A DNA stretch of 64,000 bases from Paludibacter sp. 47-17 (lineage in GTDB: Bacteria > Bacteroidota > Bacteroidia > Bacteroidales > Paludibacteraceae). The position numbers were made by a program, and so were the translations under genes. Position 1 is the stretch's first letter. Every line of letters begins with the position of its first letter. Where the stretch lies: contig MKVT01000008.1 of NCBI GenBank assembly GCA_001898935.1, positions 372,001 through 436,000 of the forward strand, in the 5' to 3' direction. Shown here piece by piece: positions 1 through 64,000 of this stretch. The notes below the pieces were generated by a model that saw only the letters and a list, made by a program, of their open reading frames with translations, had not been told where the DNA came from and did no database searches.

Positions 1-1128
1 AAGAATGGAGATGCCGTCGGTGCGTTGCGTCCAGGTCTCCTGTTGTCCGGTGAGGTCGGCGAAGGTCGGCATCATATCGTAAAATGCGCCTATGTGATGA
101 TTGATGCTGCCCGGAGCCACTTTTTTATCCCAGCGTACAATGAAAGGCATCCGTATTCCTCCTTCATACAGGGCGCGTTTGTAGCCTTTGAGTCTTTTTT
201 CGGTATTGAAGAATTCGGGATCGGCTCCTCCTTCGTTATGCGGGCCGTTGTCGCTGGTGAAAATGATCATTGTATTTTCCAGGATGCCCGATTTTTCCAG
301 TTCTGCAAGGATTTCGCCCACATAGGTATCGAGGCGGGTCACCATTCCGGCAAACTGAGCCCTGGGTTTGGCGGCCGAAGTGTAATGGCTGCCATTGTAG
401 GGTGTTTCGCAGTATTTGTCGGCATATTTCTGATAGATGCTATCGTTGGGTTGTTCGAGCGAAGCATGTGGAATGATGTAGGCAAAATAACCGAAAAAGG
501 GTTGGTCCTTATGGTTGCGGATAAACTGAAGCGCCTGTTGGTGGATTACATCCTGTGAGTAGGTTTTGCCGTCCAGGGCGATTTTGGTTTTGTTATCGTA
601 GAGCCAGGTGGGATAATAGAAGTGCGCCTGTCGCTGGCAGTTGTAGCCGTAAAACCTATCGAATCCCACATCGGTAGGTTCCGATCCCGATCCCGGGAAT
701 CCCATTCCCCACTTTCCGAATCCTCCGGTTGCATAGCCTGCTTTTTTGAATAAGTGGGCTATTGTTTTCACGGTTGTGTCGAGGGGCGCCTGGCCTTCGG
801 GGCTGATTTCGATATGTCCTCTGATTTTGGTCCGGCCCGTATGTTCGCCCGTCATCAGCGAGGCGCGGGTTGGGCCGCTTACCGTCGACGAAGCATACAT
901 TTGCGTAAACGACATGCCGTTCTTGGCCAGTTTGTTGATGTTGGGTGTCGATATGTGTTGATTGCCATAGGCCTCGATGTCGGCAAATCCGAGATCATCG
1001 CACAAAATGAAAATCACGTTGGGACGTTCGCTTTGTTGCGCCGGTAACGTAGTGGCGGCGGCCAGTCCTGCCAGGGCGGTAAGATAGCTGGTTCTGATCC
1101 GGGTATGTATGGTTGGAATGTTTTTCAT
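1..1128 (-). CDS. Serine-type sulfatase (S1 family), C-terminus cut by window edge
   Basis: The first 376 codons read as a secreted sulfatase that would remove sulfate esters from glycans. Residues 1-31 look like a signal peptide. The calcium-binding aspartates lie in CDDLGFADIEAYG (D44, D45). The signature SGPTRASLMTG starts at S84, so the formylglycine would be made from serine, not cysteine; this form depends on an anaerobic radical-SAM maturase (anSME), which is not in this window. A second conserved block, FGKWGMGF, follows at about residue 135, and the visible part ends in YDMMPTFADLTG, as in the family. The substrate cannot be read from the sequence. It starts 2 bases after the stop of the lectin-like gene and is the third gene of the GH29 operon. 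The C-terminal subdomain, and any sorting domain, lie outside the window. Confidence 0.93.
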   Translation of the reverse strand, partial: MKNIPTIHTRIRTSYLTALAGLAAATTLPAQQSERPNVIFILCDDLGFADIEAYGNQHISTPNINKLAKNGMSFTQMYASSTVSGPTRASLMTGEHTGRTKIRGHIEISPEGQAPLDTTVKTIAHLFKKAGYATGGFGKWGMGFPGSGSEPTDVGFDRFYGYNCQRQAHFYYPTWLYDNKTKIALDGKTYSQDVIHQQALQFIRNHKDQPFFGYFAYIIPHASLEQPNDSIYQKYADKYCETPYNGSHYTSAAKPRAQFAGMVTRLDTYVGEILAELEKSGILENTMIIFTSDNGPHNEGGADPEFFNTEKRLKGYKRALYEGGIRMPFIVRWDKKVAPGSINHHIGAFYDMMPTFADLTGQQETWTQRTDGISIL

Positions 1129-1130
1129 GA

Positions 1131-2699
1131 TTATTTCATCAGTTTATATGTAAAATAAGTATTGCCGGAGGTCTTTACTACTGCAATGAACGCTCCTTTG
1201 GGGGTAAATGGTTGGATGTGAGACGTATGTGAAGCGGTAAATTGGAGTAAAGCATGTCCCGAAACGGAATAGAGGGCTATGCTGCTCCCCGGTGTAAGCC
1301 GGGCGCAATGTAGTTCGTCGCCGGCAAAGCTTACCAGCGGTTTGTCGTACGATGTAGGGCGGACGGAAGTCGACAGATCGGGAACCCGGTAAAAATACCA
1401 TCCCGAACCCGTTCCCACCCCGGCATTGTACAATACCACGTTGAACGAGAGTCCTCCGTTAAGCAGTTGCGTCGCATTGTTGTTGTATTTGATCGAGTAG
1501 CTGCCGTTGGCATGTCCGCTGGGATCGATTTTAAAGTCGGAGCCGTTGATTTGTACGTTGAGCGCAGTGTTGAGTGTTCCGTCGGCTGCCACCTGCATGG
1601 CTGTTCCTTTGTTGACGAGTTTTACCATTCCGTTGGCCGATGGTTCGAGCCTCCAGAGGAACGGATCGCTGAAGTCCTCCGGTTTTTCGATACGCAGGGC
1701 GGTTGTGTAGCCGGCGGGGATGGTGGCGCTGTAGGCCAGAAACCGGTTCAGGCGGGTGTCGGTCTGCGCGTTTTTGATCTGGTACCAGATGGGTTCATTT
1801 GCAGTGCTGGTTTGCGGTGCCTCCAGGCTTGCGGTTGCGGTTTTAAAAATGCCCACCAGGAAGAGTGTTGCGTTGGCGGTGGTGGTGTATTCGGCAGAAG
1901 TACTTACCAGCTCTGTCCCATCGCTCCATCCTATAAATTCGACTGCTCCCTGCCGCAGGGCTTTGAATGTGACCGCAGTTCCGGTAGGGTAGCGGCCGTT
2001 TTCGGGAAGCGTATTGCTTTCGATCACGGTGGTTCCCCACGAAGGGTTGTTGGATGCGGTAGTAATCAGCACTTTTCCGGGAGTTGATACAGGTTCGGAA
2101 ACAAATACCACAAAATCGTGAATATATCCGCTCGATAAGCTGCCGTTGGGATGTATGGCAGTGACATTTCCTGTCGTTAAAAACGCCCGGATGCGGGTTT
2201 TGCCGTTCACGGCAGTCGAGGGAATGCTGATTGGGATTTTAACTCCGGGGGTTTCCGAAGTAGCCACAGTTGTAAGAGCATGCTTTCCCAGGTCGGTTTC
2301 GAATATCCCATCGCGGTCCCAGTCGGCGAACAGGTAGATATAGGCCGATGCAATGGAGGTGTTTTTGTTGGTCATGATCGCCAGGTGCATATATTGTCCC
2401 TTTCCGGCGATGAAGGCTGTGCGTGAATAATTGCAATAGCCGGTTGAAGGAGCTGCAGTGGCAAAATAACCAAGCGGGGTGTCGATGGCTTCGCCCACGG
2501 TAAATGCGGCAGTAGCAAACAGGTTGAAGTTGGCGGTGGCACAGGGTACCGTATAGGTGGGATTTTCAGTGGAGCGCTGATTGAGCAGCAGCATTGCTTC
2601 GAGTTGCTTTTCCGATTTTTGCAGCTGGGCGTTTGCCGGCATAATCGTCAGGCAGCTCATCGTGGTAAGTAAAAAAAAGATGAATGAGTTGTGTTTCAT
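1131..2699 (-). CDS. Secreted GEVED/beta-trefoil lectin-like protein with T9SS sorting domain
   Basis: A 522-residue exported protein with no catalytic motif that I recognise. It has a signal peptide (1-24, ending ANA), then a GEVED-type beta-sandwich (about 50-200, core FADWDRDGIFE). Next are an InlB-like divergent repeat (about 215-285, FIGWSDGTE), a ricin/beta-trefoil-like region (about 300-435, with IWYQIKN and WRLEP) and a C-terminal sorting domain (about 445-522, ending TYKLMK). Known family behaviour suggests carbohydrate or surface binding; the glycan is unknown. It lies between GH29 (13-base gap) and the sulfatase (2-base gap), so it is probably co-transcribed and may act as a non-catalytic binding partner. 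The GEVED domain also occurs in the GH29, GH33 and GH85 proteins of this window. Confidence 0.8.
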   Translation of the reverse strand: MKHNSFIFFLLTTMSCLTIMPANAQLQKSEKQLEAMLLLNQRSTENPTYTVPCATANFNLFATAAFTVGEAIDTPLGYFATAAPSTGYCNYSRTAFIAGKGQYMHLAIMTNKNTSIASAYIYLFADWDRDGIFETDLGKHALTTVATSETPGVKIPISIPSTAVNGKTRIRAFLTTGNVTAIHPNGSLSSGYIHDFVVFVSEPVSTPGKVLITTASNNPSWGTTVIESNTLPENGRYPTGTAVTFKALRQGAVEFIGWSDGTELVSTSAEYTTTANATLFLVGIFKTATASLEAPQTSTANEPIWYQIKNAQTDTRLNRFLAYSATIPAGYTTALRIEKPEDFSDPFLWRLEPSANGMVKLVNKGTAMQVAADGTLNTALNVQINGSDFKIDPSGHANGSYSIKYNNNATQLLNGGLSFNVVLYNAGVGTGSGWYFYRVPDLSTSVRPTSYDKPLVSFAGDELHCARLTPGSSIALYSVSGHALLQFTASHTSHIQPFTPKGAFIAVVKTSGNTYFTYKLMK

Positions 2700-2712
2700 G
2701 GGATCGGAAAAT

Positions 2713-5700
2713 TTAAATGTATATTTTATAGCTCCGCGTTTCGTTTTGATTCTTCAGGTGCACAATATATATACCGGTAGTAAATCGGTCGGTGTTGATT
2801 CTGGTTTCCACTTGCGACGCATCCAATACGGTGCGGTAAGCCGGCAGGCCGCTCGAGTTGATGAGGCTCAGGCGGGTACGTACGCCCGAATTATTGATAC
2901 ATACGAGTTGATTCCCGGCGTGAAAAACGTTCAGTTGCGGTTCGTTTTGCGGAAGCCTAAGGCCTGTGGGCCGATTGTCGTTGATTTTCAATCTGAAATC
3001 GTAGACCTGGCCGAGCGACACGGTCGAGCATCCCGAAACAAAGGGCGAATTATGATTGTGGTAATAAATGCGTAAGGCGATATTTTGCAATAAAGCCGAG
3101 GAGGGTACGTCGATAGTTACCCGGACGCTGTCGAGTACCGAACTGAAATTCCCGGTTTTCTTATCGTTCAAGGTTGCATCGCCTAAATCGGCAATGAGCT
3201 CCTCTGTCTCGAACTGCAGATTGGCATTCCAATCGGCCATGATGTACATTTTATTGAGCCGGAAATCGTTGTATTGATTGAGGATGTTGAGTTCGGGGGC
3301 GTGATAGCCGTTTAAAAAAAGTTGAAACGATTTTCCCCGTCGCACGACCACAGGGTGGTCGGTAGTTTTGAGGTAAACATTGGCGGGAGCCTCCTGAGCG
3401 CTGAATTGCAGGTTTTCGTCGGCGCCGGTGGTGTAAGCAGTTTCGAGCCAGGCATAATTTTTTGAAAATAAAATGCGCTGCGATCCGGTTGGTATGCAAT
3501 AGCCTTCGAGCTGGGGATTATTGCTTTCGGTATCGTTGTCGTATACCAGGATGCGTGTGGTTTTGACCGTATTCAGGATGTGGATCTGCGTCGGATTCGA
3601 GAGTTCGAGGTAAAAATCCTTATTCCCATCCTTAAAATCATTGTCGATAATTTTTACGGCCACTGTTTTGCTGAATTCACCGGGTTCAAATTCGAGTGTG
3701 GTGCTTACATCCTCGTAGGTTTTGCCGTGTACGCCGGTGCCGGGCGAGGTGCTCACGGTTACGCTGGCGGCTACCAGGGCGGTTCCCGAGCGTTTCACCT
3801 CAACGGTACAATAGGCCGTGCCTTCCTCGATGTCGTAAAGCGGTTTGCCGAATTCGAACATTCCATTGACATTGGGGCTTAATGTGTAAGCATTTTGAAG
3901 GGTGACGAAGCTGTTGGACGATTTCGCATTTTTTTGTCCGGTCACCCTTATTTCGACCCCTTGCGTACTGGCCGGGAGTCCGTTGAGTTCGTACAATACC
4001 TGGTCGGTGCGGGCCACAGGCGAGTAGCAGTCGATGGCGGCCAGTTCGTTACCATTGAGTAGGATGGAGAGCATTCCGGCATCAGGACCCTTGGCGCCTA
4101 CGAGCCGGAACCATCCTCCATCCACAGCAAGTGTTGCTTTGGCTCCGGCGCTGCCGTTGCGCATAGCATGCGGGAGGGTGGACACCCGTGTCCAGTCGGT
4201 TCCTTTTACAGGCGTATATTGCGCTTCGTTGGTAGTGGCCAGGAAGCTTCCTCCCGACAAGGTTTTGATAAAATCGGATCCGGCTTCCGCGGCCAGGTAG
4301 ATATTGAATTGAGTGGGTACGTCGCCGCTCGATGTTTGGCGGGGAAGGTAGCTTATGTCGGTAAGTTCGATTTCTTTTCCGAAATCGTACTCAATATGTT
4401 GCGGCATGTTTACTTTCGACGGCGACCATTCGGGTTGCCAGATGGTTGAGTTGTCGTTGTCGATCGTATTGCCGGCCAGACTGGGCGGTTCGCTGGTCGC
4501 ATTTTTGGCTTCGGAGCTGGCGGTAGCTGTAATGCCCTGGCGGGGCAATTCGACCAGTTTGCCGTTTTCGCGGGTGTAAAAGCGCATTTCGGCCAGGGTG
4601 GGCCAGTTGGCTGCATTTTTTGCTGTGATCTCAAAGCGGAGTTTGCGCGCCTTTACGGGTTCGATAAGTTGGAATTGAGCTGCTTTGATGTTTTGCAGTC
4701 CCATGGGCGTTTCGCCCTGTTGGGTAATGGAGGCGTCGGACCGGAAGGCCTCGATCGAACAAATGAGGGGTACGGCCAGCGAACTGTTCACGGTAAATCT
4801 TATTTTGCTCACAGGCATCAGCAATCCTTTTATGACCCGTTGAAACCCAATGGTTGCTCCGGAGCCGTAGTGTACCCATTGGCCATAGACCTCCACCTCG
4901 ACCTTAAAGCCCGAAATGCGTTGCCCGAGCGGAATGTATTCCCGGATCCGGATGATGTCGATTTCCTGTGCTTTGCCCAGATCGATCGTTATGCTTCCGG
5001 TCGTGGCTCCGTCGGCCATTGTCCAGTAGCTGTCGTAGTTTCCGTCCAATACCTTCGAAGCTTCAAATCCGGCGCCGCGGGTAGCAGTTGCGCTGGCTTG
5101 CATCGACGGGGTGAGCAAATTGGTTGCAAAGCTGTTTTTCACCGCCTGTCCGAGTTGCGTCAGTGCTGTTGAGTCGTTGGGATGAAATACGCCGGCTTTG
5201 TTCGGAGGTACGTTCAGTAGCAGAGGTATGCCCATTCCTACGGTCCGGAAATAAATCTCCGAGAGTTTCTCCAGCGATTTTACGCTGCCGTTGGAGGCAT
5301 CGTGGTAAAACCAGCCCGATCGAATCGAAACATCGGCTTCCGGGATCGAAAAATAATTGCCCGTGGCGCTGTAGGTCGATACCGTATTTCCCGCAACGTT
5401 CAGCTTTAGCCATACCGGATCGTTGACATATCCGGCTTCATTACCAACCCAGAAGGCATCGAGGGGAAAGCCGCTTCCGGGGCCCGTATAGCCCTGAGCG
5501 GCAGCGGTCGACATCCAGGTGAGGCAATTGGGTTGCAGGCGTCGTACCAGTTCGACGTAGCGTTTGAAGTCGTAGGTTTGCTTTTCGACTCCCGAGCCGG
5601 TAGCGCCGTCGAGCCAGATCTCGACAATCTCGCGTTTGCCGGTAGCCGGGTTGAGCCGGCCGTAGTCGCCGCTCAGCAGCTCTTCCAGCTGGGCGGCGTA

Positions 5701-6201
5701 AAAGTCGTTGTAATCGCCTGGAGTGACATCGCCATACGAAGGTTCGTGGATGTCCCAGGGCGAAAGATAGATGCCCATATCCATACCGTACTTATCGCAC
5801 GATTCGGAGATTTCGCGGGCCAGGTCGCCCTGGCCGTTTAAATAGGGGCTGGCCGATATGTTATGGGCTGTTTGCCGGGTTGGCCACAAGCAAAAACCGT
5901 CGTGGTGCTTCAGGGTTATGATCACCCGTTTGAATCCCGCTTCTTTAAACAGCCGTATCCATTGATCGGTGTTGGCTTTTCCCTTGGTGGGATTGAACGA
6001 CGATGGCGATTCGAGCCCGTTGCCCCATTCGGTGCCGGTAAACGTATTCATTCCGAAATGAATGAATCCGGCCAGCGGTTCGTTGAAGTACTTCATTTGT
6101 CGCTCGTTGGGTGTAGGTCCGAATGCGGAGGGAGCATTTTGAGCGGTAGCCGGTGGTAAGCAGAGCAGTAGCAGGTAAGCGAGGAGTATGTGTTGTTTCA
6201 T
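2713..6201 (-). CDS. GH29 alpha-L-fucosidase, multimodular, T9SS-exported
   Basis: An exo-fucosidase of 1162 residues. The chosen start (6201) begins MKQHILLAYLLLL, a clean signal peptide, and lies 42 bases from a good promoter; an upstream in-frame ATG at 6297 would place a poor N-terminus before it and overlap that promoter. The GH29 core (about 25-345) has HFGMNTF, the HHDGF motif and the nucleophile in EIWLDGA (D198). The compact core followed by a discoidin domain resembles the alpha-1,3/1,4-specific GH29-B subfamily; that specificity is inference. Downstream are a discoidin/F5-8C domain (about 365-490), a second discoidin-like region (about 540-690), Calx-beta (about 785-890), GEVED (about 960-1065, MADWNANLQFE) and a T9SS sorting domain (about 1085-1162). 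First gene of the GH29-lectin-sulfatase operon and divergent from the sialidase. Confidence 0.93.
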   Translation of the reverse strand: MKQHILLAYLLLLCLPPATAQNAPSAFGPTPNERQMKYFNEPLAGFIHFGMNTFTGTEWGNGLESPSSFNPTKGKANTDQWIRLFKEAGFKRVIITLKHHDGFCLWPTRQTAHNISASPYLNGQGDLAREISESCDKYGMDMGIYLSPWDIHEPSYGDVTPGDYNDFYAAQLEELLSGDYGRLNPATGKREIVEIWLDGATGSGVEKQTYDFKRYVELVRRLQPNCLTWMSTAAAQGYTGPGSGFPLDAFWVGNEAGYVNDPVWLKLNVAGNTVSTYSATGNYFSIPEADVSIRSGWFYHDASNGSVKSLEKLSEIYFRTVGMGIPLLLNVPPNKAGVFHPNDSTALTQLGQAVKNSFATNLLTPSMQASATATRGAGFEASKVLDGNYDSYWTMADGATTGSITIDLGKAQEIDIIRIREYIPLGQRISGFKVEVEVYGQWVHYGSGATIGFQRVIKGLLMPVSKIRFTVNSSLAVPLICSIEAFRSDASITQQGETPMGLQNIKAAQFQLIEPVKARKLRFEITAKNAANWPTLAEMRFYTRENGKLVELPRQGITATASSEAKNATSEPPSLAGNTIDNDNSTIWQPEWSPSKVNMPQHIEYDFGKEIELTDISYLPRQTSSGDVPTQFNIYLAAEAGSDFIKTLSGGSFLATTNEAQYTPVKGTDWTRVSTLPHAMRNGSAGAKATLAVDGGWFRLVGAKGPDAGMLSILLNGNELAAIDCYSPVARTDQVLYELNGLPASTQGVEIRVTGQKNAKSSNSFVTLQNAYTLSPNVNGMFEFGKPLYDIEEGTAYCTVEVKRSGTALVAASVTVSTSPGTGVHGKTYEDVSTTLEFEPGEFSKTVAVKIIDNDFKDGNKDFYLELSNPTQIHILNTVKTTRILVYDNDTESNNPQLEGYCIPTGSQRILFSKNYAWLETAYTTGADENLQFSAQEAPANVYLKTTDHPVVVRRGKSFQLFLNGYHAPELNILNQYNDFRLNKMYIMADWNANLQFETEELIADLGDATLNDKKTGNFSSVLDSVRVTIDVPSSALLQNIALRIYYHNHNSPFVSGCSTVSLGQVYDFRLKINDNRPTGLRLPQNEPQLNVFHAGNQLVCINNSGVRTRLSLINSSGLPAYRTVLDASQVETRINTDRFTTGIYIVHLKNQNETRSYKIYI

Positions 6202-6242
6202 GTTAAAAAAATGATGAAGTTGCTGTGTGAGTATGATTGCCG

Positions 6243-6274
6243 CAAAAATAAGAATTCTATTTATTAACCCCAAA
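6243..6274 (-). promoter_or_regulatory. Bacteroidetes promoter of the GH29 operon
   Basis: On the minus strand TTTG (6271-6274) is followed after 20 bases by TATTTTTG (6243-6250). This matches the Bacteroidetes -33/-7 consensus TTTG-N19-21-TAnnTTTG. It lies 42 bases before the GH29 start at 6201, which also supports that start over 6297. Confidence 0.75.
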
Positions 6275-6379
6275 TATTTTAAATAAAATATTTTCAAACT
6301 GTTTGAAATAGGAGTAATAATGGATTAAAAGTTTTTGTAAAAGGATATTTCCCTGTTAAAAACGATATATAATAAAATA

Positions 6380-6424
6380 ATATTGCAATATAATGTTTTA
6401 TATTAAAATTATTTTCTATTTTTG
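6380..6424 (+). promoter_or_regulatory. Candidate sialidase promoter with upstream palindrome
   Basis: TATTTTTG at 6417-6424 fits the Bacteroidetes -7 box and lies 26 bases before the sialidase ATG. The -33 element is weak (TTTT near 6396). A perfect 12-base palindrome, ATATTGCAATAT, lies at 6380-6391, 25 bases upstream of the -7 box. It could be an operator, but the region is AT-rich and a chance palindrome is possible. Confidence 0.5.
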
Positions 6425-6450
6425 CCCCCTGGATTCAAATAAGAAAAATA

Positions 6451-9400
6451 ATGGTAAAAAAAAGTTTTTTGATGTTTATTTTGATTGTTGCAACTTGTTT
6501 AACAGTGCAGGCACAGTCAGGAAAAGCGCTCGAGCTGGATGGTGTGAACCGGTATATGACCATACCTCATCATGCAGATTTTAATTTCACTACTTCCGAA
6601 GAATTCTCGATCACCTTGTGGTTGAATGTGAATAATTACAAGACCAATGGTCGTATAGTGGCTAAGAGAGGAGCAGCATCGGCAGCCGATAAGTCGGGTT
6701 ACGAGCTATGGGGAACAAATACATCGGCCAATTTCTTTGCATTGAATACTCCCCTTCAGTCGGGTACCAATCCGTTTTCAAAATGGGGTACGGTTGCAGG
6801 CTCCACCGGCAATTGGATTCACCTGGCTTTTGTAGTGTCGCGGGCGGGAGGTGCCACGGTAGTGTATCAGTATCAGAACGGCCAGTTGGCCCGTTCGTCG
6901 CAGGCCGATAATATTAATATGAATACCTATGCGGTAAGTAATGCGTTCGATGTGTATGTCGGTAACGGTCAGTATGCTTCGGTTTTTCTGAATGCCAAAA
7001 TCGATAATCTTCGTTTCTGGAAGAAGGGCTTGACTGCCGCCGAGGTGGAAGCCGACAAGACAGCTGCGGTTACCGGCGCTACTGCCGGCCTGGTGGCTGC
7101 TTACGATTTTGAAACAGTGAGTAACGGAGTGGTGGCCGATATTACCGGTAAACATCCGGCTACCCTGGTGAATTTCCCGGCTCAGGGTCCGGTAATGGTT
7201 ACGGCGGCCACGGTGGAGCAGGATCGTAATTTTACGGGCCGGGCCAATAAAAACGAAGTGTTGGTAAAAACGATGCTTACTACGACGGGATCGGAGCCTG
7301 CCGCCCTGAGTCGCCTGGTACTCGATCTGGAAGGAACCACGGATCTCGCTTCGATCGACAGTTTGAAGGTGTATGCGACCGGTACGGCCAATAAGTTCGA
7401 TTCCCGCAATCCTGCAGCAATATTGCTTGGCAGAATCAAGCCTGTATCGGGGAATGTGACGCTTGCTTTGGAGGGTATGCTTCCTTCGGGAACCAGCTTT
7501 ATCTGGGTTACTGCCGATATAGCAGCCGATGCGCGCGAGGGTTCGAAGGTCGATGCGTCGGTCGTGTCGCTCACGACGGCGAATCAAACCTATGTGTTTG
7601 CATCGGGTAATCCGGCCGGTGAGCGCGAAGTATTGCTGGGGCGTACGCTGGTGTTTGCCCCCGGCGATTATGGTTCGGCCAATTACCGGATTCCGGCCAT
7701 GATTACTGCCGACGATGGAGCACTGGTGACGCTGACCGATAAACGTAAGTTCAATTCAACCGACCTTCCCGAGGATATCGATGTGGTGTGCCGTCGCAGC
7801 ACCGACGGGGGCCGTAGCTGGAGCGAGCCGGTTACCGTAGCAAAAGGAGCGGGTCGTTTTGCCGGTTACGGCGATGCGATTCTTACAAAGACAAAAAGCG
7901 GACGCCTGGTTGCAGTGTATGTGGGAGGTCCCGGGCTCGGACAGTCGACGAGTACGAATCCGATACGCACCTATGTTTCGTGTAGTTCCGATCATGGTGT
8001 TACCTGGACTGCGCCGCGCGATATTACTTCGCAGCTCTGGGGAGCCGGTTGCACCGACCCGGTGCGCGCTGCCTGGCAGGCGTCGTTTTGTGGAGCGGGG
8101 CAGGGATTGACCCTGCGCAACGGACGCATTATGGTAGTAGGTACGGTGCGTGAAGTGTCGGGCGGAGCGCTCCATAATTATGCCTATTACTCCGACGATG
8201 AAGGGGAGACCTGGAATGTGTCGGCCCGTGCCATCCAGGGGGGCGATGAAGCTAAAGTCGTGGAATTGAATAACGGAAACATACTGATGAGCAGCCGTAC
8301 CAGCGGTAACCGCTATTGGGCTGTTTCGGCCGACGGCGGCCGTACCTGGGGAACGCGTAATTCGTGGGCCGACCTGTGGGGAAACGCCTGCAACGGCGAT
8401 ATGATACGTTACACTTCAACGGTGGATGGATTCGACAAAAACCGGATACTCCATACCTTGCCCAATGCTTCCAACCGGTCGAATCTTTCCGTATTTATGA
8501 GTTACGACGAAGGTGCCACCTGGGCTGTTAAAAAAACAGTATGTGCCGGTACGTCGGCCTATGCAAGTCTGACCGTATTGCCCGACGGAACCATAGGCGT
8601 GTATTCGGAGGAGGATGAATCGGTTCCGTACAAAATGTATTTTCTGAATTTCTCGCTCGATTGGCTTACCAGTGGGGCCGACCGGTATTTTCCGTCCGGC
8701 ACTCCGGTTGTTGAGCAGCCGGTATTCAGTGTGCCGGCGGGGACGGTGACATCCGACCGGCTGGTGTCGATCAGTTCGGCTACCGAAGGAGCGGTTATTT
8801 ATTATACTACCGACGGTACGCAGCCCAATGCCGCATCGATACTGTACACCGATCCGGTGTTGGTGAATCGCACTATGGTGCTCAGGGCGGTGGCTTTTAA
8901 GGCCGATATGGCTCCCAGCCTTCCGGCCGAAGCGACCTATGTGTACGGCTGGGCATTGCCGGGCGAAAACAGAGCCGCCACCGCTCAGCGTTACCTGACG
9001 TCGGCCACTACTTCCGGTGCGCGTGTGAATCTCGATTATTCGGCGCCGGGGGTGCCTGCAGCATATTTCGTTGCCTACAACGAACAGGTGATTTCGGTAG
9101 AGCCCGAATCGGAATTTACGTTGAACCTGGAGGCGCTGAAAGGCCAGAACGATGGGTTGCAATGGTGTCAGGCCATCGTGCTGGTCGACTGGAACCGCGA
9201 TTTTGATTTTGCCGATGCCGGCGAACGTGTTGCGGTAATCGGAAACCGCTCGACGGATAATGGAAATAGCCTGTTGTCCATTGCGCAGCGAATCACAGTG
9301 CCTGCCGATGCGGTGCGCGACGAGCGTACCCGTGTCAGGGTGGTGTATACCGACGGATGGCGGCCGGCGGCTTATGCCGATTTGGGATTCGATCCTGTGG

Positions 9401-9696
9401 ATAAGGGGCGATTGTACGAATTCGATCTGCTGGTGAGCGATTTTACTTCGGCGGAAAGGCTGGATGCCGGACAATTGCAGTTGACCAACCCGGTGAACGA
9501 TGTGTTGAAAATCAGGCTTCGGGAAGGCATTGCAAAAATTGCGATTATGGATCTTAATGGCAGGGTGTTGGTTACGCATGTTGCCGAGGGGAATGAGCTG
9601 GCTGTTCCCGTGAGCGATTTGGCAGCCCGCGTCTACATCCTGAAAGTGGAAGACGACCGGGGACAGGTTCACGCCTATAAATTTATAAAACTTTGA
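6451..9696 (+). CDS. GH33 exo-alpha-sialidase, multimodular, T9SS-exported
   Basis: A secreted 1081-residue sialidase that releases terminal sialic acid, usually the first step in opening mucin and N-glycan chains. Signal peptide 1-23 (ends QAQS). A LamG/concanavalin domain (about 25-200) precedes a BNR-associated N-terminal domain (about 250-390). The six-bladed propeller (about 400-755) has the arginine motif YRIPA at about residue 412 and five Asp boxes (S-x-D-x-G-x-T/S-W) near residues 450, 512, 580, 626 and 684. After it come a chitobiase-C-like fold (about 755-835, IYYTTDGTQP), a GEVED domain (about 845-990, VLVDWNRDFDF) and a T9SS sorting domain (about 1000-1081, ending AYKFIKL). It is followed after 41 bases by the first FIVAR/lectin gene. 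The same BNR-associated domain recurs at the N-terminus of the GH2 enzyme. Confidence 0.95.
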   Translation: MVKKSFLMFILIVATCLTVQAQSGKALELDGVNRYMTIPHHADFNFTTSEEFSITLWLNVNNYKTNGRIVAKRGAASAADKSGYELWGTNTSANFFALNTPLQSGTNPFSKWGTVAGSTGNWIHLAFVVSRAGGATVVYQYQNGQLARSSQADNINMNTYAVSNAFDVYVGNGQYASVFLNAKIDNLRFWKKGLTAAEVEADKTAAVTGATAGLVAAYDFETVSNGVVADITGKHPATLVNFPAQGPVMVTAATVEQDRNFTGRANKNEVLVKTMLTTTGSEPAALSRLVLDLEGTTDLASIDSLKVYATGTANKFDSRNPAAILLGRIKPVSGNVTLALEGMLPSGTSFIWVTADIAADAREGSKVDASVVSLTTANQTYVFASGNPAGEREVLLGRTLVFAPGDYGSANYRIPAMITADDGALVTLTDKRKFNSTDLPEDIDVVCRRSTDGGRSWSEPVTVAKGAGRFAGYGDAILTKTKSGRLVAVYVGGPGLGQSTSTNPIRTYVSCSSDHGVTWTAPRDITSQLWGAGCTDPVRAAWQASFCGAGQGLTLRNGRIMVVGTVREVSGGALHNYAYYSDDEGETWNVSARAIQGGDEAKVVELNNGNILMSSRTSGNRYWAVSADGGRTWGTRNSWADLWGNACNGDMIRYTSTVDGFDKNRILHTLPNASNRSNLSVFMSYDEGATWAVKKTVCAGTSAYASLTVLPDGTIGVYSEEDESVPYKMYFLNFSLDWLTSGADRYFPSGTPVVEQPVFSVPAGTVTSDRLVSISSATEGAVIYYTTDGTQPNAASILYTDPVLVNRTMVLRAVAFKADMAPSLPAEATYVYGWALPGENRAATAQRYLTSATTSGARVNLDYSAPGVPAAYFVAYNEQVISVEPESEFTLNLEALKGQNDGLQWCQAIVLVDWNRDFDFADAGERVAVIGNRSTDNGNSLLSIAQRITVPADAVRDERTRVRVVYTDGWRPAAYADLGFDPVDKGRLYEFDLLVSDFTSAERLDAGQLQLTNPVNDVLKIRLREGIAKIAIMDLNGRVLVTHVAEGNELAVPVSDLAARVYILKVEDDRGQVHAYKFIKL

Positions 9697-9737
9697 TTTT
9701 AATATAAAAAGTGTGTTATCTTAAAAATGTAATGCTT

Positions 9738-11882
9738 ATGAAAACAATTTTTACGTATGGAATGCTGGCGATTGCATTGCTTGCAGGCTCCGGCCGGTTA
9801 CAGGCTCAGGTCAACGGAACGGCCGCCAAGGCGATAGCTTCGACAGTCGAAAAACCAGTTTACTACTACATCGAATCGGCTGCCGATGGTACGGTAAACA
9901 TGGGTGCAAATGCCGGAAAAGATTACCGGGGCAATTTGCTGTATGTGCCCAATTCCACCGATGGTGTGAATATCAAGCACGACAAGCTTGAAACAATCAC
10001 GGCCGTGCCTCTTACAATCGATCATGCCATCTGGCAGATGATTATCGTAAACGATTCGGTGAAGTTGAAAAATAAGGCTACCGGATTGTATATGAAGGAC
10101 GCTCGTTTTGCCAGAACAGCCTCTGCAACCCGGTTCACGGCCTTTCCGCTTAACACGGCTGCTCCGTTGCAATACAGTTTAAAAACCTCTGATCAGGCAA
10201 GTCCGGGGGTTGCCTGGAACTCGGCAGCCAATGGTAACTATATCGATCGTTGGGGGAGTACGGCTCCCTTCAGCCAGGTAGCCTGGTATTTTATTGTCGC
10301 GCCGGGCAGTGAAGCCAATTACGCCGAGCTGTATCCCGCAGCCGTAAAGGTCGATCTGAATGCGAAAATCACTTCTACGCAAGCCATGTTGACCACTACT
10401 GCCGTGGGCGATCAACCTGGTAAATTTACCGAAGCTGCCCGTACTGCTTTGCAGAGTGCGATCGATGCAGCACAGTCGGTCCACGACAATGCAGCGTCGG
10501 GGGCAGCTGAATTTGAAGCAGCTATTGAAAATTTAAACACGGCTGTTCAGACTTATCTGGGTTCGTGTGTGAAGCCCGCAATCAGCGACGAAACCACTAC
10601 CAAGTGGTATTTTCTGCAAGGAACTCGTCCGGCCAATAGCTACATGACCAGCACCGGTTCGAAAGCGCCTATTCTCGGTAGAACGGTTGTTCCTGACGAT
10701 ACCCAGTTGTGGAAGTTTGTTGCCAATACCAAAGGTACCGCCAATGGTATCGCGCTGGTCAATAAAGCAACGGGCGAGTACCTGAGTGCCAATACTCCGT
10801 TCAATACGGCTATTTCGTCGGTCGATACCATGCCTTCGAACAACCTGCGCTTCATCGTAAGCGATATTTATACCAACAAAACAGCCCGTTTCTGGATCGA
10901 GAACGTGACAGGATCGACTCCTGTTTTCCGGTTGCACGCAGGTAATTCGAATGTGTTGAACTGGAATGGAAATGCTTACGATAATAGTAGCTGGTTGATT
11001 CTTGATTATAGTTTCGCTTTGAAAACTTTCCTGTCGGAATCGCTTGCGAAGGCCGACGATTTGTTGAATAAAGTTTCGGAAGGAATTGTGTATACGGCCG
11101 AAAACCGTACTGCTCTCGGCAATGCCAAATCAGCTGCTCAGACCGTATACGACAATGCAGCATCGACCGATCAGCAGTTGATCGATGCTAAAGCTGCTTT
11201 GGATGCGGCTATCGGCAGTCATATTGCTACCGCAACGGTGAATCCCGAAAAGTTGCTCTCCGAGAATCCGGGTAATTACAGATGGTATCGCATTAAGAGT
11301 ACGGCTACGCATGCCTATGCAAAGGATAAAGTTATTTCGATGGGAACCAGACTGACGGGAGCTAAGTTTACCTTTGAAGCAGCTGTTGCCGACGACGATA
11401 AACAATTGTTCCGTGTCGAACTGACCGACGATAAATCGAAGGTGAAAAACATCATTAATAAAAGTGCAGGTCATTTTATGGCTCCTAACGGCGCTATTTC
11501 GGACACGGCTTTTGTGGCCAACGATTTTGCGGTTTTGAAACTTACCGATGGACGTTCGGTGAATATCAAACCTACGGATGTAAATGCTTTGCATGCCCAG
11601 GAATCGGGAGCGCACATGGTCAATTGGGCCGGAGATGCCGGTTCGGCTTCGGCGTGGATGTTCGAATTTGTTGTGGAGACGCCTAAGGTAGTTACCTCGA
11701 CCGGCGCTACTGATGCTTCGTATCGTGTTGTTGTCCGGGATCGCGTTATCTCTGTAGAGGGCGCCGATCGGTTTGAAGTGTATTCGCTTACCGGTCAGCG
11801 GCTGGCGCATAATGTGGTTTTGCCGGCAGGAGTTTATATTGTAAAAGCGCCGCAATTCACCGTGAAAGTGCTGGTGCGGTAA
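9738..11882 (+). CDS. Secreted FIVAR/beta-trefoil protein, tandem paralogue 1
   Basis: A 714-residue exported protein of unknown function. I start it at ATG 9738 (MKTIFTYGMLAIALLAG, a typical signal peptide) rather than at the in-frame GTG 9711 or ATG 9732. It alternates beta-trefoil-like lectin units (WY..QG ... LWKF ... NKATGEYL) with two FIVAR-like helical segments (VHDNAAS and VYDNAAS, each followed by an A-rich helix). A short sorting domain ends it (YSLTGQRLAHN ... KVLVR). No catalytic residues are evident. It closely resembles the next gene along its whole length (shared blocks KWYFLQGTRPAN, AHMVNWAG, EVYSLTGQR), which indicates tandem duplication. It probably binds glycans or the cell envelope; that is inference from domain types and from its place after the sialidase. 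Confidence 0.82.
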   Translation: MKTIFTYGMLAIALLAGSGRLQAQVNGTAAKAIASTVEKPVYYYIESAADGTVNMGANAGKDYRGNLLYVPNSTDGVNIKHDKLETITAVPLTIDHAIWQMIIVNDSVKLKNKATGLYMKDARFARTASATRFTAFPLNTAAPLQYSLKTSDQASPGVAWNSAANGNYIDRWGSTAPFSQVAWYFIVAPGSEANYAELYPAAVKVDLNAKITSTQAMLTTTAVGDQPGKFTEAARTALQSAIDAAQSVHDNAASGAAEFEAAIENLNTAVQTYLGSCVKPAISDETTTKWYFLQGTRPANSYMTSTGSKAPILGRTVVPDDTQLWKFVANTKGTANGIALVNKATGEYLSANTPFNTAISSVDTMPSNNLRFIVSDIYTNKTARFWIENVTGSTPVFRLHAGNSNVLNWNGNAYDNSSWLILDYSFALKTFLSESLAKADDLLNKVSEGIVYTAENRTALGNAKSAAQTVYDNAASTDQQLIDAKAALDAAIGSHIATATVNPEKLLSENPGNYRWYRIKSTATHAYAKDKVISMGTRLTGAKFTFEAAVADDDKQLFRVELTDDKSKVKNIINKSAGHFMAPNGAISDTAFVANDFAVLKLTDGRSVNIKPTDVNALHAQESGAHMVNWAGDAGSASAWMFEFVVETPKVVTSTGATDASYRVVVRDRVISVEGADRFEVYSLTGQRLAHNVVLPAGVYIVKAPQFTVKVLVR

Positions 11883-11912
11883 GTTTTTATACATTAGTAT
11901 AGTTCCGAAAGA

Positions 11913-11944
11913 GGGTTGCTTTTAAAATGAGCAGCCCTTTTTTT
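11913..11944 (+). terminator. Rho-independent terminator
   Basis: Stem GGGTTGCT / AGCAGCCC (one G-T pair) around a 10-base loop, followed by a run of T (11938-11944). It lies 31 bases after the stop of the first FIVAR/lectin gene, so the sialidase unit probably ends here and the second paralogue has its own promoter. Confidence 0.8.
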
Positions 11945-11961
11945 CTTAAAATATAAATTAT

Positions 11962-11993
11962 TTAGGATTTATTCCGGGAAATTTGTAACTTTG
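11962..11993 (+). promoter_or_regulatory. Candidate promoter of the second FIVAR/lectin paralogue
   Basis: TAACTTTG at 11986-11993 matches the Bacteroidetes -7 box, with an imperfect -33 element (TTTA near 11962) at the expected spacing. It lies between the terminator of the preceding gene and the ATG at 12075, leaving a leader of roughly 75 bases. Confidence 0.5.
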
Positions 11994-12074
11994 GCCGGTT
12001 TTAAGGGCGATTTATTCTTTTTTATGAATGGTCGTTGCTTGAGATAATATGTTAAATTTATAATTTCTAGTATT

Positions 12075-14141
12075 ATGAGAAAAAGATTTTACTTTCTATT
12101 GCTGTCGATGGCAGTGATTTTTGGTTTTGCCGGTCGGGCGGTGGCTCAAACCATGCCGGTAGTGAGCGACAATTCGGGAGAGACCTGGTATTTTATCCGT
12201 AACCTGGATACGGCTACTCCTCGCAGTCAGTTGGCTATTTCGTTCAATGGTGCCGATGCCGTAGCGAAAGGCGAAAATTTTTATTCCGCAGTTCCCTCGA
12301 TGTGGAAAGTGGTCAAAGATGCAGAAGCCGATACGTATGGATTGGTTTGTAAAGTAGAAGGTGTCGAGTATTACCTGAACGATGCGATGTCTTTGACTAC
12401 CACTTCGTTTACAGGTTGGAAGTTGGTTTCGGGCACCTCGGGTTCGGTTACAGGATGGCGTTTGGAATATGCTCCGGGCGGTGTGCTTACTGCCGTGGTT
12501 CATCAGAAGAATTATACCGAAGGGGGTGTGTACCGTCTGATGTCTACCTGGCTGGGTGCCGATGTGGCCAGCTTGTGGAGTTTCGATACGCCTAAAAAAA
12601 TACTTGAACTTAATCTTACCAAGGCGAATACCATCTTTACGAATACTACCGAAGGGATGGATCCTGGTAAATTCACTTCGCAGGCAAGAACCACGTTTGG
12701 AAATGCACTGGCTTCGGCACAGGCAGTATACGATAACGAATCGTCGACGGCCGAACAACTATCTGCTGCGATTTCCGCTGTGCAGGCAGCACATCCCGTA
12801 TATACAGCCAGCGTTATTCTGCCTGTTGTAAGTACCGAATCAACAACGAAGTGGTATTTCCTGCAAGGTACGCGTCCGGCCAATACTTATCTGACCAGCA
12901 CTGGTGCAGGTGCTCAGGTATTGTCGAAACCTGTGATCCCCGACGATACCCAGCTTTGGAAATTTGTTGCCAATACTTCGGGAACGGCCAACGGGCTGGC
13001 GATGGTAAACAAGGTGACTGGCGAATATATTAATGCCAATGCGGCAAATAATACCAATATATTTTCGGTGGCTACCTTGCCTGCCAATAACCTGCAATTT
13101 ATAGTAAGCGATATTTACACCAATAAAGTAGCTCGTTTTTGGATCGAACATGCGGCCGGTTCAACGCCTGCCTTCCGTTTGCATGCCGGTAACACCAATG
13201 TGTTGAACTGGACGGGGAATCGTTACGACAATAGCAGCTGGTTGATTCTGGATTATGACGTGGCTTTGAGTCAGTTCCTGACCGATGCGATTGCTGAGGC
13301 CGAAGGCTTGCAGGTAGGAGTGCAAGTAGGAACTGCGTTCGGACAAGTGGCGGCTGCCGACCAGCATACATTGGCTACGGCTGTTTCGGCCGCTAAACAG
13401 GTGCGTGACAACGCAGCTGCAACGCAGCAGCAAAAACTGGACGGGGTGACGGCTATCCAGCTGGCGATTTCCAACTTTAAAGCGGCAGTGATTAAGAATC
13501 CTGAAACGCTGCTTTCGCAAAGCAACGATAATTACAGCTGGTACTGGATTCGCAGTACTGCAATGAATGCGTATGCAAAAGATAAGGTGATTTCGGCTGG
13601 AACGCGCCTTACCGACGAAAAATTCACTTTCGAAGCCAAAACGGCTGAGGTTTCCGATGCCCAGTTGTTCCGGTTCGAACTCACCGAGGATAAGACGAAG
13701 GTGAAAAATATAATCAATAAATTAAACGATAAATACATGGCTCCTAACGGAATGATTTCCGATACGGCTTTTGTTGCCAACGATTTTACGCTCACCTTGC
13801 TGACCGACGGATTGACATTTAATATCAAACCAGCTGCAGTTGCTGCTCTTCATGCACAGGAAAACGGAGCGCATATGGTTAACTGGGCCGGCGGAGCAGG
13901 AACTGCTTCGGCCTGGTCGATCGACTTTGCGTTGGAATCGCCGAAGGTGATTACAGCTGCTCCTGAAGTGGAGACGGCCTATCGGGTGATGGTAACGGAA
14001 GGTCGTATCGTGGTAGAGGGAGTTGACAAGTATGAAGTGTATTCGCTTACCGGACAGCGTCAGCTGTTGAATGCCGTGTTGCCGCAGGGTGTCTATATTG
14101 TTAAGTCGAGCGCATTTGCTGCTAAGGTATTGGTGCGGTAA
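12075..14141 (+). CDS. Secreted FIVAR/beta-trefoil protein, tandem paralogue 2
   Basis: A 688-residue exported protein with signal peptide 1-24 (ends AVAQ). It has the same plan as its upstream neighbour: a lectin-like unit (TWYFIRN ... MWKVV), a FIVAR-like helix pair (VYDNESS), a second lectin unit (KWYFLQGTRPAN ... LWKFVAN), another FIVAR-like segment (VRDNAAA), a third lectin-like unit (YSWYWIRST) and a sorting domain ending KVLVR. Function unknown; non-catalytic glycan or surface binding is inferred. It has its own candidate promoter and ends at a terminator shared with the convergent M60 gene. The N-terminal unit differs from paralogue 1 more than the rest, so the first binding module may have diverged. 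Confidence 0.82.
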   Translation: MRKRFYFLLLSMAVIFGFAGRAVAQTMPVVSDNSGETWYFIRNLDTATPRSQLAISFNGADAVAKGENFYSAVPSMWKVVKDAEADTYGLVCKVEGVEYYLNDAMSLTTTSFTGWKLVSGTSGSVTGWRLEYAPGGVLTAVVHQKNYTEGGVYRLMSTWLGADVASLWSFDTPKKILELNLTKANTIFTNTTEGMDPGKFTSQARTTFGNALASAQAVYDNESSTAEQLSAAISAVQAAHPVYTASVILPVVSTESTTKWYFLQGTRPANTYLTSTGAGAQVLSKPVIPDDTQLWKFVANTSGTANGLAMVNKVTGEYINANAANNTNIFSVATLPANNLQFIVSDIYTNKVARFWIEHAAGSTPAFRLHAGNTNVLNWTGNRYDNSSWLILDYDVALSQFLTDAIAEAEGLQVGVQVGTAFGQVAAADQHTLATAVSAAKQVRDNAAATQQQKLDGVTAIQLAISNFKAAVIKNPETLLSQSNDNYSWYWIRSTAMNAYAKDKVISAGTRLTDEKFTFEAKTAEVSDAQLFRFELTEDKTKVKNIINKLNDKYMAPNGMISDTAFVANDFTLTLLTDGLTFNIKPAAVAALHAQENGAHMVNWAGGAGTASAWSIDFALESPKVITAAPEVETAYRVMVTEGRIVVEGVDKYEVYSLTGQRQLLNAVLPQGVYIVKSSAFAAKVLVR

Positions 14142-14158
14142 TTCAACCGTACGGCCAT

Positions 14159-14195
14159 AAAAAAGCCCGGGGAAAATTGTTCTCCGGGCTTTTTT
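14159..14195. terminator. Bidirectional terminator between convergent genes
   Basis: AAAAAAGCCCGGGGAA pairs with TTCTCCGGGCTTTTTT around a short loop. The A-run and T-run flank the GC stem on both sides, so the hairpin can stop transcripts from both the FIVAR/lectin gene (plus) and the M60 gene (minus). Confidence 0.88.
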
Positions 14196-14207
14196 ATGCT
14201 GGTTTAT

Positions 14208-17200
14208 TTAGTTTGTTACGATCACCTTTAAGGTTGTTGCCGGTGTTTTAACAAGGTAAATTCCATTGGCTAAATTGTTGTTGTCGATTCGTTGTCCGTT
14301 CAGCATGAATACTTCGAAACGGTCGGCTCCATCGACATGAATCTTGCCGTCGCGTGCATAAGCATGCAGCGAATCGATCGAACTTGTTGAAGTACCGGTG
14401 GTTACGATGGGCGAAAATTGCCAGAGAGATCCCATCGAAAGCGTAGTGCTTGAATTGAGCGTTCCGGTATTGGTCATGTTTACCATGGTGGATCCCGAGT
14501 AGTTGTTGAGCGATATGCGATAACCTACTACACCGTCGAGCGAAGTAAGATAGATGTAGAAGGTGCGGGGTGTTTCGGACAGTGCAAGGTTGCTACCCGA
14601 GAAATTGAGGTATTTGCCGTCCTCGCTTCTCAGGTTGCAGGCTCCTGACGTAGCGTTGTAATTGACGATCGACCACGCATTTTCACCCGGTTGACTGGTT
14701 ACGGTGTTCGTTTCGTTGTTGTAATTGATCGATGAGCCCAGAACATCGGCCTCTATACGCATCGAGCGTATGATATAGGGGTGATTGAGGTTGTCGTTAC
14801 TTACTGTCAGAGAGTTGGCCGGAATGAACTGCCATACCGAAGCCGCATCATTTTCGGTGTAATTCATCAAGCTGAGTGAAGTCGACAGGTGGGCCACGCT
14901 GCTCAAGGTCGATCCGGTATAGTTGGCAAACCGATAGCCGGTCGAGCCGCCCTGACTAACGCTTTCCAGAGTCCATCCGAAAGGAGTGCTTGTTGCGCGA
15001 AAATCGCTGCCCAGGTAAAGTCCTGCTTCGTTTACCAGACCGGTTTTTCCGTCGATATTCACTAGTTTCCATTTTTGAGTTTTCAATACGGGCAGTGTTG
15101 ACGCACCTGCCACAGCTCCGTTGGAACCTGCGGTAAGCGATGTAAAAGAGCGGTTGCTGTTGTTGTTGCTGCTTTCGGTTCCCATATTCTTTACAATATA
15201 CCAGTATTCGTTGGTTTCGTCGCTGATACGGGGCTGCTCCTGAATGATCGCAAGCTTTGGTTCGATTTCTATTCGGGTTCCGTCGTATTGAATGGCATAT
15301 ATCTTCGTGCTGTCGGTATAGGCGCCGGGGAAGGATATCTGTTCCAATTGCGATATGTTTACCAGTTTGGAGCCTTGCCATGCTTCGTAGGCAACAGCAT
15401 TTTTCCATCCCGAGAGGCGCATCGAATTCCCGAAAAGAGCTGCAGATCCTTTTTCGACTGTTGCTTTGTTTTTATACAATTCCCAGTTGGTGTCGGTGAT
15501 GTATTGAATTTTATAGGGCAATACTTCAAAATTCTTATTTTTTATGTACTGCTTCGTTGCATTCGATTGAGTGGTGGTGATGGTTAATTGAGCTGTTGAA
15601 TAATCCTCTACGGAGATATTGATAGGTTTCAGGTAACCCCATGCCTCGAAGAATTCGGTAAGGTCGGCTTTGGCAGAGTCGGCCACCAGTTTGACAAAAT
15701 TGAGCTGGTATTCGCCGTGATTCGAGCCTGTAGGGCGTTTGCGGGCGCCTTCGTAAATACTGGCATAAAAGTCGGTGCGCCCCAGCACCCGGTTGAAAAA
15801 CAATTCAAGTTGCCACATCGATACCAGTTTGTGCCAGATATTGGCCTGGCCATGTGCCGCGCCGCCGATGATGATTTCTTCAAATGCCGCCTGGTAGCGG
15901 TTTTCTTCAGTAAGCCGGGAGGGGTTTCCCCAGGTGGTTTGTACCAGCAGCGACTGGATGTTGTTGGTAACCTCCGTGGTTCCGATCCATCTCAGTAGGG
16001 GGGTATGCTGGTTGGAGTGACCCACTTCGTGAGCCGGCCCCCAGGGATATTTGCGTACATTGGTGGCATTGGTCAAGCCATCCATGGTTCCCACTTCATA
16101 GCCGGTATGGTACGACGTGGAGTACATGTACGAATGGTACATCACCACAAAGTGGGAGCGGTTTTTAGGGTCTCGGTTGGGGAATTTGTAATAACCCATG
16201 AATTCACGTTGCATCTGTACCAGTTCGTTGTAGTTGGCTACCAGTTGAGGTCCGCTGGTTAAAGCGTTTTTCTTGAAATGAGCGGTCGGGTAGGAGAGGT
16301 GGGCATATTTACCCAATGCGTCGAAATATTCGTACTTTGTTGCGCTCAGGATACGCGACCAGTCGGCAGCGCTGTGTTTTTCCGAGTCGAAGTAACCATT
16401 TACCTTTCCGTAGGCAAAATGAATTTTAACCTGCGGCACCGTGGTGTGTAGAGCCGTGCTGTGATAGAAAACATAAAACAGGCCGTCGCGGTCGGCTACA
16501 ATCCGGTTGGCCCCTTTGCTGAGCCCGTAATAGCTGTTTTCCCAATAGCCATTGCCTCCGGGTTTATTGTAATTTTTCAGGGTGAGTGAAACCGGTACAT
16601 CGTAGATATCGTCGACCATTACGATTACGGTATCGCCCTGACGTACGAAAATTCCGGTCGGATTATCGCATAGGCTATAAGTTCCCACCCGGTTGTTGCG
16701 CGAAAAATCGTCGGGATGCGGCCAGGCTTTGTAATGTTGGATCCGGAATTCGGTGGTATAACTTTGGTCCAGTAGGTCGAGTGCCAGTTGTTTGTAAAAC
16801 GGATTGTTGATGGCGTTGATATTGTCGCGGGTTACCCCCGTTTTCAGTGTGGTGCATGCCGCATCGGTAAAGATCGACAACGGATTGAACGCCCCTTCCT
16901 TTAGTTTGTAGAATTCCATCTCGGTACAGGCGGCAAAGCCGTTGCCATCGCCGGCTCCTGTACGGATATAGAATTGCACGGCATCGATATTGACCTGTGT
17001 CGTGTCGAAAAACACTTTCCAGGAGCCGGAGGCGCCGTTCAGGTTTTTGGTCAGTACTTTCGTGAAGGTGGTAGTGCCGGCTTCGCGCACTCTGACGTCG
17101 AATTCGCGGAAATTTCCATTCGACGAACCGTCCATGCGGGTGTTGTAAATAAAATAATCGATATTGCTTGCTGTCGTGAGGTAATAGGTGAGCGTAACCG

Positions 17201-17444
17201 GAAAGCTGGTGGAACCCCATGTGGAATGGTACAGGGTCGATTTGTTGCCATCGAAACTTTTTTCTATTCCGTAGCCTGGTTGTGTAGAGGTAGAGGTTCC
17301 GCTTTTAATGCTTACCTGTTCCTGTTCGCCCAGTGCCGAACTGGTGAAAGGAACGGTTTCGGCTTGTAATGCAAAAGGCAATGCGAAGGCAGCCAGAAGG
17401 CTTGCAACGAAAAGTTTTGAAAATAATCGAAAATTGTTTTTCAT
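14208..17444 (-). CDS. M60-like (enhancin/mucinase) zinc metallopeptidase, T9SS-exported
   Basis: A secreted 1078-residue peptidase of the M60-like family, members of which cleave mucins and other O-glycoproteins. Signal peptide 1-29. A discoidin/F5-8C-like domain (about 45-180) probably binds galactosyl glycans. The peptidase domain (about 250-620) carries HEVGH at 472-476 and the third zinc ligand E491 (TTEVTNN), matching the HExxH-x(8-28)-E gluzincin pattern. The C-terminal part has two beta-trefoil-like units (YWYIVKN at about 780; a second at about 920) and a sorting domain (about 1010-1078, EVFMLNGQRI ... VIVTN). It is the last gene of the lectin, GH36-like, GH95, M60 group. GH95 ends 49 bases upstream, and the gap holds a separate -7 box. 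Backbone cleavage would complement the glycosidases around it. Confidence 0.92.
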   Translation of the reverse strand: MKNNFRLFSKLFVASLLAAFALPFALQAETVPFTSSALGEQEQVSIKSGTSTSTQPGYGIEKSFDGNKSTLYHSTWGSTSFPVTLTYYLTTASNIDYFIYNTRMDGSSNGNFREFDVRVREAGTTTFTKVLTKNLNGASGSWKVFFDTTQVNIDAVQFYIRTGAGDGNGFAACTEMEFYKLKEGAFNPLSIFTDAACTTLKTGVTRDNINAINNPFYKQLALDLLDQSYTTEFRIQHYKAWPHPDDFSRNNRVGTYSLCDNPTGIFVRQGDTVIVMVDDIYDVPVSLTLKNYNKPGGNGYWENSYYGLSKGANRIVADRDGLFYVFYHSTALHTTVPQVKIHFAYGKVNGYFDSEKHSAADWSRILSATKYEYFDALGKYAHLSYPTAHFKKNALTSGPQLVANYNELVQMQREFMGYYKFPNRDPKNRSHFVVMYHSYMYSTSYHTGYEVGTMDGLTNATNVRKYPWGPAHEVGHSNQHTPLLRWIGTTEVTNNIQSLLVQTTWGNPSRLTEENRYQAAFEEIIIGGAAHGQANIWHKLVSMWQLELFFNRVLGRTDFYASIYEGARKRPTGSNHGEYQLNFVKLVADSAKADLTEFFEAWGYLKPINISVEDYSTAQLTITTTQSNATKQYIKNKNFEVLPYKIQYITDTNWELYKNKATVEKGSAALFGNSMRLSGWKNAVAYEAWQGSKLVNISQLEQISFPGAYTDSTKIYAIQYDGTRIEIEPKLAIIQEQPRISDETNEYWYIVKNMGTESSNNNSNRSFTSLTAGSNGAVAGASTLPVLKTQKWKLVNIDGKTGLVNEAGLYLGSDFRATSTPFGWTLESVSQGGSTGYRFANYTGSTLSSVAHLSTSLSLMNYTENDAASVWQFIPANSLTVSNDNLNHPYIIRSMRIEADVLGSSINYNNETNTVTSQPGENAWSIVNYNATSGACNLRSEDGKYLNFSGSNLALSETPRTFYIYLTSLDGVVGYRISLNNYSGSTMVNMTNTGTLNSSTTLSMGSLWQFSPIVTTGTSTSSIDSLHAYARDGKIHVDGADRFEVFMLNGQRIDNNNLANGIYLVKTPATTLKVIVTN

Positions 17445-17460
17445 ATTGCTGGTGTTTTTT

Positions 17461-17483
17461 TAGTATCTGCGGCAAAGATACTA
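17461..17483 (-). promoter_or_regulatory. -7 box within a perfect inverted repeat upstream of M60
   Basis: TAGTATCT (17461-17468) and AGATACTA (17476-17483) form an 8-base perfect inverted repeat with a 7-base spacer. The minus-strand -7 box TATCTTTG (17473-17480) overlaps its right arm and lies 28 bases from the M60 ATG. There is no clear -33 box. A T-run on the transcribed strand is absent, so this is not a typical terminator; an operator over a promoter is the better reading. Confidence 0.5.
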
Positions 17484-17493
17484 AAAGTATTTA

Positions 17494-20400
17494 TTATAAG
17501 ATAATTTTTTTTGTTAAACAGAAAGCTTGTTTCTGATTTTTAAGATAGTGGATAGTAATCAGATAGCTTCCCCGGTCGAGTTCCGGCAAGCGGAGGGTGT
17601 TGCTCTTGCTTTCCAGTAGTTTTCGTCCGTCGATAGTGTAAAGGGTAAGAGCCGAAATCAGATGTTCGGCCGAATTGACCTCCAGCAGATTTTGCTTTAT
17701 CTGCACCTGGATGTATTCGTTTCCGGCAGTTGACAGGCCTGTGCTGTTCAGCGGAACGATATCGAACAGGAAATGGAGTTTTGAAGGGCTGCTGGCCCCG
17801 CCTGTGCGACTCAGACGCTGGGTGGAGCTATCGTAAATCCAGAATCCGGTGCCGGCTTGCTGCGTATTTTGAATCGCGTAACTGGTGCTGTCGAAGTAAA
17901 TGTTGTATGTGTTCCAGTCGGCATAGTACGGATTGGTTCCGAAATTTCCCAGTTCGTTGATGTAGCGCCCATCGGCTTTGCTGGTAATTTTATAATACCC
18001 TTTATCCTTGCTGATGGTCCAGTGTTGCTTTTGCAGTTCGGCGGCAGCTGTCAGTTCGGCGGCAAACACCGGAGCTCCTCCCGAAGCTCCTGGTGTTGTG
18101 TTGGTTAAGCGCATGTCGTTGTAACGAATGGTGTAGTCTCCGTCGGGGAGGGTGTTTTTTTCAATCACCGGTTCACATTCGCCCGCCTGTGTGGCGAATT
18201 CGATGAGGTATTCGGTGCCCTGACTTGTGGCAAACGAAATCTGATCGGCGCCTTCGTTGGTGATGCTAAGCACTTCGTTGGTGGCGGCATTCCGGACAAT
18301 CGCTTTAGCAGCTCCGCAATAATTGATACGGCACACTTGTCCGGCCAGCGAGCGGATGCGGGCTGTACGTACTACTTTCGTATCCCAGTTGATGGCTACC
18401 TCAAAGTTGCCGACAGCTTTCAATCCAGCTACCGAACCGGCAGGCCATGCGTCGGGAAGTGCCGGCAGCAATTGAAGAATGCCTGTATGACTTTGCAACA
18501 ACATCTCCGCGATTCCTGCCGCAGCTCCGAAGTTTCCATCGATCTGGAAGGGCGGATGGGTGTCGAACAGGTTCTGGTACACGCCTCCTCCGCTGGTAGG
18601 ATATGTGAGCGCCAGATTGATGATTTTGTAAGCGCGGTTGCCATCGAGCGCCCGTGCCCAAAGATTCACTTTCCATCCCATCGACCAGCCGGTGCTGGCG
18701 TCGCCACGCGCATCGAGCGACCGTATCGCCGCGTCGAATATTTTCTTATCGATCAGCGGTGAAATCTGGTTGCCGGGGTATAAACCGATGAGGTGCGACA
18801 TATGGCGGTGACCGGCCTGGCCTACCGTGCGGGGAGAATATTTCCATTCACGCAGATGTCCGTCGGCATCAATATGCAATCCGGGATCAAGTTGGGTAAA
18901 TTTGGCCAGTAATTCATTTTTGAAAGCAGCATCGCCTGCAACCGCCGTTCCCAGGCTATCGATAGCGGCGAGAGTCGTGCTGAATAAATCCCATACCAGT
19001 TGCTGGGCATGCGCCACACCGTCTTCGTTGGGGCCATGCTCGGGCGAGTATTCGTTGGGACATACCAGCGTGCCATCGGGAGCAATACCGTACTGGCTGC
19101 TGCCTTTATCGTTGATGAGCCGTTCCATCCAGAATTCGGCAGCCGATTTCATCACAGGATATGCTTTGGTAAGCAGGAAATTCTTATCGAGGGTATACCG
19201 GTAGTGTTGCCACAAATGCATGCAATACCAGGCATTTGCTATCACGTAATTGTGCATGAATCCTCCGTGCCATCCGAAGATGTTGTTTTCGGTAAACAAG
19301 GTCCAGCCCCTGGTTTGTCCCGAATTCCTTGCATTCTTTTTCCATTGAGGTTGTATGATGGCCTCGTTATAAATATAGTTCAGAAAGGTACGGTGCAATT
19401 CCGACAGGTTGGTGTTTTCGGCCGGCCAGTAATTCATCTGCACGTTAATATTACTGTGAATATCGCTGCTCCAGGGGGGAGTATTGCTGTTGTTCCAGAT
19501 TCCCTGCAGGTTCGAAGGCGAATCCATCCCGCGCGCCGAACCGATCATAAGGTATCGGCCGTACTGAAAATACAATTCTTCGAGAAAAGGATTGCGTTGT
19601 CCCGAATTGTATTGTTGAAGCAAGGTGTTGGTAGGTACCGTGCTTCCGGCTGTCGTAAGCCGTAAGGTCGTGCGATCGAACAATTGTTTGTAGTCGCTGA
19701 TGTGTTTCTGTTTCACCGTTTCGTAATCCTGCGCCGCAACGGCAGCCACGATGGCATCGGTTTGCCCCTTGATCAGCGCAGCATTGAAGGTATAAGTCGG
19801 GCTGGCAGGCGCATAATTGGTTTTGCCCCGGAGCACTATCGTCACTGCATCGGCATTGTTTACTTTAACGGTTCCGTCGGAGGTGACGAGCGTTCCGCCC
19901 TCGTTTTTAACCTGTACCCGGGCATAATACGAAAGTAACTGCAATTTACCGTCGAATGAAAGCGATCCTTCGCCGGCTGCAGGTACCGATCCGTGGGCAT
20001 CCCACAGGATAGCTTCCAGCGAAACCATTGCCGGCTGCGAGGCGGTAAAGCGAATCACCACCGCACTGTCGGGATACGATGCCAGGTATTCGCGTTTATA
20101 ATTTACTCCGCCGATGGAATACTCCACCGTGGCCAGTGCATTCTCGATATCCAGCGTGCGAATATAATTGCTAACCGCCGTAACGCCGGGCGTGTTGATA
20201 TACAGGCTGCCAAAGTTCTGATAGGCCCCATAGGTCGTCGTGTTTCCCTGCCAGAGCGTTTTGTCGTTGAACTGTATCTCGTCCTGTTTGATACCCCCGA
20301 AAACCATGGCGCCGAATTGTCCGTTTCCGATCGGAAGCGCCTGGGTCATCCAGTCGGTGGCCGGACTCCGGTACCAAAGCGTATACCGGTTGGCAGGAGC

Positions 20401-20949
20401 CGGCGCCGAACCGCTGATGCTGGCTTCGGTGGCCGGTTTGTCGGGCGTAAAACCCATTTCGCCGGGAAGTTTGAAGGTGAACGGATTATTGGGGTCGCCA
20501 AAACTCCATTCGCCCAGTTGTTTGTCGAATCCTGCACCGCCCCACTGATTCATATAGTTGGCGGACCCAATACGCTGCAGCTCCCAGGCAGGGGCGTGGG
20601 TGTTGTTGGTGGTGGCTCTCAGGCGAAAAAGCATACTGCTCGTCGCGCTGGCGGTAAACCGGCCGGCCGAAGCCGAAAAGTTGAGTTTTCGTCCGTTTTT
20701 GGAAACCAGCTGGTAGTTGTCGGTAGTACCCGTCACTTTCCAGAGTTGGCCCGCATTATTTTTAGCAGCATTTTTAGTCAGTACATTGGCTCCTTCGCCC
20801 ATGTCCTGTAATACGCCACTCCCGTTTTTGAACTGAAAATAATACCAGGTCTCGCTGGTTTCGTCGCTGATTTGTGGCATTGTTTGTGCCCCGGCCGACA
20901 TCGAAAGCGCCAATGCCGCGGCCAACAGCCAGTTGAGTTTTTTCTTCAT
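17494..20949 (-). CDS. GH95 alpha-L-fucosidase with two lectin-like domains, T9SS-exported
   Basis: A secreted 1151-residue fucosidase; GH95 inverting enzymes typically cleave alpha-1,2-fucose as on blood-group H ends. The family core is normally near 780 residues, so about 370 are accessory. Order: signal 1-21; beta-trefoil-like unit (about 22-170, TWYYFQF ... LWKV); GH95 core (about 185-900) with [16 protein letters not shown], the asparagine region in MNYWPAEN (about 507), the general-acid Glu in HLREW (E701), the [13 protein letters not shown] block and the Asp in FQIDGNFG (about 805); a second lectin-like unit (about 930-1075) with NFGTNPY (about 1000); sorting domain (about 1080-1151, LYTIDGRKL). 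All expected catalytic residues are present. The gene starts 3 bases after the stop of the GH36-like gene. The second lectin unit closely matches one in GH20. Confidence 0.94.
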
Positions 20950-20952
20950 TAT

Positions 20953-23900
20953 TTATAGTTTTGTTAGTGTATATGAATATTGTCCTTCATTCGTACGCAG
21001 GCGAAGCAGATAAATACCGGCATTCAGCTCTTCGAGCGAGATCCGGTTGACTCCGGGATGAGTGATCCTGAGCGATTTGACTTGAATACCTGTGGCTGTA
21101 AACAGCTCCAGGTCGATTGTTTCGTCCGATTCGACAGTTAAATAATCGCTTACCGGATTCGGGTAGATACTCCAGGTCTGCTTCGGCCCGCCGGTTCCCG
21201 ATACGGGGGTGAATTCGGCAGCTATGGTTCTGTCTTTCTGTATATTATAGAAGGTGTACTTGTTCATCGCGGGCAGTTTTACTTCGTCGATATAAATAGC
21301 TGAGATCGCATAGCCTTGATCCGGCGTAATCTGTACCGGGAAATTGGTTCCGCTGAGCACCATGGTTTCGCCGGCCGGACTGATGGAGCCTCCTGTTCCG
21401 GCCGTAGCGGTTACTTTATAATAATAACCGAGCGCCGTATTTTTTTGTTTCACCTCATCGAAAGGCATCGATCGGTTGTAGATTTGGAGTCGTCCCAGCT
21501 CACCGCTGAATGAGCTGCTGCCTATCGTTATTTCGCCGGCTTCAATAGTGCTGTTGACCCGCGAAGCGTCGTACACCGAATTGTCGAGCTCGCCGTCGAT
21601 GTAAACCTTCAGCATGCCGTTGGGTTCGCGGCAGAGCGACACGAGGTGAAATTGATCGTCGTTTCCGATGGCGGTGCGCGACAGGAGGCTGAGTCCTTTC
21701 ACGGTAAAGCGTATTTTTCCCGTCGGGTCGGTTGCCACTCCGATGTCGCTTCCCTGTTTCAGCAGGCCGGATCCCGCTGAGGGATTACGCAGGTAAAAAT
21801 GAATCGAAAAGTCGTTGCGGCCGCTCAGGGCATGCGGGCTGGCCAACGCGCTCTCCCGGCCATCGAAGCGGAACATGCGAAGGTTGCGGCGTTCGATGAA
21901 TTCTTCGGTCACCACATCCGGCTGTTTTAAATCGCCGGTGGTTGAGAGTTCATTCAGCAATGCATCGGGATAATGTCTGAACTGGGTGGTCAATGTAGTG
22001 GTATTTCCCTGCCGGTCGGCGAGTCCGGTTATCGTAAGCAAATTGGTTTCATAGGCTGCGAAAGCGCTTGCCGAGGTTATTTCCAGTGTTCTTCCGTCGG
22101 CCAGTAAGGTTTTCGACAGTATGGGCAGGTCGTTTATCTTCAGCTCTGCTCCGGTAGGTTCAATCGGTTCGCTGAATTCAATCCGCAGTTTGTTGCTGCC
22201 GGTCGTAGCCAGTTTTTCGAGGGAAGCCGGAGTTTGGTCGGCCGTAGCCGAAAAATGCCAGATACGGATTTCGCCGGGTTGTAGGGTAAGCTGAATTTCC
22301 TGTCCGTAGTTGTAAGTGCCTGAGTTGTTGTCGGGTGTCGTGCTGTTGAAATTCAGCACGGTGGTGCGGTGCAATCCCGAGGCTCCTTCCTGCACGCCAT
22401 TGGCCCGGCTCAATGTATACGTAAAGCTTCTGGCGGTGGTCGAAGGGTTGCGTACCGACACGATCCCCTCGGTTCCTTCCCAGCACGAATACCCATACAC
22501 TTCGGCATTGTCGGGATTTCCTCCGAAAAGCCGCGCATTGCGGAGGACGGGGAAATGCTCGTTAGCCCACCGGATAAATTCGGCATTGATTCTCCATTTC
22601 TGTCCTTCGTTCATCATGGTATAGCTGTAGTACAATTCCCAGAAAGCGGTGCCCCGGGTGGCCATCATGTAGAGGTAGGCGCGAAACTCGTCGTCGGTCA
22701 TCTGGTTGGCCAGATTGGTGCCGGTTTTACCGTAGATGGGGTCGTGGTTGTACACGTTGGCAAACGGGAACTGAAACTGGCGGGTTTTCACGAAGTCGAA
22801 ATAGCGGCCGTCGCGGTAGGTGAGGAGCTGGTCGACCTGGCGCGATCGTCCCGTGTTGATACGGCCTATGTCGTTGCTGTTTTGTATCCATACCGAGTTG
22901 GCCCATTGCAGGTACCAGGGACTTGGATTGACATAGCAGGTGAGGTTGATCCACATGTTCTGTCCCTGGCTTTCGCTTTTTGCCCTGATTTTTTTCAGGA
23001 TATCGATCCAGCGTTCCCAATGTTCGGTCATATAATACATGCCTTCTTCGCCGCCGCTGATGTATTGGTCGGATGCTGCCGAAGGAGGGGTAGTGGTAAA
23101 TCCATCGAATTTCCAGTAATTGATCTGATACTTGTCCTGGTTGTCGAGGAAGAATGCTTCCAGTTTTTCCAGGTAGCGTTTGTGGTTGGTGATTACATCG
23201 TCGGTTGCCGGGTTACGGGCTCCGTTCCCGTTGGCTTCGAGGAAACGGGCAAACTCGCCGTTGTAGTTGTATCCACCGCGCGGGCCGAGCCAGAGTCCGA
23301 AGTTCGACGAAAAGCGGTGCGACAGGTCGGCAGCATTGGTCAGACCGGTCGGGAATTTGGCATTGAACTGCCAGAAACCGGTGGTGTTGGCTGCTTTCCA
23401 GGGGCCGTAGGCATTCCAGCCATCGTCCACTACATAGGAGTCGAGAGGAGGCATGCCATAGCTGGTGAAGCCTTTTTCCATTTCGTAGAATGAACTTTGA
23501 ATATTCGTTTCGTCGATATCGAGCATGAAATCGTACCACGAATTGTACTGGGTTCTAAAGGTGGTGGGGGTTGAGATATCGTTGATGTAGTTGAAGAAAT
23601 CGTTTTGAATTACCTGCACCTCGGTGCTGCGGGCGGCGCCTGCTACCGTTTGCCAGGTTTCAAATTGTCCCTGGTCGTTGAGCCGGCCTTCCTGCTGCAG
23701 TGTTGCCAGCGATTTCCCCGAGAAATAGCGGATGTGTGCTGTTTTATCGGTGTCGATCGAGGTTTCGGTATGCGGGAATTCGGACCCGAAGAACATGCCT
23801 TGTATGTACAGAGGTTGTCCGGTGGCGATCAGATAGCCGTTCATGCCTCCTACTCCCGAGCCCATGTTGGGACGCGACCATACCGCATCGGCAGCATTTA

Positions 23901-24903
23901 CCTTCAGGTGCTCGCCGTCGATATAGTCGATGCGGGCGTTTGCCCGTTGGTTTTCGGGCGTGCTGATGAGAAGTTGTTTGCGCAGGTAATGCTTGTTGTC
24001 GTCCATGCGTACCAGCAGGCAGATGTTCCAGTCGGTATCGTTGAGCCGGTAGGGTTTAAATTGGAAGGTGATGAGGCTGCTGCCGGGGTTGCTCAGTGTT
24101 TGCGTCCAGTTGGTCGATGCCAGCTCCAGGTCGGAGGTGCGGATTTGGGATTTCGGAGCCTGGTAGTTTTCGCGATAGAGGTCGAATTCGGCTCCGCTCC
24201 CGAAGGGTTGTCCGTTCCAGGCGCTTTTTACCACGAATTTTACATACCGTCCGGTTTGGGGCGTTTCGATTCCGGCATATACCCGCTGAATTCCATTACG
24301 CGGCAATATACCTTTGCTGCAAGCAGTGGCTGTGGTGAGCCCGGCCTGGGTTTCGCTCACGTACAGTTCGTATTCTTTTACGATGCCGTTTTCGCCGTTT
24401 TGGCGGGGCAGGTAGCCGAAGCTCTGAAAGGTTTCGGATTTTCCAAGGTCGATAATCACATGAAAAGGAGGAGTTGTGGAGCCCGACCCTGTGCCGTAGT
24501 TGCTGTGCCAATGTGTGCTGGTGTTACCGTCGATAAAAGCTGCGGGAGGTCCGCTTGGAGCGGTTTCGGTGGTTGAATAGCTGCTGGCGGTAATCGACCA
24601 TGCCGATTTGGGCAGAGCCGTGAGTGCCGGAGAGGAGGAGTTTGCAGGGATCAGGTTGATGATAAACTCTTCGGAACCCGGAGCGGGAGCGAAAACGGTA
24701 GCTTGATGATCGGTTCGGTAATTAGTAATAGTAAGCGTTTTTAGTTGGTTGTTGCTGGTAGCGAACCGCCGTTGAATAAGCGAATTGCCAATCGTGATTT
24801 CACCGGGCGTTTCGGTAATTATCACGGGCGAATCGGCCTTCCCTGTGAAATGCAAGCCGGCAGCAAAAGCCAATGCTACGAGTGTTTTTTTTGTAGTAAG
24901 CAT
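20953..24903 (-). CDS. Clan GH-D (GH36-like) alpha-galactosidase/alpha-GalNAc-ase candidate, T9SS-exported
   Basis: A secreted enzyme of 1316 residues from ATG 24903 (MLTTKKTLVALAFAAGLHF, a signal peptide); an earlier in-frame ATG at 24957 would spoil it. A discoidin domain sits at about 85-220. The catalytic barrel (about 430-900) shows the clan-D order: NSWYDF, DDGW (about 492), KFPTGL, FGLWLGPRGGY, the putative nucleophile in YWKFDG (D600) and the putative acid/base in NSNDIGR (D678). I infer activity on alpha-linked galactose or GalNAc, as in blood-group or Tn structures; GH31-type alpha-GalNAc-ases cannot be excluded. Then come LamG (about 1005-1150), an InlB-like repeat (about 1155-1230) and a sorting domain with the classic YPNPVSDYL (about 1247). 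GH95 follows after 3 bases. Confidence 0.8.
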   Translation of the reverse strand: MLTTKKTLVALAFAAGLHFTGKADSPVIITETPGEITIGNSLIQRRFATSNNQLKTLTITNYRTDHQATVFAPAPGSEEFIINLIPANSSSPALTALPKSAWSITASSYSTTETAPSGPPAAFIDGNTSTHWHSNYGTGSGSTTPPFHVIIDLGKSETFQSFGYLPRQNGENGIVKEYELYVSETQAGLTTATACSKGILPRNGIQRVYAGIETPQTGRYVKFVVKSAWNGQPFGSGAEFDLYRENYQAPKSQIRTSDLELASTNWTQTLSNPGSSLITFQFKPYRLNDTDWNICLLVRMDDNKHYLRKQLLISTPENQRANARIDYIDGEHLKVNAADAVWSRPNMGSGVGGMNGYLIATGQPLYIQGMFFGSEFPHTETSIDTDKTAHIRYFSGKSLATLQQEGRLNDQGQFETWQTVAGAARSTEVQVIQNDFFNYINDISTPTTFRTQYNSWYDFMLDIDETNIQSSFYEMEKGFTSYGMPPLDSYVVDDGWNAYGPWKAANTTGFWQFNAKFPTGLTNAADLSHRFSSNFGLWLGPRGGYNYNGEFARFLEANGNGARNPATDDVITNHKRYLEKLEAFFLDNQDKYQINYWKFDGFTTTPPSAASDQYISGGEEGMYYMTEHWERWIDILKKIRAKSESQGQNMWINLTCYVNPSPWYLQWANSVWIQNSNDIGRINTGRSRQVDQLLTYRDGRYFDFVKTRQFQFPFANVYNHDPIYGKTGTNLANQMTDDEFRAYLYMMATRGTAFWELYYSYTMMNEGQKWRINAEFIRWANEHFPVLRNARLFGGNPDNAEVYGYSCWEGTEGIVSVRNPSTTARSFTYTLSRANGVQEGASGLHRTTVLNFNSTTPDNNSGTYNYGQEIQLTLQPGEIRIWHFSATADQTPASLEKLATTGSNKLRIEFSEPIEPTGAELKINDLPILSKTLLADGRTLEITSASAFAAYETNLLTITGLADRQGNTTTLTTQFRHYPDALLNELSTTGDLKQPDVVTEEFIERRNLRMFRFDGRESALASPHALSGRNDFSIHFYLRNPSAGSGLLKQGSDIGVATDPTGKIRFTVKGLSLLSRTAIGNDDQFHLVSLCREPNGMLKVYIDGELDNSVYDASRVNSTIEAGEITIGSSSFSGELGRLQIYNRSMPFDEVKQKNTALGYYYKVTATAGTGGSISPAGETMVLSGTNFPVQITPDQGYAISAIYIDEVKLPAMNKYTFYNIQKDRTIAAEFTPVSGTGGPKQTWSIYPNPVSDYLTVESDETIDLELFTATGIQVKSLRITHPGVNRISLEELNAGIYLLRLRTNEGQYSYTLTKL

Positions 24904-24922
24904 GGTAGAAAGCAGGTTGATT

Positions 24923-24965
24923 GAAAATTCCCCCACAGTGAGTGGTTGTATCACCATGGGGGAAT
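24923..24965 (-). promoter_or_regulatory. Intra-operon hairpin between lectin gene and GH36-like gene
   Basis: ATTCCCCCA (24927-24935) pairs perfectly with TGGGGGAAT (24957-24965), with an inner GTGA/TCAC helix. On the minus strand the stem is followed by TTTT, so it resembles a terminator or attenuator. Only about 20 bases then remain before the GH36-like start, with no room for a new promoter. Partial termination or an RNA-stabilising stem that raises the upstream gene over the downstream enzymes is likely. Confidence 0.6.
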
Positions 24966-24990
24966 AATCGGGTTAGAAAGTTGTATCGGA

Positions 24991-27474
24991 TTAGCGAACC
25001 ATCACCTTAGCGGCTCCGGCTTTGCCTTCCACTTTTACGATATAGATTCCCGGATTCAACTGGGTATTGGCATTTACGCGCTGACCGCTGATATTGAATA
25101 CGTTCAGTTTATCGGTACTGTTGTTCGAAAGGATACGACGATCCTGAACATAGATACCCAGATCGGTAACCGGCGATTTCTCAACTCCTGTCAGCTGTGC
25201 CGGAACGAATGTCCAGTTGTTGCCCGGATCGGCCGTACCGCCCGCATAGAAGGCGATGTATGGAGGATTGTAGCCTGCATAGCTGTTCAGCTGGTTGCCG
25301 CCTTCTTCTACTTTTAACAGGAAGTAGTTGGCTTTGTTGGAAGCTTCGTAAACGAACGATGTAGGAATCATTTCGGCTCCGAAACCGATAAAGTTGCCTC
25401 CGATGTCGGCCGAAAGAGCATTGGTTTCATCCAGTTTGCTGTAAATCAGGTAGCCTGTGAGCGGATCGGCAGCTTTTACAAATTTGAAGAGCAGCGAATC
25501 GTTGGTTTGAGGAGCGGTAGCCGATTTGATCATAGCCAGGCGGTTTGCGCTTTCGCCAATCGAGTCGATCTTCCACCAGCTTGCATTCGGGCTGCGGTAG
25601 TCGCGTACCATATACCAATGGCTGGTTACGTTGTCGCTCACTAACACGGGAGGATTCTGCGATGCTTTCAGTTCGTCGATTGCGGTTTGCAGGGCATCGA
25701 GCATGGCGTCGACTTCCGACTGGGTCGGAGGAGTGCCGCTTGTTTCACGGGCTACCATATCGACAGCTGCCGTACGGATCGAAACAAATACATTCCATTT
25801 TTCGGGCGAGAACTGATTTTCGGCAGTACCTGTAGGGTATTGTGCTTCGGTCATAGCTACAGCTGTGGCAACGAGGGTTTTAAGAGCAGTGAAGTCGGTT
25901 TGTCCTTCTCCGATCAGCTCGATGAATTCCCAGTTGTTTCCGTAGTCGTTCACACCAGCTCCGGGGTAGTAGAAGCCGATATACGGAGGAGTGTAATTAG
26001 CATAGGAGTTCAGCTGGCGGTTGATTGCACCTTCTTTGTATACGGTGAAATGAGTAGGCGAAATGGTTTTGCCGAACTGCCAGGTAGTTGCAGCCGAGTC
26101 GGGAGCGAAAATAGTTACATTGAGGTAGGTGCTGCCGGTTAACGCCACATCTTCAACCAATTTATTGTAGATATAATAGCCTTTCGAAGGAGCAGGCGCT
26201 TTTACGAATTTGAAGAGTTGTTCATCGAGTGTATTATCGCCCACCTGGGAAATGATGAGGGCTAAGGGGAATATTTCGGTTTCCGATTTTGCAAATTCAC
26301 CCATGTGCCAGTAGTTTTGAGTAGCACGTTGGTCGCGTACCTGATACCAATGTGTTTCGCTGTCGTTACTTAATTTGAAAGGAAGGATCATGCTGCCGTT
26401 CAAATCGTCGATCGCTGCCTGCAGCAATGCCTGGTTGGTGGCGATATCTTGTTCCGATACGGTGCTGTTGGCTACGAAGGCCGATACGGTTGCGATAGCA
26501 GCCTGAAGGGCATCCCATTTTTCCTGAGGGTAAGTACCCATGATAATACCGATCGGATACTGGGTGTTGTTCATTGCCTGGGCTGTAGCGAGTAAGCGTG
26601 GGAGAACGGCCCTGGCTACCAGGGTTTCGGCAGCGGTATTTAAGGCTGCGATATGTGCATCCATTTCGGCTTCGGTGCCGGTTTCGGCAGCAACAAAAGC
26701 TTCGGCAGAGGCAATGGCGGCCTGCAGTGTATTCCAGTCGGCTTCAGCATAAGTGCCTAAAACCGGATATTGAGTGGTAGTGTAGGCTTTGTACTTTGCG
26801 ATGACTGTTTTCAACGGGTTGAGGTTGATGCCCTGGAATTGCAGGAGTTTGAATTCCGACAGGGTAACACTCTGTTTGGCATTGTTGTACGATGCCACTG
26901 CTCCGATCGAAACCTGAGTTTCGGCCGTCAGTTTGAACGGGATTGAAATGGTCCATTCAGGTGCAGCTGCAGTGTTGAACAATGCAGAGCCGATAGCGGT
27001 GCCGATATTTTCAATGTCGGGGATTCCTTCGCCGGCTGCGATAACGAAATGGGCAGTTGCAGCGCCGGTCCAGTCCTGAGCGCGCCGGGCGATTGCTTCG
27101 TAGTTACCGGCAGGAAGGGTTACTACCTGATACACTTTCATGTTCGACATTGTTCCGGCAAAACCGTCCCAGCCGGGAGTAAGTGCCATTGCGCCCATGC
27201 GGGTATTGTCCTGTGTGGGATAATAAGGCATTTTTTGAAAATCCACATGCCATGCTGTGTAATCTACTCCCTTGGTTCCCAGTCCGTTTTCAATGACCCA
27301 GGGAGCAGCCAGGAGTTGCCAGCGCGTGTTGTCGCCAATCAGCGTTTCGCCCGTCGTGGCAAACGGAGCCATGTAATTTTGCAGATAGTTTGCCGTCACG
27401 TCGGTCGGCTCTGCTGCTGATGCGCCATGCATCAGGCCTAAAAAGGCAAGTACTGAAAGTAATTTTTTCTTCAT
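24991..27474 (-). CDS. Secreted FIVAR/lectin-like protein with internal duplication and T9SS domain
   Basis: An 827-residue exported protein without a recognised catalytic site. Signal peptide 1-20 (ends ASAA). A beta-sandwich-like N-terminal domain (about 30-215) precedes two helical FIVAR-like repeats (about 220-360, marked by YPVLGTYAEADWN and YPIGIIMGTYPQEKW). A lectin-like unit (HWYQVRD ... LFKFVKA) follows, then a third FIVAR-like segment (YPTGTAENQFSPEKW), a second copy of the unit (HWYMVRD ... LFKFVKA) and a sorting domain ending AAKVMVR. The repeated HWY-x-VRD/LFKFVKA unit shows internal duplication. First gene of the group with GH36-like, GH95 and M60. Probably a glycan-binding or tethering partner of these enzymes, which is inference. 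Confidence 0.8.
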   Translation of the reverse strand: MKKKLLSVLAFLGLMHGASAAEPTDVTANYLQNYMAPFATTGETLIGDNTRWQLLAAPWVIENGLGTKGVDYTAWHVDFQKMPYYPTQDNTRMGAMALTPGWDGFAGTMSNMKVYQVVTLPAGNYEAIARRAQDWTGAATAHFVIAAGEGIPDIENIGTAIGSALFNTAAAPEWTISIPFKLTAETQVSIGAVASYNNAKQSVTLSEFKLLQFQGINLNPLKTVIAKYKAYTTTQYPVLGTYAEADWNTLQAAIASAEAFVAAETGTEAEMDAHIAALNTAAETLVARAVLPRLLATAQAMNNTQYPIGIIMGTYPQEKWDALQAAIATVSAFVANSTVSEQDIATNQALLQAAIDDLNGSMILPFKLSNDSETHWYQVRDQRATQNYWHMGEFAKSETEIFPLALIISQVGDNTLDEQLFKFVKAPAPSKGYYIYNKLVEDVALTGSTYLNVTIFAPDSAATTWQFGKTISPTHFTVYKEGAINRQLNSYANYTPPYIGFYYPGAGVNDYGNNWEFIELIGEGQTDFTALKTLVATAVAMTEAQYPTGTAENQFSPEKWNVFVSIRTAAVDMVARETSGTPPTQSEVDAMLDALQTAIDELKASQNPPVLVSDNVTSHWYMVRDYRSPNASWWKIDSIGESANRLAMIKSATAPQTNDSLLFKFVKAADPLTGYLIYSKLDETNALSADIGGNFIGFGAEMIPTSFVYEASNKANYFLLKVEEGGNQLNSYAGYNPPYIAFYAGGTADPGNNWTFVPAQLTGVEKSPVTDLGIYVQDRRILSNNSTDKLNVFNISGQRVNANTQLNPGIYIVKVEGKAGAAKVMVR

Positions 27475-27535
27475 ATCAGCTTTTTTGTTAGTAAATAATT
27501 AGGATGTTTTTCGTTGGTTTTATTTATTACGACCG

Positions 27536-27543
27536 CAAATATA
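27536..27543 (-). promoter_or_regulatory. Candidate -7 box of the FIVAR/GH36-like/GH95/M60 group
   Basis: On the minus strand TATATTTG fits TAnnTTTG and lies 61 bases before the ATG at 27474. No convincing TTTG lies at -33. The gap 27475-27690 contains this box and the terminator of the SusD gene, and nothing else that I recognise. Confidence 0.4.
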
Positions 27544-27635
27544 TAAAAAATATGATAATAATTCCCACATATTTGATAAATAATTTGTTAATATGGGCGA
27601 ATTTGTTGGTTTTATAGGAGGTAATTGCCGGTTTG

Positions 27636-27677
27636 TAAATAAAAATAGCAGATTGACGTCGCGACAATCTGCTATTT
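27636..27677 (-). terminator. Rho-independent terminator of the SusCD/fasciclin operon
   Basis: A perfect 13-base stem (27643-27655 with 27665-27677, AAATAGCAGATTG type) around a 9-base loop. On the minus strand it is followed by TTTTTATTT. It lies just after the SusD stop and separates the transport operon from the downstream enzyme operon. Confidence 0.9.
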
Positions 27678-27690
27678 GTTGAGTATCTTT

Positions 27691-29343
27691 TTACCGCTGG
27701 GGCAAATACCAGTTCTTTTTGTCCTTCAGCAGGGCCAGGTAGAAATTATAATCGGGATGTTTCTGCGCCACTTTGTGGGCCAGAAATCCCGGATCGTTGC
27801 GGTGTTCCGAGAAACGCATCAGGTCGTGGAAACGGTTACCTTCGAAAGCTGTTTCCATGGCCAGTTCATCTACAATATTATCCTCTACGAAAAGAATGGA
27901 ATCCTGCAAGGTTGCCAGTGTGAGCGGAAAAGCGAAACGGGTATTCACCTCCGAATTTCCGCTTCCGCGATTGTGCAATCCTACATTGGTGTTGAATTTA
28001 TCGTTGTCGAGCAGTCTGATGTATTCTTTAGCATCGGCAACTTCGGTAGCAGGAATACGCAGGTTGTTGGCCAAATTGGCCGGGTTGAGTCCGTATTTGA
28101 GAACTGCGAAAGCCAACCCCGGCTTGCCGGCCCGGTTGACCGCTTCGGCATAGCGAAGGTACAACAATCCGACGCGATACAGCTGTATGGTATTATTGAG
28201 GTATTTAAAAATCATGCGTTTAGGCTCTTCGTTGTCGGTGGTGCCGGTTCCGGTGATTGTCACTGACAGGATGGCGGCCTTTTCCCGTAAATCGCCCGAC
28301 GTATAAGTAGGGGCGCTGGAAGCCACGAATGCATAATTCTGTAAAGCATAGGTGTCGAGTAATCCATCGGTGGGGCCTAGCTGAAATTCCTGACACAGGG
28401 TGTATATACGGGACGTGTTTCCGGTGAATCCCGAACTGGATAATTGGATGACCGATATCAGCTCGTCGTTACCGATAGTCGAAAGAAAGGTATTCGACCA
28501 GGTATCGATGTAGCTTTTAAAGTTGGCATCCATCCATCTTACCGCTCGTGTACCCGTCACATACGATCCCTTATCCATGAGCCGGGCATACCAGGTAGCA
28601 GCCATTTCGTAATCGGCAACATTTTTGGTGCGGCTGGCCTTCCACAGGTACAAGTCGCCCAGGAGGAACATCGGTTCGATAAACAGGTATTTGCTTTCGA
28701 CCCCGAAGAGGGTACCGTAACTGGGTTTCGGAACATTGACCAAGGGGACGAGCTGAGCGATAAGGGTATCGATCATTTGTTCCTGAGTGAACACCGGGTA
28801 GTCGTTGCGTGTTTCGGTAACCGAGATAATGGGCTTTTCGTAATACTTTGCCTGTCCGTAGTTGAGCACCAGTTGGAAGTAGGTCCATGCCCGGATGGCT
28901 TTAGCCGCCGCCACTTCCTTCACAAAGGGCTTTGAAGCCATCGATACGAGGTTGGTGTCGGCTTTTGCAATCAGGTAATTACAGTTGTTGATTACCCCGT
29001 AGTAATCTTTCACATCGGCAAATTCGCTGGTCGCTTTGTCGATCGTAAAGCTGTTCAATTCGCGCAGGAAACTCTCCGATACAGGGGTTACGTTCAGCAG
29101 ATCGGCACGCAGCTCGCCGGTTAGTACATAACGGTCGCTTAATTGCTGTACCTTTGTTAGAATTCCGATCAGGGTGTATACCGAGTCGTTGGCCGTACCC
29201 AGGGTATGGTCGTCGTCGGACATATACCGGTCGGATTGGGTGAACAGTATATCGTCGCAGGAGGTGAAGCCGGCCGATAATCCCGCGATGAGCAGGAATA
29301 AAAGGGTGAATTTACGTATCATAATGGTTGTCGTTTTCATCAT
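27691..29343 (-). CDS. SusD/RagB-family glycan-binding lipoprotein
   Basis: A 550-residue surface lipoprotein that would cap its SusC partner and capture oligosaccharides. The N-terminus has a hydrophobic stretch and the lipobox SAGFTSC, so it is lipidated at Cys29. The SusD fold is shown by the helical repeat region (AIRAWTYFQLVLNYGQAKYYEKPI, about 140-165) and the C-terminal block EGNRFHDLMRF (about 505-515). Its start codon overlaps the SusC stop by one base (TAATG), which implies translational coupling. Last gene of the seven-gene operon, followed by a strong terminator. Ligand unknown; the neighbours point to host glycans. Confidence 0.94.
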   Translation of the reverse strand: MMKTTTIMIRKFTLLFLLIAGLSAGFTSCDDILFTQSDRYMSDDDHTLGTANDSVYTLIGILTKVQQLSDRYVLTGELRADLLNVTPVSESFLRELNSFTIDKATSEFADVKDYYGVINNCNYLIAKADTNLVSMASKPFVKEVAAAKAIRAWTYFQLVLNYGQAKYYEKPIISVTETRNDYPVFTQEQMIDTLIAQLVPLVNVPKPSYGTLFGVESKYLFIEPMFLLGDLYLWKASRTKNVADYEMAATWYARLMDKGSYVTGTRAVRWMDANFKSYIDTWSNTFLSTIGNDELISVIQLSSSGFTGNTSRIYTLCQEFQLGPTDGLLDTYALQNYAFVASSAPTYTSGDLREKAAILSVTITGTGTTDNEEPKRMIFKYLNNTIQLYRVGLLYLRYAEAVNRAGKPGLAFAVLKYGLNPANLANNLRIPATEVADAKEYIRLLDNDKFNTNVGLHNRGSGNSEVNTRFAFPLTLATLQDSILFVEDNIVDELAMETAFEGNRFHDLMRFSEHRNDPGFLAHKVAQKHPDYNFYLALLKDKKNWYLPQR

Positions 29344-32300
29344 TAGAGATTAATTTTTACACCAGCAAAGAAACTCTGGCTTTGTGGCAGCAAGCCTGCA
29401 TCGACTCCCTGATAGAGGATGGAGTTGTTCATCGAGAATTCGGGATCCATGCCCAGGTAGTTGGTTAATGTAAACAGGTTGTTGGCGCTGGCCCATAGTG
29501 TAATCCCCTGCAGATAGGTGCTGTTGACCGGCAAATTGTACGACAATTCGACGGTACGCAACCGGAGGTACGAACCATCTTCGATCCAGCGATCGGAGAA
29601 ACGGTTGTTGCCTTTGGGATCACCGTATATCGAGCGTGGGATGCTTGTCACCTGTCCTTCGTTCACCCAGCGGTTGTTCATTGCCATGCTCTGATTGTAG
29701 AAGTTGCTTCCCGATTCGATCTGCGACCGCAGGTAATTATAGATATCGTTGCCATAGCTGTAGTTGAATACAACATTCAGCGAAAGTCGTTTGTATTTCA
29801 TGCCGGCGAAAGCCGATCCGTACAGATCGGGGTTGGAATTTCCAATTACTACTTTATCTTTTTCGTCGATAATGTTGTCGGGGTATACATCCACGAACCG
29901 CACGTCGCCTGCCTGAAACGGAGTGAGTGCTCCGGTTACTTCCTTCAGCGACAGGCCGGCAGCCTGTGCAGCTTCGGTAGTTTCAAACACTCCGTCGGTT
30001 TTGTATCCCCAGAATTGTCCGATCGGCTGACCGACGGCAGTCAGCACCTCGCCGCCATAAACCCGGGTGGTATAATCGCCATCGGCCAGGGCCAGTATTT
30101 TATTTTTATACGAACCCACCGATGCACCGAGCGAAAGTTGGAAATTACGGGTAAATACCGGTATGGTGTTGATAGCGACTTCATATCCGTTGTTCTGAAG
30201 TTTACCGTCGTTGGTCCAGTACTTGTCGAGGCCGGTAATCGGATCGAGGGTTTTTTCCACCAGCAGATTGTCGGTCGTGTTGTTGAAGAGGTCGAAGTTG
30301 ATCGTCACGCGATTACCGAATAAAGCCATATCCAGTCCGGCATTACGACGGGTAACCGTTTCCCATTGAATTTCGGGATTGCCGATGTTGTGGATTTGCA
30401 AACCGATTGCATTGTAGGAGTACATTACCGCGTTGAAATAGGTGCGTGATGCGGTGCTCTGAATTCCGTCGTTACCCGACTGGCCAATCCCGGCGCGTAG
30501 CTTCAGCAGATCGACAAAGGATATATTCTTCATGAACCGTTCGTTGCTCACCAGCCATGAAGCGTTGAGCGACGGGAAAATTCCCCAGTTGACACCCAGT
30601 ACTTTTATGCCCGATACTGTTTCCGTTCCAAAAAGAGACGTCGATTCGGCCGATACGCCTGCTTCGACAAAGAACTTTTCGCGGAGCGAGTAAGTGGCCT
30701 GAGCGTAATAATTGATCGATTTGTAAGGTTCGTCGAATCCACCTACCTGTTTGTAGGAAAGCCCCGACGACATTTCTTTTACCTGGTCGCTACCGGTATT
30801 GTGTCCCGAAGCATGATCGGCTTTGTAGGAGTTGAACATGAAGCGCATACCTCCGACTACATCCAGGCGATTTCCCCCGGTTGCTTTCGAGTAAGCTAAA
30901 CGGGTGTCGCTGAACAGCGACGATTGATTCGCAAATTGAGTTTTAACATGGTTGCGCGAGATCATTCCGAGTTGCAAATTGTAATAGGGCGCCACTCCGT
31001 ACATGGGAACGAACGAATTTTCGGCCAGGTTGGTCAACGAATAACTAAACATCGAACGGATATTCAGGTGTTTGGTAAGTTGATATTCGGGAATAATCGA
31101 TAAGTTAAAATTAGTTTGCAGCGACTTGCCGACTCCGTAGGCCAGGATAGCGTGCGGATTGGCAATGTTCAGGAAGTCGTAATCCTCCAGTTTCGAGGTT
31201 ATATCGCCGGCATTCGAGTACTGATACGGAGAAAGGAAAGGCGATTTGATGAGCGACAGATACCCCGGTGAGTTGATCTGGCTGAGGTAGGACTCGGCAA
31301 TCCCGTCGTTGCGCAGTTTCCGGTCGGTTTGTGCGTACGAAATATCGAATACCGTTTTGAAATGATCGGTAAAGGTGATATCCGAGTTAAAACGGGCATT
31401 CAGCCGGTTGAAATTGTTGCTGGCCAGGGTACTGTATCCCTGTGTGAATCCGATGGAGAGGTTGTACAAGGCGATTTCGTCGCCGCCATTCACGCCCACA
31501 CTATAGCTTTGCGTGGTACCGTTTTGGTAAACGCCGTCCGACCAATCGGTCTGGTTGTGGTATTTTTTGTAATACACGAAGTTAGGGTCGTCGCGCAGGA
31601 AAAACTTGTCTCTCAGCAGTACTTGTGCCCGTTCGTCTTTCACCAGGTCGCTCAGGTACACCCGGTATTGCCCGTCGTTCATCATAGGGGGGAGGGTCGG
31701 GCGCAGCGAGGTACCTATCGTAGCAGTTGCCGTAATCTTTGTAGCCATGCTTTTTCCCCGCTTAGTGGTGATAAGTACGACCCCATTTCCTGCCTTGCTT
31801 CCATAGATGGAAGTTCCGTCTTTCAGCACGGTGATACTTTCGATATCGTTTACATCGATAACCGAAAGGGGCGAAATCACATTGCCCAGGTGGATCGAAG
31901 CCTGATTGTTCTGGTTTTCGAAGATCACGCCATCCACCACATACAGAGGCTGGGTGTTGGCATTCAGCGAATTCACGCCTCTGATCAGCATGTTGGATCC
32001 GCTGGCAATAGTACCGGAGTGGGTGAGAAGCCGTATGTCGCCGGCCAATTGTTTTTGCATTTCGACGTCGATCGAGAGCGACGAAAGGTTATCGACTCTG
32101 GCCGTCTTCTGAGCATTGACGATTGCCGCCGACCGTTTTTCACCGAATACGGTATGGGCAGCTGCAAAATAATTAGCGTAAACGGCCGGGTACAGACGAA
32201 TATTCTTTTCTTTTTCACCTTCATATACCGCCAGTTCGATTCCCTGATAATCGGGCGCCGAAACCTGAAGTACACGATGAAATTTAGGCAGTCCTATTGT

Positions 32301-32546
32301 AAAGCGTCCCTGTTCGTCGGTCATTGCCGTATAGGCGGGATTGAGTGCCTGAATACTTGCGCCGGGGAGGATTTTTCCGGTAACGGCATCAACAACAGTT
32401 CCCCGGATGGAGTCGACTGCTACCGGTGAGCCGGTACGTGCAAGCGTTTGCTGTGCCGCTGCCGAAAGGGTCGTGCCCAGTGCTAGTACTACTAGTAACC
32501 ATTTATACGAATGCATAGTGCCTGTTTTTTTTAATGAGTCCTTCAT
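29343..32546 (-). CDS. SusC/RagA-family TonB-dependent outer-membrane transporter
   Basis: A 1067-residue TonB-dependent importer. Signal peptide at about 11-32; the start may be ATG 32516 (MHSYKW) instead of 32546. A carboxypeptidase-D regulatory-like domain (about 46-120, GTVVDAVTGKILPGASI) precedes the plug (about 150-270) with MLIRGVNSLN, PLYVVDGV and the SusC signature SITVLKDGTSIYGSKAGNGVVLITTKRG. The rest is the 22-strand barrel, ending FFAGVKINL. It lacks an N-terminal STN signalling domain, so it should transport without signalling to an anti-sigma factor. Coupled to its SusD by a one-base overlap; preceded 6 bases upstream by a fasciclin lipoprotein. Confidence 0.95.
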   Translation of the reverse strand: MKDSLKKTGTMHSYKWLLVVLALGTTLSAAAQQTLARTGSPVAVDSIRGTVVDAVTGKILPGASIQALNPAYTAMTDEQGRFTIGLPKFHRVLQVSAPDYQGIELAVYEGEKEKNIRLYPAVYANYFAAAHTVFGEKRSAAIVNAQKTARVDNLSSLSIDVEMQKQLAGDIRLLTHSGTIASGSNMLIRGVNSLNANTQPLYVVDGVIFENQNNQASIHLGNVISPLSVIDVNDIESITVLKDGTSIYGSKAGNGVVLITTKRGKSMATKITATATIGTSLRPTLPPMMNDGQYRVYLSDLVKDERAQVLLRDKFFLRDDPNFVYYKKYHNQTDWSDGVYQNGTTQSYSVGVNGGDEIALYNLSIGFTQGYSTLASNNFNRLNARFNSDITFTDHFKTVFDISYAQTDRKLRNDGIAESYLSQINSPGYLSLIKSPFLSPYQYSNAGDITSKLEDYDFLNIANPHAILAYGVGKSLQTNFNLSIIPEYQLTKHLNIRSMFSYSLTNLAENSFVPMYGVAPYYNLQLGMISRNHVKTQFANQSSLFSDTRLAYSKATGGNRLDVVGGMRFMFNSYKADHASGHNTGSDQVKEMSSGLSYKQVGGFDEPYKSINYYAQATYSLREKFFVEAGVSAESTSLFGTETVSGIKVLGVNWGIFPSLNASWLVSNERFMKNISFVDLLKLRAGIGQSGNDGIQSTASRTYFNAVMYSYNAIGLQIHNIGNPEIQWETVTRRNAGLDMALFGNRVTINFDLFNNTTDNLLVEKTLDPITGLDKYWTNDGKLQNNGYEVAINTIPVFTRNFQLSLGASVGSYKNKILALADGDYTTRVYGGEVLTAVGQPIGQFWGYKTDGVFETTEAAQAAGLSLKEVTGALTPFQAGDVRFVDVYPDNIIDEKDKVVIGNSNPDLYGSAFAGMKYKRLSLNVVFNYSYGNDIYNYLRSQIESGSNFYNQSMAMNNRWVNEGQVTSIPRSIYGDPKGNNRFSDRWIEDGSYLRLRTVELSYNLPVNSTYLQGITLWASANNLFTLTNYLGMDPEFSMNNSILYQGVDAGLLPQSQSFFAGVKINL

Positions 32547-32552
32547 ATCTTC

Positions 32553-34112
32553 TTATCGTGCCGGTTCTAAAATTATACAATCAATTAAAAGTTCCCGGGT
32601 ATACTGAGTGGTCTGATTTTGAGCTACATTGCTGTTGATCTTCAGTTTTACCACCGTTTTGTCGAGTCCGTAACTGCTGTAAGGGAATACAAAATCCGAC
32701 GTTACCAGTATTTTGCTGATCGAGTCGGGGCTGGTAACGAATCCCTGGTTATTGTTGTTGTAGGTTCGGCTGGTGGTGGCTCCGTTTTCACCGGCAAAGT
32801 AAAGCTGGAAAGTTACTTTCGAGGCTTTGGGATTGGCAACGGCATTACCTTTTGCTGCGGGAGGTACAAATACTGCATACACATTGTACGGGCTGCCCGA
32901 TAAGGTGTTCGGGATTTCGAACGTGATATTGGGGTTTACGGCCGAAGTGGTGGGGGTAAGTTCGATAAACCGTTCGTTCGACACCCCTTCGACCGGGCTG
33001 CCGGTTGAGCTTCGGGTATACAGGTTCGACAATACGAATTCGCGACCGTTCATTTGTTCGGCCTCTACTACAATTGGTTGATTCCACGATTCCCAATGCT
33101 TGTGTTTCAATTCATCAACGATAAATACCTTGCCGTTGCTGGCCAGCACTTCGGTTGCGCCGTCGAATAAATAAGCGGGTTGATAGAAGGTGTTTCTACC
33201 GGTCGAAATCAGGGAGTCCTGTGGCGAAGCTTGTCCGTTGGCGCTGAATACGATATCCTGTAACATGGCCCTGATGGTGTTTTTACGTTGCAGGGTGTCG
33301 GCCGTGTATTTTTCCTCGGCTGTTTTTGAATAGTACCGGAAATAATTCTTCACGGTGCTGTACGATTTGATCCAGGCTGCGTTGGTAGGAGCCAGGATAT
33401 GATAAGTACTGTCTTCCACATTTAATTTTCCCAGCAGGCGGAACATCTGGTTGTCGTTGTAGGTCACCGAATCGAGGTACACGGTTTTGCCTTCTTCGTT
33501 TACATCGCCGGGGATACTGCGCAATTCGTCGAATATTATTTTATTGAACGAATACAGATAGGTGCTCAGCGAATCGAGCCGGGGGTCTTTTTCGAGGTAT
33601 TCCCAGATATTGCTGAAGAAGGGCAATTGGCTTCCCACTGTGTGAAGTATCCCGTTTCTGGCCATCGTATTGAACTGTTTTACGGTAGTCGATCCGAATG
33701 TAAATCCACTGCCTTCCGATTTAAATACGATCGATTTTGAATTTAATAAGGTGACGCGGATTTGCATTCCGGGCGAAGCTGTGTAGCTGTAGCGCGAAAC
33801 GTGGTTTTCTACAAATTCTTTGGTCAGCCCGGCATTGTCGAGGTCGAGCGACGCCAGTGCGGCATCGTCGGGAGCCCAGACGGTATACATTTGCGAAGCG
33901 TTCAGTATTTTATCGTAGCCGGTTTTTTCCAGAGCCGCTGTGAATTTGCTCAGAGTTGGTTGCTGCCTGATGATTTCCCAAAGCGTCAGTTCCGACACCT
34001 GCTCTTTGTTAATACTGTAGTGGTCGTTCCATACCTCACTTTCGCAAGCGCTCAACAAGAGACCGGTGAGGAGTATTGTCAGGAAAAACCCTGTTTTTTT
34101 CATGCTCTTCAT
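32553..34112 (-). CDS. Fasciclin (FAS1)-domain surface lipoprotein
   Basis: A 519-residue lipoprotein; the lipobox LLSAC puts the lipidated Cys at 23. Two FAS1-like domains are visible: about 38-165 (core YTVWAPDDAALASL, later NGILHTV) and about 175-330 (HILAPTNAAW, later GKVFIVDEL). The C-terminal 170 residues look like a beta-sandwich (VVEAEQMNGREFVL ... LLIDCIILEPAR). FAS1 domains are adhesion or binding modules; within Sus-type operons such lipoproteins take the place of surface glycan-binding proteins, but the ligand is unknown. It sits between two SusCD sets, 25 bases after the next fasciclin gene and 6 bases before a SusC. Confidence 0.88.
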   Translation of the reverse strand: MKSMKKTGFFLTILLTGLLLSACESEVWNDHYSINKEQVSELTLWEIIRQQPTLSKFTAALEKTGYDKILNASQMYTVWAPDDAALASLDLDNAGLTKEFVENHVSRYSYTASPGMQIRVTLLNSKSIVFKSEGSGFTFGSTTVKQFNTMARNGILHTVGSQLPFFSNIWEYLEKDPRLDSLSTYLYSFNKIIFDELRSIPGDVNEEGKTVYLDSVTYNDNQMFRLLGKLNVEDSTYHILAPTNAAWIKSYSTVKNYFRYYSKTAEEKYTADTLQRKNTIRAMLQDIVFSANGQASPQDSLISTGRNTFYQPAYLFDGATEVLASNGKVFIVDELKHKHWESWNQPIVVEAEQMNGREFVLSNLYTRSSTGSPVEGVSNERFIELTPTTSAVNPNITFEIPNTLSGSPYNVYAVFVPPAAKGNAVANPKASKVTFQLYFAGENGATTSRTYNNNNQGFVTSPDSISKILVTSDFVFPYSSYGLDKTVVKLKINSNVAQNQTTQYTRELLIDCIILEPAR

Positions 34113-34137
34113 ATTTGAATTTTTGTTGCTTTAATCG

Positions 34138-35994
34138 TTAATCTCTTGTTTCAGGTTCTCCGTCGGTACGGTTATATACCGATTTTGGTACCAGTTCGAA
34201 ATAGTCCATCATCATTTGCGATTTCGGATTTTCGAGTACCGATTTGAACCGTACCCATACTTCCTGGTATTCGGTGAAGGTAAACGTGCCGATGATCCGT
34301 CGGAATGAGCGGTTGGTATTGCGGGCTATCGTATTGCCGTATTCCATTTTGAAACTGGTCGGGCCTTTCATATAACCGCGGTTACGCATGGTTTTGTCGT
34401 TTTCGAATCCACTATCATCCGTGTTATTGTCGTTCACCCATCCGATACGTGGGTCGTCGGCCATAATACGTAAGTCGAGCGGAATGCCTACGGGTTTGTT
34501 ATCGACATAAATCTGGGTAACACTACGCCACTGATTGGCCGAAACGGCAAACCGCAATTCATAGGTTCCGGGCGGTACCGGAATGAGCCGCATATTGATG
34601 TCGTACGACCCCAGTCCCATCAACTCGTCGCCCTGGTAATTGATCCAGGAAGTTTCTTTAGCGCCGCTGAGGTAAAGCAACCGCGTATCTTTACTGGCTT
34701 TAAGGTATTTGAAATAGCCTTCGGGGAATCCCCACCGGTCGTTGGTACTGTTGCTGTAGCCCCGTATGCTGTTGTTGGCCAGTTCGGGGAAAAGCGCCGC
34801 CAGGTCGAAGCGTATGCGGGTGTTCATGAGTGTTTCTTCCACATTGGGCGAATACACCAGGATGTTCTGAAGCAGGTGATAAATACCGTTGGTAGTGGTT
34901 TTATTGTCCTGATTGGACACTACCACTTCCCGGTCGGTTCCGGGATTGATGGTGATTCCTGTGGGGCCGGCCTGGGTAATCTTCATGATACGGTACGGAT
35001 ACATGCTTTCGACGAACTCGTAAAGTTCGGCATTAGGCACCATGTTTTTCTTATAGAAGAACTGGTAGATTGCTTTTTCGACCAGGTGGTACGAAATAAA
35101 CTTATTCAGACTATTGTTGCGATGGGTGAAATCGTTGTCGTAGGCCGACGAGCCCGGGTACCAGACTTTGGCCCGCTCGATTAAATCCTGCACGTTATTG
35201 ATTCCATTGGCCTGGAATACAGCATTGGTTTCCACCAAGGCGGTATAGCCGAACTTGCGGAACTCGGGACTGTTGATTACATAACCGTCGTACTCGTCTT
35301 TATAGGTCTTTACAGGTACATAACTTTTATCTTCGACCAGTCGCAGCGAATCGGCCATGCCGGTAAGTTTCAGCGCCTCCGAAAAGATCGAGAGATCAGG
35401 ATTTGAGGCAATGAGTTCGGGGAGTTGTGCCGTCGACGGTTTCAGTACCCGGTTGATGCCGTGAATAACCCCATTGTACACTTCAATATCCTTGTACAAC
35501 AGGCGTGCATCGTTGTTGAATAAAATTACCATCGTGTTGCGAATGGAGTCGATGTCGAATTTAACCTCGATATACCGTTGGTTCATATTGGTATTCGGTA
35601 TCACTCCATCCTGAAGTGTTTCGGTAAGGTACTTGGGCGCAACGATATGCGTTTTTGCAAGGTAGTCGATTTGCTCCTGGGTAAGATCCTCGAATTTGAT
35701 GTTGGGACCCAGCGACCGGTAATAGGCCTCAAATGCTTCATTGGTCGGTGCCAGGCAGGTGTATGAGCCGTAGGCGCTGAGCATTCCTTTCAGCCCGGCT
35801 TTATCAATTACTTTGATGTATTCGCCAAATGTATCGGGCCGTTGTTCGAGATAGGAATAAATCATATCACCGGTAAAAGTGACATAGCTTTCACCAATAT
35901 CTTCCACGCAAGCTACTCCGGTGAAAGCCAACAGGAGCAGGATGCCTGTTTTTTTCAGGAAGGATAAGCGAAGGGAATTCAACATTGTTTTCAT
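34138..35994 (-). CDS. Fasciclin (FAS1)-domain surface lipoprotein
   Basis: A 618-residue lipoprotein with lipobox TGVAC (Cys29). The first FAS1 domain (about 40-190) is well formed: YTCLAPTNEAFEAYY and later YNGVIHGINRVLKP. A second, more divergent one covers about 195-390 (NGIYHLLQNILVY). The C-terminal third resembles a jelly-roll sandwich (MRLIPVPPGTYELRFAVS). It is the middle of three fasciclin lipoproteins in this operon and follows a SusD gene after 72 bases. A role as an accessory glycan-binding or docking protein on the cell surface is inferred from position; no enzyme motif is present. Confidence 0.86.
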   Translation of the reverse strand: MKTMLNSLRLSFLKKTGILLLLAFTGVACVEDIGESYVTFTGDMIYSYLEQRPDTFGEYIKVIDKAGLKGMLSAYGSYTCLAPTNEAFEAYYRSLGPNIKFEDLTQEQIDYLAKTHIVAPKYLTETLQDGVIPNTNMNQRYIEVKFDIDSIRNTMVILFNNDARLLYKDIEVYNGVIHGINRVLKPSTAQLPELIASNPDLSIFSEALKLTGMADSLRLVEDKSYVPVKTYKDEYDGYVINSPEFRKFGYTALVETNAVFQANGINNVQDLIERAKVWYPGSSAYDNDFTHRNNSLNKFISYHLVEKAIYQFFYKKNMVPNAELYEFVESMYPYRIMKITQAGPTGITINPGTDREVVVSNQDNKTTTNGIYHLLQNILVYSPNVEETLMNTRIRFDLAALFPELANNSIRGYSNSTNDRWGFPEGYFKYLKASKDTRLLYLSGAKETSWINYQGDELMGLGSYDINMRLIPVPPGTYELRFAVSANQWRSVTQIYVDNKPVGIPLDLRIMADDPRIGWVNDNNTDDSGFENDKTMRNRGYMKGPTSFKMEYGNTIARNTNRSFRRIIGTFTFTEYQEVWVRFKSVLENPKSQMMMDYFELVPKSVYNRTDGEPETRD

Positions 35995-36066
35995 TGGTCA
36001 ATACGTATTTTGTGTTGCTGAAGCCTGCCGTACGATCGATCGGAGCAGCTCTCAGCGACGTTGTTG

Positions 36067-37599
36067 TTAATTATATTGTTTAGTGGTATAGAAGGGGTTC
36101 TGAACCAGCTTTTTATTCGCCTTTAATTCATTTTCGTTAATAGGCATATACATCGAGTTCAAATCCTTGAGCTTTGTTTTGATCACACTCTGATTTTCGG
36201 TGTATTTCCGGAGCACCAGTTCCAGCAATCGGTCGGTATTTCCTTCGCGGCGTGCCAGACGAACCAGGTCGAACCAGCGTTTTCCCTCGAACATGAGTTC
36301 TCGTTGCCGTTCAGCGAGCACCAGGTCCTCCATGGCCCGTTTGGTGTTGTAGGTCTCAAAGTCCAGGGTGTCGTTGAGCAGTGTGGGGTTGGAGCGCATG
36401 TACGTAGTGTTTACCAGTTGGAGCGCCGACCGCAGGTCCTGTTCCGAACGGTTGAGTTGCACCAGTGCTTCTGCTTTCATGAGCATGACATCGGTGAGGC
36501 GGTATATGATCCAGTTGGGCGTAGTGTAGCGGTACAAATAGGTACTTACCCCCGTATTGTTTTCGAAACGGTAGTCGATGGCATATTTGGTAATGTAATA
36601 CAGTCCGTTTACAGGCTGATCTCTTATAAAATCCTTGCGACGGACATCGGTGGTTTCGAACAGGGTATTCGTGTTGCAAAAGAGCTGCGGTACGCTTAAG
36701 ATTCCCTCCGGTTCGTCGCGGCTGCCGTACAAATCCGGAATATTTTCGTTGATTTTAAACGACTCGCCGAACTGTAATTCAAAGATACTTTCAGTTGAAT
36801 TCTTCCGGCTGAAGATTTGCATGTACGGAGTTTCGTCGGCTTCGATCAGTTTGAAAGCAGGGCTTTCGATGATCTTATCGCAATACGTAACGGTTTGATT
36901 GTACTTGTTGCGCCATAAGTACACATCGGCCAATAACGCGCGTACGGCATTTTTGGTGATCCGGCCTTTGGTGTGTGCGATAGAGCTGAAACTGGTCATG
37001 GCCCATTCCTCGGCTTTCAGCAGGTCCGACTCGATCTGGTCGAGTACGGTATTCTCGGAGCTTTGGGGCACGGAATAGTCCTGCTGGTCGGTTACCGAAG
37101 GTTCGAGGATGAGGGGGATGTCCTTATAGGTACGTACCAGATAGAAATAGGTTAATGCCCGTAAGGCGAGTGCTTCGGCCATTTTGGCGCGCATTTTCGC
37201 TTCCGTAAAGTTAGGGTCGATCACCTTAGGGGTGTAGTAAAGTACTGCATTGCAATAATTGATCACCGTGTAAAACTGCGACCAGCTCGAATACCAGTTG
37301 GCCGGAGTGATGTTGGCTTCGAGAATCCGTTTTTCAGTTTCTTTGATCCCGTTACCTGCCACGATATTGTCGGAGCGCATTTCGCCCCAGATGATCAATC
37401 GGCGTATGTATTCGTAATCAATCATCGAACGGTAGCAGGTGGCGATCACGGCTTCCACGTCCGATTCGGTATTCCAGTAATCGCCGAGTACAATTTTTCC
37501 TTCGGGTTCAATGGTCAGCCAGTCGCTGCAAGCGCTCAGCAAAGTAATACCCGCAATCAGCATCAGTTGTTTGAATGTATGTCTTTTCATTGTTGTCAT
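36067..37599 (-). CDS. SusD/RagB-family glycan-binding lipoprotein
   Basis: A 510-residue SusD homologue. Lipobox ITLLSAC puts the lipidated Cys at 24. Family blocks: SDWLTIEPEGKIV after the Cys, a central ALALRALTYFYLVRTYKDIPLI (about 145-165), a tetratricopeptide-like helical core and the C-terminal ERQRELMFEGKRWFDLVRL (about 440-460), which is very typical of SusD. It starts 11 bases after its SusC stop. It would form the lid over that SusC. Ligand not readable from sequence. Confidence 0.95.
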   Translation of the reverse strand: MTTMKRHTFKQLMLIAGITLLSACSDWLTIEPEGKIVLGDYWNTESDVEAVIATCYRSMIDYEYIRRLIIWGEMRSDNIVAGNGIKETEKRILEANITPANWYSSWSQFYTVINYCNAVLYYTPKVIDPNFTEAKMRAKMAEALALRALTYFYLVRTYKDIPLILEPSVTDQQDYSVPQSSENTVLDQIESDLLKAEEWAMTSFSSIAHTKGRITKNAVRALLADVYLWRNKYNQTVTYCDKIIESPAFKLIEADETPYMQIFSRKNSTESIFELQFGESFKINENIPDLYGSRDEPEGILSVPQLFCNTNTLFETTDVRRKDFIRDQPVNGLYYITKYAIDYRFENNTGVSTYLYRYTTPNWIIYRLTDVMLMKAEALVQLNRSEQDLRSALQLVNTTYMRSNPTLLNDTLDFETYNTKRAMEDLVLAERQRELMFEGKRWFDLVRLARREGNTDRLLELVLRKYTENQSVIKTKLKDLNSMYMPINENELKANKKLVQNPFYTTKQYN

Positions 37600-37610
37600 T
37601 ATTTCATGAA

Positions 37611-40600
37611 TTAAAATGCAACCGATAAACCGGCAGTAAACGATTTGGAACGCGGTGTCTGGTTGCCGTCGTAGCTCACTCCGAATGTTCCGTAGCCCAC
37701 CTCGGGATCGACGCCCGAATATCGGGTAAAGGTCATCAGGTTGTTGATGGTGAGGTACAAGGTTGCCTGGTTTATTTTCATGGGTTTGAGGTGTTTGGAC
37801 GGAACGCCGTAATTTACCTGTATGTTTTTAACGCGGAGGAAAGAAGCGTTTTCAACAAAACGGTCGCTGCCCAGCCAGTTGTAGCCCGACTGATGAAGGG
37901 CGCGCGGCATATGGGTCAGGTCGCCGTCCTTGCGCCATCTCCAGTTAACCGATGCCGCCTGGTTGTTGTTGCCATACATGTTTTCGGCATACATCCGGCC
38001 CATGTTTACCACCTCGTTGCCGATACGGAAGTTCGAGAAAATGTTGACCGATAGGGTTTTGTAATTGAACTTGAAACTGATACCGCCGTTCATCAGGGGG
38101 TTCGAGTTACCTAAGTACACGATGTCGAGTTCGTTGATATTGCCGTCGTGGTTGATATCTTCGTAAATGGCATCGCCTCCTTTGAATTTATATTCGGAGT
38201 TGGTGCCTGCCGAGAAGGTCATGCGCACCGGTTCGCCTTTCGCATCGCGGATCACCTGGCCGTCGGCATCGCGGGCAAACGGGCTGGTCCCCGGGCGGCC
38301 CTCTTCGTACTGCGAGTATTGATATACTCCTTTGTAACGGAAGCCGTAGATCGATCCGTAGGAGTTGTTTTCCTGCAAACGGGTCAGGTACTGTCCGTTC
38401 CGGATGTTGAAATCGACCGTATTGTAGCGTGCCAGGATCGCATCGTCGATATCCAGGATTTTATTCACGTAATTGGAGAAGTTCAGGGTGACATCCATCC
38501 AGAAGTCGCCGGCCTTTATCAGTTTGTATCCTTGCAGGTTAAGCTCCCAGCCGCGGTTGTCCATCGACCCTACGTTCTGGTAGTTTAATACCGAATAACC
38601 GGCCGACGACGGGATGGTAAGTCCGCCCCACAACATATCGTCGGTGCGTTTGTAGTAAAAGTTGAAGTCCATCATAAAACGGTCGTCGAAGAATCCCAGG
38701 TCGAGACCGTAGTTGAACGACGAAACTTTTTCCCAGCGCAGGTCGGTGAGCTGGATGTTTTCGGGACGGATCGCCGGTAAGTCCATGTAATTGCCGAACG
38801 ACGAATAGAGGCTGTAGAAGAGGTATTCGGACTTGGGAGGGTTGCCGGTTATCCCCCAGCTGGGGCGGAAACGCATGGTGCTCAGCCAGTTTGTCGAGAA
38901 TTCCATGAAATCTTCGTCAATAATGTTCCAGGCGAACGATACGCCCGGGAAAGTTCCCCATTTACGGTTGTCGCCAAACTTGGTACTCCCGTCGCGGCGA
39001 ACGGTAATATCGGCTATGTATTTCGATTTATAAGCATAGTGTCCGAGCATCATGTAGGCCATCCAGCGTCCCTGGCCCGGTCCGGTCGAGAAATCCTTTA
39101 TATATCCTCCGGCCGTGGATCCGGTGATGGTTCCGCTGGGTGTGCCGTACGAGCTGATAAACTGCGAGCGCGAATTGCTGGTTCCGAACTGAAACGAGCT
39201 GTAAAGCATCAGCGAATGATCTTCGTTGGTGAACTTTGGCGTCCAGGTGAGGTTGTGATCCGACGAAACGGACAAGCTGCGCGAGTCGGCAGTGCTCGAC
39301 TGGTTGATGTCCTCCTGAAGCCAGTTGGATGTCGACAGTTCCTTGGGAAGGAAGGTGAAGGTGTTTCCGTTGTTAACGTCGAACGAAACATATCCCCGGT
39401 ACCGGAGCATCTGCTCCTGCGGATCGAGCAGGTCGTACTGGAGGCGGAAGGTAGGCAGGATACGGGTCGATTTGTACTCGTTGATGGCCAGACGGGCCGA
39501 TGCTACCGGGTTTCGCATGTCTTTCTGGTCGGCCAGCTGATTGGAGGCCGATGTAAGTATTTTATAATACCGGTCGGTATTGTTGCCGTCGGCATCCTGG
39601 GCATAAATACTCAGGTTGGGCATTTTGCGGTAGGCGATCGGCAGCAGGGCGTCGTAGTTGCGATTGTTGTCGGTATGGGTAAACGAGAACTCGGTCGAGA
39701 AACGGATACGGTCCGACACATTGTAATCGAGGTTCATACGGGTCGAGAAACGTTCGACCTGCTGGCCGATTACCGATCCCGTCTGGTTCAGATATCCTCC
39801 CGAGATCATAAAACGGGCCTTTTCGCCGCCTCCCGAGAGCTGAACGTAATGGTCGTGGGTTTGACCGTACTGAGTAACGGCTTTCACCCAATTCGTATTG
39901 TTGTTGTAGTTTTCGTATTCCGAGAACGAAGGGTCGTAGTTGAATTCGCGGATATTGGAGGCCGTATTGCTCTGGCGGGGATTGAAATAAGCTTCTTTCA
40001 TCAACATGGTATAATCGTCGCCGGTGAGCATCGTATATCCTTGAGGTTGTATGGCGCCGCTATAGCGGTAGGTATATTGAACACGGGTTTTTCCCCGGAT
40101 TCCTTTTTTAGTATTGATGGAGATAACCCCGTTGGCTCCCCGCGACCCCCACATCGCCGTTGAAGCGGCGTCTTTCAGTACGGTAATCGATTCGATATCG
40201 TCGACGTTGATACTCAACAGGTCGGCAAATTGCTCCTGGTTGGCGGTGGCGAATTCGAAAGTAGAGGCCTGAGGCGTGTCGTAAATAACGCCGTTGAGTA
40301 CGATCAGCGGTTCGGAGCTGTTGTTGATGGAAGTGATACCGCGGATACGCATCGACGATCCGCTCCCTACGTCGCCCGAATTGGCAATGATATCGAGACC
40401 GGCGATTTTTCCCTGGAGGGCATCGTCGACCGAAGCAACCGAAAGTCCTTCGAATTCCTTGGACGAAATGGTTTGCATCGCCATGGATCGTTCGCGTTCG
40501 GGAATCGTAAGGGTACCGGTATTCACCGTACGGTTTGCGCGTACGGTCACCTCGCTGATGGTGGTGGCATCTTCGAGCACTATATTGAAGTAGGTGCGGC

Positions 40601-40886
40601 TTCCGATCGTTAAAAGCTGGGTTTTCATTCCTACGTATGAAACCTGGAGTTTATTGGATGTGTTTTTCACTTTCAGTGCAAAGTTCCCGTTGATATCGGT
40701 AACGGTCGTCGAAATATAACGTTTGTTCTGGTCTACCTCGACAACGTGAACCGACATCAGAGGACCGTCAATCTTTGAGGAGACGATACCCCGGATGATG
40801 TTTGAACCTGCATCCTGTGCTGAAATGCTGAATGTGCCGGCCAGAAGTATGAACAGGAAAATAAGCGTTTTTACCAGTTTATTCAT
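37611..40886 (-). CDS. SusC/RagA-family TonB-dependent outer-membrane transporter
   Basis: A 1091-residue importer with signal peptide 1-23 (ends SISAQ). A carboxypeptidase-D regulatory-like domain (about 30-115) is followed by the plug (about 125-265) with MRIRGITSINN, PLIVLNGV and SITVLKDAASTAMWGSRGANGVISI; the remainder is the barrel, ending KSFTAGLSVAF. As in the other SusC of this operon there is no STN domain, so it is not expected to signal. Together with the downstream SusD (11-base gap) it forms one of two transport pairs in a single transcript. The fasciclin lipoprotein upstream ends 3 bases before this start. Confidence 0.95.
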   Translation of the reverse strand: MNKLVKTLIFLFILLAGTFSISAQDAGSNIIRGIVSSKIDGPLMSVHVVEVDQNKRYISTTVTDINGNFALKVKNTSNKLQVSYVGMKTQLLTIGSRTYFNIVLEDATTISEVTVRANRTVNTGTLTIPERERSMAMQTISSKEFEGLSVASVDDALQGKIAGLDIIANSGDVGSGSSMRIRGITSINNSSEPLIVLNGVIYDTPQASTFEFATANQEQFADLLSINVDDIESITVLKDAASTAMWGSRGANGVISINTKKGIRGKTRVQYTYRYSGAIQPQGYTMLTGDDYTMLMKEAYFNPRQSNTASNIREFNYDPSFSEYENYNNNTNWVKAVTQYGQTHDHYVQLSGGGEKARFMISGGYLNQTGSVIGQQVERFSTRMNLDYNVSDRIRFSTEFSFTHTDNNRNYDALLPIAYRKMPNLSIYAQDADGNNTDRYYKILTSASNQLADQKDMRNPVASARLAINEYKSTRILPTFRLQYDLLDPQEQMLRYRGYVSFDVNNGNTFTFLPKELSTSNWLQEDINQSSTADSRSLSVSSDHNLTWTPKFTNEDHSLMLYSSFQFGTSNSRSQFISSYGTPSGTITGSTAGGYIKDFSTGPGQGRWMAYMMLGHYAYKSKYIADITVRRDGSTKFGDNRKWGTFPGVSFAWNIIDEDFMEFSTNWLSTMRFRPSWGITGNPPKSEYLFYSLYSSFGNYMDLPAIRPENIQLTDLRWEKVSSFNYGLDLGFFDDRFMMDFNFYYKRTDDMLWGGLTIPSSAGYSVLNYQNVGSMDNRGWELNLQGYKLIKAGDFWMDVTLNFSNYVNKILDIDDAILARYNTVDFNIRNGQYLTRLQENNSYGSIYGFRYKGVYQYSQYEEGRPGTSPFARDADGQVIRDAKGEPVRMTFSAGTNSEYKFKGGDAIYEDINHDGNINELDIVYLGNSNPLMNGGISFKFNYKTLSVNIFSNFRIGNEVVNMGRMYAENMYGNNNQAASVNWRWRKDGDLTHMPRALHQSGYNWLGSDRFVENASFLRVKNIQVNYGVPSKHLKPMKINQATLYLTINNLMTFTRYSGVDPEVGYGTFGVSYDGNQTPRSKSFTAGLSVAF

Positions 40887-40889
40887 ATC

Positions 40890-43487
40890 TCAATTTTTTA
40901 ACTGATCTTTGGTATATAATAAAACTTTGTTTATTTGATGGATCACGGCATACGACGAAGTTTCAATCTGCGTGGCACGCTGCGGATCGCCATTGTTGAA
41001 TTTGTATTCCCTTGCCATTATGTTGTAAAGTCCCGGCTTCATGGTTACCTGAACGGCAGTCGATGCATCGTCGGGATTGGAATAGATGGTCATGCCGGAC
41101 GGAGTTACTTTGGTGTATAATTTATAGTAGCTCTTGTTGACATCGGTTTTATTATAGGCCGCTGTTTCGTACCGGTTGAGGGCACTGGTGCTGCCATCGA
41201 TAAACACCGAATTATCCTGGAAGTGGTAACGAAGGAAATTGACCAGCTTTTCGGTCATCGCGGTTTTGCGGTCCTGGTCGCCTTCCGCTTTAATCATGTC
41301 CCAGGTAGGCAATCCGTTGGCTATAGCTTCGAGTACGGCTTCGTTGGTAGGCACATATACCGAATAATGGTAGGTGTTGAAAAATTTCACGTTCAAATCG
41401 ATTCCTGCGTAGGACTTGTCTTTTACAAAGATGTCGTACAGTTTCGATTCGGCTTCGGTAGCTTCGTCGTTACCTTGCAGCAGTTTGAAAAATTCGCTGA
41501 ATTCGGGGGTTTCGGAAAGGATTTTAAATACCGATTTAAAAGGGGTCTGCACGGGCGATGTCAACACGTAGGTTTTCCCGTTTCCGCGTCCGTTGGTAGC
41601 TTTTGTCTGATCGTATATCTTGGAAACTGCAGGCGCTATGCCTGTCTCCAGGTTTCCGCCTCCTTGAATTTTCATGCCGACGCCACTTCCGGTGATTTTC
41701 ACGAATCCGCCGTTCTTGGTTTGGTAGAAAGCCCGGCCTCCTTCAATATTCCCCACAATAATATGGTTGTCGATTATATCGTCGAGGCGGTCGCGGATTT
41801 CGGCAGGAGTTACCGGCCGGATCGAGTCGCCGACTTCGCCGGTAAGCGGGTCGTATTTATAAGCGGTAGCTCTCACGCGGTCGGCAACAGAGGTTGCACG
41901 CCCGTTCCACCAGAATTTAAAAACTTCGGGTTGTACTTTTGCCAGTGAAACCGGGTCGATGTACATCATCCCTTTGTTGACGATCGAGTCGTATCCTTCG
42001 GTGCGGTCGGTGGGTACCATAAAGCTGTAGTAACTATCCATCGATAGCAGGTAGGCATTGTACTGCAGCAGATCGACACCCCAGTTGAAGATTTTCATTT
42101 GTTCATTTACCAGCGCGGGCGCCGTTACAGCCACGAACGAAGCAGGGGCATATACCTTGTTGGTAACGAAAATAACACCATTGTTGGCCACATACGATTT
42201 CACCACATCGCCTTTGGAGATTCCCATCGGTTCTTTTCCGTCGTCGAGAATCTCGGGGAAGCGGCGGGGGATTGATCCCAGGAAAGTCGACTTCATGTGA
42301 TTGCGCAGCAGATCGTCGATGCGGTCGGTGGGGATGTTTTCTATCGATCCGTACCGTTCGATGAGGAATTTACCTCCTCCCTCGTAGAAAAATTTACGTA
42401 AAATATTGTCTTCGGGTACGAACATGGTTCCCATGTCGATGTCCATCGTCGTGGTATTATTCATCCGGTAGTTGTTCCATCCCGGGTCGAATTCGAGGTA
42501 TCCCGACTGGCCTATACCTTTCGGGCTGGTCAGGTTGGAGCCGCTGGCGGTACCGCTTCGTTCGGCATAGTAGCGTTTAACGAAGATGGAGTCGTTGAAT
42601 TCGGGATTCAGCAGGCGGTACTGCATGGTCGCGCTACCGTCGTAGAAAGGAGCGGCGAAACGTTCGAGCATGCTGCTGAAGATGGTGGTCTCGGGAGCCT
42701 TGCGGATTACCTCGGCCATGTTGGAAGGAGGGATCAGTACATTCTCCAATATATTAATGTATCCGTTTTTGCAGGTGATATCGCGTACGACCACCCGGTT
42801 TCCGAAAATATGTGCATCGTTTTTCCGGCGTGTAAACCCGTTGAAGATTACCGAAAGATCGTCGTCGGTGATGCCGGCGTAATCGAGCTGCTTCTGTAGA
42901 AAGTGAATCATCGGCACGGGCGTATTGTCCTTCAGCAGCCTGATTCCTTTATCGCGGTAGAAGTCCCAGACGGGTTCGGCAGGAAGGTCGCTTCCTTTTT
43001 CCATGGGAATGGAGTCGAGTATCGATAAAGCGGTGGGACGCCGAATGGCCAGTCCTTCGACCGGACCTTCGGTGCTCGACATGAGTTCGATAAGGTAGGC
43101 GTTGTTGATCATCGACGAATTAAGGATCAGCCGTTTCTGGGCCATCGATAATTCTTCGTACGATTTTACACCCCAGGCATTCGATTGGAAGAAGCGTTCG
43201 AAAGCAGTGTCGTCGCTCACGAACAGGGTCTTGCTTCCCGTACGCTCCAATACTTCCCGATAACCAATGTCCTCGATTAATTTAATGTACACCGTAAAAG
43301 AGTATTTTTTACCCTCGCTGTCGGTATAGCCTTCCACGAGTTGATCGTAAATGCTTTCTCCTAGCCACGATGGTTTGTTGACCTCAAAGAAATCGTCGCG
43401 GCAAGAGCTCAGCATGGCTGAAATCACAACCAGATACAACAGGATGCCGTATCGGGTTGCCTTAAAGTTGGATAACTTGTGTTTCAT
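40890..43487 (-). CDS. Large multi-fasciclin surface lipoprotein, first gene of the double SusCD operon
   Basis: An 865-residue lipoprotein. I start at ATG 43487 (MKHKLSNFKATRYG...), since this gives an SPII signal with lipobox AMLSSC; the ATG at 43550 adds 21 residues that do not fit. Several FAS1-like repeats can be seen: one near the N-terminus (TLFVSDDTAFERFF), a second around residue 190-280 (NGYINILENVLIP), a third (NNGVIFVTNKVYAP) and a C-terminal one (YSVYVPTNEAVLEAI). No catalytic motif. It probably extends far from the surface and binds polymer or partner proteins. It is the promoter-proximal gene of the operon, 3 bases ahead of SusC and divergent from the ECF sigma gene. Confidence 0.86.
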   Translation of the reverse strand: MKHKLSNFKATRYGILLYLVVISAMLSSCRDDFFEVNKPSWLGESIYDQLVEGYTDSEGKKYSFTVYIKLIEDIGYREVLERTGSKTLFVSDDTAFERFFQSNAWGVKSYEELSMAQKRLILNSSMINNAYLIELMSSTEGPVEGLAIRRPTALSILDSIPMEKGSDLPAEPVWDFYRDKGIRLLKDNTPVPMIHFLQKQLDYAGITDDDLSVIFNGFTRRKNDAHIFGNRVVVRDITCKNGYINILENVLIPPSNMAEVIRKAPETTIFSSMLERFAAPFYDGSATMQYRLLNPEFNDSIFVKRYYAERSGTASGSNLTSPKGIGQSGYLEFDPGWNNYRMNNTTTMDIDMGTMFVPEDNILRKFFYEGGGKFLIERYGSIENIPTDRIDDLLRNHMKSTFLGSIPRRFPEILDDGKEPMGISKGDVVKSYVANNGVIFVTNKVYAPASFVAVTAPALVNEQMKIFNWGVDLLQYNAYLLSMDSYYSFMVPTDRTEGYDSIVNKGMMYIDPVSLAKVQPEVFKFWWNGRATSVADRVRATAYKYDPLTGEVGDSIRPVTPAEIRDRLDDIIDNHIIVGNIEGGRAFYQTKNGGFVKITGSGVGMKIQGGGNLETGIAPAVSKIYDQTKATNGRGNGKTYVLTSPVQTPFKSVFKILSETPEFSEFFKLLQGNDEATEAESKLYDIFVKDKSYAGIDLNVKFFNTYHYSVYVPTNEAVLEAIANGLPTWDMIKAEGDQDRKTAMTEKLVNFLRYHFQDNSVFIDGSTSALNRYETAAYNKTDVNKSYYKLYTKVTPSGMTIYSNPDDASTAVQVTMKPGLYNIMAREYKFNNGDPQRATQIETSSYAVIHQINKVLLYTKDQLKN

Positions 43488-43751
43488 AAAATATTTGGAT
43501 TCCAATTTGTAAGTTTTTATGTGATTCTTTATGTGTTGAGATAATTGCAAGTTATTGTGTGTTAATTTGGTATAATATTTTATTAATTATATCGCCGATA
43601 GTTTGTTTTGTGGCGCAATTTACAAATAATTATTGTAACTGTTTAGTATCCAAAGTATGTTTTAAAACAGTTAAAATAATGTAACTTTAACATTTTCAGG
43701 GATTAATCGTTTTTTCATCGGATATTAAACGTGTTGTATTAGAATTGGACG

Positions 43752-43782
43752 CAAAATTAAAATAATTTACTGTAATAGCAAA
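43752..43782 (-). promoter_or_regulatory. Promoter of the double SusCD/fasciclin operon
   Basis: On the minus strand TTTG (43779-43782) and TAATTTTG (43752-43759) are separated by 19 bases, a full match to the Bacteroidetes consensus. The ATG is about 265 bases away, which predicts a long leader containing an inverted repeat. Confidence 0.6.
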
Positions 43783-43842
43783 ATATATTGAAAATTTAAT
43801 TTTACATTCCTGGTTTTGGGGTTTCAATTGAATAAATAGCTC

Positions 43843-43850
43843 TATCTTTG
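43843..43850 (+). promoter_or_regulatory. Candidate -7 box of the ECF sigma operon
   Basis: TATCTTTG matches TAnnTTTG but ends only 12 bases before the sigma ATG at 43863, so the leader would be extremely short. The nearest TTTG (43815-43818) is 24 bases upstream, longer than the ideal spacing. Confidence 0.4.
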
Positions 43851-43862
43851 CGCCGGTTTTGT

Positions 43863-44456
43863 ATGAGTGTAACAGACGAAGCATTGATAGCTCAGCTCCG
43901 GCAGGGCGAGGAAAAGGCCTGGCGGCAGTTGTATGCGCAACATTACGAAGTGTTGTGCAGGGTAGCCTACGCCTTTCTGAACGACCGGCATTTATCGGAA
44001 GCGCTCGTGAATCAGCTCATTGCCGATAGTTGGGAAAAGCGGGAAACCTTATTGTTTGGCGGTACGCTGCGGTCGTACCTGGTACGGGCGGTACGCAACC
44101 GCTGCATTAATTACCTGCAGCTGGAGCAGGTTCGGAAAGAACGGCGGTTGTCGGAGTATGAATCGCTGGTGAGCGAAGCAGTAAGCGATGTCTATCCCAC
44201 GGCAGAGCTGTTGGGCCGGGAGTTGGAAGCGCTCATCGGGCAATCGATCGGCAAACTGGCGCCCGAATGCCGGAGGGTTTTTGAGCTGAGTCGTTTCGGC
44301 GAATTATCGCATGCCGAAATTTCCGGCCATCTGAATATTTCTGTAAATACGGTTAAGTATCATATTAAGAATGCCTTATCGCGTTTGCGGGAGGACCTTT
44401 CCGATTATATTTCCTTGTTGATCCTGTTTTTTTTGTCGATCCGGCTACCCCTTTAG
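43863..44456 (+). CDS. ECF RNA polymerase sigma factor (RpoE-like, PUL regulator)
   Basis: A 197-residue sigma-70 family factor of the extracytoplasmic-function type. I use ATG 43863 (MSVTDEALIAQL), as the in-frame TTG at 43848 lies within the -7 box. Region 2 is about residues 10-80 (AWRQLYAQHYEVLCRVAYAF; SYLVRAVRNRCINYL) and region 4 about 120-180 (LAPECRRVFELSRFGELSHAEISGHLNISVNTVKYHIKNAL, a helix-turn-helix). The C-terminal tail is hydrophobic (YISLLILFFLSI), as often in this Bacteroidetes group. It is followed by FecR and an STN-SusC, the standard trans-envelope relay. It would direct transcription of its own operon and perhaps of the divergent one. Confidence 0.94.
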   Translation: MSVTDEALIAQLRQGEEKAWRQLYAQHYEVLCRVAYAFLNDRHLSEALVNQLIADSWEKRETLLFGGTLRSYLVRAVRNRCINYLQLEQVRKERRLSEYESLVSEAVSDVYPTAELLGRELEALIGQSIGKLAPECRRVFELSRFGELSHAEISGHLNISVNTVKYHIKNALSRLREDLSDYISLLILFFLSIRLPL

Positions 44457-44495
44457 GCTTTGCAACTGTATAGTATAGTGTAAAGCAATACATCC

Positions 44496-45509
44496 ATGAA
44501 CAACCCATCAGCTTCGGGCCGCCCCGACGATTTAATCAATGCATTTCTGAGCAAGGACTGTACAGGTGAAGAACAGCAGCGACTCCGCGACTGGCTGTCC
44601 GAATCGCCCGGCCATCTTCAATATTTCGAACAACAGCGCGAATTGTGGTTCTCGGCAGTGGTTTCCGACCGGTCGCTGAAGTTCGATCACGAAAAGGCTT
44701 TCGATTCGTTCCGGGAGTCGGTCATGCAGTTGCCGTCGGGTTCGAAACGCAGTTTCAGGCTTCATCCGGTGTGGAAGGTTGCGGCGTCGGTGGCTGTGTT
44801 GATGATAGCTTCGTTGCTGTTTTACCATATGGGCGTCAGAAGTATCAGCCGGCAAATGGCCGATGTGACGATAGAAGCTCCGCAGGGATCGCGTACCCGG
44901 CTGTTCCTCAACGATGGTTCGGTGGTATGGCTCAATGCAGGATCGCGATTGACCTATTCGCAGCAATTCGGGGTGAACGACCGCGATATCCGGCTCGAAG
45001 GGGAAGGGTATTTTGAAGTTCGTAAGAATGCCGAATTGCCGTTCAGGGTGGTAACACAGGAAATGACCGTGACGGTACTCGGTACGAAGTTCAATTTCTG
45101 TAATTTCCCCGACGACGACGAGGCCAGTGTTACCCTGCTGGAAGGAAAAGTGAGTTACCAGGTTGCTTCCGACACCAGGGAACAGTTGCTGGAGCCCGAT
45201 CAGAAGGTGGTGCTGAATAAAAAATCGGGCATGGCTCAGGTCAGCGAGGTGCGGGCCAACCGTTCGGCCGAGTGGACGCAGGGTTATCTGTGTTTTGAAG
45301 ACGATTTGCTAACCGATATTGTACGCCGGCTCGAACGGAGCTACAATGTCAATATTATCATAGTCGACGATACACTCGATACCTACCGTTTCTATGGCGA
45401 TTTCCGTCGCACCGAACAAAGCATCGGCGATGTGCTCGAAATTCTTTCGTCGACCAATAAACTCACCTACCAGGTACAAGGAAAGCACATATACTTACAC
45501 GCACGATAA
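44496..45509 (+). CDS. FecR-type anti-sigma factor
   Basis: A 337-residue inner-membrane anti-sigma factor. A cytoplasmic N-terminal domain (1-90, DLINAFLSKDCTGEEQQRL) would hold the ECF factor. A single membrane helix follows (about 92-114, VWKVAASVAVLMIASLLF). The periplasmic FecR domain is about 125-220 (APQGSRTRLFLNDGSVVWLNAGSRL; LEGEGYFEV) and the C-terminal DUF4974 domain about 260-335 (FEDDLLTDIVRRLERSYNVNI), which contacts the STN domain of SusC. The gap to the sigma gene is 39 bases and to SusC 11 bases. Ligand-loaded SusC would relieve inhibition of the sigma factor. Confidence 0.95.
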   Translation: MNNPSASGRPDDLINAFLSKDCTGEEQQRLRDWLSESPGHLQYFEQQRELWFSAVVSDRSLKFDHEKAFDSFRESVMQLPSGSKRSFRLHPVWKVAASVAVLMIASLLFYHMGVRSISRQMADVTIEAPQGSRTRLFLNDGSVVWLNAGSRLTYSQQFGVNDRDIRLEGEGYFEVRKNAELPFRVVTQEMTVTVLGTKFNFCNFPDDDEASVTLLEGKVSYQVASDTREQLLEPDQKVVLNKKSGMAQVSEVRANRSAEWTQGYLCFEDDLLTDIVRRLERSYNVNIIIVDDTLDTYRFYGDFRRTEQSIGDVLEILSSTNKLTYQVQGKHIYLHAR

Positions 45510-45520
45510 TTCTAATATTT

Positions 45521-48500
45521 ATGAGAAAACGAATGTACTTCGGTCTGCTGCTCTGGCTGGTTATTGCCGCAGGGCTTCAGGCGCAGCAACTCACGCTCCG
45601 GCTCAACCGCGTCACGGTACGCGAGGCCATGGAGGAGGTGAAAAAACAGAGTGGTTATAATTTTATTTATGCTTCGAGCGATGTGGATACGCGTCAGCTG
45701 ATTACTCTCGATGTGGTCAATCAGCCGCTGGAGCTGGTGGTGAAGCAGTTATTCGCACAGCAGGCGCTTCAGTACGAGATCAAAGATCGATCGATTGTTC
45801 TGAAGAAGGTGGTGAAGCCGACCGCTTTGCGGCAGCAACAGCTTGCGCTGTCGGGCCGGGTGACCGATGAGAAAGGCGAGCCGGTGATCGGGGCCAGTGT
45901 GGTAATCCGGGACTCGGGATTGGGTACAATCACCGATATTGACGGGAATTTCAAACTGTCGGGCACGGTGGATGTGGCACGGCCCGACCTGGTGGTGTCG
46001 TATATCGGTTATGTCACCCAGCAGCTGCCGGTGCGCAATCAGTCGGTGTTCGAAATTAAACTGGCCGAGGATACGAAATTGCTCACCGAGGTGGTGGTGA
46101 CGGCCATGGGGATCGAACGAAAATCAAAATCGCTCACCTATGCTACACAGACACTGGGCGGACAGGAATTAACCCGGGCGAAAGATGCTAATTTTATCAA
46201 TTCGCTTCAAGGAAAAATGTCGGGGCTGATTATTACTCCCAACGCGGGCGGGGCCGGTTCGGCTTCCAAAATTCTGTTGCGCGGCAACAGCTCGATCGAA
46301 GGGAACAACTCCCCGCTTATCGTTATCGACGGTATTCCGGTAAATAATCGTGTCAACGGACAGTTCGATGCCAAAAGCGGCGGATACAATATGGCCTATG
46401 CCGCAGCGGCCGAAGGAAGCGATCCGCTGTCGACCATCAATCCCGACGATATTCTGAATGTAACGGTATTGAAGGGGGCCAATGCGGCTGCCTTATACGG
46501 AAGCGATGCTGCCAACGGGGTCATTATCGTTACCACCAGGCAAGGAAGCGAAGGGGGAGTGAAAGTAAGTGTTTCGAGTAGCTCAATGTTTGAACGTCCA
46601 TTGATTTTACCCGATTTGCAGAACACTTTCGGCGGCGAGTTTTTCAACGGACAGCTCGGAGGACGGTCGTGGGGTAAACGGATCAGCGAACAAACGGCTG
46701 CCGAAAACAGTATTGCAGGAGTATCGGCAACGCCGGGGAATCCGGTGGACCGGTTTTTTAATACGGGTACCAACTTCAACAATACCGTGTCGATCAGTGG
46801 CGGTTCGGAGCGGGTGCAGTCGTATTTCTCGGTAGGAAATACCACCGCCGGCGGGATGGTGCCCAACAACAGCTTCTCGCGTACCAGCATTTTGCTGCGT
46901 CAAACCTATTCGTTTCTGAAAAATAAGCAGCTGAAGCTCGATTTTACGGTGAATTACATCCGCCAGCGAACGGGAAACCGAACCAGCGGCGGAACGGTTT
47001 ACAATCCGCTGTATAATCTGTACCTGGCCCCACGTAATATCGATATGGAGTATTACCGTACTACCTTCGAGAAAGAAGGCAGCTGGTTTGCAAATCCGAT
47101 CAAAATTGTTCCGGTATATACCGGAGGAATAGGTCGTACCGAATACTGGAAAGAAGATTTTGTGCTGAAAGGCATGCAGCAACATTGGTTCCAGGGGCGG
47201 GGAGTGCCTGCTGCCAATAATCCGTACTGGCTGACCAACCGCATACAATCGGAAGAGCTGCTCGACCGGATGTACGGAACGCTCCATGCTTCGTACCGGA
47301 TTTCGCCGGTGTTCGATGCTTCGTACCGGATCAATTACAGCCAGAATGTTACTTCCGGCGATTCGAAAACCTATGCTACCCTGGTCGATCCTACCGGGCA
47401 GTACATCGACCGCGGTACCTATGGCTGGACCGACGCGCGCCGTACCGATTTATTTACCGACTTTTTATTGAATTACAAAAACGAGATTTCGGAAGAGGTC
47501 TCGGCATCGGCCACCGTGGGAGGAAGCTTGAATAAAACGAAGGGTTATAACTTCTGGATGCGTAACTTTGGGGCATCAGGTTCGGCATATTATACTTCCG
47601 AAGAACAATTGCCGACCACCATCAATGTGTTTTATCCCAATGCTTCGTATTACACCCAACGTCAGTATGGGCTGAGCAGCGATTGGGCAAGGGCCGTGTT
47701 TGCAACCGGACAATTGGGTTACAACGAAAAGGCTTATCTCGATTTTAGTTACCGTATCGACTGGTCGCGCGCTTTCACACAGTTTAAAACCAAGGGTGTG
47801 CGCGATTATTACGGATATTATTCGGTGGGGGCCAATGCCTTGCTCAACGAACTCATCCGGCTCCCGGAAATGTTTAATCTGGTAAAAATCCGTGGTTCGT
47901 ACAGTGAAGTGGGAAACTCGATTCCCAATAAACTCTACAACGAGCAACCCTACGACCCTGCTACCGGCCGCATACAACCTGCTACCTATACCGGTTTCGA
48001 TCATCCGCTGCCCGAAACGGTGCGCTCGGTGGAAGGGGGATTCGACCTGGCCATGTTCGACAACAGTCTCACGATGGACCTAACCGTGTATTCGTCGGTG
48101 ATGTTCAATCAATACCTGCCTATTACCAGCTCCATCGGATCCATCAAACCTATCAATACCGGTAAGGTTCGCAACCAGGGAGTGGAGGCCACCGTGAGCT
48201 ATATTTTCGCTCCTTCGCACAACTTCAGTTGGAAAACGGGGGTGAACTTCTCATACAACGATAATAAAATATTGCGCACTTACCAGAACCGGAAAGATAT
48301 TTATATCGGAATCGGGATGTCGGACAACCTGCGCGTGAAATTCCTCGAAGGAGGTTCGTACGGCGATATGTATGCCAAGGATTTTACCCGGCTGAAAATT
48401 TACGATGTCGAAAAGATGCGGGCAGCCGGAAATACAACGGCCGAAGTGGGCGATATAAAACTGAGCCCCGATGGTACGCCGTCGATGGATGCCAAAGGCG

Positions 48501-49051
48501 GACACAGTGTATACCTGGGTAATATGAATGCCCGGGTGAACCTGGGCTGGAATAATACCCTGACGTGGAAAGGACTGGGCCTGTATTTCCTGATCGATGG
48601 AAAAATAGGAGGTAAGGTGGTGTCGTTTACCGAGGCTTACCTCGATGCCTACGGAGTATCGCAGCGCACGGCCGATGCGCGACTGTCGAGACTTACCACC
48701 ACTGTGGCCGGCGAAACGGTACCGGCAGTGGTAATGCCCGATGGGAAAAAAGCCGGAGCCATGCAGTATTATACCACCATCGGCGATCAGATTTTTCCCA
48801 CCGAGTATGTATACGATGCCACCAATTTCAGGATGCGCGAATTGTCGGTAAGCTATACCTTCCGCAATTTGCTGGGTGCCGGTCGCGACCTGAGCACCTC
48901 GGTAGTTGGTCGAAATCTGTTCTTCCTTTACCGCCAGTCGCCCGTCGATCCCGATGTGTCGCTCTCCACGCAGAACGCCCTGGGAGGTGTCGATATTTTC
49001 GGACTGCCGTCGGCCCGTTCGCTGGGTGTTAATTTAAAAGTAACCTTCTAA
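45521..49051 (+). CDS. STN-containing SusC-family TonB-dependent transducer
   Basis: A 1176-residue outer-membrane transporter that also signals. Signal peptide 1-21. An STN (secretin/TonB short) domain at about 23-95 (LRLNRVTVREAMEEVKKQSGYNFIY) is the contact point for FecR and is missing from the other two SusC proteins here. Next are a carboxypeptidase-D regulatory-like domain (about 108-185, GRVTDEKGEPVIGASV), the plug (about 190-340; ILLRGNSSIEGNNSPLIVIDGIP; VTVLKGANAAALYGSDAANGVIIV) and the barrel, ending RSLGVNLKVTF. It follows the anti-sigma gene by 11 bases and its SusD starts 12 bases later. Given GH85 in the same operon, the inducer is probably an N-glycan fragment, which is inference. 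Confidence 0.95.
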   Translation: MRKRMYFGLLLWLVIAAGLQAQQLTLRLNRVTVREAMEEVKKQSGYNFIYASSDVDTRQLITLDVVNQPLELVVKQLFAQQALQYEIKDRSIVLKKVVKPTALRQQQLALSGRVTDEKGEPVIGASVVIRDSGLGTITDIDGNFKLSGTVDVARPDLVVSYIGYVTQQLPVRNQSVFEIKLAEDTKLLTEVVVTAMGIERKSKSLTYATQTLGGQELTRAKDANFINSLQGKMSGLIITPNAGGAGSASKILLRGNSSIEGNNSPLIVIDGIPVNNRVNGQFDAKSGGYNMAYAAAAEGSDPLSTINPDDILNVTVLKGANAAALYGSDAANGVIIVTTRQGSEGGVKVSVSSSSMFERPLILPDLQNTFGGEFFNGQLGGRSWGKRISEQTAAENSIAGVSATPGNPVDRFFNTGTNFNNTVSISGGSERVQSYFSVGNTTAGGMVPNNSFSRTSILLRQTYSFLKNKQLKLDFTVNYIRQRTGNRTSGGTVYNPLYNLYLAPRNIDMEYYRTTFEKEGSWFANPIKIVPVYTGGIGRTEYWKEDFVLKGMQQHWFQGRGVPAANNPYWLTNRIQSEELLDRMYGTLHASYRISPVFDASYRINYSQNVTSGDSKTYATLVDPTGQYIDRGTYGWTDARRTDLFTDFLLNYKNEISEEVSASATVGGSLNKTKGYNFWMRNFGASGSAYYTSEEQLPTTINVFYPNASYYTQRQYGLSSDWARAVFATGQLGYNEKAYLDFSYRIDWSRAFTQFKTKGVRDYYGYYSVGANALLNELIRLPEMFNLVKIRGSYSEVGNSIPNKLYNEQPYDPATGRIQPATYTGFDHPLPETVRSVEGGFDLAMFDNSLTMDLTVYSSVMFNQYLPITSSIGSIKPINTGKVRNQGVEATVSYIFAPSHNFSWKTGVNFSYNDNKILRTYQNRKDIYIGIGMSDNLRVKFLEGGSYGDMYAKDFTRLKIYDVEKMRAAGNTTAEVGDIKLSPDGTPSMDAKGGHSVYLGNMNARVNLGWNNTLTWKGLGLYFLIDGKIGGKVVSFTEAYLDAYGVSQRTADARLSRLTTTVAGETVPAVVMPDGKKAGAMQYYTTIGDQIFPTEYVYDATNFRMRELSVSYTFRNLLGAGRDLSTSVVGRNLFFLYRQSPVDPDVSLSTQNALGGVDIFGLPSARSLGVNLKVTF

Positions 49052-49063
49052 TTCAATCGCTCT

Positions 49064-50737
49064 ATGCAACTTTCAATCTTCAAAAAAATATTGACAGCCT
49101 TAATGCCGGTACTCTTGGTGTTGGGAGGCTGTACCGACGAGGTAGGCGATGCCGAAATCAACGTCATTCAGGGAAATTTTGCCAAAGCAGCGTCGGCCGA
49201 AGTGGCCGAGGGAATGCTCAAAGATGCCATGTACCTGCTCCACGATGCCCGCGAACATAAGTACCAGTACCAGTTCAACCTGCATATCGACAATTATGCC
49301 GGTTATCTTACCGTAGCCAACAGCCTGCAGGGCCGGTTGCCGTCTACTTATTTTATCAACCCCGGCTTCGAGTCGGGTCCGCTGGCCAATATGTTGTGGG
49401 TGGCCCGCGCCGTGGTTCCCGTGATCAATTCGGCCGATTCGCTCAAGATACCCGAACTGGGTGCCATCGCCTCCATCATGTTTAATTTCTCGGCCTCCGA
49501 GATGGTGGATGTGTACGGACCGATGCCCTATTTTGCCTACAAACGCCTGCAAACCGATCCTCCTGTGGAATACGATAAAGTGAGCGTGGTGTACAAGGAG
49601 ATTCTGAAGGAGCTTAAAACGGCGCAGCAAGCCTTGAAGGATCTTCGTACATCGCTTACCGAAGAACAGAAGGCACGACTCAAACGAATGGATAAAATAG
49701 GGAAGGGCGATGTGGACAACTGGATCCGTTTTGCCAATTCGCTCCGCCTGCGTATGGCAATGCGCATGGTAAAAGTAGAGCCGGCTCTGGCCCGCGCCGA
49801 AGCCGAAGCGGCCTATGCTGCCGGTATCCTCGAAGAAGACTATCATGCCAATATCGAACTCGACATGGCCGGTGGCCGGCATCCGCTGTATGTGATCAGC
49901 CTGACCTGGGACGATTCGCGCCTCAATGCCTCGTTCGAGAATATACTCAAACGCGTGAACAGTCCGCTGCTTGAAGTGTGGTTCAGTCCGGCTAAAACGG
50001 GTTTACGCAATATCAAAGGTGAAATTACCATCCCCGATACTGCTACCAATGTGTATGTGGGGATCCGTTCGGGCGCCGGTGTACACCCCAAGGAAAATCG
50101 CCGCGATACCTACCTCATGTTCTCGGCCGTGAATCCTAATTATTTCGGAGTGCGCAATATCTCCTTGTTTAAGGTGAGCGAAGCCTTGTTCCTGTGCGCC
50201 GAAGCCAAACTCCGGGGCTGGAACGTGGGAACGAAAACCGATCGTACCTATTACGAAAACGCCATCAAGCGGAGCTTGCGCGACGAAGGTATTTCGTCCA
50301 ATTCGTACCTGGGCTATAAAGAGGTGGTGGAGGTGCCTTACCACGATTTGTGGAATCCGGCCAACAATTACCGCGAAAATCTGCTACAGCTGGGCGTTCG
50401 GTGGGATGGTTCCTTCACTCAGGAACAAAAACTGGAACAAATCATCACCCAGAAATACATTGCCAACTTCCCGCAGTCGCTCGAAGCCTGGTCGGAATAC
50501 CGGCGCACCGGCTACCCGCGGCTGATTCCGGTGACCTACGATGCCGGCGATAATTCCATCCCGGCCGGCGATCATATCCGGCGAATGACCTTCCAGACCA
50601 CCGGCCCGGTGAGTCTCGAAGATGTGGTCATGTCGGCCATGCCCGCACTTAAAGAGGAAGACTCGAGCGGATTTATGGACGATGTTCAGGGAGCCCGGCT
50701 TTGGTGGGATGTAAAAGGGAAAGGAAATTTCGAATAA
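49064..50737 (+). CDS. SusD-like glycan-binding lipoprotein (SusD-like_2 type)
   Basis: A 557-residue lipoprotein; lipobox LVLGGC places the lipidated Cys at 23. The sequence belongs to the divergent SusD group (FSASEMVDVYGPMPYFAYKRL at about 145-165; WIRFANSLRLRMAMRM at about 225-240; FLCAEAKLRGW at about 377). Near the C-terminus the block SLEAWSEYRRTGYPRLIPV (about 470-490) is diagnostic. It lacks the EGxRWFDL motif seen in the SusD at 36067. It pairs with the STN-SusC upstream (12-base gap) and is followed by GH85 after 27 bases. Confidence 0.93.
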   Translation: MQLSIFKKILTALMPVLLVLGGCTDEVGDAEINVIQGNFAKAASAEVAEGMLKDAMYLLHDAREHKYQYQFNLHIDNYAGYLTVANSLQGRLPSTYFINPGFESGPLANMLWVARAVVPVINSADSLKIPELGAIASIMFNFSASEMVDVYGPMPYFAYKRLQTDPPVEYDKVSVVYKEILKELKTAQQALKDLRTSLTEEQKARLKRMDKIGKGDVDNWIRFANSLRLRMAMRMVKVEPALARAEAEAAYAAGILEEDYHANIELDMAGGRHPLYVISLTWDDSRLNASFENILKRVNSPLLEVWFSPAKTGLRNIKGEITIPDTATNVYVGIRSGAGVHPKENRRDTYLMFSAVNPNYFGVRNISLFKVSEALFLCAEAKLRGWNVGTKTDRTYYENAIKRSLRDEGISSNSYLGYKEVVEVPYHDLWNPANNYRENLLQLGVRWDGSFTQEQKLEQIITQKYIANFPQSLEAWSEYRRTGYPRLIPVTYDAGDNSIPAGDHIRRMTFQTTGPVSLEDVVMSAMPALKEEDSSGFMDDVQGARLWWDVKGKGNFE

Positions 50738-50764
50738 GTAACTATCAATCTAATATCAATTTTT

Positions 50765-53700
50765 ATGTGTACAAAACATTTTTTCGCAGGATTTGTGCTG
50801 ATGGCGTTACTGCTTACGGCACCTCTTTTCGCTCAGTCGGTCCCTCCCTCGGCATCGACGGAAATTTACAGCTGGTCGGCCTTTAACCAGAAGGCATTGC
50901 TCGAGTTGTTTTATACAGCTCTTCAGCAGGGTCGCAAGTATCCCACCCAGTCCGAAATCGATGCGCTGGGATTTGATCTCGAATTCGCCCGTTCGCACGT
51001 GCGTCCGGCTTCCATCATTGTCGATCAGGCCTCGCAGGTTAAGCCCGCCATCCATCCAAAACGTAAACTCTGGCTCAATACGCCTGTGGGTGTCGGTAAA
51101 ATGATCGGGGGGTATCCGCAGTCGAACTGGCGCGACGAAGCTTTTACCATGTGGCCGTATACTGCTTTGCAGGGAGGCTGGAATCATGGTTGGTTTCAGG
51201 CTCCGGGCGCTTATGTGAGCGCGGCGCACAAACATGGTACCGATATGCTGAGCGGTGTAACCTTCTTCGATACGGGAGTGAGTTCCACCGAATTTGTCGA
51301 GTTCATCACCACGAAAGAAGGGAATGAATTCAAATACGCCGAACCGCTGATTAACCTGCTGATGTTTCTGGGCCAGGATGGGATCAACTACAATGTGGAA
51401 GGAAATAATCAGGTAAATCCCACCTGGCAGGATTTCCATGCGCGTTGTTATGAACTGGCAGCCCAGAAAGGATTTCATAATTTCCATGTAGGCTACTACA
51501 ATAATTACAGCTCGCTTGCGGGCCAGGAAGGTAATCTCTGGAAGGATGGCAAACGGGTATCGACGGCGTTGATGCTGAACTATTCGTCGAGCAACTTTGC
51601 CAGTACTTTTTCTAATTCGGTAGCTATTGCCAATTCCCTGTCGCCTACAGCCGTGGAAGGTCTCTACGGAAGTACCTGGATCGTGAGCCTCGACCGTACC
51701 TGGACACGCCTGACCGCCACGCCCGAAATCAATATCTGCTTGTGGGGAGAGCACGATCAGTTCCGGATTTATTCCTACGGTAAGGGGATGAACGATATGA
51801 TTTTCCAGGAAACCTACCAGGAGCGTCTCGAACGTTTTATCTCGGGAGGAAATCGTAATCCGGCCAATACGCCGGCAGTTCGTACGAGCGGGATCAAAAT
51901 CGAAGAAACCCTGGATGCCTACGGACGTATCACCGAGCCTGCCATGACTAATTTCCACGGACTGGCAACTTTTGTAGCCGAGCGTTCGGCGGTGAAGGGC
52001 AATTTGCCTTTTGCTACTCATTTCAATATCGGTAACGGTCCGGTGTATCATTATAAGGGAAAAAAGACCTTCGGTCAGTGGTATAACCTGGGTGCGCAGG
52101 ATATGCAGCCTACCTACCGCTGGCTGGTGATGGATGCAGGAACCGCCACGGTTGCCGGCAATATCCAACCCAGGCTGTCGTACCGCGATGCGTATATGGG
52201 AGGTTCGATGCTGGTGCTCGAAGGTACGCCTTCGCCGGCCGGTACCGATGTGGTGCTGTACCGTTCGGATCTTGCCGTGAATGGACCGGTAAAGGCTAGC
52301 GTGGCTGTAAAGATGGTGAATAAGCTGACACGGAAAGTGGAAGATGCCGGAAAGCCCACTCTCTTGTATGTGCTGGTAAAAGCCGGCGATGAATGGCGCG
52401 AATATCCCGTGGGTGTAACTACGGTTGCAGGATGGGAAGAAAAGGAAATTGAGTTGAACGACCTGGCTGCCGGTATGAAAATTCAGAATATCGGTTTCCG
52501 TGTAAAGGGCGAGGCCGATGCGAATTACCAGGTGTTCGTGGGTAAACTGGCGCTGGCCGATGGCCGTAGTCAGGGTGTGCCCACACCGCGCGATCTGGCC
52601 ATCGAAGTACGTGAAGAAACGACTGGAAAGTTAGGTGTGAAGATGGCCTGGAAGATGCCGGTGCCAGCTTCGGCTTCCCGGGCCGATTACGGACTGGTGT
52701 ACAACGATGAAGTGAACGTGCATCATTTCGAGATTTTCTATAAAAACGGTGAGAGCGGTAAAGTGAAAGAAATCGGTCGTACTTCGACCTGGTCGCATTA
52801 TACCGGTCAGATTTATTTCGATCACCCCGAAGCGCGCAACGATGAACCGGAATTTGATAAACCTTATGTAGGGGTCCGTGCCGTCTCGGTCGACCTGAAA
52901 ACGGTGTCGCCGATCGTTTGGATCAAGGTGCCCCGCCAGGATTATTACGATCTGCAGGAAGAAAGTCCCGAACGGTACTGCAAATCCTTCCTCGATCCGA
53001 ATTCGGCAGGTGCCGAAGTGGCTCGCACCCAGCGCTACCTGAAAAGTGTAACCACCAGCGGCTGTATCACCGATCTTAATTACACCGCTAATGGGCCCGA
53101 TGCCGATGGCGATAATTATGTTAATTATACTGCCCAGCCGATTAAAGTGGCAGCAGGTCAGCAATTCTCGATCAACTTCCTGGCAGCCAGCAACGGTACC
53201 GTTACAGCTTCCACTCCCTCGACCTCCGACGACGGAATGCGGTATACCTTCGGAGTGGCGTATGCCGACTGGAACAACAACGGAGTGTTCGAGCTCGAAG
53301 GCGAGACCAGTGAAGTAATCTTCAGCCTGGGTACGTCGCGTGCTTCCACGCTGGCTTTCCAAACTACCGGCGTCAACCAGACCTTTACCGTGCCTGCCGA
53401 TGCTTGTCCGGGAACCGTTCGCATCCGTCTGGTGTTCTCCGACGCCTGGTTTACCCATCCCGGCCCATGCGGCCCCACTGCTAAAGGATTCAGCATGGAT
53501 ATAGGTATGGAAATCGTGAACGATACTCCGCCTGCTACCTGCGGTACGATACAGACTTTCCACGATCAGGGCGAAGCCGAAGCTCCCTACAAGTGGGATT
53601 CGACCGAGGACGTGTCGTCCAACGACGAATTAAATGCAGCTCTGCTCAGCTTCTATCCCAATCCGGCTACCGATTACATTCAGGTTTCGGAGGCCGATGA

Positions 53701-53851
53701 AGTAAGGATTTATTCGGTGAGCGGTACCCTGGTGGCATCGCAGAGTGGCCGGGTAACTTCCATGGATATCGCCCACCTTCCCGAAGGCATTTACATGGTG
53801 AGAATGAAAAAAGAAAACGCTTGCCGAACCTTGAAATTAATGAAGAAGTAA
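50765..53851 (+). CDS. GH85 endo-beta-N-acetylglucosaminidase, T9SS-exported
   Basis: A secreted 1028-residue enzyme predicted to cut the chitobiose core of N-glycans. Signal peptide 1-24 (ends LFAQ). The GH85 barrel (about 60-400) has WPYTALQGGWNHGWFQAPG, AAHKHGTDMLSGVTF and the catalytic pair N210 and E212 in YNVEGN; GH85 uses an Asn to orient the substrate acetamido group and a Glu as acid/base, in an N-x-E motif. A C-terminal beta-sandwich region (about 410-720) resembles GH85 accessory domains. A GEVED domain (about 830-920, YADWNNNGVFE) and a sorting domain with FYPNPATDYIQV (about 963) end the protein. It is the only enzyme in the ECF/FecR/SusCD operon, so N-glycan release and uptake are probably co-regulated. 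Confidence 0.9.
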   Translation: MCTKHFFAGFVLMALLLTAPLFAQSVPPSASTEIYSWSAFNQKALLELFYTALQQGRKYPTQSEIDALGFDLEFARSHVRPASIIVDQASQVKPAIHPKRKLWLNTPVGVGKMIGGYPQSNWRDEAFTMWPYTALQGGWNHGWFQAPGAYVSAAHKHGTDMLSGVTFFDTGVSSTEFVEFITTKEGNEFKYAEPLINLLMFLGQDGINYNVEGNNQVNPTWQDFHARCYELAAQKGFHNFHVGYYNNYSSLAGQEGNLWKDGKRVSTALMLNYSSSNFASTFSNSVAIANSLSPTAVEGLYGSTWIVSLDRTWTRLTATPEINICLWGEHDQFRIYSYGKGMNDMIFQETYQERLERFISGGNRNPANTPAVRTSGIKIEETLDAYGRITEPAMTNFHGLATFVAERSAVKGNLPFATHFNIGNGPVYHYKGKKTFGQWYNLGAQDMQPTYRWLVMDAGTATVAGNIQPRLSYRDAYMGGSMLVLEGTPSPAGTDVVLYRSDLAVNGPVKASVAVKMVNKLTRKVEDAGKPTLLYVLVKAGDEWREYPVGVTTVAGWEEKEIELNDLAAGMKIQNIGFRVKGEADANYQVFVGKLALADGRSQGVPTPRDLAIEVREETTGKLGVKMAWKMPVPASASRADYGLVYNDEVNVHHFEIFYKNGESGKVKEIGRTSTWSHYTGQIYFDHPEARNDEPEFDKPYVGVRAVSVDLKTVSPIVWIKVPRQDYYDLQEESPERYCKSFLDPNSAGAEVARTQRYLKSVTTSGCITDLNYTANGPDADGDNYVNYTAQPIKVAAGQQFSINFLAASNGTVTASTPSTSDDGMRYTFGVAYADWNNNGVFELEGETSEVIFSLGTSRASTLAFQTTGVNQTFTVPADACPGTVRIRLVFSDAWFTHPGPCGPTAKGFSMDIGMEIVNDTPPATCGTIQTFHDQGEAEAPYKWDSTEDVSSNDELNAALLSFYPNPATDYIQVSEADEVRIYSVSGTLVASQSGRVTSMDIAHLPEGIYMVRMKKENACRTLKLMKK

Positions 53852-53864
53852 GTGTGTAACACCC

Positions 53865-53908
53865 ATCCCCCAGAGACAACTGCCTGAGTTTGTCTTTGGG
53901 GGATTTTT
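53865..53908 (+). terminator. Rho-independent terminator of the ECF-GH85 operon
   Basis: TCCCCCAGAGACAA pairs with TTGTCTTTGGGGGA (one G-T pair) around a short loop, followed by TTTTT at 53904-53908. It lies just after the GH85 stop. Confidence 0.92.
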
Positions 53909-53972
53909 ACACGATGGGGCTGATCGGGTCGCGACGGTTGTGAATCGCAGCTTTTCAATTCAGAATGCAACG

Positions 53973-54004
53973 GGAATAAAAAACATCAAATCTATGTTGC
54001 ATTC
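53973..54004. repeat. Perfect 9-base inverted repeat before the AT-rich genes
   Basis: GAATGCAAC (53973-53981) and GTTGCATTC (53996-54004) are perfect complements with a 14-base spacer, directly ahead of the ATG at 54016. It may be an operator or a hairpin in the leader; it also marks the point where base composition shifts to AT-rich. No T-run follows. Confidence 0.5.
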
Positions 54005-54015
54005 ATAAAACAAGT

Positions 54016-55584
54016 ATGTTTATGAAAAAACTGTTGTATATCTTTGCCGTTGTGGCGTTTACTTTGGTGTCGTGCAACGACCATGAATTTAACTTTAACA
54101 ACCATGCTATCAGCGAGAGTAGTACTGGACTTATTATTAAAAAAGTAAGAAAACTTGAAAATCCTTACTCTGTTTCGAATATGAAAAAAGCATATTCTGC
54201 ATTAAAGCAAGAAGGATTAATGAAAGCGGCTTTAGATATTGAAGCGACCCATTTGTACGTTAGGTTTCTACCAAAAGATAGTGCAGAGTTGGAAACAATG
54301 TTCGGTGACACTACACTTACACTATTCTCGTATCCTCTTGATTACGAGCTCACAGAGGGAGAAGAGTATATTGACTCTACATTAATTGGCAATGACTTTA
54401 CCTGGCTTTATACGAGAGTCCCTGTTGGATATTCTTCACCAATACGTGAGTATGAAGTAATTGAACAGCTTTATTTGCCCATGACAGTCGAAGAAAATAA
54501 AATGCAAAGTATTAAAAGTCAGAAAGCGAGTAGTAGTATAAGTAATGATTGGTGGGATATGTTAGAAAATAAATCATTGGATTTAACTGGAAATAGCAAT
54601 TCTGCACAAAAAATTCAAAAAGCGCCTAATCGATGGATACCAAAAGCTACAATTAGAGTTAGAGACAATATAACAAACACTTATGTGCCATTACAAGGAG
54701 TAGAAGTTCGAGCGCGTTGGTGGTTTAATTGGGAAAAAGGATTTACCGATGTGAACGGAAAAGCAACCATGTCAGGTAGTTTTGATGGTAAATTGAACTG
54801 GAGTATAGTTTGGGATAGCCATGATTGGGATATTAGAAGCGGATATTATGGACAAGCCTTTTATAACGGACCAAATGGAAGTCGATCAGATTGGAATTTG
54901 GACATTGAGATTGGTGGTAAAAGCTTTGTTTATGGTCATATTCATAGAGCATGTTTTAATTATTGGAATAATATAATTGGATTAAAGAAACCTTTTGATG
55001 ATAATTTTTGGAAGCAAAAAATTAAGATTGCCGTCTATGATAAAGCCGGCAGGTCATATTTTGGTTCGTTCAATAGATGGTTGTTGGGTTCGCCACTTGC
55101 AATTTATCAATTAGAAAATGATGGATCCCCGCGAAGTGCAGCTCGAATTTACAACACTACAATCCATGAACTTGCACACGTGTCGCATTGGGATATGGAT
55201 CAATCTGATTTTTATAAAGCAGATGATAGAGTTGTGGAAAGTTATGCCGTAGGTGTTGCTTATGTTTTTTCTGCACAAGTATATTCTGCTGGACAAATAC
55301 CATTTGGTAATTGGCAAGATGTGGAATTTAGAGATTTAACTGGACATTTTGAAAGCAAATATACACCATTAGTTGTCGACTTGATGGATAACTTCAATCA
55401 ACGTTTTTTGGGGAATACTTACCCAAATGACAATGTTAGTGGTTATACTATTGCACAAATAGAGACTGCAATGAAAGGCGCAACAACACTCGAAAAATGG
55501 AGAGATAATTTAAGAGATAACTACGATAATCCAACAGAAAATCATTTGGATGAATTGTTTAATAATTATATAAACTGGAGGTAA
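54016..55584 (+). CDS. Putative zinc-metallopeptidase-like lipoprotein (HELAH motif), AT-rich
   Basis: A 522-residue lipoprotein with lipobox FTLVSC (Cys20; the start may be ATG 54022). A carboxypeptidase-regulatory-like beta domain is at about 215-290 (ATIRVRDNITNTYVPLQGVEV; FTDVNGKATM). The C-terminal part has HELAH at 384-388 followed by E408 (VVESYA), which fits a HExxH-x19-E gluzincin-type zinc site. I do not recognise a named peptidase family, and catalytic activity is inference. Its codons are clearly more AT-rich than all the flanking glycan genes, and it lacks a T9SS domain. A small lipoprotein follows after 2 bases. Composition and context suggest a transferred cassette inserted between the GH85 and GH20 operons. 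Confidence 0.72.
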   Translation: MFMKKLLYIFAVVAFTLVSCNDHEFNFNNHAISESSTGLIIKKVRKLENPYSVSNMKKAYSALKQEGLMKAALDIEATHLYVRFLPKDSAELETMFGDTTLTLFSYPLDYELTEGEEYIDSTLIGNDFTWLYTRVPVGYSSPIREYEVIEQLYLPMTVEENKMQSIKSQKASSSISNDWWDMLENKSLDLTGNSNSAQKIQKAPNRWIPKATIRVRDNITNTYVPLQGVEVRARWWFNWEKGFTDVNGKATMSGSFDGKLNWSIVWDSHDWDIRSGYYGQAFYNGPNGSRSDWNLDIEIGGKSFVYGHIHRACFNYWNNIIGLKKPFDDNFWKQKIKIAVYDKAGRSYFGSFNRWLLGSPLAIYQLENDGSPRSAARIYNTTIHELAHVSHWDMDQSDFYKADDRVVESYAVGVAYVFSAQVYSAGQIPFGNWQDVEFRDLTGHFESKYTPLVVDLMDNFNQRFLGNTYPNDNVSGYTIAQIETAMKGATTLEKWRDNLRDNYDNPTENHLDELFNNYINWR

Positions 55585-55586
55585 AT

Positions 55587-56015
55587 ATGAGAAAGAATAG
55601 ATTGATTAATACTTATCTGATTACAGTTGTATTGCTATTAGCATCATGTGAATGCAATGATTGTGATTATAACTATTTGCTTTATCAAATAGAAAATAAA
55701 TTAGATTCTCCAATACACGTTCGCTTCGTATCTGATAGTTATCCGGCAAAAAATTTTGAAATTACTATTAACAGCAACGAAATAAAAGACATAATTAACG
55801 GAGAATCAGGCTTAGAGGGCTTTGGTCTTCGATCATACGATTCGGCGTTTCTTAAAACCAATTCAAGCGAGTATAGTTATCAAAGAAATCCTGCTGTAGG
55901 TTTACTTTCATCTTCATGGTATTTAGACAATGGAATATCAAAAAAGAATGGAAAGATTCTGAAGATATACAAATTAACTGTAGATGAAGAATTCTTATTG
56001 AAATCAAGCAAATAG
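55587..56015 (+). CDS. Small AT-rich lipoprotein of unknown function
   Basis: A 142-residue lipoprotein: the N-terminal hydrophobic stretch ends in lipobox LLASC (Cys21), followed by the Cys-rich ECNDCDYNY. The remainder is polar with short beta-like segments (PIHVRFVSDSYP; FEITINSNEIKDII) and ends LKSSK. No family is recognised. It starts 2 bases after the stop of the HELAH lipoprotein and has the same AT-rich composition, so the two probably form one transcription unit. A partner, inhibitor or immunity-like role for the putative peptidase is possible but unsupported by any motif. Confidence 0.65.
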   Translation: MRKNRLINTYLITVVLLLASCECNDCDYNYLLYQIENKLDSPIHVRFVSDSYPAKNFEITINSNEIKDIINGESGLEGFGLRSYDSAFLKTNSSEYSYQRNPAVGLLSSSWYLDNGISKKNGKILKIYKLTVDEEFLLKSSK

Positions 56016-56079
56016 GTTTAACATTCAGATCAATACACGTTGGGCATCATTAGGTTTTTTGCAACTAATGTCGACCTAA

Positions 56080-56515
56080 GGTGTATTTTTTTATCACGAA
56101 GTAGTGTCTATGGATTTAAACTTGCTGAAGGGAGGCTACTGTCCATGTTTAAATCAAAATCAACAACCTGATTCTGCATTAGTGGATACTGTTTATTATC
56201 AAAATCGACGTAAAGTAATTGAAATTAGTAAATTACATGGTGATTGTAGAAATATTTATAAAACATTATTTATTGAAGGTATTGGTCCGACAAGCGGTTC
56301 TGATGGAATCGGAAGGTTCTCGTTAATTTGAGAATAGCAATCATGTTTTTTCAACAAAATCCGATGTTCGTGGAACCTGTTTTCTTGAAGGAATAATAGA
56401 TGTTAAATAGTGTAAAAAATGAAGATTTAATAACTTGATATCCAAATCCTGCAAATAATATTTTGACTGTAAAATCATCTAATTGCAATATGCAACCATT
56501 CACTAAGCTACAAAT
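56080..56515 (+). pseudogene. Decayed C-terminal remnant of a T9SS-sorted secreted protein
   Basis: One frame (to 56331) encodes VDTVYYQNRRKVIEI ... LFIEGIGPTSG, a pattern I associate with C-terminal parts of secreted Bacteroidetes proteins, and ends at a stop. In another frame, directly after a TGA, 56439-56495 encodes YPNPANNILTVKSSNCNMQ, the typical first strand of a T9SS sorting domain. The two parts belong together in intact homologues but are separated here by frameshift and stops, and the rest of the sorting domain is missing. Base composition is AT-rich like the two lipoprotein genes before it. Confidence 0.65.
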
Positions 56516-56666
56516 TCCCCGGTCAAGGTATTATCCGGAAATAATATCTGACCGAGGAAAACAAGAAAGGCCGGTAGGGTTGCCGGGCAACAAGGGTGGA
56601 GTACTGTTGGGGCGGCAACTTGACCGGGAATACCGGCCGGCAGTAATAAAGGTATTGTGTGTGGGC
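56516..56666. other. Non-coding spacer downstream of GH20
   Basis: Between the decayed gene and the GH20 stop the sequence returns to GC-rich. It contains a 5-bp hairpin GTTGC-CGG-GCAAC (56579-56591) and a split inverted repeat CCCGGTCAAG (from about 56518) / CTTGACCGGG (about 56620). No T-run makes either a convincing terminator, and no gene is seen. Confidence 0.4.
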
Positions 56667-59351
56667 TTATAAAACGATTTTGTAGGTTCCTTTTCCCTCT
56701 GTGCTTTCGATGCGAACAATATAAACGCCGGATTGGAGAGCCTTGGTTTTGAGTGTTTTGCTGTTGCTGGTTTGAGCTTCCAGGCATCCGTTGGCACTGA
56801 AGAGCTGCAAGCAGAGAGGATTTACACCTGTGATGGTGAGGGTATCGTCGTTGGTAGTAATTCCCACCGTCACTCCGGGAATCGATTCGATGGCTGTGGC
56901 ATCGGCGGGTATGATCTCCAGGATATAACTGCTATCGTCGTAGTTTTCTTCGCCCGGCGAAAGGCGGTTGTTGTTCACGATCCAGAAGCCGCGACCGCCG
57001 TTCTGGGCGTTCTGCAGGGCGTATTTATTGTCTTTTTTGTAGAATAAATAGGTGTTCCAGAGGTGCGAATACGGATTGGTTCCGAAATTACAGATTTCGT
57101 TTACATACTTCGAAGGATAGCTGGCTGCAGTCAGTTTGTGCCGGCCCGACTCCGGATCGATCGAAATTTTCCACCGTTGATCGGCCAATGCAGGTTCGGT
57201 AGTGTACAGTGTCCTGAATACCGGATTTCCCCCGGGGGTAGCTCCGTTGGTATTGGTAAGGTATAAACCATTGGCACGAATGTAATATTCACCTTCGGGA
57301 AGTGTTACCTGTGTTTTCATAAACTCTTGCCGTTGTACATCCGAGTCGAACCGAGCCAGTTTCAGGTTTCTCAGTTCTCCCTTAAATCCATTGCTGGCGT
57401 CGCCGGCTGCTTCCAGGGGGAAAAACAGGGTGCGGTGAACGTTAAATCGTCCGTTATGTTGTACCGTAAGCCGTTCTATCCGCTGTCCGTCGACATAGAG
57501 CGTCACACCCCGCCAGTCGCCGGTGAGGCGGATGTTTTGCCAGTTGCCGGCGGTGGGCAGGAAGTTGAACGTAAAGGTATAGCCATCGCGCGTAAAGCCT
57601 AATTTCCCGGTGCCGCCGGTGTTCAGGAGTACTTTCGAGAAATAGCTCTGGAAGAGGATGGCGTCGGCTTTGTTTCCTGCCGAGGGTTTCAGGTCGAAGC
57701 TGATGTCGTAATCGTATCCGAAATCGCTTCCCCCCAGCTCGTAGCGGGTTGTGCCGTCGAAACTACGGGCGGTAGCCCCCAGTTTAGCCGACAGGGCAGC
57801 CATTTCCTGATCGGAATAGCGACCTCCGAAGTTCAATCCCGGACCTTCGGCCACCGAGTCGGCCACTGCGCGGTAGGCTGCGTAACTGCGTGAGGGGTTC
57901 GATTTCCAGAATTTGGTACTCAGCACTTTAAACGCGGGTAATGCCCGGTGGTGAACATCCTGTTGCGAAATGCCATTGCCCACGATGTCGTTCCAAACGG
58001 CAAACATAGCCCCGATGAGGCCGGAGCGCAGTTCGGGGGCGATGGTTTCCGAAGGGTTGACGCGCTCCACTTTGAAGTTACGGTACAGGTCGTAGGTATC
58101 GAGGGTGTCGCGGTAGTAGCCTGCACCAGGTACTATATACAACCATGCATCGCAGGTGTTGATAATTTTAAATCCGTCGCGCAATTGCTGATTGGCGTCC
58201 ACCCAGTCGCGGCTCCATGCGTTTATAATGGCTCCTTTGTTGTTGGTGATCCGGGTTGTCAGTCCTGCTGCATCCAGCGAGGGTTGCATCCAGCGCATTC
58301 CTCCCCAGAGACGGGCGCGGTACCCCAGGTGTTCCACATATTTAATATAGCGATCGGTGAAATGGTAAAATTCGACGGCATATTTCCGATCGTACTCGTC
58401 GGTGCCGATGTGCAGATCGGGTCCTACGAATACCGGATTGTCGCCCGTGGTGTATTCGGCCAGCAGCTTATCGATAAAGGCGTATACATGGGCTGTATCC
58501 TTCGGATGGATGCTCAGATGGTCCATGTATTCGCTGTTCATAGCCAGCTCCGGCCGGTACTGTGTAAAGGCCAGCGAGTGGGCCGGTACGTCGATTTCAG
58601 GAATCACATTCACGCCGTACCGCATTCCCAGCTTCTGCAGGTTGCGGAACTCTTCCTTCGTGTAATGCCCGTCTTGAGCCGCCAGTCCCGGGAAGCTGTC
58701 GCTGTGGAGGCGGAAAGCCGAATAGGTTTTCATGAAATCGTTGCCGAAGTAACTCTTAAATCCATTGTCGTTGAGGTGTACCTGGAACTCGTTCAGTTTG
58801 TAGTACGAAATCATTTTTACATAATGCTGTAAAAATTCGATGGTGAAAAATTTGCGTCCCACATCGAGCATAAACCCGCGATTGGGGTAGTTGGGATAAT
58901 CGTTGATGAGTCCGCGGGGGATCACATTCCGGTAATTGTCGACCAATTGAAGTACGGTCCGGGTAGCCCAGAACGTCCCGGTCTTACTGGCCCCGTTGAT
59001 GGTGATCCCATCGGCGATGGTCATCTTGTAGGCTTCGGGATTATTGAGCGCTGTGCTGTTGTATTGCAGCAGGATTTCGCCGGGACCGGCCTGGGAGGCC
59101 GTAGTAGCGGTCACTGTAGCGCTGAATCCGCGCATAGTCAGCAAGTCGTCGCGCAGTTGTTCGGCTACCGGCATCAGGCTGTCGGCGTACGCGGCCTGTA
59201 CCAGTATGCGCAGGTTAGCAGGCAGGCTGGTAGTGCCTGAACTTCCGATAAAGGTTTGAACTTCCGGAATTACTTTCAATTGAGAGGCCTGCGACCAGGC
59301 AGTGCTTTGAAAAGTCCAAAGCAGGGCAATGCAAAAAAGTGCGAATTTCAT
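56667..59351 (-). CDS. GH20 beta-N-acetylhexosaminidase, T9SS-exported
   Basis: A secreted 894-residue enzyme that removes beta-linked GlcNAc/GalNAc (or releases disaccharides, as lacto-N-biosidases do in the same family). Signal peptide 1-20. A GH20b-like N-terminal domain (about 25-145) leads to the barrel (about 150-500) with RGFMLDVGRKFF, NEFQVHLND, the catalytic Asp-Glu pair in HIGTDEY (D318, E319) and a tryptophan-rich GAMFAVWND. The GTDEY form rather than GGDE is seen in StrH-type hexosaminidases. A LamG-like domain (about 515-650), a beta-trefoil-like unit (about 680-815, NFGTNPY near 753) and a sorting domain (about 825-894, ending TYKIVL) follow. It starts 8 bases after the GH2 stop, so both are co-transcribed. 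The lectin unit is shared with GH95. Confidence 0.93.
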   Translation of the reverse strand: MKFALFCIALLWTFQSTAWSQASQLKVIPEVQTFIGSSGTTSLPANLRILVQAAYADSLMPVAEQLRDDLLTMRGFSATVTATTASQAGPGEILLQYNSTALNNPEAYKMTIADGITINGASKTGTFWATRTVLQLVDNYRNVIPRGLINDYPNYPNRGFMLDVGRKFFTIEFLQHYVKMISYYKLNEFQVHLNDNGFKSYFGNDFMKTYSAFRLHSDSFPGLAAQDGHYTKEEFRNLQKLGMRYGVNVIPEIDVPAHSLAFTQYRPELAMNSEYMDHLSIHPKDTAHVYAFIDKLLAEYTTGDNPVFVGPDLHIGTDEYDRKYAVEFYHFTDRYIKYVEHLGYRARLWGGMRWMQPSLDAAGLTTRITNNKGAIINAWSRDWVDANQQLRDGFKIINTCDAWLYIVPGAGYYRDTLDTYDLYRNFKVERVNPSETIAPELRSGLIGAMFAVWNDIVGNGISQQDVHHRALPAFKVLSTKFWKSNPSRSYAAYRAVADSVAEGPGLNFGGRYSDQEMAALSAKLGATARSFDGTTRYELGGSDFGYDYDISFDLKPSAGNKADAILFQSYFSKVLLNTGGTGKLGFTRDGYTFTFNFLPTAGNWQNIRLTGDWRGVTLYVDGQRIERLTVQHNGRFNVHRTLFFPLEAAGDASNGFKGELRNLKLARFDSDVQRQEFMKTQVTLPEGEYYIRANGLYLTNTNGATPGGNPVFRTLYTTEPALADQRWKISIDPESGRHKLTAASYPSKYVNEICNFGTNPYSHLWNTYLFYKKDNKYALQNAQNGGRGFWIVNNNRLSPGEENYDDSSYILEIIPADATAIESIPGVTVGITTNDDTLTITGVNPLCLQLFSANGCLEAQTSNSKTLKTKALQSGVYIVRIESTEGKGTYKIVL

Positions 59352-59359
59352 TGATTTAT

Positions 59360-64000
<4,641 letters not shown>

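What the first reader, a model, noticed from the sequence alone, without database searches (positions are those of the whole stretch)
27691..43487. Seven-gene operon with two SusCD pairs and three fasciclin lipoproteins
The order is FAS1 lipoprotein, SusC, SusD, FAS1, FAS1, SusC, SusD, with gaps of 3-72 bases, a consensus promoter at one end and a strong terminator at the other. There is no enzyme in the operon. FAS1 proteins of 519, 618 and 865 residues take the place of the usual surface glycan-binding proteins. FAS1 domains are known mainly for adhesion, so this could be a receptor complex that grips whole mucin or glycoprotein polymer while the two transporters take up different products. 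The role is inference.
Basis: partly seen in the sequence, partly recalled or inferred. Interest (0 to 1): 0.7.

Follow-up and report, generated by a model that had tools for sequence, protein, structure and literature searches.

The report
Paired SusCD importers with fasciclin lipoproteins
A fixed set of seven outer-membrane genes, with two sugar-importer pairs and three fasciclin-type surface proteins, is carried intact by distantly related Bacteroidota and placed beside different sugar-degrading enzymes, and one of its two importers seems to lack the usual power connection.

Summary
In detail: seven minus-strand genes (43487 to 27691) run FAS1(865 aa)-SusC1-SusD1-FAS1(618)-FAS1(519)-SusC2-SusD2, with gaps of 3, 11, 72, 25, 6 and -1 bases, a strong terminator and no enzyme. 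It is no local oddity. The same genome has five more complete copies beside different enzyme sets, two of them rhamnogalacturonan-I sets. The exact order recurs in 50 of 68 fetched loci with this SusC1 type (10 of the other 18 are cut by contig or locus ends) and in 8 of 8 loci from genomes outside the window's order; named carriers include Paraprevotella, Chitinophaga and Salegentibacter. So it is a widespread glycan-uptake cassette, not a mucin device. The 618- and 519-aa proteins model as a FAS1 pair plus a carbohydrate-binding-module-like jelly roll; the 865-aa protein looks like four FAS1 domains. SusC1 and SusC2 are separate clades. SusC1 keeps a TonB box; SusC2 shows no shared, recognisable one over 51 cassettes, while 48 of 49 ordinary SusCs do. 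Best reading: a surface 'utilisome' with one powered and one unpowered SusCD, FAS1-CBM arms as glycan binders and the four-FAS1 protein as scaffold. Complex formation, ligands and the unpowered role are inferred. Open-access searches found no description.

The parts
40890..43487 (-). Slot 1: 865-aa lipoprotein, four FAS1 domains by profile comparison (segments cut by hand at 25-260, 258-460, 455-645, 640-865); invariant Cys29 in 32 aligned sequences
   Evidence: PF02469; hhalign of each segment against slot-4 FAS1 domain 1: 99.5, 97.5, 94.5, 98.4% probability; Cys29; no structure model made
37611..40886 (-). Slot 2: SusC1, 1091 aa, NTE + plug + barrel, TonB box kept
   Evidence: TIGR04056 706 bits, cut-off 368; Plug profile positions 3-107; clade support 1.0
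40533..40556 (-). TonB-box-like segment of SusC1 (residues 111-118)
   Evidence: motif discovery over 51 SusC1: 16.6 bits against 9.1-9.4 shuffled; column conservation E .71 V .88 x V .67
36067..37599 (-). Slot 3: SusD1, 510 aa, lipobox by eye
   Evidence: SusD_RagB 89.2 bits, SusD-like_3 73.9 bits
34138..35994 (-). Slot 4: 618-aa lipoprotein, FAS1-FAS1-CBM-like
   Evidence: PF02469 75.6 bits; AlphaFold2 pLDDT 86.1, pTM 0.84; invariant Cys29 in 29 sequences
34849..35871 (-). FAS1 pair of slot 4 (residues 42-382)
34183..34824 (-). C-terminal CBM-like jelly roll of slot 4 (residues 391-604)
32553..34112 (-). Slot 5: 519-aa lipoprotein, FAS1-FAS1-CBM-like
32556..33086 (-). C-terminal CBM-like jelly roll of slot 5 (residues 343-519)
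29343..32546 (-). Slot 6: SusC2, 1067 aa, NTE + partial plug match + barrel
   Evidence: TIGR04056 602 bits; Plug matched only from profile position 38; clade support 1.0
32076..32192 (-). NTE-plug linker of SusC2 (residues 119-157), where a TonB box would be expected and none is recognisable
27691..29343 (-). Slot 7: SusD2, 550 aa, lipobox by eye
   Evidence: SusD_RagB 34.9 bits; same slot in the sister cassettes
43752..43782 (-). Bacteroidetes-type promoter-like sequence
   Evidence: 3 matches in the window, 1.55 expected, so weak alone
27643..27677 (-). Intrinsic terminator hairpin, U-run follows
   Evidence: z -5.3

Best explanation
The operon is one copy of a conserved, self-contained seven-gene outer-membrane glycan-uptake cassette of the Bacteroidota. 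I read it as a surface receptor-importer (a 'utilisome' in the sense of the levan system) with two unequal SusCD halves. Two FAS1-FAS1-CBM lipoproteins (slots 4 and 5) catch the polymer with their jelly-roll ends. The four-FAS1 lipoprotein (slot 1) scaffolds or bridges. SusC1D1 is the TonB-powered importer. SusC2D2 has lost the usual TonB box and probably serves as an unpowered partner: a docking, holding or gating half, perhaps in a SusC1-SusC2 heterodimer. Which glycan is taken up is set by the copy and its neighbouring enzymes: host glycoprotein glycans for the window copy, rhamnogalacturonan-I for two sister copies. Shown: gene order and its conservation, co-inheritance, predicted folds, the missing motif, the differing neighbours. 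Inferred: cotranscription, complex formation, ligand binding, and the unpowered role of SusC2.
For: Six complete copies in one 4.18-Mb genome; all 35 genes of the five sister copies match their own slot best (34, the last; places). Exact seven-gene run in 50 of 68 fetched loci with a SusC1-type gene (loci chosen by SusC1 or slot 4): 4 own-genome, 26 named, 20 unnamed. Of the other 18, 10 are cut, 1 has a split SusC2 ORF, 4 lack slot 4 and 3 are changed. Eight of 8 later loci show it too. In the named scan the 37 SusC1-type loci score 1117-1671 bits, and 26 show the full run, 6 are cut, 1 has the split ORF and 4 lack slot 4; the other 43 SusC loci score at most 625 to that model and have no gene that matches slot 1 or slot 5 best. 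Distances of the seven trees agree (Spearman 0.59-0.91; three pairs tested with 300 permutations each, maximum 0.20). Folds. TonB box: profile score >= 8 in 48 of 49 ordinary SusCs (leave-one-out), 13 of 51 SusC1, 1 of 51 SusC2. Motif discovery: 23.6 and 16.6 bits (ordinary, SusC1) against 9.8-10.1 and 9.1-9.4 shuffled, but 9.0-9.4 against 8.1-9.3 for SusC2. Deleting or alanine-replacing the TonB box of the levan SusC gave growth defects like loss of SusD (PMC7782687, passages). Neighbours.
Against: Nothing shows that the seven proteins touch each other. Agreement of trees can come from linkage and shared ancestry alone. A divergent TonB box in SusC2 is not excluded: 6 of 51 SusC2 linkers hold a segment that beats its own shuffles at p < 0.05 (21 of 51 SusC1, 49 of 49 ordinary), the motif search lies barely above shuffles rather than at them, and some clades have segments by eye such as DDVISILS or EPVTLPFG there. 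Slot 4 is not strictly tied to the run: it is absent in 4 loci, lies before slot 1 in L124, and is found out of place in L118, L120, L121 (an extra copy), L126 (alone) and L147. In L122 the gene before SusC1 has no slot-1 match and a slot-1 gene follows slot 7. Surface enzymes of known utilisomes are missing from the cassette. Ligand binding by the jelly rolls is inferred from fold only.
Confidence: 0.65

Rival explanations
1. Two ordinary, independent, TonB-powered SusCD importers share an operon, each bringing in a different product, and the FAS1 proteins are their separate surface glycan-binding proteins. SusC2 has only a divergent TonB box.
For: Both SusCs score far over the SusC family cut-off. 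TonB boxes tolerate change, and even SusC1 scores low on the ordinary profile (13 of 51 at 8 or more). Six of 51 SusC2 linkers have a segment better than shuffles at p < 0.05. Many PULs hold several SusCD pairs (recalled).
Against: SusC2 linkers show hardly any shared motif (9.0-9.4 bits, shuffles 8.1-9.3), and the window's Plug match starts only at profile position 38. In the named scan none of the 37 SusC1-type loci is a complete lone pair; L054 is too short to tell.
Confidence: 0.25
2. An adhesion or attachment system: FAS1 proteins stick cells to mucin or plant material, and the SusCDs assemble or present them rather than import.
For: FAS1 tandems resemble TGFBI and periostin, adhesion and matrix proteins; FAS1 review PMC6032426 (passages).
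Against: Copies are embedded in loci of polysaccharide lyases and glycosidases and, in Chitinophaga, beside sugar-catabolism genes. SusC1 keeps a TonB box.
Confidence: 0.08
3. A mucin- or glycoprotein-specific receptor.
For: The window locus carries GH29, sialidase, GH95, GH20, GH2, GH85 and an M60 peptidase.
Against: Two sister copies are in rhamnogalacturonan-I loci. Other copies sit beside GH51, GH43, GH5, GH88, sulfatase or esterases.
Confidence: 0.06

Closest known systems
Levan and dextran utilisomes of Bacteroides thetaiotaomicron (SusCD + SGBP + surface GH; PMC7618045, passages)
   Same: SusCD pair with surface glycan-binding lipoproteins encoded with it; SusC1 has NTE, plug and TonB box.
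   Different: Two unlike SusCD pairs, three FAS1 lipoproteins instead of one SGBP with Ig-like domains, and no enzyme in the unit; one SusC without a recognisable TonB box. The levan utilisome holds two copies each of one SusC, SusD, GH and SGBP.
Canonical surface glycan-binding proteins (SusE/SusF type; recalled)
   Same: Lipoproteins encoded by susCD, ending in a beta-sandwich of glycan-binding type.
   Different: FAS1 pairs in place of Ig-like spacer domains; Pfam and NCBIfam assign no SGBP family.
FAS1 tandem proteins (TGFBI, periostin, fasciclin I; PDB 7asg, 5yjg, 1o70)
   Same: FAS1 pair or quadruple.
   Different: Bacterial lipoproteins in a transport operon; slots 4 and 5 add a CBM-like domain.
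RagAB oligopeptide importer (PDB 6sli)
   Same: SusCD-family architecture; matched by both SusC profiles.
   Different: No FAS1 proteins (recalled); 8aa4 (SusC homolog) is nearer by score for both SusCs.

Membership tests
SusC/RagA TonB-dependent transporter (TIGR04056) | Family profile above curated cut-off | tested here: met
   SusC1 706, SusC2 602 bits, cut-off 368
SusC/RagA TonB-dependent transporter (TIGR04056) | TonB box between NTE and plug, SusC1 | tested here: met
   Conserved E-V-x-V motif, 16.6 bits against 9.1-9.4 shuffled; only 13 of 51 reach 8 on the ordinary-SusC profile
SusC/RagA TonB-dependent transporter (TIGR04056) | TonB box between NTE and plug, SusC2 | tested here: not met
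   1 of 51 at 8 or more against 48 of 49 ordinary SusCs; hardly any shared motif; a divergent box is not excluded
SusD family | SusD_RagB / SusD-like domains over cut-off | tested here: met
   SusD1 89.2 bits; SusD2 34.9 bits, cut-off 23.1; SusD2's SusD-like_3 match (20.8) is below its cut-off of 27
Fasciclin (FAS1) family | PF02469 over cut-off 22 bits | tested here: met
   45.9, 75.6, 51.4 bits; fold matches for slots 4 and 5
Utilisome (SusCD + SGBP + surface GH complex) | SusCD and a candidate glycan-binding lipoprotein encoded together | tested here: met
   Gene order; CBM-like ends (glycan binding itself not tested)
Utilisome (SusCD + SGBP + surface GH complex) | Surface glycoside hydrolase among the components | tested here: not met
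   No enzyme in the seven genes; enzymes lie in neighbouring genes outside the cassette
Utilisome (SusCD + SGBP + surface GH complex) | Stable stoichiometric complex in the outer membrane | not testable with these tools
   needs purification or cryo-EM
CBM35/CBM4-type or xanthan-binding module | Jelly-roll fold of slot 4 and 5 C-termini | tested here: met
Mucin-specific system | Cassette confined to host-glycan loci | tested here: not met
   Sister copies in RG-I loci

The most novel reading that the evidence does not exclude
SusC2D2 is a TonB-independent pseudo-importer that works only as a partner: the machine is a SusC1-SusC2 heterodimer in which one barrel is pulled open by TonB and the other is a fixed receptor, relay or regulatory gate, held together by FAS1 lipoproteins. 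This would be a new class of asymmetric outer-membrane importer, conserved across the Bacteroidota and re-used for many glycans.
Probability: 0.33. Interest if true: 0.87.

Novelty: new variant of a known kind. Interest (0 to 1): 0.73.

Why it matters
The SusCD machines I know of are built from one SusCD type plus a few lipoproteins. Here a seven-gene kit with two SusCD types and three FAS1 proteins has stayed together in carriers as far apart as Paraprevotella, Chitinophaga and Salegentibacter while its surrounding enzymes changed, so it is likely one working unit for large, complex glycans such as rhamnogalacturonan-I and host glycoproteins. It gives FAS1, usually called an adhesion domain, a likely role in nutrient capture. 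The loss of the usual TonB box in one SusC raises a directly testable question: why keep a large importer barrel that is not powered in the usual way?

Tried and rejected
Mucin-only receptor: rejected for the class because of RG-I sister loci.

Link to the Paraprevotella clara trypsin-binding locus: I recalled it and checked PMC9477747 by term search. Its locus is built around an Omp28-related protein; the word fasciclin does not occur in the main text and 'susc' only in 'susceptible'. 'FAS1' was not searched and figures and supplements were not seen. I do not take it as the same locus.

Generic FAS1 proteins as the same system: 5 of the 40 regions fetched (L150-L154) hold other FAS1 proteins with no SusCD match, so FAS1 alone is not a marker of the cassette.

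Promoter as strong evidence: rejected, since the pattern is about as frequent as chance in the window.

Recent tandem duplication of one SusCD: not favoured, since SusC1 and SusC2 form separate clades, support 1.0 each. They are weakly sisters (0.82), so an old duplication is possible.

First TonB-box profile failed because no gap-free columns were taken; its scores are void and were replaced (its printed linkers were used for reading by eye). A profile from ordinary SusCs also rates most SusC1 low (13 of 51 over threshold), so the score alone would have misjudged SusC1; motif discovery was added for that reason.

Conserved enzyme partner: none seen. In 62 of the 66 flanking genes chosen (two each of L120 and L126 left out), no family occurs in more than 4.

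Not in print: eight open-access searches gave no paper on FAS1 proteins in a SusCD operon. The strict ones returned 1, 0, 3, 3 and 7 papers, of which I looked into three by passages and saw the rest as listings. Searches matched 4,793, 5,320 and 1,072 papers and showed only the first 20, 25 and 12. The library lacks most subscription papers and PUL databases were not searched, so this is weak evidence of absence.

Correction made on checking: the slot-7 gene of the copy at L021 lies beyond that locus, but one search finds it in L107. Slot 4 proved more mobile than first counted (L118, L120, L147 added), and confidence was lowered by 0.01.
Full report
WHAT IS THERE. The window's minus strand holds seven close-packed genes in the order FAS1(865 aa)-SusC1-SusD1-FAS1(618)-FAS1(519)-SusC2-SusD2 between 43487 and 27691. 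Gaps are 3, 11, 72, 25, 6 and -1 bases. A strong terminator follows the last gene (-18.1 kcal/mol, z -5.3). A Bacteroidetes-type promoter-like sequence lies at 43782-43752, but such matches are about as common as chance in the window. No enzyme family is found in the seven (one sub-cut-off match of 16 bits aside). A divergent ECF sigma / FecR / SusC-with-STN / SusD / GH85 unit starts upstream on the plus strand. The wider window is a host-glycoprotein locus: GH29, sialidase, GH95, M60 peptidase, GH20, GH2 (Pfam-to-GH numbers partly recalled).

IT IS A REPEATED CASSETTE. A search of the window's own genome for FAS1 gave 20 hits that fall at six places. I fetched the other five. Each has the same seven genes in the same order, and each gene's best match is the gene of the same slot: 34 genes, and the 35th (slot 7 of the L021 copy, beyond that locus) in L107. 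The copies differ widely (slot 4: 23-42% identity to the window's).

IT IS WIDESPREAD. Slot profiles were built from the six copies of the window's genome (five for slot 7). Scored against them, the 37 loci L026-L061 and L098 have SusC1 scores of 1117-1671 bits. The other 43 score at most 625 to that model; 42 of them show a SusD-type gene, a few two pairs, none has a gene whose best match is slot 1 or slot 5, and five have weak slot-4 matches of 23-46 bits. A second set came from 295 genomes of the window's order, of which 56 have a slot-4-like match at E <= 1e-15, a number that includes other FAS1 families (at most 4-5 matches were reported per genome); 40 regions were fetched. Over all loci then in hand (window itself not counted), 68 carry a SusC1-type gene and 50 show the exact seven-gene run: 4 of the own genome, 26 named, 20 unnamed. 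All were chosen by SusC1 or slot 4. The 18 others: 10 are cut by contig or locus ends (L021, L026, L034, L035, L036, L051, L054, L123, L128, L140; L021 is completed by L107); L027 has its SusC2 split in two ORFs; L045, L048, L057 and L061 lack slot 4; L122, L124 and L155 are changed. In L124 slot 4 lies before slot 1 and the locus ends after slot 5. In L122 the gene before SusC1 has no slot-1 match and a slot-1 gene follows slot 7. L155 lacks slot 5 and is followed by a sialidase-like gene. Of the 40 regions, 14 have no full-length SusC1-type gene: 4 are cut pieces of the run (L131, L136, L139, L144), 5 have slot 4 out of its usual place (L118, L120 and L147 near contig ends, L121 as an extra copy after slot 7 of a cut run, L126 alone), and 5 hold other FAS1 proteins, L150-L154. 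A wider draw of 395 genomes of the phylum gave 8 with a slot-4 match at E <= 1e-40, own genome included; the 8 regions fetched from the other 7 genomes, outside the window's order, all show the seven-gene run. Median gaps between the genes are 14.5-23 bases. Named carriers of the full run include Paraprevotella clara, Prevotella, Bacteroides sp., a Muribaculaceae bacterium, Chitinophaga, a Chitinophagaceae bacterium and Salegentibacter; the Pedobacter locus is cut. Named and unnamed sets may share species, so the counts are not fully independent.

IT IS INHERITED AS A UNIT. For the window and the 50 full loci, tree distances of the seven slots agree pairwise (Spearman 0.59-0.91); for three pairs tested, 300 permutations each never exceeded 0.20. 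Physical linkage and common descent can explain this without protein contact.

THE TWO SusCs ARE UNEQUAL. SusC1 and SusC2 form separate clades against 49 ordinary SusCs (48 from the fetched loci plus the window's third SusC), support 1.0 each. In the levan SusC the TonB box (VDEVVV) follows the N-terminal extension, and deleting or replacing it gave growth defects like loss of SusD (PMC7782687, passages). At that place ordinary SusCs show E .90, V .73, V .88, V .90, then G .94, Y .94, G .98; SusC1 shows E .71, V .88, V .67, A .65; in SusC2 no column of residues 119-158 passes .47. A profile from ordinary SusCs reaches 8 bits in 48 of 49 ordinary (leave-one-out), 13 of 51 SusC1 and 1 of 51 SusC2; segments better than their own shuffles at p < 0.05 occur in 49 of 49, 21 of 51 and 6 of 51. 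Motif discovery finds 23.6 bits (shuffles 9.8-10.1) in ordinary SusCs, 16.6 (9.1-9.4) in SusC1 and 9.0-9.4 (8.1-9.3) in SusC2, barely above shuffles. Between signal peptide and extension the only motif is the signal-peptide end. In the eight later loci a strict motif occurs in 4 of 8 SusC1 and 0 of 8 SusC2. The Pfam Plug match of the window SusC2 starts only at position 38 of 107, that of SusC1 at 3. So SusC2 has no recognisable shared TonB box; a divergent one cannot be excluded, and by eye some clades carry segments that could be remnants.

WHAT IT WORKS ON. Selected flanking genes of the sister copies (33 proteins scanned) differ: PL11, PL26-type lyase and GH2 at L022; GH88, PL11 and GH106 at L023, both rhamnogalacturonan-I sets by established family roles; GH88, a GH catalytic-core protein, DUF2264 and an S46 peptidase at L021; an alginate-lyase-family protein at L024, GH51, lectin-like proteins and an M49 peptidase at L025. 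The Chitinophaga copy L049 lies beside a rhamnose symporter and a class II aldolase/short-chain dehydrogenase fusion, and it is among the nearest relatives of L022. Among 62 of 66 chosen flanking genes elsewhere no family occurs in more than 4. The cassette is thus a general unit tuned to different glycans; the window copy most likely serves host-type glycoprotein glycans.

HOW IT MOST LIKELY WORKS (inference). FAS1-CBM arms catch polymer, the four-FAS1 protein spaces or bridges, enzymes from neighbouring genes cut, SusC1D1 imports with TonB energy, SusC2D2 acts as an unpowered partner. The nearest known machine is the levan utilisome (PMC7618045, passages), two copies each of one SusC, SusD, GH and SGBP.

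LITERATURE. Eight open-access searches showed no description of FAS1 proteins in SusCD operons; three of them listed only the top of long hit lists. Among the 120 listed of 201 public relatives of slot 4, those with a name bear names such as 'fasciclin domain-containing protein', 'uncharacterized surface protein with fasciclin (FAS1) repeats' or 'hypothetical protein'. The fasciclin review PMC6032426 was seen in passages only; PMC12611786, PMC7661554 and PMC10199937 likewise, without a description of this unit in what I saw.

Noticed in passing
L045, L048, L057, L061: Cassettes without slot 4, in which SusD2 is enlarged (694-816 aa against a median of 571 over 59 slot-7 ORFs, some of them truncated); a domain may have moved.
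   Followed up: partly
L126:9310-11328 (-); also L118, L120, L121, L147: Slot-4-type FAS1 proteins outside the usual run: alone in L126, an extra copy after slot 7 in L121, and next to genes without slot match in L118, L120 and L147.
   Followed up: partly
L122:879-3443 and 17003-19489 (+): An 854-aa gene without slot match stands where slot 1 is expected, and a slot-1 gene directly follows slot 7: either a tandem cassette or a moved slot 1.
   Followed up: no
L155:1752-16379 (+): Divergent variant without slot 5, with a SusD1-like second SusD and a sialidase-like gene after it.
   Followed up: partly
window 43848-53851 (+): Divergent ECF sigma, FecR, SusC with STN domain, SusD and a GH85 protein with a T9SS sorting tail: a signal-transducing SusCD unit back to back with the cassette.
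   Followed up: no
window 12075-14141 (+) and 54016-55584 (+): Two long proteins (688 and 522 aa) without a Pfam match at E <= 0.001 inside the glycan locus.
   Followed up: no
window 24991-27474 (-): 827-aa DUF5013 + FIVAR protein starting after the cassette terminator.
   Followed up: no
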